A DNA stretch of 36,169 nucleotides, taken from Nitrosomonas sp. (GTDB lineage Bacteria; Pseudomonadota; Gammaproteobacteria; Burkholderiales; Nitrosomonadaceae). Each line of letters opens with the position of its first letter. The first letter of the stretch is position 1. The notes under the pieces are model-generated. The model worked only from the letters and a program-made list of their open reading frames with translations. It was not told the origin of the DNA and ran no database searches. A program made the translations under genes and the position numbers. The stretch spans positions 1 through 36,169 of the forward strand of contig JAAEXZ010000017.1 in NCBI GenBank assembly GCA_017879645.1. Reading direction: 5' to 3'. Positions 1-36,169 of the stretch are shown here, one piece after another.

Positions 1-1
1 A

Positions 2-496
2 CATACATACGTTGGAATTGAAGACTGGCGAATTCATAATGAGCAGGCATATTCGGATATGTATGCACAATCCGCAAAGGGACTAGGTCACGAACTCAAC
101 AAAACTTCCCTCACTGACAAACTTACTCCGGTCCGGGCAACTTATCATGGCGCAATAAAAGAACAGCTCTACAGCCTGTTACAGAAAAGTTTTTGCACAG
201 AAAATACTGCAACAAACCATGCACTTAATGACCTAGTTACCAGCCTAATGGATTACTATTCAAAAGAACAAGCAATACTCCAGGCTGCTAGTGACATTCA
301 ATCCCAAATCAATCAACTTCTCGGTCGTCCATCACCCAAGCGACCACTTACAGTAACTGATCTTTATTTTTATTTTCAGGTAGAGGAAGAAAAAAAGCTT
401 CCTCCTTACCTGATGAATGAGCTCTTAAAGCTTGTAGGAATTCAAGTAGTCACAACCCAAGACAATATTGAAATCATCGATTGTTTGGCTATCTGA
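2..496 (+). CDS. C-terminal part of an unrecognised protein, cut by the window edge
   Basis: The frame is open from the first bases of the window (codons from base 2), so the ATG at 59 is probably internal and the true start lies to the left. The visible part is about 164 residues, mostly helical and charged, with no signal peptide, membrane segment or motif I recognise. It ends in a short stretch that looks like a beta strand followed by Ile/Val-rich residues. It lies 97 bases before a 20-codon peptide gene that shares its N-terminal motif with the two tandem peptide genes near 7.9-8.3 kb. It could therefore belong to the same peptide locus, for example as a modification enzyme, but that is only a guess from position. 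The region is AT-rich compared with the transporter operon that follows. Confidence 0.5.
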   Translation, partial: HTYVGIEDWRIHNEQAYSDMYAQSAKGLGHELNKTSLTDKLTPVRATYHGAIKEQLYSLLQKSFCTENTATNHALNDLVTSLMDYYSKEQAILQAASDIQSQINQLLGRPSPKRPLTVTDLYFYFQVEEEKKLPPYLMNELLKLVGIQVVTTQDNIEIIDCLAI

Positions 497-593
497 GCTT
501 TTATAACCAAGTTACCGCGCGTGTAAAGTCAGCGTGGGGTTGACAGATCAACGTGCGATGGGCACGGAGAATTACATCAGAAAGGAAAACATC

Positions 594-656
594 ATGAAAG
601 TAAAATCTAAAGTTCGTGCTGGCTTGAGAAAGTGCGGCGGCATTCATGAAAATTAA
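594..656 (+). CDS. 20-residue peptide with MKVKSKVRAG head (putative exported peptide precursor)
   Basis: A small gene not seen by length-based gene calling. It has a good ribosome binding site (AAAGGA, 7 bases before the ATG). The first ten residues, MKVKSKVRAG, match the pattern M-x-V-K-[ST]-[NK]-[LV]-[KR]-A-G of the two 30-residue peptides at 7840-7932 and 8176-8268. The second half is different and contains Leu-Arg-Lys, then Cys14-Gly-Gly, then a short end with His18. A shared head with a variable tail is the layout of a leader and core. The head has Ala-Gly at -2/-1 and Val at -4 and -8, which fits a very short double-glycine-type leader for a C39 peptidase. A perfect hairpin follows at 701-730. 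Alternative cleavage after Cys-Gly-Gly is possible. That it is translated is inferred from the motif, the ribosome binding site and the hairpin. Confidence 0.6.
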   Translation: MKVKSKVRAGLRKCGGIHEN

Positions 657-693
657 GTATTAAGTATTAAGTATTAAGTATTAAGTATTAAGT
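652..693 (+). repeat. Six perfect tandem copies of ATTAAGT
   Basis: The heptamer ATTAAGT is repeated six times without a mismatch. The first unit contains the TAA stop codon of the 20-residue peptide gene. A 7-base unit is not a multiple of three, so copy-number change would not extend the peptide, because the first unit always supplies the stop. It would change the distance between the stop and the hairpin at 701-730. Such arrays change length easily by slippage. Confidence 0.95.
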
Positions 694-700
694 GGTTTGG

Positions 701-730
701 AATTAAGGAGGGTTACCGCTCTCCTTAATT
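701..730 (+). terminator. Hairpin downstream of the 20-residue peptide gene
   Basis: A perfect 10-base inverted repeat, AATTAAGGAG / CTCCTTAATT, with a 10-base loop. It is followed by only a short T run (TTTC), so it is a weak intrinsic terminator or an mRNA-stabilising 3' hairpin. It lies 45 bases after the stop of the peptide gene and is the natural end of that transcript. Confidence 0.6.
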
Positions 731-831
731 TCACTAAAGTCTGTAGACTTGTCAGTTAGCTCAATAAATTTTAATCGTCAAAGTACTCAACGGTAAATTA
801 TAGCTATCAAGTCGTCATTCCATTCTCTACA

Positions 832-1515
832 ATGCCTAACAAAAATATTCTTATTCAAATCCAGAAAGCAAATAAAAAAGCAGCCGAACTGTTTGAGGTT
901 CTGGAACAACGTCAGCTCATCCAACCTGGTTTATCAGAAAAAGAATTGAACCTCATTGTATACAAGCTCGCCTTTGAATTATTTGGTATTCAAAAATACT
1001 GGCACAAAAAAATTGTTCGATGCGGTAAAAATACATTATTACCTTACCGTGAGAATCCACCAGAACTGGTTCTCGGCGAAAATGATATTGTGTTCTTCGA
1101 CTTTGGTCCGATTTTTGAATCATGGGAAGCTGATATTGGGCGAACTTATGTCACTGGTCATGATCCTCAAATGCACAAGCTAAAAAATGACATCTTTCTA
1201 GCCTGGAATGAAGGAAAAGCTTTTTTTGATCAACATCGTAATGCCATAACAGGCACCGAACTCTACTCATTTACCTGTTCGCTGGCAAAAAAATATGGCT
1301 GGGAATATGGTAATGAGCATTGTGGGCATCTTGTTGGAATTTTTCCACATGAAAAATTGCTCGGGGAAAACAAAATAAACTACATACATCCCGACAATCA
1401 TTTTCCAATGCTGGATCCCGATCGACTTGGAAATGAGCGTTACTGGATTTATGAAATCCATTTTGTCGACCATAAAAAAAATATTGGCGGCTTTTTTGAA
1501 CAGCTGCTCTCTTGA
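832..1515 (+). CDS. M24 family metallopeptidase (Xaa-Pro aminopeptidase/creatinase fold)
   Basis: A 227-residue protein that is essentially only the pita-bread catalytic domain. The expected dinuclear metal ligands are visible: Asp90 in FFDFGP, Asp101 in EADIGRT, His166 in GHLVGIFPHE, Glu208 in IYEIHF, and Glu223 in the final FFEQL. His173 fits the second histidine of the motif. The enzyme is therefore likely active, removing N-terminal residues from peptides in the cytoplasm; no signal peptide is seen. It lacks the N-terminal domain of full aminopeptidase P. The ATG at 832 has no clear ribosome binding site. It lies between the 20-residue peptide gene and the convergent exporter operon, so a role in trimming the exported peptides is possible. 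It could equally be an unlinked housekeeping or detoxifying peptidase. Base composition is AT-rich, unlike the exporter genes. Confidence 0.85.
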   Translation: MPNKNILIQIQKANKKAAELFEVLEQRQLIQPGLSEKELNLIVYKLAFELFGIQKYWHKKIVRCGKNTLLPYRENPPELVLGENDIVFFDFGPIFESWEADIGRTYVTGHDPQMHKLKNDIFLAWNEGKAFFDQHRNAITGTELYSFTCSLAKKYGWEYGNEHCGHLVGIFPHEKLLGENKINYIHPDNHFPMLDPDRLGNERYWIYEIHFVDHKKNIGGFFEQLLS

Positions 1516-1570
1516 TTTGTAATCCCTAAGTTGTAAGTTGAATCAAATTTTCATAGGCACATTACCTCAA

Positions 1571-3694
1571 TCAAGGATGCGCAATGACAACCAGCGTCGG
1601 CGCGCGTTCCATGACCAGCCGCAGGCACCGTTCCATGGTTTGCGGGTCCAGTGCACCAAAACTTTCGTCGAGTACGATCACTTTGGCATCCTGCAACAGG
1701 GCTCTGGCCAGAAAAACCCGGCTGCGTTCACCATGCGATAACCGCCACCCGGTTTCGCCCACCATCTGCATAAACCCTGCCGGCATATTATCCAGCAGAT
1801 TATCCAGACCCAATTCCCGACAGAGCGACTCCGCATCGATCAGATCCTGCTGTTCAGGAGGCCAGCGCCGCCCCATCAGCACATTGAATGCCAGTGGTGC
1901 GGAAAAAATATAGTTTTCATGAAACTGTGGCGCATAAGCCACCGCCTTGCGCCAGTTCCGCATGCCCCAGGCGCCACTGTCCAGTCCCTGCAACAGCAGC
2001 AAACCCGACTCCTGTTTGCGCGCCCCACTGAGCAAAGCTGCCAGCGAGGATTTTCCGCCACCGGAAGCGCCTTGCAACAAAACACGCTCACCACCGAGAA
2101 TGCTGACATTGCAATTATCCAGTACAGGAGCGCCCTGTGCCCGGTAACGAAAAACCAGATCCCAGCCTTCGACGATCGGCATCCGTTTTCCGGATTCCTC
2201 GTCATGCTCCGCTGGAGCGTGAAAAATGGCTGGCGATTGTTCCGCTTTGGCCGCGTGAAAAATCGGTGCAACCTGCTGCCAGGCTACCCAGGCCTGTGCA
2301 AAATTGGTCAGGCTACCGGCAATTTCCGCAATGGCCCGATACCCAAGCAGCACGCCCCCCAGCACTATTGCCAAGGGCAACACATCGATTTCACCACCAA
2401 CCAATAGAGGCAAGAACCCCAGAATCCCAAGTAACAACCAACCGCGAGGCAAAATGCCATTCAGCAGAACCGCTGCTTGATCGTATTCACGCGATGCCTG
2501 CCAGTATGTCGTCAGCAGTTGATCCTCACCCTCGTGCCAGGCCTCTTCAGCTTGCTGTGCCAGCCGGGTACGATGACCGACCATGCGCTCCACCAGATCA
2601 TGTGCCATTTCCAGACGCAATGTCGTCCAGCGTTGCAAGCGTAAAAAAAGACGCCGCCCCAGCCACATCGCCACCATAGTCCAGATCAGCAGCAACAAGG
2701 CATGCAACGTGCCTATCCCGCTGCTGATCAACACGATCAGTGCCAGCACCAATTCCAGCATAGCAATCGGAACCCGGATACCGCCATTCAGTGCCAGGGC
2801 TTCAAAAGCACTGGATTCAATCACCCGTCCCAGCAATTGCCCCACACCCTGATGGCGAATGGCATCGGGCGACATGTGCAAGGCTCCGGCAAGCAAACGC
2901 TGTTTGAGTAGGGTACCGGCGCGAATCACCAGTATTCCGCTCAATCCCATTCCCAGTAGTCGCAGGGGAATCAGACTGACCAACAACAATCCCCAGGCCA
3001 TGAGCCAACCCAAGTCCATTTGCCCGTTCAGCGCACCGTGCCCGATCAGCCACCACCCGAGTATTTCCAACAGATACAGACTCAAAAAGACACCGAGAGC
3101 CATCCCGGCACCCCGGAAGATTCCGTCATATTGCAGTTGCTTCGCGAATGGACTTTCCGGTGGCAAACGCAGCAACCAGAATCCCCTGATGGTGACCGTC
3201 GCCAGTCGCTCGCGCAGCAAGGCAATGCGCACACGGGCCTGATCGCGTTCCGGTATTCTGGCAGATGCCAGCAATTGTTCAACCTCGGCTGAAAACCGGC
3301 CAGCGTACTGAACACACAAAGCCTGCGTCAGCTCCGCAATCGGCATCCGATGCACACGCAAATCCGGTCCCAGAATGTGCAATTTGCCCCTCGTATAACC
3401 GGGCAACAGCAACAAAAAATACTGTTTATTTTCCACGCTGCATTTCACCAGCGCCGGCGCCGCCGCAGACAGCAGACTCTCCATTTCGGCACCGGCTACC
3501 TGTGTGGCTTCGAGTTCGATGCCGAGCGTATCGGCTGCCCAATCCATCCAGGTATTCAAAGTCGCTTCATCAGTGAAGTGCGCCGGCGCAGTCAATTCGA
3601 TTTGCCGTACCGGCAGGTCGCATTGCCGCGCCAGAGCCGGCAAGGCTTCGGGCAAACCGGATACCGGCCAGGCCACTTCTGATAGTCTTTTCAT
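1571..3694 (-). CDS. ABC transporter, permease plus ATPase, with degenerate C39-like N-terminal domain (NHLM-type exporter subunit)
   Basis: The start chosen at 3694 overlaps the stop of the upstream gene by ATGA, giving 707 residues; an ATG at 3751 in the same frame would add 19 residues overlapping the neighbour. Residues 1-140 look like a C39-like fold (Pro-Ala-Leu-Val strand, a strand ending in GY, then HILGPD and a helix ELTQAL) without the catalytic Cys and His, so probably a non-cutting substrate-binding domain as in HlyB-type transporters. Membrane helices lie at about 195-460. The ATPase has Walker A at 542-549 (GASGGGKS), signature LSHGE at 652-656, Walker B at 672-677 (VIVLDE) and the H-loop His at 706. 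The protein stops one residue after that His, which is unusually short. It probably pairs with the C39 transporter upstream. The NHLM assignment rests on the three-gene arrangement and is from memory of that family. Confidence 0.85.
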   Translation of the reverse strand: MKRLSEVAWPVSGLPEALPALARQCDLPVRQIELTAPAHFTDEATLNTWMDWAADTLGIELEATQVAGAEMESLLSAAAPALVKCSVENKQYFLLLLPGYTRGKLHILGPDLRVHRMPIAELTQALCVQYAGRFSAEVEQLLASARIPERDQARVRIALLRERLATVTIRGFWLLRLPPESPFAKQLQYDGIFRGAGMALGVFLSLYLLEILGWWLIGHGALNGQMDLGWLMAWGLLLVSLIPLRLLGMGLSGILVIRAGTLLKQRLLAGALHMSPDAIRHQGVGQLLGRVIESSAFEALALNGGIRVPIAMLELVLALIVLISSGIGTLHALLLLIWTMVAMWLGRRLFLRLQRWTTLRLEMAHDLVERMVGHRTRLAQQAEEAWHEGEDQLLTTYWQASREYDQAAVLLNGILPRGWLLLGILGFLPLLVGGEIDVLPLAIVLGGVLLGYRAIAEIAGSLTNFAQAWVAWQQVAPIFHAAKAEQSPAIFHAPAEHDEESGKRMPIVEGWDLVFRYRAQGAPVLDNCNVSILGGERVLLQGASGGGKSSLAALLSGARKQESGLLLLQGLDSGAWGMRNWRKAVAYAPQFHENYIFSAPLAFNVLMGRRWPPEQQDLIDAESLCRELGLDNLLDNMPAGFMQMVGETGWRLSHGERSRVFLARALLQDAKVIVLDESFGALDPQTMERCLRLVMERAPTLVVIAHP

Positions 3695-6378
3695 TTCGAG
3701 TCGGCTTTGAACGGATGCAACTGGCCTTCCTCCATCCACAACCGGTTCCATGACGAATCGGCCCAGAGCGATTGCTGGAGTGTTTTCTCGGTCGCCAGCA
3801 GGGCATGAAAACGTGAACCCTCGTCGGCTGCCAGCACTGCCGGCGCAGCATCCTCGACGATCTTTCCGTCGTCCATTACCAACACCCGCTCGAACATCAG
3901 CGTCTCACTCACATCGTGCGTCACGCATAATAAGGTTGCCTGCGGCCAGGCAGCCCGCAGGCGCCGCATCTGGTGCTCGCGTTGCGACCGACTCAATCCC
4001 CGGAATGGTTCATCCAGAATGACCAAGCGTGCGGATTGTCGCAACAGACTGCGCCCCAGACGCACCCGTTGACCTTCACCACCCGACAAAAAGGCACCGC
4101 CCTCGCCCAACTGGGTCTGCAACCCCTCGGGACAATGCTTGAGCACACTGTGCAAGTCCGCTGCAGCCAATGTTTTTCCCAATGCACTCAACAAAGAAGT
4201 ATCGTGACCGTACATCAGGTTATCCAGCAGCGAGGCATTCCATAATTGAACGGCCGGATCCAGCCAAGCTGTCTCGCGGCGCAGTTGACGCAATCGTTGC
4301 GCCGTCAACGGCTCATCGTCAATTCTGACTTCTCCCTCCGACGCCTGCATCCACCCCAGCAACAATCCCACTAGCGAGGATTTACCTGCACCCGAAGACC
4401 CCACAATGGCCACGTGACTGCCGGCCGCAATGTGCAAATCGAGTTCCCGCAGTACGTCATGGCCGGCGGCTTGGGCAGTCACTCCACGTAGCGTCACCGT
4501 CACACCGACTTGCGCTACAGGAGTGGCACCCGCAGTCGGGTTGTTATTGCCGTCATGCGGTGCGGCAGCTTCGGTCTCGACCTCGTCACGCGCCCCCAGC
4601 GGCTCCATGAAACGCAAAGCGGCATTTCTCTGTGCAGGATATTGCCGAAACAACATGGCAAACTGTTGTCCCAACATCGGCAATTTCAGCGCCCAGTAGA
4701 TCAGCAGCAAAAAACCACCGGAATCGCCGACACTGACATAATGCGAGAACAGCAATCCGGCGATCATGGTCAGGCACACCACGGCCTGTACTCCTTCGAT
4801 CAACAGCGAGAGCCGCAGCGTGGCCATACTGGCACGCGCCCACTCCGTCATCAATCCCTCATGCTGACTGCGCACAGCCCGCTCGGCACAATGGGCACGC
4901 ACAGCCGACAATCCCAGCATGGCTTCCAGATAAAAACGACTCAAGGCGCCTTCATGGCTGCGCGCGCGCAAATCGCGTTCATTCAATGCCGGCTGCGCCA
5001 GTAATGGAATGCCGAGCGCTAGCAATGCCGAACAAATGGCCAGCAGCGCCAACTGTGGATCCAGCCAGATGATCCCCGCCGTGGTGAACGACAGCTCGGC
5101 AAAACTGCGCAACAATTGCCCCGTCCAGGCAGGTAACCCGCGCAGGCGATAAACCTGATGCGCACGTTCCGCCATATCCGAAATGGTGCGACTATGAAAG
5201 TAGCGATCGTTGAGTCGCGGAATCTTGCGCAGAAAAGCCTGCCTCAACCGGACTTCCAGTTGTCTGCCCTGACGCTGCAATTCGCGGACATTGGAAAATT
5301 CGATCAACAACAATGCCAGCGCCAGCAACGACACAAACAGGATTCCTGTCAGCCGTTGCCCAACCGTCTCGAAATCCCGGACCAGATCCAGCAATCCCCG
5401 AAACAGCAAGGCTTCCACCATCACCATGCCGACACCCAGCAACAGGGCAAACCCCAGCAGCAACGGTGAAGCGAGTCCAATTTCCCTGAGTAACTGCCAT
5501 AAATACCCGAATGTATTCTGCGGCTTCTCGTTCAGCGCCGCAGACAGATCGGGCGACAGGGTCTCGGTCGGTTCTGCTTCACCCACCCCGGAAATCGTCA
5601 CCAGAACAGCGCCACGCATCGCCAGTTGCTGTTCATCCGCGCCGGATTGCAACAGCACCGACCAATAACTCGGTGGAATGATCTGGCTTTCAGGATTGCT
5701 GCGTGCCTCGGCATAAATCGCCTGCAGCATGCCCAGACTGGCCGTCTTGTCGCGAACGGCACTGCTTTGCAGCAAAGCTTCGGTCATGCGCACTGCGGCA
5801 TCGAGTACTGCCAGCGAAAACCAGGTGGCATCGGCTATCGCGCTGACAATCAGGTCATCCACTTCACGCCCGTGCCGCGCCACCTTGTCGATACGTTGCT
5901 GCAATCCCTGCAAAAAGGCTTCCGAACCCGCCCAGGCACGCCAATCGTCTGCACTGACTTCATAGGTGTGACGGTACAGATCCGCAAGTAATCGCTGTTC
6001 GCGCACCCAGTGTCTGCCAAGCGCCGGATCCATGACCTGCACAAACCCACCCAGGCGTCGCCAGGCAATGACAAAATGCGTATCGCCGCCCGGCAGTTTA
6101 GTCACGACGATCGCCGGCAAAGCTGCGGGATCATCCAGTAACACATGCTCCGCAGGCAGCATCACCTGCTGCGCCTTCAGCCCCAGACGACACGCCGTTT
6201 CCTCGATCACATCGATCGATGTGCCATCGACATCGGTCTGACAGGCTTCCCGCAGGCGGCCATAACTGACACTTACTCCGTAGGCTTCCAGCAAGGCTTT
6301 CAGCGCTGCCGGTCCACAATCCATCGCCGAGGTCTGTATGACTTCCGGAATCAGCCAGCGGCGTTTGGACCAGGTCAT
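3691..6378 (-). CDS. Peptidase-containing ABC transporter (C39 peptidase, permease, ATPase)
   Basis: An 895-residue bacteriocin-type exporter that should cut leader peptides after Gly-Gly, Gly-Ala or Ala-Gly and transport the rest across the inner membrane. The C39 domain (about 1-135) has the oxyanion Gln15, catalytic Cys21 in AMDCGPAA, His101 in GDTHFVI and Asp117 in VMDPALG, so it looks active. A region of about 150 residues (140-290) not typical of these transporters follows. Membrane helices lie at about 300-580. The ATPase has Walker A around 660-667 (GSSGAGKS), signature LSGGE at 764-768, Walker B at 785-790 (LVILDE) and His821. It overlaps the genes on both sides by four bases (ATGA), so all three are translated together. 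The likely substrates are the small AG-leader peptides nearby. Confidence 0.93.
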   Translation of the reverse strand: MTWSKRRWLIPEVIQTSAMDCGPAALKALLEAYGVSVSYGRLREACQTDVDGTSIDVIEETACRLGLKAQQVMLPAEHVLLDDPAALPAIVVTKLPGGDTHFVIAWRRLGGFVQVMDPALGRHWVREQRLLADLYRHTYEVSADDWRAWAGSEAFLQGLQQRIDKVARHGREVDDLIVSAIADATWFSLAVLDAAVRMTEALLQSSAVRDKTASLGMLQAIYAEARSNPESQIIPPSYWSVLLQSGADEQQLAMRGAVLVTISGVGEAEPTETLSPDLSAALNEKPQNTFGYLWQLLREIGLASPLLLGFALLLGVGMVMVEALLFRGLLDLVRDFETVGQRLTGILFVSLLALALLLIEFSNVRELQRQGRQLEVRLRQAFLRKIPRLNDRYFHSRTISDMAERAHQVYRLRGLPAWTGQLLRSFAELSFTTAGIIWLDPQLALLAICSALLALGIPLLAQPALNERDLRARSHEGALSRFYLEAMLGLSAVRAHCAERAVRSQHEGLMTEWARASMATLRLSLLIEGVQAVVCLTMIAGLLFSHYVSVGDSGGFLLLIYWALKLPMLGQQFAMLFRQYPAQRNAALRFMEPLGARDEVETEAAAPHDGNNNPTAGATPVAQVGVTVTLRGVTAQAAGHDVLRELDLHIAAGSHVAIVGSSGAGKSSLVGLLLGWMQASEGEVRIDDEPLTAQRLRQLRRETAWLDPAVQLWNASLLDNLMYGHDTSLLSALGKTLAAADLHSVLKHCPEGLQTQLGEGGAFLSGGEGQRVRLGRSLLRQSARLVILDEPFRGLSRSQREHQMRRLRAAWPQATLLCVTHDVSETLMFERVLVMDDGKIVEDAAPAVLAADEGSRFHALLATEKTLQQSLWADSSWNRLWMEEGQLHPFKADSK

Positions 6379-7562
6379 GATGCGGGCGTGCTCCCTTTGG
6401 ACGCCGCCGGACGCGCCAGCAGTTTGCCAACCGCTCGCAACACCAGCGTCGCCGGACTGGTTGTCTCCACAGCCACCTCGACCTGTCCGGTCAGACCGTG
6501 TTGCAATGGAATATTGGGATTGTCCGCTACGATCAATAAATCCACTTGCTGAAAACCATCGCGAATCTCCTCGCCGACCCGACTGACCAAGGCATCCATG
6601 CTGCCGTACTGAGTCCAGGGAAAAGCATCCAGGCGCAAGCGCGCCTTTTGTTGAGCGAACAGGCGTCCCATGGTGTCACTGGGCTGGAACCGGGCGCTGA
6701 CTTTCAGATCGCCCAGCGGCACGATGCGGGCGATGAACTGGCCTTCTGCGAGCAAAAATGAACCGACCTGAATTTCCGGCGCAATTTCTCCGATGCGACC
6801 GCTAATGGGAGAGCGGATTCTATGTTTCTCAATCGACTGCTCCAGACGGGCAATTGTTGTCAACGATAGCTCCTGTTGCCCCTGTAGCTTGGCCAGTTCC
6901 TTTTTGAGGGACTCGAGCTTGACACCATCGCGGTTAGTGACGTTTTTGGCTTCCCATTCCAGCCGCCGGATTTCACTGCTGGTGGCATCCACCGAAGCTT
7001 GCAATTGGTTGGCTTCCGCGTTTGCCTTCAACCAGTCGGCATCGGTGACATAGCCTTGATCACGCAATCCCGCCAGGCGGCGCACCTTGTCCTTGGTTAC
7101 CACGGCCAGGTGCTGCGCTTCACGCAGTCTGGCCTTTGCCGTAACGATGGCGGATTGATTGGACTGAGTCCCCGTGGTCAGGGTGCCTTTCTGCGCATCA
7201 ATCTCGCGGGTCAGCGCATTGATCTGATTTGACAGTCCCAGGTTACGCGCCCTTTCTTCGGTCAATTTCAACTGCTCGGTACGATCATCCAGTTGCAGCA
7301 GTAATTGCCCGGCGGAGACTTCCTGACCCAGCACCAGCGCCTTGCTGGTTACACTGCCAGACACTTGCGCTGTCAAGGGATGCGCTGCGGATTGCACTTC
7401 CAGACGCGCTTCCCGACTGGTTTCAAAAACCGTTACTGATGCAAAAAAAAACCATCCCAGCCAGATACTGAGCAGCAACGCGGACAATGACCACCCCAAC
7501 CAGCTCAACAAGGGTACATCGGTAGCCAGCGAGCGTGTGGTCGAGGAAAACGGGGTAGGCAT
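6375..7562 (-). CDS. HlyD-family periplasmic adaptor (membrane fusion protein)
   Basis: A 395-residue adaptor for the two ABC transporters downstream. One membrane helix (about residues 18-41) follows a short cytoplasmic tail. Two half-lipoyl segments (about 57-95 and 245-285, the second with HRIRSPISGRIGEI) flank a long coiled coil (about 97-240), and a beta-barrel region follows. It is the first gene of the exporter operon and overlaps the next by ATGA. I see no ribosome binding site before the ATG at 7562. No outer-membrane TolC-type gene is in the window, so an outer-membrane partner, if used, is encoded elsewhere. NHLM-type systems have an adaptor of similar length. Confidence 0.92.
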   Translation of the reverse strand: MPTPFSSTTRSLATDVPLLSWLGWSLSALLLSIWLGWFFFASVTVFETSREARLEVQSAAHPLTAQVSGSVTSKALVLGQEVSAGQLLLQLDDRTEQLKLTEERARNLGLSNQINALTREIDAQKGTLTTGTQSNQSAIVTAKARLREAQHLAVVTKDKVRRLAGLRDQGYVTDADWLKANAEANQLQASVDATSSEIRRLEWEAKNVTNRDGVKLESLKKELAKLQGQQELSLTTIARLEQSIEKHRIRSPISGRIGEIAPEIQVGSFLLAEGQFIARIVPLGDLKVSARFQPSDTMGRLFAQQKARLRLDAFPWTQYGSMDALVSRVGEEIRDGFQQVDLLIVADNPNIPLQHGLTGQVEVAVETTSPATLVLRAVGKLLARPAASKGSTPAS

Positions 7563-7773
7563 GAAAAAGGAGTGATGAAATCGCTAGAAACGCGTTGATC
7601 GATAATGGAAATTTGCGTTTGAAAGTGAATCTATCAGAAATTGGTGCAGAGTTTCGCAGATAAATGAGTTATTTGCAATTACCGGCGATGGAATCACCGA
7701 GCAACTCTTCTCAGGGTTCCTCTGCACAAAACCGATTTTGATTGGAGGTCAATTAACTGCATGACAGGCTTAT

Positions 7774-7811
7774 AAAAAAATTGCCCGCACTCCTACCTGT
7801 GCAGGCAATTT
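7774..7811 (-). terminator. Strong intrinsic terminator between peptide gene 1 and the exporter operon
   Basis: Read on the minus strand, a 13-base stem (AAATTGCCTGCAC pairing with GTGCGGGCAATTT, one G-T pair) with an 8-base loop is followed directly by a run of T. It lies 29 bases after the stop of the first 30-residue peptide gene and about 210 bases before the adaptor gene. Most peptide transcripts should end here, which would keep peptide mRNA more abundant than exporter mRNA. Confidence 0.85.
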
Positions 7812-7839
7812 CATTTCATACAACTGGAGGTCGTATTAA

Positions 7840-7932
7840 TTAGCGATGGTTAGGACCATGATGGCCTCTATCATCACCAGGCTTATCATCGGCGCCATGT
7901 CTTCCAGCTTTCAAATTGGTTTTAACTTGCAT
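7840..7932 (-). CDS. 30-residue His/Asp/Gly-rich peptide 1, MQVKTNLKAG head (putative exported peptide precursor)
   Basis: A 30-codon gene with a good ribosome binding site (AAAGGA, 7 bases before the ATG). The head MQVKTNLKAG is shared with peptide 2 and, in pattern, with the peptide at 594-656. Leu7 at -4 and Ala9-Gly10 at -2/-1 fit a C39 double-glycine-type cleavage site, which would release a 20-residue tail. The tail has His12, 24, 25 and 29, Asp15, 16, 20 and 21, four Gly and two Pro, and no Cys, Ser or Thr, so lanthionine or thiazole chemistry is excluded. It is hydrophilic, disordered in character and could bind metal ions. The gene stands upstream of the exporter operon in the same direction, separated by a strong terminator. 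Of ten differences from the sister gene, eight are synonymous, which is the best evidence that it is a real gene. Function is not known. Confidence 0.8.
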   Translation of the reverse strand: MQVKTNLKAGRHGADDKPGDDRGHHGPNHR

Positions 7933-8023
7933 GTTATCTTCCTTTAACATTAGTTAATGCACATTGCAGTGCAACACGTTTTGATAAGACTTGACGATTG
8001 CACGGTTTCGTCTTGTCTTGCTA

Positions 8024-8040
8024 CGTTTATTCCCTCAAAC
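8024..8040 (-). promoter_or_regulatory. GAGGGAATAAACG element upstream of peptide gene 1
   Basis: On the minus strand this reads GTTTGAGGGAATAAACG. It lies 92 bases upstream of the start codon of peptide gene 1 and is matched 93 bases upstream of peptide gene 2. GGGAATAAA has the look of a -35 element for an extracytoplasmic-function sigma factor, but no matching -10 is certain, so the type of site is an inference. Confidence 0.5.
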
Positions 8041-8175
8041 CTCATATTGCGTTCAAACTGAATTCAATTATTTTAAAAATAACGAGCCAATCACATTTCT
8101 CACAAAGACTCAGACTATAATCTCGTTCGTTTTTTACAAGTACAGGCTTAAGGGCACTTCACCACCGACGATTAA

Positions 8176-8268
8176 TTAACGGTGGTTTGGGCCGTGATTA
8201 CCTCTATCATCACCAGGTTTATCATCGGCGCCATGTTTTCCAGCTTTCAAATTTGTTTTAACTTGCAT
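8176..8268 (-). CDS. 30-residue His/Asp/Gly-rich peptide 2, MQVKTNLKAG head (putative exported peptide precursor)
   Basis: Sister of the gene at 7840-7932 with two amino-acid changes, Arg11 to Lys and His24 to Asn. The frame stays open upstream to an ATG at 8379, but the start at 8268 is chosen because it has an AAAGGA ribosome binding site and matches the start of the sister gene, whereas the 37 residues upstream have no counterpart there. Head, predicted Ala-Gly cleavage point and tail composition are as in peptide 1. A short inverted repeat (ACCACCG / CGGTGGT, 8161-8186) overlaps the stop but has no T run, so transcripts may read on into peptide gene 1, 243 bases downstream. Confidence 0.8.
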   Translation of the reverse strand: MQVKTNLKAGKHGADDKPGDDRGNHGPNHR

Positions 8269-8360
8269 GTTTTTTCCTTTAATGTTTTTAAAAAAAGCAC
8301 TCTCATATGCGAGTAACAATGTAAGAAAACAAGAATTACTCTTTTCTTTTTTTCTTACTC

Positions 8361-8377
8361 CGTTTATTCCCTCGAAC
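8361..8377 (-). promoter_or_regulatory. GAGGGAATAAACG element upstream of peptide gene 2
   Basis: On the minus strand it reads GTTCGAGGGAATAAACG, one base different from the copy upstream of peptide gene 1, at the same distance from the start codon. The A/G-rich bases just downstream are also partly alike in the two copies. Probable promoter or activator site. Confidence 0.5.
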
Positions 8378-8481
8378 AATCACAAGGTTCACAAAATTTT
8401 TATTTTTTTGAGACTTAACTGAAAAAATATTTATTTTTCATAATGAAAACAATATGATAAAACCAACTCAATATTTTCAAA

Positions 8482-8495
8482 TTTATTCCCTCAAC
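8482..8495 (-). promoter_or_regulatory. Third GAGGGAATAAA element
   Basis: On the minus strand it reads GTTGAGGGAATAAA. It lies about 215 bases upstream of peptide gene 2 and no small gene follows at the usual distance. It may be a second promoter for the tandem genes or the remnant of a further, lost copy. Confidence 0.35.
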
Positions 8496-8649
8496 TGAAC
8501 ATCGACTGCTCGACTCGTCTGGATTGATCGGGCGATCCGCTATTGTGAGGTTATCTCGCAAGCAACTCGCTTCCTCGTTCTCGTAAGCCACTGCCAAGCC
8601 GGATTGTTTTTCAAGAGAATGCGCGCAGGTTTGCTCAAATTCCCCGCAA

Positions 8650-8688
8650 TTAACATCAGTTAACCACCACCATTTAACATCAGTTAAC
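8650..8688. repeat. Two copies of TTAACATCAGTTAAC, 24 bases apart
   Basis: Exact 15-base copies start at 8650 and 8674. A shortened copy (TTAACATC) starts at 8697, and a near copy (TTAACATTAGTTAA) lies at 7944-7957 just upstream of peptide gene 1. Each copy is a partial palindrome (TTAAC...GTTAA). Spacing close to two helix turns suggests a regulator binding on one face of the DNA, upstream of the small peptide genes. Confidence 0.5.
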
Positions 8689-9302
8689 GATGACAATTAA
8701 CATCCTGTATCTACCTGTAAACCCCATGGTTAGGTATTCTCTGCATCGCGCGCATGAGGATTCCACAAATCGAATCCGTATGCATCGCGTAACTATTCCA
8801 ACGAATGCAGTTAGCTAAAGTTATGTTTGACGCAATTGAACTGTTACCCCATTCAAGCCATTTTGGAAATGGTCACGGCCATTGCTCAGAACAACACAAC
8901 AAACACGCTCAACTGGTTTCTTCCCGGTTTGTTCCATCCCTGTATCAATCATTGCCAGCATCACATCTTCCTTGTGTACTGCTGTCACCACTGTTCTATG
9001 CTTTTCAGGCACCCAGTATCCATCGTTACGGGGGTATCGATGGGCATTTCGCCTCTGGCCGAGCACTTGACATGACTGTGGACGCCAAACCCGATGAAGC
9101 CTTGTTGAGATTGAATACAACTTAACTTTGCATCCGGGTTTTGCTCACAACAATATTCACAAAACCCAGTGCTGTACTCGTATGAGCAGCCGGTTAACGA
9201 GTAATGACCGGTTATTTCAGTCATGAGTAGAAGAAATGCTGTCCAGAATGCGTCAAACGCTTTCCACACAGCAAATCTTCGGCAACGAAAAGGGGTATAA
9301 AA

Positions 9303-11291
9303 ATGAAGCAAACAGACTCAAAACGCACGGTGTTTGGAGTCATGGCAGCAGCCATCCTTTTCACGGGCATACAGGGCACGACATACAGTGCCCCCGTACC
9401 CGGCGGAACGCTGAATCCACTGAAGATACCGAAATATGTCAGGCCATTGACGATTCTCCCTCCCATGCCAAAATCGGCCAATCCACAAGGCTTTACCGGA
9501 GATTATTACGAAATTGCAGTGCGCCAATTCCATCAGGAGGTAGTACCCAACCTAAGTACCACGGTCTGGGGTTATGGTTCGATTACCCATCACAGAAGTT
9601 TCAGTTATCCGGCCTATCCGATCGAGGCCACAGCCAACAAACCGGTTCGCGTCAAATGGATCAACGACTTGAAGCAGGTCAATGGGAAATTCTTACCGCA
9701 TCTGCTGCATATCGACCAAACATTGCACTGGGCCAATCCGGCATCAGCGGACACCATGGGAGAAGACCCCACACGATATACCGGCCCCGTACCCATGGTT
9801 CCACACCTGCACGGCGCACATGTCACACAGGATAGCGATGGTTATCCCGAAGCCTGGTTTTTACCGAATGCCACCAATATACCGGTCAGCTTCGCCAAAG
9901 TCGGCACCAAGTACGAGCAGTTTAAAAACGAAGCCCAAACGGCTTATGGGCAAACCTGGGGACCCGGTACATCTGTCTATCAGTATCCGAATGATCAGCG
10001 TGCTGCTGCACTCTGGTACCATGACCACTCTCTGGGCATGACGCGCGTCAATGTCTATGCAGGCCCAGCCGGTTTCTACTTTATTCGTGGCGGCACCAGC
10101 GATTTGACATCCGGTCTCCCCAAGGGCGCTTATGAAATTCCTTTACTGATCCAAGATCGTTCGTTCAACAAGGACGGATCGCTGTTCTATCCGAATAATC
10201 GCGCCTTCTTCGAAGGACTTGCCAAAGGCAAACTGAAAATTCCATTCACGCCAGACACCACAATCGATGGCGAGCAAAGTACCGTTGCACCGGCCTGGAA
10301 TCCCGAATTCTTTGGCAACACCATGGTCGTCAATGGTAAAACCTGGCCCTACCTGAATGTCGAAAAACGGCGTTACCGTTTTCGCATCCTGAATGGCTCC
10401 GATACCCGTTTCCTGATCCTCAAAATGAGCAACAGCCAGAAATTCTGGGTCATTGGCAATGACGGCGGCTTCCTGCCGACACCGGCAAAAGTCGATACAT
10501 TGCTTGTGGCCCCTGCCGAACGCTTCGATGTAATTGTCGATTTCAGCAATGCGCCGCTGAAAAGCAAAATCACGCTGAAAAACATCGGCCCCGACTCACC
10601 TTTCAGCGGTGGCTCGCCCGGAGTGGACTTTGATTCTGCCGACCCGGATACCACCGGGCAAGTCATGCAGTTCCGGGTTGTAGCGAGCAAAGGCACCGAT
10701 CACAGCCAGCACCCGGCAAAAGTGCAGCTTCCTGCCATTTCACGCATCACAGGCACACCCGTCGTTCGTCATTTGTCATTGAATGAAATGGAATCCAGCA
10801 CGGTTTATATCCCGGTGGATGCAACTGGCGCACCCGTTTTAAACAATCTGGGCGAACTCGTTGCCATTTCCAGAAATGACGCCAACGCAGCACCGTTTGG
10901 GCCTGAAACGGCTGAGCTTGGCTCCATGGATGCCAGTGGCACACCTGTACCCAGCCTGTGGATGGATCCCATTTCAACGCAACCCACCATCGGCCAGACC
11001 GAAGAATGGGTGCTCTACAATTACACCGAAGATGCACACCCGATACATTTACACCAGGTGCAATTCGAAGTCATCGAACGTATCGATGTAGCAGGCGCAA
11101 AAACGCCTGCCCAGCCATGGGAAACCGGATTCAAGGACACGATCATTGCCTACCCGGGCGATGGTGTGACCCCGGGCATTACGCGTGTCAAAGCCAAATT
11201 CGACATCATCGGATTATTTGCGTGGCACTGTCACATTCTGTCGCATGAGGACAATGAGATGATGCTGCCCATCCAAACCGTATCACCCTGA
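9303..11291 (+). CDS. Secreted multicopper oxidase (CotA/bilirubin-oxidase-like)
   Basis: A 662-residue laccase-type enzyme that would oxidise phenols, bilirubin-like compounds or metal ions with reduction of O2 to water. The N-terminus is a signal peptide (Arg8, hydrophobic stretch, TYSA at 27-30), so it acts in the periplasm or outside. All four copper motifs are present: HLHG at 168-171, WYHDH at 238-242, HPIHLH near 580, and HCHILSHEDNEMM near 642-654. The type-1 copper axial ligand is Met (ten residues after the Cys), which suggests a moderate potential. The spacing and three-cupredoxin length fit CotA or bilirubin oxidase rather than the shorter Nir-type proteins. The ribosome binding site is AAAGGGG, 8 bases before the ATG. 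The next gene encodes another secreted protein in the same direction 153 bases on, so they are probably functionally linked. Confidence 0.92.
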   Translation: MKQTDSKRTVFGVMAAAILFTGIQGTTYSAPVPGGTLNPLKIPKYVRPLTILPPMPKSANPQGFTGDYYEIAVRQFHQEVVPNLSTTVWGYGSITHHRSFSYPAYPIEATANKPVRVKWINDLKQVNGKFLPHLLHIDQTLHWANPASADTMGEDPTRYTGPVPMVPHLHGAHVTQDSDGYPEAWFLPNATNIPVSFAKVGTKYEQFKNEAQTAYGQTWGPGTSVYQYPNDQRAAALWYHDHSLGMTRVNVYAGPAGFYFIRGGTSDLTSGLPKGAYEIPLLIQDRSFNKDGSLFYPNNRAFFEGLAKGKLKIPFTPDTTIDGEQSTVAPAWNPEFFGNTMVVNGKTWPYLNVEKRRYRFRILNGSDTRFLILKMSNSQKFWVIGNDGGFLPTPAKVDTLLVAPAERFDVIVDFSNAPLKSKITLKNIGPDSPFSGGSPGVDFDSADPDTTGQVMQFRVVASKGTDHSQHPAKVQLPAISRITGTPVVRHLSLNEMESSTVYIPVDATGAPVLNNLGELVAISRNDANAAPFGPETAELGSMDASGTPVPSLWMDPISTQPTIGQTEEWVLYNYTEDAHPIHLHQVQFEVIERIDVAGAKTPAQPWETGFKDTIIAYPGDGVTPGITRVKAKFDIIGLFAWHCHILSHEDNEMMLPIQTVSP

Positions 11292-11444
11292 AAAACCTTT
11301 TGAGACCCTGAAACGGATCTCGCGTTATTCATGGCAAACACAGACCCGGAGCGCATCACATGCTTCGCCGTTCGCGACGAGACGGTGCTTCTCCATTTTT
11401 GCAACAAAAACTAATTTGAAAGATAACTCGATAGGACACATATC

Positions 11445-12812
11445 ATGCAATTTACAATCCATAAATCACTGACTGGCAGCATCAGCAAAAAACTGACGAC
11501 AACCCTTGCATCCATTATCACCCTTGTTGGATTAAGCACGCAGCCCGTCCAATCTGCATTGACCGACAAAGGTCCCATCCACCCCATCAATAAATTCCCA
11601 TCCTGGGTATCCGACGCCAATGGTAATGCCCTGCAGCTCTGCCTTGATGGGAATGGAGCCGGAATTTGCACTTTCAGCCCGGCAATCGCCGGCAATGCCT
11701 TTTCCGAAGCAACCGGTTTCGGTATCGAGGCATTCTGGTGGAATGCCAGCGCCACACTCAATCTCGTCGGCGGTCGAAAAGCACTGCTGGTGCAAGCGTT
11801 GGAAGCTACCTACTTGCCAGGCACGCCAGCCGCAACGACACAATTTGCTTTTGGTCGCATCAGATTGCGCGTCGATATTCCGGTTGCAGGGCACTATAAA
11901 ATCTGGCATCCCTCATTGAATGAAAACAATGGCTGCCAACCCGAAGAATTCAGCGCAAATGCTGGCACCCGTGCGATCAATGTCACTCGCGATATTGGGG
12001 GCGGCACACCTTTTGACAATATCCTGAAAGGCGAGGTGGGTCCGTTCCTCATTTGGGACCCCAATATCCTGCCGGCTGCACCCGCTGGTTATGTCGGCGA
12101 TCCAAATGTCAATCATGAAGTCATCGGGGGACATTGCGATATCAATTACTTCCGTATCGAAGGACCGGCTGGTGTCAATCTGGACGGCGCCGGTAACAAT
12201 TTTGTACAAACCAACTTGTTTTCGGTACAAGGAAAAATTTTCGATCCCACGAATATTCCACCCAGTATCGAGCCTATTCGTGCAACCTACTTCCGCACCA
12301 CCAATGCCTCCACTGGCAATACGACCGCACGCATCAATGTCTGGGTCAAAGCGCCACCCACTGCATCCGTAACCATCACCGATCTGCCACAAGCCAATCA
12401 AAATGGTGATATGACCTACGATGGTGGCAGTACATTCTTCAAGCGCTCCCTGTTAAACGCCACTTATGGCCCGCATATCCCGGCTCAGGTAACGGTTGTG
12501 GCCACCAGCGACAACGGCATGTTCTCCACGCAGGCGATGAATATCATTGACCAAGTCAACATCCAGTCCGTGAGTTGGGTGGCAGCAACGCAAACACTGA
12601 AGGTCGTTGCCTTATCCAGTGACAAGATAAGTGTCAACTCGGGAATTGCGCCTGAACTGACCCTTAAGGCAGGAATCAATACATACCCAATGACACAGTC
12701 TGGTGCAGCAGGCCGATACGAACTGACGCTGACGGGCATTACCGTACCGCCTGCACGCGTAACGGTAACCTCATCAAAAGGCGGCTCGGATTCCGAAGAA
12801 ATTCCGGATTAG
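11445..12812 (+). CDS. Secreted protein of unknown function, partner of the multicopper oxidase
   Basis: A 455-residue protein with a signal peptide (about residues 1-38, ending PVQSA). The mature start has HPINKFPSW and a conserved-looking CLDGNGAGIC segment. A central beta-rich part holds several aromatic and Cys residues (NNGCQPEEF, GGHCDINYF). The last about 170 residues look like immunoglobulin- or fibronectin-like strands rich in Thr and Val (VTVVATSDNGMFS, VTSSKGGSDS). I have an unverified memory of similar secreted proteins in other proteobacteria, without a known function. A weak AGGACA lies before the ATG. It is placed 153 bases after the oxidase with no clear terminator between them, and a terminator follows it, so the two are likely one transcript. 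A role as substrate carrier, surface anchor or partner of the oxidase is an inference. Confidence 0.75.
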   Translation: MQFTIHKSLTGSISKKLTTTLASIITLVGLSTQPVQSALTDKGPIHPINKFPSWVSDANGNALQLCLDGNGAGICTFSPAIAGNAFSEATGFGIEAFWWNASATLNLVGGRKALLVQALEATYLPGTPAATTQFAFGRIRLRVDIPVAGHYKIWHPSLNENNGCQPEEFSANAGTRAINVTRDIGGGTPFDNILKGEVGPFLIWDPNILPAAPAGYVGDPNVNHEVIGGHCDINYFRIEGPAGVNLDGAGNNFVQTNLFSVQGKIFDPTNIPPSIEPIRATYFRTTNASTGNTTARINVWVKAPPTASVTITDLPQANQNGDMTYDGGSTFFKRSLLNATYGPHIPAQVTVVATSDNGMFSTQAMNIIDQVNIQSVSWVAATQTLKVVALSSDKISVNSGIAPELTLKAGINTYPMTQSGAAGRYELTLTGITVPPARVTVTSSKGGSDSEEIPD

Positions 12813-13194
12813 CTCGGAAAGTTCACTCCCTATTTGCCTCTCGCCATGACCCAATGGCCTGATGGCTTGATGACATCCCCGGCCAGTCCGGGGATTTTCA
12901 TTTACTTCCCTCTTTTCATGACAACCTGAAGCGATTGACCACCTGTGGGTTGGTCGGTCATTTCAAAAAACAAGTCATGTGATGCATCGCGAACCAGCCT
13001 GATCCTTTTTGCAGCCAAGCTGAACGCAGTTTTATCCTTCGCTTCCTTACTGACCAATACCATTCAGTCACGATTCAGCCGCGGAATTGCACAATGATCC
13101 CCGAGATACCGAGCAAGTGGGTATCGGGCAACTGAAACATCACGCTGGCATTACCGAAATCATGCTAGCCAATTTTCGATGCAGGAGAAACATC
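12813..13194. other. Non-coding stretch between the oxidase pair and the His-rich lipoprotein
   Basis: Apart from the terminator at 12875-12899 I see no gene. The open frame of the lipoprotein gene extends upstream to 13087, but that extension has no ribosome binding site and would place the lipoprotein signal peptide inside the protein. Confidence 0.6.
12875..12899 (+). terminator. Intrinsic terminator after the oxidase partner gene
   Basis: An 8-base stem ATCCCCGG / CCGGGGAT with a 5-base loop (CCAGT), followed by TTTT. It lies 63 bases after the stop of the secreted partner gene. Confidence 0.85.
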
Positions 13195-13548
13195 ATGACA
13201 ATTAGAAAAATACTTATATCCCTGATACTGATCAGTATGGTCTATCTGGCTGGATGTATGACAACGCCTTATTATGGCAGTACCGGATATTATCAAACCA
13301 CTGGCGCCAGCTATGGTTATGGCTATGGATACGGTTACCAACCTTCCTATTATGTCGGTCAAACCATCATCGGCGGTGGCTTACGCTACTACAACAATGG
13401 GCACGATCGGCACCGGCATCATTCGCATGGCGGACATAGACATCATCAGCATCAACTTGGCGGGCAATGGAACTCTGGCGGCAGACACCATCATCATGGC
13501 CATGGCGGACACTCGGGCGGTCACCGTGGCGGACATCACCGCAGATGA
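13195..13548 (+). CDS. Histidine-rich, Tyr/Gly-rich lipoprotein
   Basis: The start at 13195 has a good ribosome binding site (CAGGAG, 8 bases upstream) and gives 117 residues. A lipobox YLAGC puts the lipidated Cys at residue 21. After a Tyr/Gly repeat region (GYGYGYGY near 41-48), the last about 50 residues contain 18 His in runs such as RHHHHGHGG. The tail would bind Cu, Ni or Zn ions at the outer or inner membrane surface. It lies downstream of a secreted copper enzyme, so storage or buffering of copper is a reasonable idea, but no regulator or known copper operon member is next to it. Low-complexity sequence prevents family assignment. Confidence 0.8.
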   Translation: MTIRKILISLILISMVYLAGCMTTPYYGSTGYYQTTGASYGYGYGYGYQPSYYVGQTIIGGGLRYYNNGHDRHRHHSHGGHRHHQHQLGGQWNSGGRHHHHGHGGHSGGHRGGHHRR

Positions 13549-13838
13549 GAAACCCTACAATGCAGCGCCGTCAATCAACAACCTCCGGTGGGAATGAACC
13601 CCTCCCCTACTCACCCCACCGGGAGTTGCCCAACTGCCATATTCTCTGGCAGACAACAAACCGGTTCCGGCTAGGATAACCCGGCACCAAGCCAAACGAC
13701 CCGTCTCGGCAAGAACGCAAATACATTGCTACGCATTTTCGCTTTAGCGTATCATTATGCCCTCACGAACCCGAGCGCTTGAACTGATCTCAAAGCTCGA
13801 ACAATCAATCACTTGATCGATCATCTATCTGTAATGGA

Positions 13839-14183
13839 ATGAGAAAGTTACTGGTAACGCTATGCCTGCTGATCCTGCAATTCACTGCCGGATCCCATGT
13901 GGCATTCAGTCAGCAGACCCGGCATTTCCCAGTCAACAGCAAACTGGGACATCTGTCCGCGGTGGCATTTCCATTATTCACCATCGATGGTCAGCAGGTC
14001 TTGATGGGAGCAGGCGGACAAATTCGCGGCACGGACAATCTGATCATTCTACCGAGCACGGCAAACTATAATGGCCTCGTTCGCTACCAACTGGATATCA
14101 ACGGCACACTGCACCGCTTATGGATTCTGACTCCTGATGAAGCCAAACAGGCCAAGCAGGAAGAAGCCCAAAAACCGAAATAA
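13839..14183 (+). CDS. Small exported protein of unknown function
   Basis: A 114-residue protein with a clear signal peptide (about residues 1-24, ending HVAFSQQ). The mature part has short beta-like segments (VAFPLFTIDGQQVLMGAGGQIRG read in parts) and a Lys/Glu/Gln-rich end. I do not recognise a family. It lies 39 bases before miaB in the same direction, so it may be on the same transcript. No strong ribosome binding site is seen. Confidence 0.75.
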   Translation: MRKLLVTLCLLILQFTAGSHVAFSQQTRHFPVNSKLGHLSAVAFPLFTIDGQQVLMGAGGQIRGTDNLIILPSTANYNGLVRYQLDINGTLHRLWILTPDEAKQAKQEEAQKPK

Positions 14184-14222
14184 TATTACATTCATTTTTC
14201 AATCTTGATCCTCGTATAGATC

Positions 14223-15560
14223 GTGAGTAATAAGTTATACATCAAAACATTTGGCTGCCAGATGAACGAGTACGACTCGGAAAAGATGGCGGATGTACTC
14301 AATGCAGCCTACGGTATGGAACCCACCGACGACCCCGCCCAAGCCGACATCATTCTGTTCAATACCTGTTCCGTGCGCGAAAAGGCTCAGGAAAAGGTAT
14401 TTCATGACCTGGGGCGCGTGCGTCACCTCAAGGACAGCAACCCCAATCTGCTGATTGGCGTCGGCGGCTGTGTGGCAAGTCAGGAAGGCAAGGCGATCGT
14501 CAGTCGCGCACCGTTTGTCGATGTCGTGTTCGGTCCCCAGACCCTGCATCGTCTACCACAGTTGATTGAGAACCGCAAAACTACCGGGCGCCCGCAAGTC
14601 GATATCTCCTTTCCGGAAATCGAAAAATTCGACCATCTGCCACCCGCTCGCACCGAAGGTGCCACGGCCTTCGTTTCGATCATGGAAGGTTGCAGCAAGT
14701 ATTGCAGTTTCTGTGTCGTTCCCTATACGCGTGGCGAGGAAGTATCCCGTCCACTCGAAGATGTCCTCACCGAAATCGCCATCCTGGCTGGGCAAGGTGT
14801 CAAGGAAGTTACATTGCTGGGGCAAAATGTCAATGCCTACATGGGCAAAATGCCCGACAATGACCTGGCTGATTTTGCATTATTACTGGAGTATCTGCAC
14901 GATATTCCGGGAATCGAACGCATCCGCTACACCACATCGCACCCCAAGGAATTCACCTCGCGCCTGATCCAGGCTTACAGTGAGTTACCCAAACTCGTCA
15001 ACCACCTGCACCTGCCGGTGCAATCGGGATCCGACCTGATTCTGGCTGCGATGAAGCGTGGATACACGGCCCTGGAGTACAAATCGATCATACGCAAATT
15101 GCGCGCTATCCGTCCCGACATTTCGTTATCTTCAGACTTCATCGTAGGATTTCCGGGCGAAACCGAGGCCGACTTTGCCGCCACCATGAAACTGATCGAG
15201 GATATGAATTTTGACGAATCCTACAGTTTCATCTATAGCCCGCGTCCCGGCACCCCCGCTGCCGATCTGCCGGATGACACGCCACAGGAGATAAAACTGG
15301 AACGTTTGCAGCGCCTGCAAGCTCAGATCAATCAGCAAGCCCGCAAGATCAGCATGCAAATGGTGGGATCGGTACAGCGCGTACTCATGGAAGGTGTCTC
15401 GAAAAAAAATGCCGAAGAATTCTTCGGCCGTACCGACAACAACCGTGTCGTCAATCTGTCCTGCGATCCCGGCCTGATCGGTCATTTTGTCAACGTACGC
15501 ATCACCGAAGCCAAATCCCACACCTTGCGCGGCGAGTGGGTTGCGAATCCACCCGCATAG
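14223..15560 (+). CDS. miaB: tRNA-2-methylthio-N6-isopentenyladenosine synthase MiaB
   Basis: A 445-residue radical-SAM methylthiotransferase that adds the 2-methylthio group to isopentenyl-adenosine 37 in tRNAs. The N-terminal domain has Cys12, Cys49 and Cys83 for the auxiliary iron-sulfur cluster. The radical-SAM motif is Cys157, Cys161 and Cys164 (CSKYCSFC). These positions match the known enzyme closely. A TRAM domain occupies about the last 65 residues. The start codon is GTG at 14223, chosen because the conserved first strand ([11 protein letters not shown]) follows directly. It heads the run miaB-ybeZ-ybeY-corC, a common gene order in proteobacteria. Confidence 0.97.
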
Positions 15561-15624
15561 GTTTTACTTGCAAAGTATCGCTTCCGCTGAGAGAATCCTG
15601 ATATTGAATTAGCCTTGCTCGACA

Positions 15625-16629
15625 TTGAAGTCAAAACCACTCGAAATCTCATTTTCACCGGCCGATAATCAGCGGCTAGCCAATCTTTGCGGCACTCTGG
15701 ATGAAAACCTGAAACAGGTTGAAACAGCTCTGGATGTCATCATTTCACGCCGCGGTGAACATTTCAGCCTGTCGGGAAAATTACCCCAGACACAAATGGC
15801 AGCGCAGGCCCTACAACATTTCTACGATCATTCGCAACATCATCTGAGCCTGGAGCAAATACAACTGGGACTGATCGAAGTACTTAACCGCCAACATTAC
15901 CCGGTCGACGTAAAAAGCATCACGACTGAAGCGGAAGATGCGCGCCAGCTCCCGGGCCCACCACAACTGATGACACGCCGCAGCAACCTGTACGGTCGCA
16001 CGCCTCGTCAGTCGCAATATCTGCAGCAGATCCAGGAACATGACATCACCTTCGCAGTGGGCCCAGCCGGTACCGGCAAGACCTACCTTGCCGTCGCCAG
16101 CGCCGTCGATGCCCTGGAGCGTGGTCTGGTATCCCGCCTGATCCTGGTACGCCCTGCGGTTGAAGCGGGTGAACGCCTTGGTTTTCTGCCCGGTGACATG
16201 ACGCAGAAAGTCGACCCCTATTTACGCCCGCTTTATGATGCCTTATACGATCTGATGGGATTCGACAAGACAAGCAAGCAGTTCGAGCGCAATACCATCG
16301 AAATCGCACCGCTGGCATTCATGCGCGGACGCACGCTGAACCAGTCCTTCATCATTCTCGACGAAGCGCAGAACACGACACCGGAACAGATGAAAATGTT
16401 TCTGACCCGCATCGGTCTGGGCTCCAAAGCAGTAATCACGGGTGATGTCACGCAAATTGACCTGCCCAAGCACCAGAAGAGTGGATTGGTGGATGCGCAG
16501 ACCATACTCAACGATATTCGCGGTATTGCCTTCACTCACTTCAAGTCGGAAGATGTGGTCAGACACCCGCTGGTGCAGCGAATCGTCAATGCCTACGAAA
16601 AACATGACAAACAAAACCAGCAAACCTGA
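15625..16629 (+). CDS. ybeZ: PhoH-like ATPase YbeZ
   Basis: A 334-residue P-loop NTPase of the PhoH family, which works with the rRNA endonuclease YbeY in RNA and ribosome quality control. An N-terminal KH-like region (about 1-110) precedes the Walker A motif GPAGTGKT at 146-153, the conserved VRPAVEAGERLGFLPG at 175-190 and Walker B ILDEAQN at 244-250. The start is a TTG at 15625, preceded by no clear ribosome binding site. It is chosen because the family-typical N-terminus follows and no ATG occurs in range. It overlaps ybeY by 26 bases. Confidence 0.95.
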   Translation: MKSKPLEISFSPADNQRLANLCGTLDENLKQVETALDVIISRRGEHFSLSGKLPQTQMAAQALQHFYDHSQHHLSLEQIQLGLIEVLNRQHYPVDVKSITTEAEDARQLPGPPQLMTRRSNLYGRTPRQSQYLQQIQEHDITFAVGPAGTGKTYLAVASAVDALERGLVSRLILVRPAVEAGERLGFLPGDMTQKVDPYLRPLYDALYDLMGFDKTSKQFERNTIEIAPLAFMRGRTLNQSFIILDEAQNTTPEQMKMFLTRIGLGSKAVITGDVTQIDLPKHQKSGLVDAQTILNDIRGIAFTHFKSEDVVRHPLVQRIVNAYEKHDKQNQQT

Positions 16630-17113
16630 TCCAGAAACACAGCCGGTGACCTTCAAACTGGCAGTGCAATTTGCCACGGAGCATAAGGATTTACCCACGC
16701 GTCCGCAATTCCGCTGCTGGGTCAAAGCGGCGCTGATGCAGCATGCCGAAATCGTGCTGCGTCTGGTGGATGAAACGGAAGGCCGTGAACTGAATCGTCA
16801 GTTCCGCCACAAGGATTACGCTACCAATGTGCTCACCTTTGCTTACGACGATACGGTTCCACTGACTGGCGATATCGTGCTGTGCGCACCCGTGATCCGC
16901 GCCGAGGCACAGCAGCAGCACAAAGATCTCTTGGCGCATTATGCGCACCTGACCGTACATGGCATTCTACACCTGCAGGGATACGATCATCTGGAGGACG
17001 CCGAAGCGACAGCAATGGAACAACTGGAAACACGGATACTGGCGCAACTGGGTTACGCCGATCCGTATCGGGAACATGACCACCGTGAGGCAATCGACGC
17101 AATCCGGCACTGA
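16604..17113 (+). CDS. ybeY: Endoribonuclease YbeY (rRNA maturation factor)
   Basis: A 169-residue single-domain zinc enzyme required for 16S rRNA 3' maturation and ribosome quality control. The metal motif is HGILHLQGYDH with His119, His123 and His129. The start at 16604 is chosen because only here does the length fit the family. The frame is open further upstream inside ybeZ to 16442, and that part is a shadow. An ATG at 16589 is an alternative. The short Lys/Pro-rich N-terminus (about 14 residues) is not conserved in character. It lies in the miaB-ybeZ-ybeY-corC run. Confidence 0.95.
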   Translation: MTNKTSKPDPETQPVTFKLAVQFATEHKDLPTRPQFRCWVKAALMQHAEIVLRLVDETEGRELNRQFRHKDYATNVLTFAYDDTVPLTGDIVLCAPVIRAEAQQQHKDLLAHYAHLTVHGILHLQGYDHLEDAEATAMEQLETRILAQLGYADPYREHDHREAIDAIRH

Positions 17114-17191
17114 TGCCCTCAAGGCACGCCAGATCAAACCGTATGATACCCACTATTTACAAAATGACTGCGATGACTCAATACCACCACC

Positions 17192-18040
17192 ATGGACGAT
17201 CCTTCACCTAAAAGCGGCTGGTTAGAACGGCTTGGCGCCCTGCTGATCCGCAAACCGGAAGACCGCGAACAACTCATCAACCTGCTGCACTCTGCCTTCA
17301 AGAGCAATCTGCTGGATTCCGATGCGCTCAGCATGATCGAAGGTGTCATGCAAGTTTCCGAAATGCAGGCACGCGACATCATGGTGCCGCGCTCGCAGAT
17401 GGATGTCGTGGACATCAGCGAGAAACCCGACCGGTTCATCCCGTTTGTCATCGAAGCCGCGCATTCACGCTTTCCCGTCACCGAAGGTTCGGAAGACGAA
17501 GTTATCGGCATTCTGCTGGCCAAGGACTTGCTGCGCTACTATGCCGATCCCGAAGAATTCAACATCCGCGACATGCTGCGCCCGGCCGTGTTCATTCCTG
17601 AATCCAAGCGACTCAATGTCCTGCTCAAGGAATTTCGCAGCAATCGCAATCACATGGCCATCGTCGTCAATGAGTACGGCGGTGTCGCCGGACTGGTAAC
17701 GATCGAGGACGTACTGGAGCAAATCGTCGGAGAAATCGAGGATGAATACGATTTTGACGACGAAGAAGCCAACATCGTCATGGAATCCGACGGCACCTAC
17801 CGCGTCAAGGCCATTACCGAAATCGACAATTTCAATGAAATACTCGACACACACTTCGACAATGATGATTTCGACACCATTGGCGGTCTCGTACTGAATA
17901 AATTCGGTCGGGTACCGGCGCGACACGAATCTGTCGTCATCGGTCAGTTCAAATTCACCGTGCAGCGCGTCGACAGCCGCCGACTCCACATGCTCAAGGT
18001 GGCAAAACTTGAACCAGCCGTGGAAACACCCGCCGAATGA
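17192..18040 (+). CDS. corC: CorC/HlyC-type CBS-domain protein (magnesium/cobalt efflux family)
   Basis: A 282-residue soluble protein of the CorC type without the membrane domain. Two CBS repeats lie at about 65-190 (beginning ARDIMVPRSQMDVVD, second repeat with VVNEYGGVAGLVTIEDVLEQIVGEIEDEYD), followed by the CorC_HlyC transporter-associated domain at about 200-278. It is linked genetically to Mg/Co efflux in enteric bacteria. Position after ybeY is the usual one; the apolipoprotein N-acyltransferase gene (lnt) that often follows is absent here and recJ comes next. Confidence 0.93.
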   Translation: MDDPSPKSGWLERLGALLIRKPEDREQLINLLHSAFKSNLLDSDALSMIEGVMQVSEMQARDIMVPRSQMDVVDISEKPDRFIPFVIEAAHSRFPVTEGSEDEVIGILLAKDLLRYYADPEEFNIRDMLRPAVFIPESKRLNVLLKEFRSNRNHMAIVVNEYGGVAGLVTIEDVLEQIVGEIEDEYDFDDEEANIVMESDGTYRVKAITEIDNFNEILDTHFDNDDFDTIGGLVLNKFGRVPARHESVVIGQFKFTVQRVDSRRLHMLKVAKLEPAVETPAE

Positions 18041-18082
18041 CTGTCCCATCGACGATACAGGCTATGACAAGCCAACCGGCGC

Positions 18083-19858
18083 ATGCCTAAAGTTACTGTC
18101 CGCACCTACGATCCACGCACCTATAATGCGCTGAGCAGCAGTGGATTACCCCCGGTGCTGGCACGCATTTATGCCGCTCGTGGCATAGAACGCCCGGAAG
18201 AACTCGAAACCGAACTGACGCAACTGATCCCGTTCGATCAAATGCATAACATCACTCGCATGGCTGCACACCTTGCCGATGCGATCGCAGCAAACCAGCG
18301 CTTGCTGATCGTCGCCGATTATGACTCCGATGGCGCCACCGCCTGTGCAGTCGGGCTGCGCATCCTGCGCAAACTGGGTGCCATCGTCGATTACCTGGTA
18401 CCCAATCGCTTTGAATTCGGCTATGGCCTGACTCCCGAAATCGTGCAATTGGCACATGCCATCAAGCAACCCAATGTGCTAATCACCGTGGACAACGGCA
18501 TTGCCAGCGTCGACGGTGTGGCAGCCGCTAACCATCTGGGCATGCAGGTTCTGGTCACGGATCATCACCTGCCGGGTGAATTCCTGCCGGAAGCGACTGC
18601 CATCATCAATCCCAATCAACCGGGATGTTCGTTCCCAAGCAAGAACATTGCCGGCGTCGGCGTGATTTTTTACCTGATGCTGGCACTCCGTGCCGAGTTG
18701 CGGCAGCGCGATGCTTTTGCAGCCGGTCTGCAAGAACCCAATCTCGCCCACTATCTCGACTTGGTGGCGCTGGGCACCGTGGCCGATGTCGTCAGACTCG
18801 ACAGCAACAACCGCATTCTGGTGCAACAAGGATTGCAGCGCATCCGCAAGGGCCGCTGCTGTGCCGGCATCCAGGCCCTGTTGCAGGTTGCGCGGCGAGA
18901 TCCACAGCAGATCTCCACCTATGATCTGGGCTTCATGCTGGGTCCGCGATTAAATGCAGCCGGACGACTTGACGACATGTCGCTGGGTATCGAATGCCTG
19001 ATCACTGATGATGCCGATTATGCCGCGCAGTGCGCCAAGCAACTCGATGAACTGAATCGCCAGCGCCGCGAAATCGAATCGACCATGCAGGAAAGCGCTC
19101 TCCTCCAGCTTGAAAGCAAGCTCCCGGTGCAACAGACACAGATCGACCAGACCAGTAGTATCTGCCTGTACGATACCGACTGGCATCAGGGTGTCATTGG
19201 CATTCTGGCCTCACGCATCAAGGATAAATACCATCGCCCGGTAATCATTTTCGCAGCCGGGAATGACCACGAACTGAAAGGCTCGGGCCGCTCGATCCCG
19301 GGCTTTCACCTGCGCGATGCCCTGGACTGGGTAGCCAAGCAGTACCCTGGCCTGATCGTCAAATTCGGTGGACATGCCGCGGCGGCCGGACTCACCATCG
19401 CTGCACAGCAATTCGAAACTTTTTGCACGGCTTTCGAGCGGGTGGCGCAAGCCTGGCTGACGCCAGCCGACCTGACCCGTGTCATTGAAACCGATGGCGA
19501 TCTGGATACCCCGGATATCAATCTCCAACTGGCCGAACTTCTGGAACGCCAGGTTTGGGGTCAAGGCTTTCCCCAGCCCACTTTTAATGGTCGTTTTCTA
19601 GTCGAAAGTCAGCGTGTCGTCGGTGAAAAACACCTGAAACTGAAATTGCGGAAATTGCAGAGCATGTCTTCATCTCTGCCTGAACGTTCGAACATCGCCT
19701 ACGATGGCATCCTGTTCTTCTACAGCGACCCGCTTCCAGACCATATCGATGCAGTTTATCGTTTGCAGGTCAACGAATACAACGGCAAGACGACTTTACA
19801 ATTCCTGCTGGAACACTGGTCTCAAGCAGATTTAGCATTAACCGATCATGCACACTGA
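18083..19858 (+). CDS. recJ: Single-stranded-DNA-specific exonuclease RecJ
   Basis: A 591-residue 5'-3' single-strand DNA exonuclease used in recombination repair and mismatch repair. DHH-family motifs are visible: VADYDSDGAT (motif I, DYDSDG at 79-84), VDNG (136-139) and TDHHLPG (DHH at 160-162). The DHHA1 domain has GSGRSIPGFHLRDAL and KFGGHAAAAGL, near 395-435. Length fits the family (about 577 in E. coli). It overlaps the next gene by 11 bases, indicating translational coupling. Confidence 0.96.
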   Translation: MPKVTVRTYDPRTYNALSSSGLPPVLARIYAARGIERPEELETELTQLIPFDQMHNITRMAAHLADAIAANQRLLIVADYDSDGATACAVGLRILRKLGAIVDYLVPNRFEFGYGLTPEIVQLAHAIKQPNVLITVDNGIASVDGVAAANHLGMQVLVTDHHLPGEFLPEATAIINPNQPGCSFPSKNIAGVGVIFYLMLALRAELRQRDAFAAGLQEPNLAHYLDLVALGTVADVVRLDSNNRILVQQGLQRIRKGRCCAGIQALLQVARRDPQQISTYDLGFMLGPRLNAAGRLDDMSLGIECLITDDADYAAQCAKQLDELNRQRREIESTMQESALLQLESKLPVQQTQIDQTSSICLYDTDWHQGVIGILASRIKDKYHRPVIIFAAGNDHELKGSGRSIPGFHLRDALDWVAKQYPGLIVKFGGHAAAAGLTIAAQQFETFCTAFERVAQAWLTPADLTRVIETDGDLDTPDINLQLAELLERQVWGQGFPQPTFNGRFLVESQRVVGEKHLKLKLRKLQSMSSSLPERSNIAYDGILFFYSDPLPDHIDAVYRLQVNEYNGKTTLQFLLEHWSQADLALTDHAH

Positions 19859-21104
19859 ATTCACACTCAATGGCGAACTGGCCGCACTGCCACACTTCCT
19901 TACTAGCCTGGCCATCGGACTGCTGATCGGACTGGAACGCGAACGCAGTCCGGGTTCGCGCGCCGGGTTGCGTACTTTTGCGCTGGTGGCGATGTTCGGC
20001 ACCCTGGCTGCAATGCTATCGGAAAAAACCACGCCCTGGCTGCTGCTTGGCGGCTTGCTGGTCGTCGGTATGATGACCATCGCCGCCTATTTCCGCGCCA
20101 AGGACGATACCCTCGACCCCGGCACCACCACGGTGATTGCCGTCCTGATATGTTACGGACTGGGTGCGACAATCTGGTATGACCTCACCACCTTGGCCAT
20201 TATGCTGGCCATCATCACCACCATCCTGCTGTATTTCAAGACGGAATTACACGGCATTTCGGAAAAACTAAGTCGGCGCGATTCCATTTCGGTGCTGCAA
20301 TTCGCTGTGCTGTCCTTCATCATCCTGCCGGTTCTGCCCGATCAGAATATGGGCCCCTACGAAGCCATCAATCCACATCAGATCTGGCTGATGGTCGTGC
20401 TGATCTCCGGTGTCAGTCTGGCCGGCTATGTCGCCCTGAAACTCATCGGCCAGCACCACGGCGCCGTTCTGGGATTATTTGGCGGCCTGGTTTCCAGCAC
20501 CGCCACTACTTTGGTTTATGCGCGCCGCAGTGTCGAAAACCAGAGTTTCGTGTCGCTGGCCGTGGTCGTCATCCTGATTGCCAATCTGACCGTCCTGATT
20601 CGCCTATCCATTGTCAGCGCGGTAGCTTCGCCGGCTATCCTGCCGCAGCTTTTGCCCGTTCTCGGCAGCGGCTTCCTGATCGGCTGCACAGTCACGGCAT
20701 ACTGGTGGTACCGCCTGAATCAGCAAGACGGACTCCCCCTGCCGGAAATCAAGAATCCCACTGAAATCACTGTGGCAGCAGCATTCGGATTCATTTATGG
20801 CAGCGTCCTGCTGTTATCATCATGGTTGTCGGATATTGCCGGCAGCACAGGCCTGTACACCGTTGCCCTGGTTTCCGGTCTGACCGACGTCGATGCCATC
20901 ACATTGTCGAGCTTGCGTTTGTTCGAATTGGGAAAACTGAACGCTAGCGAAGCCGTTACCGCCATCGCATTGGCCATTCTGTCCAACATCGGTTTCAAAC
21001 TGGGTCTGATCGCTTTTCTCGGCAGCAGCCTGCTTGCCCGACAATGCGTTACGGGCATGTTAGCCACGGCTGCCGGGATTGGGTTGGCGCTGCTGAATAT
21101 CTAG
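19848..21104 (+). CDS. MgtC/SapB-DUF4010 family membrane protein
   Basis: A 418-residue inner-membrane protein. The N-terminal part (about 15-140) has the MgtC/SapB signature LAIGLLIGLERER and GLRTFALVAMFG. The C-terminal part (about 175-410) matches the DUF4010 type with LGLFGGLVSSTATTLVYARRS and VSGLTDVDAITLSS. About ten to twelve hydrophobic segments are visible. The family is thought to take part in magnesium or membrane-potential homeostasis, but the transported substrate is not established. Start overlaps recJ by 11 bases. Confidence 0.88.
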   Translation: MHTEFTLNGELAALPHFLTSLAIGLLIGLERERSPGSRAGLRTFALVAMFGTLAAMLSEKTTPWLLLGGLLVVGMMTIAAYFRAKDDTLDPGTTTVIAVLICYGLGATIWYDLTTLAIMLAIITTILLYFKTELHGISEKLSRRDSISVLQFAVLSFIILPVLPDQNMGPYEAINPHQIWLMVVLISGVSLAGYVALKLIGQHHGAVLGLFGGLVSSTATTLVYARRSVENQSFVSLAVVVILIANLTVLIRLSIVSAVASPAILPQLLPVLGSGFLIGCTVTAYWWYRLNQQDGLPLPEIKNPTEITVAAAFGFIYGSVLLLSSWLSDIAGSTGLYTVALVSGLTDVDAITLSSLRLFELGKLNASEAVTAIALAILSNIGFKLGLIAFLGSSLLARQCVTGMLATAAGIGLALLNI

Positions 21105-21270
21105 GGAAATTCTATAGAACTGCTGTGCTCGACCGGATTGAACTTGGGTTGGATTACGTTGAGATTAAGCTCAAACGCTCTTTTATCGTCTATAAACAGT
21201 ACTTCACCCAATTTCTTCTTTGTCTACTAAACGCCGCTCGCTCCCTTTCCGAGGCTCGCCTCGATTGAAA

Positions 21271-22011
21271 TCAAAAAGCCCTTGGTTTTCTACGATACGT
21301 TACAAAACTCAACAAGCCGAGGCCCGCGAGTAGCATGGCGTAGGTTTCCGGTTCCGGCACCGCCGTAACCACGAACTCCGACAAGGCAAAATTACCATTA
21401 AGCGGCTGCCGGCCAGACATCGCTTCAAGCCGGAATCCGGTGATACCGTCCACGGTGAGCTCACTGCCGATGGTATAAACGGGATACTGATTTTCCCCTC
21501 CGGTCACCACGATGGAAAAATCAGGCTGCTTGGTAAAAATTTCCCCTTCAGTCGATGACATGAATGCAGAATCGATCGGCACCCAATTCGCTGACACATC
21601 GCCGCCATCGGCACGACCATCGGCAAATTGATCACGATTATCCGTGGTGTACGACAGACGGAAATGACCCAGACTGTGCCCTGGCAAAGCCAGCAATTCC
21701 CGGTGAAACAGCAGGAAATTCAAATTGGTATGACTCAACGTCAGATCGTTCTTCGTTTCCCAAACGATCGTCTGCGTATTGAACTGATCAGGGAAGACAG
21801 CCCACGATGTCCAGTCGGTACCGGAAATGATGCCGTCTATGGTTTTGTCGGGTGTGAAATCTGCGGTCAAATGCTGACTGAATGTTGCCGTCGCATTCTG
21901 CAAAGGTATTGTTGCATTGGGATTACGGATGGCAGCCCCTTCGGATTGCGCAGCAAAAACCAGACCCAGTGCGGACAATGCCATCAAACTACCCTTGCGA
22001 TGAGTATTCAT
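21271..22011 (-). CDS. PEP-CTERM sorting-domain protein
   Basis: A 246-residue secreted protein. The start at 22011 has a good ribosome binding site (GAGGAA, 8-9 bases upstream); an open extension to 22071 is ignored. A signal peptide covers about residues 1-26. The C-terminus is a classical PEP-CTERM tail: VPEPETYAMLLAGLGLLSF, then an Arg/Lys end (RRK), recognised by exosortase. The middle has no assignable motif but has beta-rich, discoidin-like character (TWxSWAVFPDQFNTQTIVWE-type strands). Such proteins go to the cell surface or the extracellular matrix. No exosortase gene lies in the window. Confidence 0.9.
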   Translation of the reverse strand: MNTHRKGSLMALSALGLVFAAQSEGAAIRNPNATIPLQNATATFSQHLTADFTPDKTIDGIISGTDWTSWAVFPDQFNTQTIVWETKNDLTLSHTNLNFLLFHRELLALPGHSLGHFRLSYTTDNRDQFADGRADGGDVSANWVPIDSAFMSSTEGEIFTKQPDFSIVVTGGENQYPVYTIGSELTVDGITGFRLEAMSGRQPLNGNFALSEFVVTAVPEPETYAMLLAGLGLLSFVTYRRKPRAF

Positions 22012-22173
22012 GGATCGATTTCCTCTTGAATCAGATAACAAATTAAAGCTCATCCGCCGTGTATGCTTCACTTTTCACGACGCACTAAACCCCCGGTAAA
22101 CGCACTCCTGGAACCCGCATTGCGCTCAAGCTGAATCATTCCGGCACATCAAGAACCCACTCCAGATCGCTGA

Positions 22174-23916
22174 CTATCCCACAAAACTGAAAGCTGAACC
22201 GGTCAATGCGAAATCAGGTGTGACATTCTGCACGATGCCTATGATTTCGGCGCGGTCGGTAACGCCTGGATCATACAGGATGGCAGCCTCGAGCCAGCCG
22301 GCAGCGACCGTGTATATATCCAGACTGTATGACGCACGCGCCCCATGCAAGCGGATCACATCTTCACCGACATGAAAATCCTTGAGCAATGCATAGTCCG
22401 AATCGCCACTGGTTAACGGATCGCCATCGCTGTAGTAGGTACGGGCGGCATCGCCCAGCACGAAAATATCGCGGCCTTTTCCTCCGCGCAAACCATCCAC
22501 TTCACCGGCTCCGAATCCGGTGCCTGCCCCTGCAGACGCAGTTTCCACGCCGATCAGCGTATCGTCGCCCAGACCACCGGTGAGCGTGTCGTTGCCAAAG
22601 CCTCCGGTCAGGGTATTGGCGCCATTGTAATCCGCTATGTCATCATTGCCGGCACCGCCATGGACAACATCGTTACCGCTTTCACCGCGGAGGATATCGT
22701 CGCCCGCGTCGCCATACAACGTGTCGTTGCCCTGGTTACCCTTCAGCGTATCGTTGCCATCACCACCATTGAGCCGATCGCGACCGCTTCCACCCAGCAG
22801 AATATCGTTGCCCGCCTGACCGAGCAGGCGATCCTGACCGATGCCGCCCTTCAGGGTGTCATCGCCTGCCCCGCCCAGCAGATTGTCATTTCCCCCATCG
22901 CCAGCAACTTCATCGTTCCCATCGTCTGCACTGACGAGATCGTCTCCAAATCCCGCAGAAATGATGTCAGCTCCGCCCAGTCCTTGGATGGTATCCGCCC
23001 CGGCCAGTCCCTTGATGGTATCCGGCCCGCTGGTGCCGGTCAGATCATCATTTCCCATCGTGCCCACGATATCTTCCTGGGAGCCGACACCTTCAACAAA
23101 TCTGTCGGAAAAATCCGATTTGCCATAACTCCAGATTTTCAGATTATCGGTAATACCCACCACTGAATCATAAAAACCCGTCCGATCCGAGAAAGGATTG
23201 GGAAGCGTACCCAGGTACAAATTGGGATCAAAGTTTCCCTTCGGCAACGCCTGACTGCCGGATGCCGCGATCTCACCGTCGATATACATTCTCATCGTAT
23301 CCGACGTGGAATCGATGCCCGCGCTATCCCACACATAAGCAAAATGGTAAGTCGTGCCATCCTCAAACCCCCATTTTCCACCTGGCGCTGCCGAGAAGTC
23401 AGGTGTTCGAACCATGACGCCAGGCTGACTATCTGCCTTGTTGTCCATAATGAACCAGAGATATTTACCATTACTCGACCATCCACTCCAGCCTGCCATA
23501 ATCTCAAAGGTATTCAGATTCATATCATCAAAGTCTCCTGTCAATTCAGAGCCATTGATGAAGAAATAAGCATGATCCTCTGTACTGGAGTCATATTTGA
23601 ACGTAAACCAGAACTCAACCGCGCCTTGCTGCGGGCTAAATGCCGTGTCCTGCAAATTGGTGCCGAAAAAATTGCCGCCCACCATCGAATCATAATCATT
23701 GAAGTCGCGATCGATCCATAAGCCATTGCCAAACTTGCCCGGAACAATTTCCGCATAATCCCAGCTATTGATGAAGCGATTGGCAAGCTGAACATCCGGC
23801 CCGACTTCGCTCGGTAGCACATTGCCTTCAGCCTCGAATCGATTCCATAAGATTAATCCTGAAGGTAGGGCACTTAGGGTTACTGGCAGATCGTTTGCAA
23901 TAGCGTCAGCTTTCAT
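22174..23916 (-). CDS. RTX-type calcium-binding protein with LamG-like N-terminal domain
   Basis: The start at 23916 has a strong ribosome binding site (CGGAGGA, 8 bases upstream), giving 580 residues; 12 residues further upstream are open but lack one. There is no signal peptide. Residues about 25-265 look like a LamG/concanavalin-type beta-sandwich (LILWNRFEAEGN, VEFWFTFKYDS, GTTYHFAYVWD, MRMYIDGEIAASG). From about 285 to 455 run a dozen or more GGxGxDxLx nonapeptides that form a calcium-binding beta-roll. The end resembles the serralysin-type C-terminus (GKGRDIFVLGDA, LLKDFHVGEDVIRLHG) that carries a type I secretion signal. It is likely secreted by a type I system encoded elsewhere and binds sugars or surfaces. 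Confidence 0.88.
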   Translation of the reverse strand: MKADAIANDLPVTLSALPSGLILWNRFEAEGNVLPSEVGPDVQLANRFINSWDYAEIVPGKFGNGLWIDRDFNDYDSMVGGNFFGTNLQDTAFSPQQGAVEFWFTFKYDSSTEDHAYFFINGSELTGDFDDMNLNTFEIMAGWSGWSSNGKYLWFIMDNKADSQPGVMVRTPDFSAAPGGKWGFEDGTTYHFAYVWDSAGIDSTSDTMRMYIDGEIAASGSQALPKGNFDPNLYLGTLPNPFSDRTGFYDSVVGITDNLKIWSYGKSDFSDRFVEGVGSQEDIVGTMGNDDLTGTSGPDTIKGLAGADTIQGLGGADIISAGFGDDLVSADDGNDEVAGDGGNDNLLGGAGDDTLKGGIGQDRLLGQAGNDILLGGSGRDRLNGGDGNDTLKGNQGNDTLYGDAGDDILRGESGNDVVHGGAGNDDIADYNGANTLTGGFGNDTLTGGLGDDTLIGVETASAGAGTGFGAGEVDGLRGGKGRDIFVLGDAARTYYSDGDPLTSGDSDYALLKDFHVGEDVIRLHGARASYSLDIYTVAAGWLEAAILYDPGVTDRAEIIGIVQNVTPDFALTGSAFSFVG

Positions 23917-24051
23917 TTTGATTCCTCCGTTGAGAAAAGAAAACCAAGGCAAAGGGAAGAAAAGACGAAATCAATCAAGAAAGCACAACCATTTTCCAGA
24001 TTTTTTATTGCGCCCTTATGATCACTATAAACACCGCAAGAACAGAATATA

Positions 24052-24068
24052 TTGATGTATATCATCAA
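24052..24068. promoter_or_regulatory. FNR/DNR-like palindrome upstream of the RTX gene
   Basis: TTGATG and CATCAA are arms of a 17-base inverted repeat with a 5-base centre (TATAT). The left arm fits the TTGAT half-site of FNR/DNR-family regulators; the spacing to the right half (ATCAT) is one base off the ATCAA consensus. It lies about 136 bases upstream of the RTX gene start. Confidence 0.25.
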
Positions 24069-24165
24069 ACTGATCGATATACAGAGTGGGATTCGATGGC
24101 TTTACAAAACCTTGAGAAAGCGCATCAGTACAACGGTATGCACTATATACTATGCGTTACGATGG

Positions 24166-24765
24166 TCACCCTGACAACCGGCCATTCAGCATTTCCAGCA
24201 CACCGCCCGTTTCCGTCTGGCTAATCCGCGTCACGCCACCGTTGCTGATTTTGATGCGATATAGACCTGCCGACGGCGCCTGGATGGTTTTGGCGATCAG
24301 TGCACGTATTACGCCAGCGTGAGCAACGATCAGAACATGTCCACCGGAATGACCCTGGATCATTTCCTCATACGCCGAATTGACGCGCTGGATGAAATCT
24401 TCGAGAGGTTCGGCATCCTGGGGTCTGCAATTGACCGGATCCTGCAAAAAAGCCTGATATTCGGGAGCACGTCCAATCTTGATTTCATCATGACTTAACC
24501 CCTCCCATTCGCCGAATCCCACTTCCCTGAACCGCTGTTCAATAGTGACTGGAATGGCATGCCGCTCACCCAGCGCATGTGCAAATTGCTGGCAACGCTG
24601 CAGTGGCGAGGTCATGATATGCGTCCAGGCACGATATTCGCCCACCGCATTCCACATTTGCTGCCAGCCTTTCTCACTGAGCGGGTCATCGACACCATGG
24701 CCACGGTAACGACGTCCTCCTTCAGGTTCGCCGTGGCGAATCAGGTCTATCACGGTTTCCGTCAT
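24166..24765 (-). CDS. Histidine phosphatase family protein (phosphoglycerate-mutase-like)
   Basis: A 199-residue histidine phosphatase. The phosphorylated His is His11 in LIRHGEP (residues 8-14), and the second conserved His lies in LIVAHAGVIRAL near 148. Arg57-type residues are in SPLQRCQQFA and Glu in REVGFGEWEG, as in alpha-ribazole phosphatase (CobC) and related enzymes. The GFGEWEG motif and length fit the CobC branch, but no cobalamin gene is next to it, so the substrate is open. No membrane or signal sequence. No ribosome binding site is evident. Confidence 0.88.
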   Translation of the reverse strand: MTETVIDLIRHGEPEGGRRYRGHGVDDPLSEKGWQQMWNAVGEYRAWTHIMTSPLQRCQQFAHALGERHAIPVTIEQRFREVGFGEWEGLSHDEIKIGRAPEYQAFLQDPVNCRPQDAEPLEDFIQRVNSAYEEMIQGHSGGHVLIVAHAGVIRALIAKTIQAPSAGLYRIKISNGGVTRISQTETGGVLEMLNGRLSG

Positions 24766-24878
24766 AGCAGATGCACAAGATTGAATTTGGGAACGGTAGT
24801 TTAACCGATCTGAAGGGAATGCATAGTGAGGCGAATCAAATTATGATATTGCGGCATCGCATGCCGGACGCAATTTTC

Positions 24879-25712
24879 CTAGTAATTACCGACTTTCAGG
24901 GTTGAACCGCCCGTCTTCTCGACTACGGCCAGTGCAATATTGACATACTCGGCATATTCCAGCGCATCCTCGTCAGCAATCGGAGTGGCCAGAACAAAGT
25001 TGGCGTGTCTGCGGGCTTCGTCCGCATGCCCCGTGTCAAGCAACACTTCGGCATAAAATGCGCGCGTGATGACATCGCGCGGAAACAGCTCGTGCGCACG
25101 CTGCAGGTGCTGCAATGCTTTCTGATTGCTACCAAAACTGATCGGAAACCCCGGCAGCTTGTGGTACATCCTGCCCAGCGCCCGGTGCGCACCGGCATTC
25201 TCATACTTCTCATCGAGCGTAACCACTTTCAGCAACAATTCTTCCATCGGCCGCAACATCTTGAGTGCATTCAGTACGCCGCTGTCCTCGGCCATCTTGC
25301 CCATCGCCGCCGCTTTCCAGAACAATCCACGCACATCTTTTGAATCCAGCATCAATGCACGATCCGCACTGGCTATGCAATGTTCGAATAACTGCAACCG
25401 GCGCCGTTTATCCCGCTCCAGTTGAGCCTGCATGAATTCCAGCCGGGAAAGCTCGGCCACCGCCGCCGATTCCCGTGTATGCTGCGTCAAGTCGCGAAAC
25501 CAGTGCAGGGTTTGTTGCAACAGCACGGTATCGACGGCATATTTCCATACCGCCAGCTCGATTTTCTGCTGATTCTCATCGGTCAATAACGTAACCGACG
25601 AAGAAAATGCATGAACCGGCAACAGCAAGCTCGCTGCCGCAACCAGTCTTGTAATATGCTGCGACAGGATCTTGTACCAGCGATGGCTATGCTGTTGAGT
25701 AAAAGCATTCAT
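24879..25712 (-). CDS. Exported helical-repeat protein (TPR/TatT-like)
   Basis: The start at 25712 (ATG) gives 277 residues; a TTG at 25736 is an in-frame alternative. A signal peptide (hydrophobic LVAAASLLLPVHAFSSS, about residues 23-39) leads to a largely alpha-helical protein with TPR-like pairs: ERDKRRRLQLFEHCIASADRAL, then GLFWKAAAMGKMA, then AHRALGRMYHKLPG, then LQHLQRAHELFPRD (written here in parts). The LFWKAAAMG and YHKLPGFPISFGS segments resemble periplasmic TatT-type TRAP-associated proteins as I remember them. Likely a periplasmic scaffold or binding protein; its partner is unknown. Divergent from mfd. Confidence 0.7.
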   Translation of the reverse strand: MNAFTQQHSHRWYKILSQHITRLVAAASLLLPVHAFSSSVTLLTDENQQKIELAVWKYAVDTVLLQQTLHWFRDLTQHTRESAAVAELSRLEFMQAQLERDKRRRLQLFEHCIASADRALMLDSKDVRGLFWKAAAMGKMAEDSGVLNALKMLRPMEELLLKVVTLDEKYENAGAHRALGRMYHKLPGFPISFGSNQKALQHLQRAHELFPRDVITRAFYAEVLLDTGHADEARRHANFVLATPIADEDALEYAEYVNIALAVVEKTGGSTLKVGNY

Positions 25713-25875
25713 AATATTTCGAGCCGTTTCGATCAAACCAAATGAAATCGTATTGTATGATCATTCACTCTTCGGTGAAGTGATTTTTGACAGAATAGTC
25801 CGGTTGCTCAAAAACACAAGCCAGAAATAACCACACGTTCCTGCCTGTAATAAACCGGGAAGTTCCACTCACAAT

Positions 25876-25904
25876 CTGCTTCCATACTGCAAATCGCTTA
25901 TAAT
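25876..25904 (+). promoter_or_regulatory. Possible sigma-70 promoter for mfd
   Basis: A perfect TATAAT lies at 25899-25904, about 48 bases before the first mfd start codon. The hexamer 17 bases upstream (CTGCTT, 25876-25881) is a poor -35, so the call rests on the -10 element. Confidence 0.4.
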
Positions 25905-25951
25905 CAAGCTATTTGAATTCAATACTTGCCTTGTCAGGATGTGATTGACCG

Positions 25952-28900
25952 ATGGGCAGGTGTGGCACACTCGATATGCAACAACCTCACCCTCTACCCG
26001 CACCCGGCAACGTACAGCGACACGGAAATTTTGATGGTTCCAGCGACGCATTGTTCCTTGCCCAACTGGGACAACAAACCAGACCTGTCACTATCATCAC
26101 CGCCAACGCGCTCGATGCACAGCGCTTGCTGGAAGAAATTCCCTATTTTGCGCCGGAACTGAAAGTGCATCTGTTACCCGATTGGGAAACCCTGCCGTAC
26201 GATACGTTTTCGCCGCATCACGATCTCGTCTCGGAGCGCCTGGCCACACTTTATCAGGTCATGAATGGCGCCTGCGATGTTCTGATCACCCCCCTGACCA
26301 CCACGCTATACCGCATGTTGCCGCGAGAATATCTGGCCGCGCACACTTTCTTCCTGAAGCAGGGCGAACAACTCGATCTCGCCGGGTTACGCAGCCAGTT
26401 GACACTTGCCGGATACTCGCATGTCACACAGGTGTTTTCACCGGGTGAATACAGCGTGCGCGGCGGCTTGATCGACCTGTTTCCGATGGGAAGTGCATTG
26501 CCATACCGTATCGATCTGATGGACAACGAAATCGACACCATCCGCACGTTCGATGTCGATACCCAGCGCAGCATTTATCCTGTCAATGAAATCCGCCTGC
26601 TGCCGGCACGTGAATTTCCCCTCGACGAAGCCGGGCGCACGTTTTTCCGTGGCAAGTTCCGCGAAAAGTTCGAAGGTGATCCAACCAAAAAACAGATCTA
26701 CAAGGATATCAGCAAGGGTCTGACACCAGCCGGTATCGAATACTACCTGCCGCTGTTTTTTGAGCACACGGCAACCCTGTTCGATTTCCTGCCCCAGCAC
26801 ACGTTGGTTTGCCTGCATCATGATGTACGCCCGATCCTGGATGAATTCTGGCGAGATACCCAGTCGCGCTACCAATTGCTGCGAGCCGACATCGAACGTC
26901 CGCTATTGCCGCCTGCCGAGCTGTTTCTGACCAGTGATGGCTTTTTCGGTCACCTGAAACCCTATGCCCGGATCGAGATTCTGCCCAAACTCGAACAATC
27001 CCAATCAGGAGCGACTAGCACGGCACTGCCACCCGTTCAGGTCAATCGCCATGCGGAAAATCCGCTGGAAAAGCTAGCCGATTTCGTCAAGCAAACCATA
27101 TTGTTCCAAGGTCGTGTCCTGCTGCTGGCGGAAAGCATGGGGCGACGCGAACTGATGTCGGAATACCTGAATCAATACGACCTACACCCCGATATGTGTC
27201 AGGACTATGCGCAATTCCTCAGCAGCACCCAGCCATTCATGCTGAGCGTTGGGCCATTGCATGGTGGCTTTGTTTTGCAGCAGGAAAAAATGGCTTTCAT
27301 TACTGAAAGCGAGTTGTATGCCACGCATGTCCACGGCCGCCGGGAACGCGAATCCCGCAAAGCCACATCGACCGACAATATCCTGCGTGACTTGTCGGAA
27401 ATCAAGCCCGGCGATCCGGTCGTACACGAACAGCACGGTATCGGACGTTATCTCGGCTTGGTCAGCATGGATGTCGGCGAAGGCGAGCCAGGCGAACTGA
27501 GTGAGTTCCTGTCGCTGGAATACGAAGGCGGCGACAAACTGTATGTGCCGGTCTCGCAGCTTTATCTGATCGGGCGTTACAGCGGTGCTGCACCCGAATC
27601 CGCACCGCTGCACAAGCTCGGCAGCAGCCAGTGGGACAAGGCCAAGCGCAAGGCCATGCAGCAAGTGCGCGACACCGCAGCAGAATTGCTTAATCTGTAT
27701 GCACAGCGCGCCGCCCGCGCTGGTCACAAGTTTGCGTTGCAGCAACATGATTACGAGGCTTTCGCCGAAGGTTTCGGTTTCGAGGAAACCGCCGATCAGG
27801 CAGCTGCCATCAAGGCCGTCATCGAAGATCTGACATCCGGCAAACCGATGGACCGGCTAATTTGTGGCGATGTCGGCTTCGGCAAAACCGAGGTGGCACT
27901 GCGTGCGGCATTCATTGCCGTGGCCGATGGCAAACAAGTCGCAGTGCTGGTGCCCACCACCCTGCTGGCGGAGCAGCATTTCCAGAATTTTTCCGATCGC
28001 TTTGGCCTGATTGCGGATCAATGGCCGGTCAGAATCGCCGAACTGTCACGCTTCCGTTCCACCAAGGAACAGACACTGGCCATCGATGGCCTGGCCAAGG
28101 GCGAAATCGACATCATCATCGGCACGCATAAACTGATTCAGAAAGATGTGCACTTCAAGAATCTGGGACTGGTGATTATCGACGAGGAACACCGCTTCGG
28201 CGTACGCCAAAAGGAACAACTGAAAAAACTGCGCGCGGAAGTCGATGTACTGACACTGACCGCAACACCCATCCCGCGCACGCTGGCGATGTCACTGGAA
28301 GGACTGCGCGATTTCTCCATCATCGCCACCGCACCGCAGCGCCGCCTGGCGATTCGTACCTTTGTCAGCGGCTTTTCGATGGGCATCATCCGCGAAGCCT
28401 GCCTGCGCGAACTCAAGCGCGGCGGACAAATTTATTTCCTGCATAACGAAGTCAGCAGCATTCAACTGATGTACGAAAAATTGGCCGACCTACTGCCGGA
28501 AGCACGCATCCACATCGCTCATGGGCAAATGCCGGAGCGCGAACTGGAACATGTCATGCGCGATTTCTACCAGCAGCGTTTCAACATTCTGCTGTGCACC
28601 ACCATCATCGAAACCGGTATCGACATTCCGAGCGCCAACACCATCATCATCAACGAAGCACACAAATTCGGCTTGGCGCAATTACACCAGTTGCGTGGCC
28701 GGGTCGGACGCTCGCACCATCAGGCTTACGCCTATCTGCTGACGCCGCCGGAAGCGGCACTTAGCGCGCAAGCAAAAAAACGTCTGGAAGCAATTCAGGC
28801 CATGGAGGAACTGGGCTCCGGCTTTTATCTGGCGATGCACGACCTGGAAATCCGTGGTGCCGGCGCGGTGCTCTCCGAATCGCAAAGCGGCGAGATGCAG

Positions 28901-29425
28901 GAAATCGGTTTCAGCCTCTACAGCGCCATGCTCGACACCGCAATCCAGTCACTTAAACAAGGCAAGGAACCCGACATGCAGCACCCGCTCGGTGTCGCCA
29001 CCGAAATCAACCTGCACGTACCCGCGCTGCTGCCGGACGATTACTGCCACGACATCCACGAACGCCTGGTGCTGTACAAACGCATGGCCAACTGCGCTGA
29101 TGATGAACAGCTCGATGACATGCACCGTGAACTGATTGACCGCTTCGGCCTGCTGCCCAACCCCGCCCGCGCCCTGCTCGACTGCCACCGCCTGCGCATC
29201 GCCGCCAAACCACTCGGCATCATCCGCATCGACGCCAGCGCGGACAGTATCCAGGTGCAATTCATCCCGAATCCGCCGATCGACCCGGTAAGAATCATCC
29301 AACTGATCCAAAGCAGCCGCGAATACACCTTCTCCGGCCAGGACCGGCTGAAAGTTCTGGTGCAAATCGAGGATGTGAATCAGCGGGTGATGCGGGTTAA
29401 GGCGTTGATGCAAAAGCTGAGGTGA
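25952..29425 (+). CDS. mfd: Transcription-repair coupling factor Mfd
   Basis: An 1157-residue DNA translocase that removes RNA polymerase stalled at DNA damage and recruits UvrA. In order: the UvrB-like region (about 20-340, with LLPDWETLPYD and SVRGGLIDLFPMG), the RNA-polymerase-interacting domain (about 480-545, VVHEQHGIGRYLGL), the helicase domains with Walker A GDVGFGKTE near 637-646 and DEEHRFG near 743-750, ATPIPRTLAMSL, the TRG region with QLRGRVGRS, and the C-terminal regulatory domain. Length is close to E. coli Mfd (1148). The start could also be the ATG at 25976, eight codons on; neither has a strong ribosome binding site. The stretch 28877-29173 is repeated, with changes, at the right end of the window. 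Confidence 0.97.
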   Translation: MGRCGTLDMQQPHPLPAPGNVQRHGNFDGSSDALFLAQLGQQTRPVTIITANALDAQRLLEEIPYFAPELKVHLLPDWETLPYDTFSPHHDLVSERLATLYQVMNGACDVLITPLTTTLYRMLPREYLAAHTFFLKQGEQLDLAGLRSQLTLAGYSHVTQVFSPGEYSVRGGLIDLFPMGSALPYRIDLMDNEIDTIRTFDVDTQRSIYPVNEIRLLPAREFPLDEAGRTFFRGKFREKFEGDPTKKQIYKDISKGLTPAGIEYYLPLFFEHTATLFDFLPQHTLVCLHHDVRPILDEFWRDTQSRYQLLRADIERPLLPPAELFLTSDGFFGHLKPYARIEILPKLEQSQSGATSTALPPVQVNRHAENPLEKLADFVKQTILFQGRVLLLAESMGRRELMSEYLNQYDLHPDMCQDYAQFLSSTQPFMLSVGPLHGGFVLQQEKMAFITESELYATHVHGRRERESRKATSTDNILRDLSEIKPGDPVVHEQHGIGRYLGLVSMDVGEGEPGELSEFLSLEYEGGDKLYVPVSQLYLIGRYSGAAPESAPLHKLGSSQWDKAKRKAMQQVRDTAAELLNLYAQRAARAGHKFALQQHDYEAFAEGFGFEETADQAAAIKAVIEDLTSGKPMDRLICGDVGFGKTEVALRAAFIAVADGKQVAVLVPTTLLAEQHFQNFSDRFGLIADQWPVRIAELSRFRSTKEQTLAIDGLAKGEIDIIIGTHKLIQKDVHFKNLGLVIIDEEHRFGVRQKEQLKKLRAEVDVLTLTATPIPRTLAMSLEGLRDFSIIATAPQRRLAIRTFVSGFSMGIIREACLRELKRGGQIYFLHNEVSSIQLMYEKLADLLPEARIHIAHGQMPERELEHVMRDFYQQRFNILLCTTIIETGIDIPSANTIIINEAHKFGLAQLHQLRGRVGRSHHQAYAYLLTPPEAALSAQAKKRLEAIQAMEELGSGFYLAMHDLEIRGAGAVLSESQSGEMQEIGFSLYSAMLDTAIQSLKQGKEPDMQHPLGVATEINLHVPALLPDDYCHDIHERLVLYKRMANCADDEQLDDMHRELIDRFGLLPNPARALLDCHRLRIAAKPLGIIRIDASADSIQVQFIPNPPIDPVRIIQLIQSSREYTFSGQDRLKVLVQIEDVNQRVMRVKALMQKLR

Positions 29426-29595
29426 ATGGACGCAATTAGCTTTTCTCACCGGCTTATGAATTTAATAGTGTTATATTCAAAATCGAAGTGCCGCATCCCA
29501 AAAGGAAATAGAATAATGATTTCAAATATGAATTCAAATTTTGACGTACTAGATTTCATCATTTCGGATGCCTAATCCTAGTTAGCGCACATGAA

Positions 29596-30102
29596 ATGAG
29601 TGAAGACAATTTTGATGAAATCGCTGGAATGTTTGCCGAAAGGGTTAGCAATCCGTTGGCGTGGTTTAAGCACTCGAGATCATTGCTGGCAGCAGCGAGG
29701 TCTACACGAGAGCGTGCCGAAGCATTGGTTGATCCATGGGAAAAGAGCGACCTTGAGCACGTTGCCACAATGCTTTATGGTTTCTGCATAGAGAATCTTT
29801 TTAAAGCCATTTGGACCCTCAAGAAATTCGGTACGCCTTACGGAGACGCTTGGGATCCAATAGCCGAATTTCCCATCGAACTGAAGACTCATAACCTAGT
29901 AAAACTAGCGGAACTTGTTGACAAGAGACTTCTCCAGAAATACGAATTGTCTTTGTCGCTACTTTCAGAAGCTGCCACCTGGAGCGGCAGATATCCGTGC
30001 TCGTTGAAAGGCGAAGGCATTATCTGTCAGATACCACAAGTCAATGAAGACGCGGAAGCTATTTTCAAGCAATACAGCAGGCCGTTCACTACCATATGTT
30101 AG
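29596..30102 (+). CDS. Small HEPN-like helical protein
   Basis: A 168-residue soluble, mostly helical protein. The segment MLYGFCIENLFKAIW followed by HNLVKLAELVD and WSGRYP has the look of HEPN-type proteins (helical nucleotide- or RNA-binding domains often found in toxin-antitoxin and defence settings). The typical R-x4-6-H catalytic motif is not evident, so activity cannot be claimed. No membrane or signal sequence. It stands alone after mfd on the same strand, at the left edge of the accessory segment bounded by the two mfd copies. No ribosome binding site is clear at the ATG. A partner nucleotidyltransferase, common next to HEPN genes, is absent. Confidence 0.65.
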   Translation: MSEDNFDEIAGMFAERVSNPLAWFKHSRSLLAAARSTRERAEALVDPWEKSDLEHVATMLYGFCIENLFKAIWTLKKFGTPYGDAWDPIAEFPIELKTHNLVKLAELVDKRLLQKYELSLSLLSEAATWSGRYPCSLKGEGIICQIPQVNEDAEAIFKQYSRPFTTIC

Positions 30103-30105
30103 GCC

Positions 30106-30364
30106 ATGTATCCTTATTTGTTCGATCTCACCAACTTCGGTGTAAATATTACCGTGGTTGCGCCAGGAGCGGTATCGGCGCTGCGCCATGCGCACAACGA
30201 ACAAGACGAGTTCGTCTACGTCGTGTCCGGCATGCTCGCTTTATTCCGACGCTGACCACGCTGAGCTGCATGCAGGCATGTGCGCTGGTTTCAAAGCGGG
30301 TTTTGGCAACGTGCACCGCCTTGTCAACGAAACCTTGGTAGATGTAGTGTACTTAGAAATCTGA
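30106..30364 (+). pseudogene. Broken cupin-domain gene (N-terminally truncated, frameshifted)
   Basis: Frame 1 from 30106 reads a cupin-like run (LTNFGVNITVVAPGAVSALR, then HAHNEQDEFVYVVSG) and stops at 30253-30255. The continuation is in another frame from about 30239 to the stop at 30362-30364 (AGMCAGFKAGFGNVHRLVNE, then DVVYLEI), which matches the second cupin motif. The metal-binding His-x-His and Glu of motif 1 are still there. The N-terminal third of the usual protein is absent. One frameshift near 30236-30250 and the missing start make it a remnant. It begins only three bases after the HEPN-like gene. Confidence 0.8.
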
Positions 30365-30562
30365 CGGCAGGCCGTACTCATAGCACATAGCCTCGCCCCT
30401 GCAAAATTCACCTATAATTTATCAGGGATTTCAGCGTTTTCTAATGCGCATAAATTCAGATATTTAAGACTCTCCAGGCTTTTGCAGGATTAACTCGATA
30501 GAGTAGTTTTAATGCCAAACTGAAATGGTAATAACGTAAATCATGTGCACAAAGAATTGTGC

Positions 30563-31543
30563 TTATTCAATGAATCGCCTACCTGCTGAAGATTCAATGT
30601 AAATTTGGCGCAAACGTCCCATATCATGCGCAAAGAACTCTGCCAGCCATGCTTTATACGTGCTAATAGCGTGTTCCTCGTCAAGATGCTTATAGCAACA
30701 ACTACTTATCAGATGGCTCGCCATAATTCCACTCATGATTGCCCGCAGCACACCGTGCGAAGAAGATGGATCAAGCACGGCAGCAGCATCACCAATCAGA
30801 AAGAAGCCCGATCCGGCGCAATCGTGACAGATACGCCAAGTCACATCAATACCGGAGGATACCGATTCGCCAATATGCAATTCAGCCCAGGCAGTTCGAT
30901 GACCTTCAATCTGAGCCTGCCACACCCAACCGTCTTCCCGAAAAGCAAATAAAGGCTGCCCCTCCAATTCCGGTAGTGTTTCATTTCGCCAACCGAAGCG
31001 TACAGACAAAGATGGGGAACAGATGCTCATAGGCAACGCCAATGCTTTGGTTAGCCAAGCGAAACGGCCAGTAGCATCTAGCGCCCACATTGCTCGAAAA
31101 CATCTATCTTTGGTTTTGACACCGATAACCCGGCCATCCTTCAGCAAAACTTCTAGTGGACGAGCACTACGAAATATCTCAACCCCGGCCTCAATGGCGG
31201 CCTGTTGCAGGATATACTGCAGAATTCGACGATCCGCTTGAAAGCCCGACCAAGAACCATCTGCATCTTCGCCATAGGGCAAAAAGCGACGTGATCCTGA
31301 GCACTTTTCTTGAAACCAAACACCCCGATGCCTGGAAAAACCTGCGCTCAATACTTGTTCGAACACTCCAAGCTGTTTTAAGAGCGGCTCGATACCTGGA
31401 TGTAATGTTTCACCGGGCGATGCTTTTGGTGATGCACTTGTCTCCAACATCATGACCCGCAAACCCATCCGGCGTGCATGAATGCCGGCAGCACAACCTG
31501 CGGGACCTGCCCCAAGCACCAGAACATCGGTATCGAATGTCAT
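30563..31543 (-). CDS. Compact FAD-dependent oxidoreductase (geranylgeranyl-reductase/halogenase/LodB-like superfamily)
   Basis: A 326-residue flavoprotein. The FAD-binding Rossmann motif is GAGPAG at 11-16, with acidic residue in MMLETS at about 34. GETLHPGIEPLL follows, as in halogenase- and LodB-like flavoproteins. The second FAD motif is IGDAAAVLDPSSSHG near 245-260. It is shorter than tryptophan halogenases (about 500) and the WxWxIP halogenase motif is not present; WVWQAQ stands at the similar place. No signal peptide, so cytoplasmic. It follows the 754-residue gene by 24 bases and has an AGGCGGG ribosome binding site, so the two are one operon. LodB-like flavoproteins modify a partner enzyme, which is a possible role here, but this is inference. 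Confidence 0.8.
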   Translation of the reverse strand: MTFDTDVLVLGAGPAGCAAGIHARRMGLRVMMLETSASPKASPGETLHPGIEPLLKQLGVFEQVLSAGFSRHRGVWFQEKCSGSRRFLPYGEDADGSWSGFQADRRILQYILQQAAIEAGVEIFRSARPLEVLLKDGRVIGVKTKDRCFRAMWALDATGRFAWLTKALALPMSICSPSLSVRFGWRNETLPELEGQPLFAFREDGWVWQAQIEGHRTAWAELHIGESVSSGIDVTWRICHDCAGSGFFLIGDAAAVLDPSSSHGVLRAIMSGIMASHLISSCCYKHLDEEHAISTYKAWLAEFFAHDMGRLRQIYIESSAGRRFIE

Positions 31544-31567
31544 CGGACCCGCCTTATTGTCGTCAGA

Positions 31568-33832
31568 TCATATCAATTTAAAAATAAAATCTTCAGAACC
31601 ATTTTTATAAGCTATCCCATTGCTTCCAACCTGACAAATATGGTGCTTGCTCACTATTTTACGGACTCGGCCAAGCTCTGCAGTCGCAACCCGTTTGCTC
31701 GTCAATTCCGCAAACTCCATCAAAAAACCGCTTCCAACAAGCTCTGGCCGTCCACGGCCTGCACTGGCCCAATCATCAATCTTACGCACAGTAACTAGGC
31801 AAACATTTTCCGCTACCGTTCGTAGAACACCATTGCATGCGTTCAATGCCTGACGGCGAGTGATTAAATCCTCACTTTGTACCTCAGATGTCAACGAAAC
31901 ACGAATGCGCCCTGCCAAAGCCTGACTGACATAATCGGAACGCTCAATAGCTACATAATTAACATACAAATTTCCATCAACTTTCTCGAAGAATGGTCCA
32001 TACTCGCCATCCCAACCACGATAAGAATTTACTTCACCCACACGAACTCGCTCATGGCCGGGATGAAAACCAAGCTCTTCATCAAGCATCGGAAGCTGAT
32101 TGACTAATGGAATATCTACATCTTGCTCGTTACCGAAAGTGCGACCGTTGTCGGGAGCCACGGCAGGCCAAAACGAGCCAATTGCCGCACACAGTTTGGC
32201 ATCCTCTGGAAATGGTGAGCCAAGGCCCAAACTGGTAAGAAAATTTCCGCGCTCATTGCTGCTGCGCGAGGTATCCCAACCCGGTGCAAAAACATCGGAA
32301 GCGGCATCGGGCAAGAAACTGATTGCACGGTTAAGATGACCGATAACTGTGGTCGCCGGCCCGACAGCATTTGGCCCTATGACAGCAGTGATTGTGCTAT
32401 CACCTACTTCAAATGCAAATGCATTCCGATCGCTAGGGCGCGGTAACGACAAATTCGCCGGTAACCTACCCTTAGAAAGCGGCCTCACACGTACAACAGT
32501 AGGATCAGCTTCAACTTCTAGCTGATCGGCCAATGGAAAAAAATCAGGAGCCGTAACCAGCGAAAAAGCCGGTAGATTCTCGAACTCAATTGCCAAACCC
32601 TTCACCGTCGCTTCAATGCAACCATCACACGAATCGTCAATGAAGTGGGCAGCGGCGTAGCCACCTTTAGCCATGGTCGTCTCAAATTTCCCCGGAGCTA
32701 AATTATTTAAATCTTTCGGCAGCTGCGACACTGGAGCAGCCGCATCAACTTGGTGCCTCATGTTCACATACTCGGGCGCTAGACGATTTCCATTAGAAGC
32801 CGGAATCTCCAGCGTAGATGTAGTTATCCTAGGTGCCGGAGGAACAATGAAGTACACAATCTGATCAGTACCGGAAACAGTATTATGCTGCGACGCCGTC
32901 CGCACCAATGTACTTGCCGGTTTTGGAATTACCAGCACGGAAGAACCTGTCGGCTTCAGTGAAACCAAATTGTTCCCGTTATCCGAATCCCTGACATACG
33001 GCGGCTTGTTGATATCAAAACCTACGGGAACTGGTAAGCCACCATCTTTTTTGGGAAGCTGATGGAGCTTGCGCAATTTTTCGTTGCAATGAAACTCCAG
33101 GAAACTTACCTCTATGTTCTTATCCTTAAGACATCCATGACCAGCAAAGAGCTTATGGATCGGAAAAACAAAATTCTCATCCAAACTACTACCGCCCTGA
33201 ACACTCCCTGCCGCACCGGCTTTAGCCCGTCGCGCGAGAAATACACCATAACGAGCTGGTAATACTGCGATGGCATCCCCACCATTGCCTGGAATAGTCC
33301 AAAAACTCCGACGGGATGAATTGTATTGAGGTTCAGCTGTACCGACCCTAGCCACGCCTGTGCGTGAATATACAAAATCGGCATGCCGCAAATGCGAAGT
33401 ACGGCTAGCTTCCCGGTACTGATAAGCAAAAACAGCTATCACAGTATCAGTCAAATCCACCTGATCTGCCGCCAGGCTATAAATATAATTTTCGATAGCA
33501 TCGAGCTCTTCAAGACTTGGATAATGCGCTAAATTCTGCAATGGCATACCATCAACAGTAGGGTGAACCTGTGACGATGCCAAGGCATGATACAAAAGAC
33601 TGTGTGCAGGCCGACCTGCCGCAATAGCTTGTATCGCCGCCGGATGAAAATCTTCAAATCCTTTCTTGGTACGATCAATCGTCGTAAGTGTCTTTGTCAA
33701 GATAGCTTCCAACTTGTCGACATTAGGCTGAGAAATATCCAAATCCCCTCCGGTAATAACCAACAGAAGATCCCTCCACCCCAACGGAGCCAAACGATCA
33801 CAAATGTTTTTCACCTCATCAATCAGGCTCAT
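31568..33832 (-). CDS. 754-residue protein of unknown family, operon partner of the flavoprotein
   Basis: I do not recognise this protein with certainty. The start at 33832 has a good AGGAG ribosome binding site. There is no signal peptide. The N-terminal 100 residues are helical; the rest is beta-rich with many Gly/Asn/Pro. Notable segments are TGVARVGTAEPQYN (near 162), a CxxC in SCDGCIEAT, LCAAIGSFWPAVAPDNGRTFG (near 560, read in parts), and WDGEYGPFFE (near 630). The C-terminal 100 residues (ITRRQALNACNGVLRTVAEN) look like a docking or scaffold part reminiscent of tail-sheath proteins. The flavoprotein next to it suggests an enzyme whose own residues are modified, as in LodA/LodB, but the LodA motif PWQADF is missing. 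Confidence 0.7.
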   Translation of the reverse strand: MSLIDEVKNICDRLAPLGWRDLLLVITGGDLDISQPNVDKLEAILTKTLTTIDRTKKGFEDFHPAAIQAIAAGRPAHSLLYHALASSQVHPTVDGMPLQNLAHYPSLEELDAIENYIYSLAADQVDLTDTVIAVFAYQYREASRTSHLRHADFVYSRTGVARVGTAEPQYNSSRRSFWTIPGNGGDAIAVLPARYGVFLARRAKAGAAGSVQGGSSLDENFVFPIHKLFAGHGCLKDKNIEVSFLEFHCNEKLRKLHQLPKKDGGLPVPVGFDINKPPYVRDSDNGNNLVSLKPTGSSVLVIPKPASTLVRTASQHNTVSGTDQIVYFIVPPAPRITTSTLEIPASNGNRLAPEYVNMRHQVDAAAPVSQLPKDLNNLAPGKFETTMAKGGYAAAHFIDDSCDGCIEATVKGLAIEFENLPAFSLVTAPDFFPLADQLEVEADPTVVRVRPLSKGRLPANLSLPRPSDRNAFAFEVGDSTITAVIGPNAVGPATTVIGHLNRAISFLPDAASDVFAPGWDTSRSSNERGNFLTSLGLGSPFPEDAKLCAAIGSFWPAVAPDNGRTFGNEQDVDIPLVNQLPMLDEELGFHPGHERVRVGEVNSYRGWDGEYGPFFEKVDGNLYVNYVAIERSDYVSQALAGRIRVSLTSEVQSEDLITRRQALNACNGVLRTVAENVCLVTVRKIDDWASAGRGRPELVGSGFLMEFAELTSKRVATAELGRVRKIVSKHHICQVGSNGIAYKNGSEDFIFKLI

Positions 33833-33900
33833 TTCTTTAACTCCTATCTATTGATGATATTAAAATATCACTTCCATTCTGATTTAAAATTACGCAAGAT

Positions 33901-33943
33901 TAAAAAGCCGCTCATTATTGATTTCACGAGCGGCTTTCTTTTT
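33901..33943 (-). terminator. Intrinsic terminator after the CGGCH lipoprotein gene
   Basis: A 10-base perfect stem AAAGCCGCTC / GAGCGGCTTT with a 14-base loop. On the minus strand a TTTTTAAT run follows, and T residues also follow on the plus strand, so it can work both ways. It lies directly after the stop of the gene at 33949-35421 and before the start of the 754-residue gene, so these two are probably transcribed separately. Confidence 0.85.
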
Positions 33944-33948
33944 ATGCA

Positions 33949-35421
33949 TTAGTGTGTGCGAGCTGGTGCATAAACTCTTGGATCTATACTTCCTTGTTCA
34001 CGCAACTTCGTCACATTTGGAGTCGCTACGCTTTCAGGTGTAGAAGCTTCACCCGGACAAAGGGCCTTAACTTGGTGGAAAGCAGTGCGATTGTCTTTAA
34101 ATTGTTGCGCAATTTTTATTCGCTGTGGAATAAAAAGGTCATTTAACAAGGGCGACAAATCACCTTTCTCATCAATATGCACGAAGCCAAGGCTTGCAGG
34201 CCAGGTAGCATTATTACCAAGATCACTCCCTGCGGAAAACTGATGGCATCCACCACAAGTCATGGTGCCAGCCCGATTCATTAACTGCTCGGGTGATACA
34301 CCGCTTAAATCTGACAGAGCAGCTAGGCGCTCTTGCACTTGATTTAACAACAGCGGATCCGTATCAAATGCGGGATTATCGTTATCAGTCTGAGATATTG
34401 ATTCAAAGTCATTAAACTTAGGATCAGAACCAACGCTGATACCGTTAATAATGTCTGCTGCGGATGCTTTTTTATTAATGCGATCAGGATTGACTAAATT
34501 ACACAATGATTGTCCGAGAAAGGATTGATGAAAATTTTTTCGTTCTTCTTCGCTGAAATCGGAAGAAGCACTCGCAGCTCGAAACAAAGAAGCAATGGGC
34601 GAATCATCGATTGGTTCAGGTTTAAGAATAGCGCGACCATTCGAGTCAAGGCCAACTAAAAATTCACGCAATGCCCATTGAATGTCGTTGGGATTCGGTG
34701 TCATAAACAAATTGACGCGAATCTGGCCCCTCTTTAATCCGTAATTGTCGGCTTTCACGATCGGGTCAACTTGGGAAATACCGTGATAATATAATTTCTC
34801 AAGTTCAACAATGGATTGCGCGGCATTTGCATCCTTAGAACGCTCCGCCCAAAAGTCAGTGATAGGTGCGCACCCCTTGAGGCCTTCACCAGGATTGGGA
34901 TTAGGAACTCTTGCTTCAAAAATCATAGTCATACGGTCGGTTCTCCCCCCAGACTTTTTCGCGTATACAATCCGGTATTCACCGCAATCACTGCCATCGG
35001 CGGGGGCAAGATCAAACCGATTGAAAAGACCGACTGGAATCATTCCATCCGCCGAAGCGGGATCCAATAGATTTTTGGGATCAAGGGCCGATTCTAAAGG
35101 TCGCGCTTTAACTTCAACGACCTTTCCGGAAAGTGGGTGAGTAAATGAGCTTTCGGCAAACGAATCGATCATGCTTTTCAACATTTCAGTCGAATTCGTT
35201 GCAGTCCCACCGGCAGTAGCTACTATTTTGTTCATCGTTTTTTCAAATGCAAACGGCTTTGCAAGCGCTGGAATATCATGAATTACTACGGACTGCTTGC
35301 CGATAATTAATTTAGGCGGCTCTTCATCGGGCTTTCCATTAGTGCAACCCAATGAACTAAGGACTACAAACAACAATAACAAGCTCCGAGTATTCATTGA
35401 ATGAAAATATATGATTGACAT
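33949..35421 (-). CDS. Probable lipoprotein with one c-type haem motif (CGGCH)
   Basis: A 490-residue exported protein. The start at 35421 has a strong ribosome binding site (GGGAGG, 6 bases upstream); a second ATG at 35397 lacks one. The N-terminus is a lipoprotein-type signal (MNTRSLLLLFVVLSSLGC, with a Cys at 26; the lipobox SLGC is not canonical at -3). The central part has NRFDLAPADGSDCGEYRIVY and FEARVPNPNPGEGLKGCAPI (read in parts), with Cys residues that may pair. Near residue 400 is MTCGGCHQFSAGSDLG, a CxxCH haem c-binding motif. A single covalent haem would make it an electron carrier at the membrane. I have an unverified memory of similar unnamed proteins in other bacteria. It is upstream of the 754-residue/flavoprotein operon on the same strand. 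Confidence 0.72.
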   Translation of the reverse strand: MSIIYFHSMNTRSLLLLFVVLSSLGCTNGKPDEEPPKLIIGKQSVVIHDIPALAKPFAFEKTMNKIVATAGGTATNSTEMLKSMIDSFAESSFTHPLSGKVVEVKARPLESALDPKNLLDPASADGMIPVGLFNRFDLAPADGSDCGEYRIVYAKKSGGRTDRMTMIFEARVPNPNPGEGLKGCAPITDFWAERSKDANAAQSIVELEKLYYHGISQVDPIVKADNYGLKRGQIRVNLFMTPNPNDIQWALREFLVGLDSNGRAILKPEPIDDSPIASLFRAASASSDFSEEERKNFHQSFLGQSLCNLVNPDRINKKASAADIINGISVGSDPKFNDFESISQTDNDNPAFDTDPLLLNQVQERLAALSDLSGVSPEQLMNRAGTMTCGGCHQFSAGSDLGNNATWPASLGFVHIDEKGDLSPLLNDLFIPQRIKIAQQFKDNRTAFHQVKALCPGEASTPESVATPNVTKLREQGSIDPRVYAPARTH

Positions 35422-35868
35422 AGTTAACCTCCCAATTGGTGATACAAAAAATTAAAAATTTCATGTAGTAGATAAATGAGGCTGTATGTTTTCCTGTATT
35501 TTGACCTTGGTACCTTAAAACCAGAATTACCTAGAAAACTGTCGATAATGGCCGAAAAACCAGTTTGTGGTGTGCTGATGAGAATTCAGGGTTAATTTCA
35601 AGCAAAATAGACTCAACAACTTGTTAAGTAAAACTCTCAATCAACGCTAAAAAAGTATAGAGATCAGTTATTAAATCTGCTGTGAGAATTGCCACAATTA
35701 AAGCTCATTGGAAGACGTCACTTTGCATAACGATTATTAAATGACTGAAATTCCTCATCAAACGAAGGACGCTGTTTGGGCGTGCATCATAAAGAAGAGT
35801 TAACACCGTTGAACAATCTGCACTTTTTTTCAGCAGCACTTATATACATTATCCGCAAAGCTTGTCTG
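35422..35868. other. Non-coding stretch before the mfd fragment
   Basis: AT-rich, with no gene or hairpin I can support. It must contain the promoter of the CGGCH lipoprotein gene. The open frame starting at 35776 is only an accidental extension upstream of the mfd fragment. Confidence 0.6.
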
Positions 35869-35871
35869 AGC

Positions 35872-36169
35872 GAAACACAAAGCGGCGAAATGCAGGAAAT
35901 CGGTTTCAACCTTTACAGCGCCATGCTCGACACCGCGATTCAGTCGCTTAAACAAGGCAAGGAACCGGACATGCAGCACCCGCTCGGTGTCGCCATCGAA
36001 ATCAAACTGCACGTGCCCGCAACTGCTGCCGGATGACTACTGCCACGACATCCACGAACGTCTGGTGCTATACAAACGCATGGCCAATTGCGCTGATGAT
36101 GAACAGCTTGATGACATGCACCGTGAACTGATTGACCGCTTCGGCCTGCTGCCGAATCCGGCCCGCGCC
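35872..36169 (+). pseudogene. Fragment of a second mfd copy with a frameshift, cut by the window edge
   Basis: These 298 bases align with mfd 28877-29173 with 22 substitutions (about 93% identity) and one extra A near 36021, which shifts the frame and gives a TGA at 36034-36036. Most substitutions are at third codon positions; only four codons change the amino acid (Ser to Thr, Ser to Asn, Thr to Ile, Asn to Lys). Similarity begins abruptly at about 35869. The piece starts inside the C-terminal regulatory domain and lacks a start, so it is not a gene by itself. It may continue beyond the window. Confidence 0.92.

Follow-up and report, generated by a model that had tools for sequence, protein, structure and literature searches.

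A short head shared by tandem 30-codon genes beside a C39 exporter in Nitrosomonas: a putative minimal leader with relatives in several phyla

Introduction

The cleavage motif described for C39 peptidases is Gly-Gly, Gly-Ala or Gly-Ser, that is, with glycine at position -2 (PMC6363468). The leaders known for PCAT exporters have the form L(-12)xxxE(-8)L(-7)xxxxGG, in which residues -10 to -4 are helical and residues -7 and -12 form a hydrophobic knot (PMC6959990), and the pneumococcal exporters use positions -4, -7, -12 and -15 (PMC7018657). For LahT150, changing Leu-7 to Lys strongly lowered cleavage, and the shortest synthetic substrate reported in the same section kept 13 leader residues (PMC6363468, section 8). 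Leader lengths average 83 residues for NHLP, 70 for Nif11 and 24 for TIGR01847, and in the NHLP and Nif11 groups one leader type is joined to many unrelated cores, some of which are encoded far from the exporter (PMC2887384). For the graspetides, the leader peptidase was described as unknown in 2022 (PMC8939145), and a 2026 paper states that cleavage behind a GG motif has meanwhile been demonstrated for one graspetide C39 transporter (PMC13039773).

Here a pair of very short genes is analysed, together with the exporter next to it, in a stretch of 36,169 nucleotides from Nitrosomonas sp. (contig JAAEXZ010000017.1), referred to below as the window. The pair resembles the double-glycine systems (ComC, the plantaricin and lactococcin type, CtA with PCAT1, and LahA and ProcA with LahT) in having a small precursor, a putative N-terminal leader that ends in small residues, a hydrophobic residue at -4, and a C39-ABC exporter with the same catalytic residues. 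It resembles NHLM systems (TIGR03794, TIGR03796 and TIGR03797) in the combination of an HlyD protein, a C39-ABC protein and an ABC protein without C39 domain. The comparison below suggests that it belongs to neither.

Results

Two genes of 30 codons plus TAA are found on the minus strand of the window, as the original prediction had claimed. Copy 1 extends over 7840-7932 (ATG at 7932, TAA at 7840) and copy 2 over 8176-8268 (ATG at 8268, TAA at 8176), with the translations MQVKTNLKAGRHGADDKPGDDRGHHGPNHR and MQVKTNLKAGKHGADDKPGDDRGNHGPNHR, respectively. They have a common head, MQVKTNLKAG (7903-7932 in copy 1 and 8239-8268 in copy 2), followed by a 20-residue tail, RHGADDKPGDDRGHHGPNHR in copy 1 and KHGADDKPGDDRGNHGPNHR in copy 2, and each has its own ribosome binding site, AAAGGA, a few bases 5' of the ATG. 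Alternative starts are present, namely an in-frame ATG six codons 5' of copy 1 and an upstream in-frame TTG for copy 2; the starts at 7932 and 8268 are favoured because of the ribosome site and the family-wide head. The copies differ at 10 nucleotides over the 30 codons, eight of the differences being synonymous and two not (R11K and H24N). The expected synonymous fraction is 0.237, which gives a probability of 2.8e-4 for eight or more of ten and bears out the claim of selection on the protein. Judged by their sequence, these are real genes under selection.

A degenerate head pattern has two matches in the 2.8 Mb genome, both being the two copies, and the reversed pattern, used as a control, has none across 25 genomes. 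Neither Pfam nor NCBIfam has a model for the short head peptides, and neither window copy matched NCBIfam at E up to 1, which gives no sign of a nitrile-hydratase-like or Nif11 leader. Among plasmids there was no match to the peptide or the region, and one exporter relative (37%). Letter strings of the head or tails led to no related paper in the open-licence literature.

The exporter genes are downstream of the peptide genes on the same strand, which confirms the C39-ABC operon adjoining the pair. In order, they encode an HlyD-type periplasmic adaptor of 395 residues (6375-7562, minus strand; Pfam HlyD_3, with TIGR01843 and TIGR03794 below their cut-offs), a C39 peptidase-ABC permease/ATPase of 895 residues (3691-6378, minus strand; Pfam Peptidase_C39, ABC_membrane and ABC_tran), and a second ABC permease/ATPase without a C39 domain (1571-3751, minus strand; Pfam ABC_tran). 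The true start of the second ABC protein is probably near 3694; its tblastn alignments begin at residues 8-26, mostly 20-23. The exporter genes have a G+C content of 57-58%, versus 51.5% for the window. The term "NHLM-type" that had been applied to the locus fits the three-gene layout, which is seen again in other phyla, but not the proteins, all three of which score far below the NHLM model cut-offs (22.9 against 156.2 bits for TIGR03794, 185.5 against 853.3 for TIGR03796, and 96.2 against 709.4 for TIGR03797).

The C39 domain aligns with its PDB relatives PCAT1, ComA and LahT. In an alignment of 33 homologues (the window exporter and 32 of the 35 other distinct exporters found), residues Q15, C21, H101 and D117 are invariant, and because these are the catalytic Gln, Cys, His and Asp, the peptidase has presumably been kept active. 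A cognate C39-ABC exporter with its catalytic residues is therefore in place, as in the double-glycine systems. The C39 domain is also the best conserved part of the exporter, with 53-66% identity to the window protein versus 31-51% for the rest and 25-42% for HlyD, and a mean majority fraction in the alignment of 0.72 versus 0.49-0.67 for the other parts, as would be the case for a domain that reads a conserved tag. The exporter model has a mean pLDDT of 78.8, with a helical insert at about residues 143-227 between the C39 and membrane domains.

The head departs from the leaders known for such domains. The original prediction held that Leu at -4 and a final Ala-Gly are what C39 peptidases require, and that the head is a short version of a double-glycine leader. 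Leu at -4 agrees with this, and the ten-residue head is indeed tied to a C39 exporter. However, the described motif has Gly at -2, and both window copies have Ala there; position -7 is Lys rather than hydrophobic, and the head ends before -12 and -15. These three points lie outside the known C39 rules and count against reading the head as a leader, and its ten residues contrast with the average of 24 for TIGR01847 (PMC2887384). In place of the helix from -10 to -4 of the PCAT leaders (PMC6959990), the head has an alternating, strand-like pattern, with hydrophobic residues at -10, -8 and -4, Thr or Ser at -6 and Ala at -2. On an extended strand these would share one face, and the Lys residues at -9 (replaced by Gln in the window), -7 and -3 would lie on the opposite face, a pattern from which we infer that the head may bind the C39 domain in extended form.

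About 104-105 nucleotides before each ATG, on the minus strand, there is an upstream element, TTTGAGGGAATAAAC for copy 1 (8025-8039) and TTCGAGGGAATAAAC for copy 2 (8362-8376); the pattern TTYGAGGGAATAAAC has two sites genome-wide with one mismatch allowed, one before each copy. Each copy also has a predicted 5' leader with a hairpin on the same strand, at 7933-8028 for copy 1 (z -1.73) and 8269-8365 for copy 2 (z -3.70), the values for relatives being -3.64 and -5.02 for two genes of a second Nitrosomonas genome (G068) and -4.55, -2.69 and -3.01 for three methanotroph genes. On the 3' side of copy 1, before the exporter operon, lies a strong terminator-like hairpin (7770-7816, minus strand), a 14-pair stem followed by a T run with a fold of -21.1 kcal/mol and z -6.14, which is absent from the list of a consensus terminator scan. 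The peptide genes are therefore probably transcribed apart from the exporter operon.

In the methanotroph loci L108/L223 and L224, TGAACCTTTTG is followed by CATTAAC and then by two hairpins about 100 nucleotides before the ATG of the head gene, an arrangement that resembles an ECF-type promoter with a structured 5' leader. This likeness, judged by eye, is limited to the Nitrosomonas and methanotroph loci. A family-wide ECF-like promoter with TGAAC was considered and rejected: among the matches listed, it occurs in 10 of 103 upstream regions of genes with a ribosome site, where shuffling predicts 5.7, and part of these ten are the head gene's own ATGAACGT in a tandem copy.

Within the Nitrosomonadaceae, 11 of 125 genomes matched the peptide with E up to 1, the head itself being present only in the window's own genome and in G068; the exporter, at E up to 1e-40, is found in the same two genomes. 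The system is thus no trait of the Nitrosomonadaceae. G068 is of the same genus and carries a pair of such genes in the corresponding position, with the tails KHGADDPAGDDRGNHGAGHK and RRGRGGHDDGPNHQ, the first differing from copy 2 at 5 of 20 residues and the other having lost six residues. Copy 2 and its G068 relative are 77% identical (E 4.4e-11), and the C39-ABC proteins 94%. An even sample of 399 genomes of the order has the exporter at E up to 1e-100 in the window's genome only, and a stricter head pattern run on 369 genomes of the class was likewise found there only.

Outside the family, the degenerate head pattern was run over one genome per species and gave at least 143 matches in at least 110 stretches, a set that was listed by the pattern and is no census of taxonomic make-up. 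At least 110 matches have a ribosome site, taken as any of four 4-mers within 13 bases; this criterion is loose, and a few matches are surely due to chance (e.g. in L020 and L093). Among the matches listed, those with a ribosome site represent 102 distinct proteins of up to 300 residues, 80 of them having 15-35 residues and many only 15-18. They are typically tiny genes that start with the head, in the consensus form MK[VI]K[TS][NK][VIL]KAG, and tandem copies are common. The 77 stretches concerned are from Acidobacteriota (37), Myxococcota (14), Pseudomonadota (11, Gammaproteobacteria being among the groups), Chloroflexota (8) and Planctomycetota (3), with one each from four other phyla, some of which are surely chance. 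On this evidence the window genes are members of a large, unannotated family of tiny genes.

Still among the matches listed, position 2, which is free in the pattern, is Lys in 72 of the 102 proteins versus 5 of 32 matches without a ribosome site, and at position 5 Thr or Ser is seen in 101 of the 102 proteins versus 21 of 30 matches without a site. For pairs from one locus (n=48), identity is 88% over the head and 42% over the tail; the former is partly a product of the pattern, which fixed several head positions including Ala at -2. The tails closest to those of the window (HGADD...GH) come from Methylobacter, another Methylococcaceae genome and Nitrosomonas only. A Pro directly follows the tag in 19 of the 102, and the tail has 8 residues or fewer in 42. 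Neither 20-residue tail of the window pair contains Cys, Ser or Thr, and so they lack the core residues of lanthipeptides, thiazole peptides and disulfide bacteriocins; this earlier observation holds for the window but not for the family, in which 13 of the 92 short members listed have a tail Cys.

Some individual loci may be mentioned here. In L162, from a Terriglobia genome (G878), nine tandem head genes are downstream of the exporter at 12011-17360, and several of the tails have two Cys, for example PHGCGSGGCMHAA. In a myxobacterium (L173) and a gammaproteobacterium (L070) the head is followed by the tail motif NPQPDPP, a string for which no paper was found in the open-licence literature. 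In a planctomycete (L099), one stretch contains five near-identical head genes of 17 residues, and no exporter was detected in the genome.

With the window proteins as queries, and among the matches listed, the exporter was found in 21 of 79 stretches that have a match with a ribosome site and in 0 of 31 without (P 4e-4), and a head gene is on the strand of the exporter in 17 of the 21. Where the stretch has no exporter, the genome has one elsewhere in 25 of 34 cases versus 1 of 13 controls (P 6e-5); this whole-genome search covered 50 of the 110 listed loci, 37 with a ribosome site and no local exporter, one or a few per genome, and 13 without a site. The remaining 9 of these 34 genomes with a plausible head gene, that of L099 among them, have no exporter at E 1e-60. 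Cultured carriers whose genomes yielded head genes as well as the exporter include Minicystis rosea, Nannocystis and Methyloglobulus morosus. Together with two genomes out of two within the Nitrosomonadaceae, the counts support the proposed co-occurrence of peptide and exporter.

The exporter is rare in general, being found in 6 of 199 genomes of an Acidobacteriota sample, the centre genome included. The exact head pattern is in two of the 199, both with the exporter; since these are the centre itself and a genome known from the pattern scan, they add little; four of the six exporter genomes in this sample have no exact match. Three more Acidobacteriota exporters were inspected, one of which has a variant head gene, MKVETDVKAGGAIWVGDGRGNHNETIVG. 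In Myxococcota the exporter is found in 27 of 377 genomes, and a peptide-blind set of 28 exporter loci (414 kb) was taken from 26 of them, leaving out the centre. These loci contain five head-start genes with a ribosome site at a score of 12 or more, in 3 of 28 loci, against none in the reversed control, and six against one at a score of 10; 31 unrelated stretches contain no head-start gene with a ribosome site. Head elements at any frame position in 50 exporter stretches number 24 versus 0 for the reversed pattern at score 12 and 16 versus 0 at score 14. A head element scoring 14 or more is found in 9 of the 28 Myxococcota loci and in none of the other 19, and therefore many exporters would serve distant peptides or have other cargo. 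Of 20 exporter stretches from peptide-bearing genomes, three have a head nearby.

The head is not confined to the start of genes. Among the matches listed, 12 of the 102 proteins have two or more heads, up to 13 in L125, with NHNQ-type tails between them, and position 1 of the internal heads is Leu in 35 of 44, which implies that the module is independent of the start codon. In L092, the gene for a repeat protein of this kind follows an operon encoding an ECF sigma factor, HlyD, C39-ABC and ABC proteins.

A further arrangement is seen in Myxococcota, beside exporters of the same subfamily, in the precursor genes L277:11836-12030, L282:5317-5514, L282:5777-5974 and L283:15689-15868. All four precursors exceed the cut-off of the microviridin model NF033738, and MvdD-related ATP-grasp genes are beside them, below the equivalog cut-offs and strongly related. 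Each precursor has the docking motif PFF[AM]RF[LV]E, then V[KR]T[GD][VL]KAG, and then the core TMKYPSD. That the KAG element falls between the docking motif and the core is the strongest individual point in favour of a cut between leader and core. A variant in L275, which was found without imposing the Ala, ends in Gly-Gly. The family thus shares with the microviridin graspetides of classes II and III that have C39 transporters both the exporter subfamily and, in L277, L282 and L283, a head variant; the window peptides differ from them in lacking both the docking motif and the TxKYPSD core, and the window proteins scanned include no ATP-grasp neighbour.

Other genes of the window were also considered. 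Unlike in the NHLP and Nif11 systems, no maturase was found next to the peptide genes; among the window proteins scanned the one candidate is a MiaB-like radical SAM protein (14223-15560), which looks like a tRNA enzyme. Tail modification may nevertheless occur elsewhere in the family, to judge from the Cys tails of G878 and the ATP-grasp genes of Myxococcota. The M24 peptidase at 832-1515 was rejected as a part of the system, since tblastn matched it in none of the loci searched, among them G068; this gene and the one at 33949-35421 are markedly AT-rich, with 38% and 44% G+C versus 51.5% for the window. A 592-residue protein with RTX calcium-binding repeats (22174-23952) adjoins a PEP-CTERM protein (21271-22071). 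A secreted-looking multicopper oxidase (9303-11291) is divergent from the peptide genes and kept in G068, and a different one is near the Methyloglobulus peptide.

Discussion

The head is most likely a portable recognition-and-cleavage tag, which in the window genes makes up the whole leader. According to this proposal, the products of both genes would be 30-residue precursors from which small peptides are secreted, with a minimal tag for address and cleavage in their first ten residues, of the form [hydrophobic]-K-[VI]-K-[TS]-x-[VIL]-K-A-G. This would dock on the C39 domain of the adjoining exporter, which would cut after Ala-Gly, and the 20-residue tail, rich in His, Asp, Gly and Arg, would pass out of the cell by way of both ABC proteins, HlyD and a TolC whose gene lies elsewhere. 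Translation, docking, cleavage and export of the window peptides are steps that we infer; taken together, the view of the two genes as precursors that are cut after Ala-Gly and exported is a probable one. The tag would be portable across phyla, serving as a whole leader, as a spacer in multi-copy precursors, or as a junction behind the ligase-docking part of microviridin precursors.

Several other explanations deserve consideration. That the window ORFs are due to chance or are relics is suggested by their very small size and the lack of a Pfam or NCBIfam model, and can be set aside almost with certainty, given the excess of synonymous changes, the ribosome sites, the conservation in G068 and outside the family, and the empty reversed-pattern controls. 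A structural role, in which the head is a β-strand unit rather than a leader and the peptides assemble as amyloid-like or solenoid fibres of which the multi-copy proteins are long versions, would account for the alternating hydrophobic pattern, and the repeat protein of L092 was indeed modelled as β-rich, with a weak and non-significant match to the CsgA fibril (E 0.25). That model was built without an alignment, has a pLDDT of 63 and matched nothing in Foldseek at E up to 0.001, for which reason the repeat protein was rejected as a fold; in addition, many members listed are too short for comfort on this account at 15-18 residues, the window tails are strongly hydrophilic, and the microviridin junction is left unexplained. 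We regard such a role as very unlikely. A closer competitor is that the C39 domain reads the head as a docking tag but leaves it uncut, as degenerate C39 domains do, with the whole 30-mer being secreted or trimmed by another protease. A Pro after the tag makes an unlikely cut site, and it is found in 19 of the 102 listed members; Lys at -7 and Ala at -2 are also unlike cleaved leaders. Against this, the Gln, Cys, His and Asp that are invariant in the 33 homologues speak for a peptidase kept active, and the element sits at the leader-core junction of the microviridin precursors, which makes an uncut tag an improbable reading, though not a negligible one.

Cleavage by the C39 domain being the preferred reading, the function of the released tail as an extracellular ligand, be it a signal or a metal (copper) binder, is a guess. 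The Nitrosomonas and Methylococcaceae hosts depend on copper ammonia or methane oxygenases, and their tails are rich in His and Asp, those of the HGADD members presumably beginning with X-His-Gly after cleavage; a multicopper oxidase gene is also 1 kb from the window peptides and 1.3 kb from the L224 peptide. From composition and host, secreted copper ligands are thus plausible for this subgroup. On the other hand, there are 8-13 Cu-oxidase_2 matches per genome and none within the stretch fetched around the peptides of the two related loci G1120 and G1121, so that the multicopper oxidase was left as a weak hint, and the G068 relative of copy 1 and the Methyloglobulus peptide have no His at tail position 2; on balance we hold the copper role to be rather unlikely. 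Peptide signalling is somewhat easier to entertain, and we treat it as a possibility short of an expectation. Tails of 8 residues or fewer, as in 42 of the 102 members listed, have the size of known pheromones, and genes for an ECF sigma factor, a Ser/Thr kinase and a TPR protein each occur near the exporter in 6 of 42 exporter stretches. The same genes occur in 4, 9 and 3 of 89 other stretches, many of them peptide-bearing and shorter, which leaves the enrichment unproven, and these neighbours were not retained as a link to the family. No receptor gene was identified in the window.

By the features compared here, the window genes work like a double-glycine peptide system and yet appear to stand outside the canonical double-glycine leaders, NHLM and the graspetides; our verdict, made from sequence comparison, is a new leader type within C39-dependent peptide export. 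More tentatively, with the balance tipping slightly against it, the family may be an unrecognised class of secreted micropeptides of several phyla, with a cargo often of 5-20 residues and a "KAG" tag of 8-10 residues acting as whole leader, multicore spacer and RiPP junction element. The C39 domain would read this tag in extended (strand) form, unlike the helical reading by PCAT1 and LahT, and the cargo, left unmodified, would function outside the cell as signals or metal ligands.

If the proposal is true, a readable tag would bring to light secreted peptides of a class overlooked in gene calling, of which most members have 15-35 codons. It would assign each peptide a likely exporter and predict the mature peptide from sequence alone, which could be tested directly by peptidomics in Acidobacteriota, Myxococcota, methanotrophs and nitrifiers. 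It would also broaden the rules for leader recognition by C39 domains, and provide a candidate protease for the microviridin-type precursors of myxobacteria.
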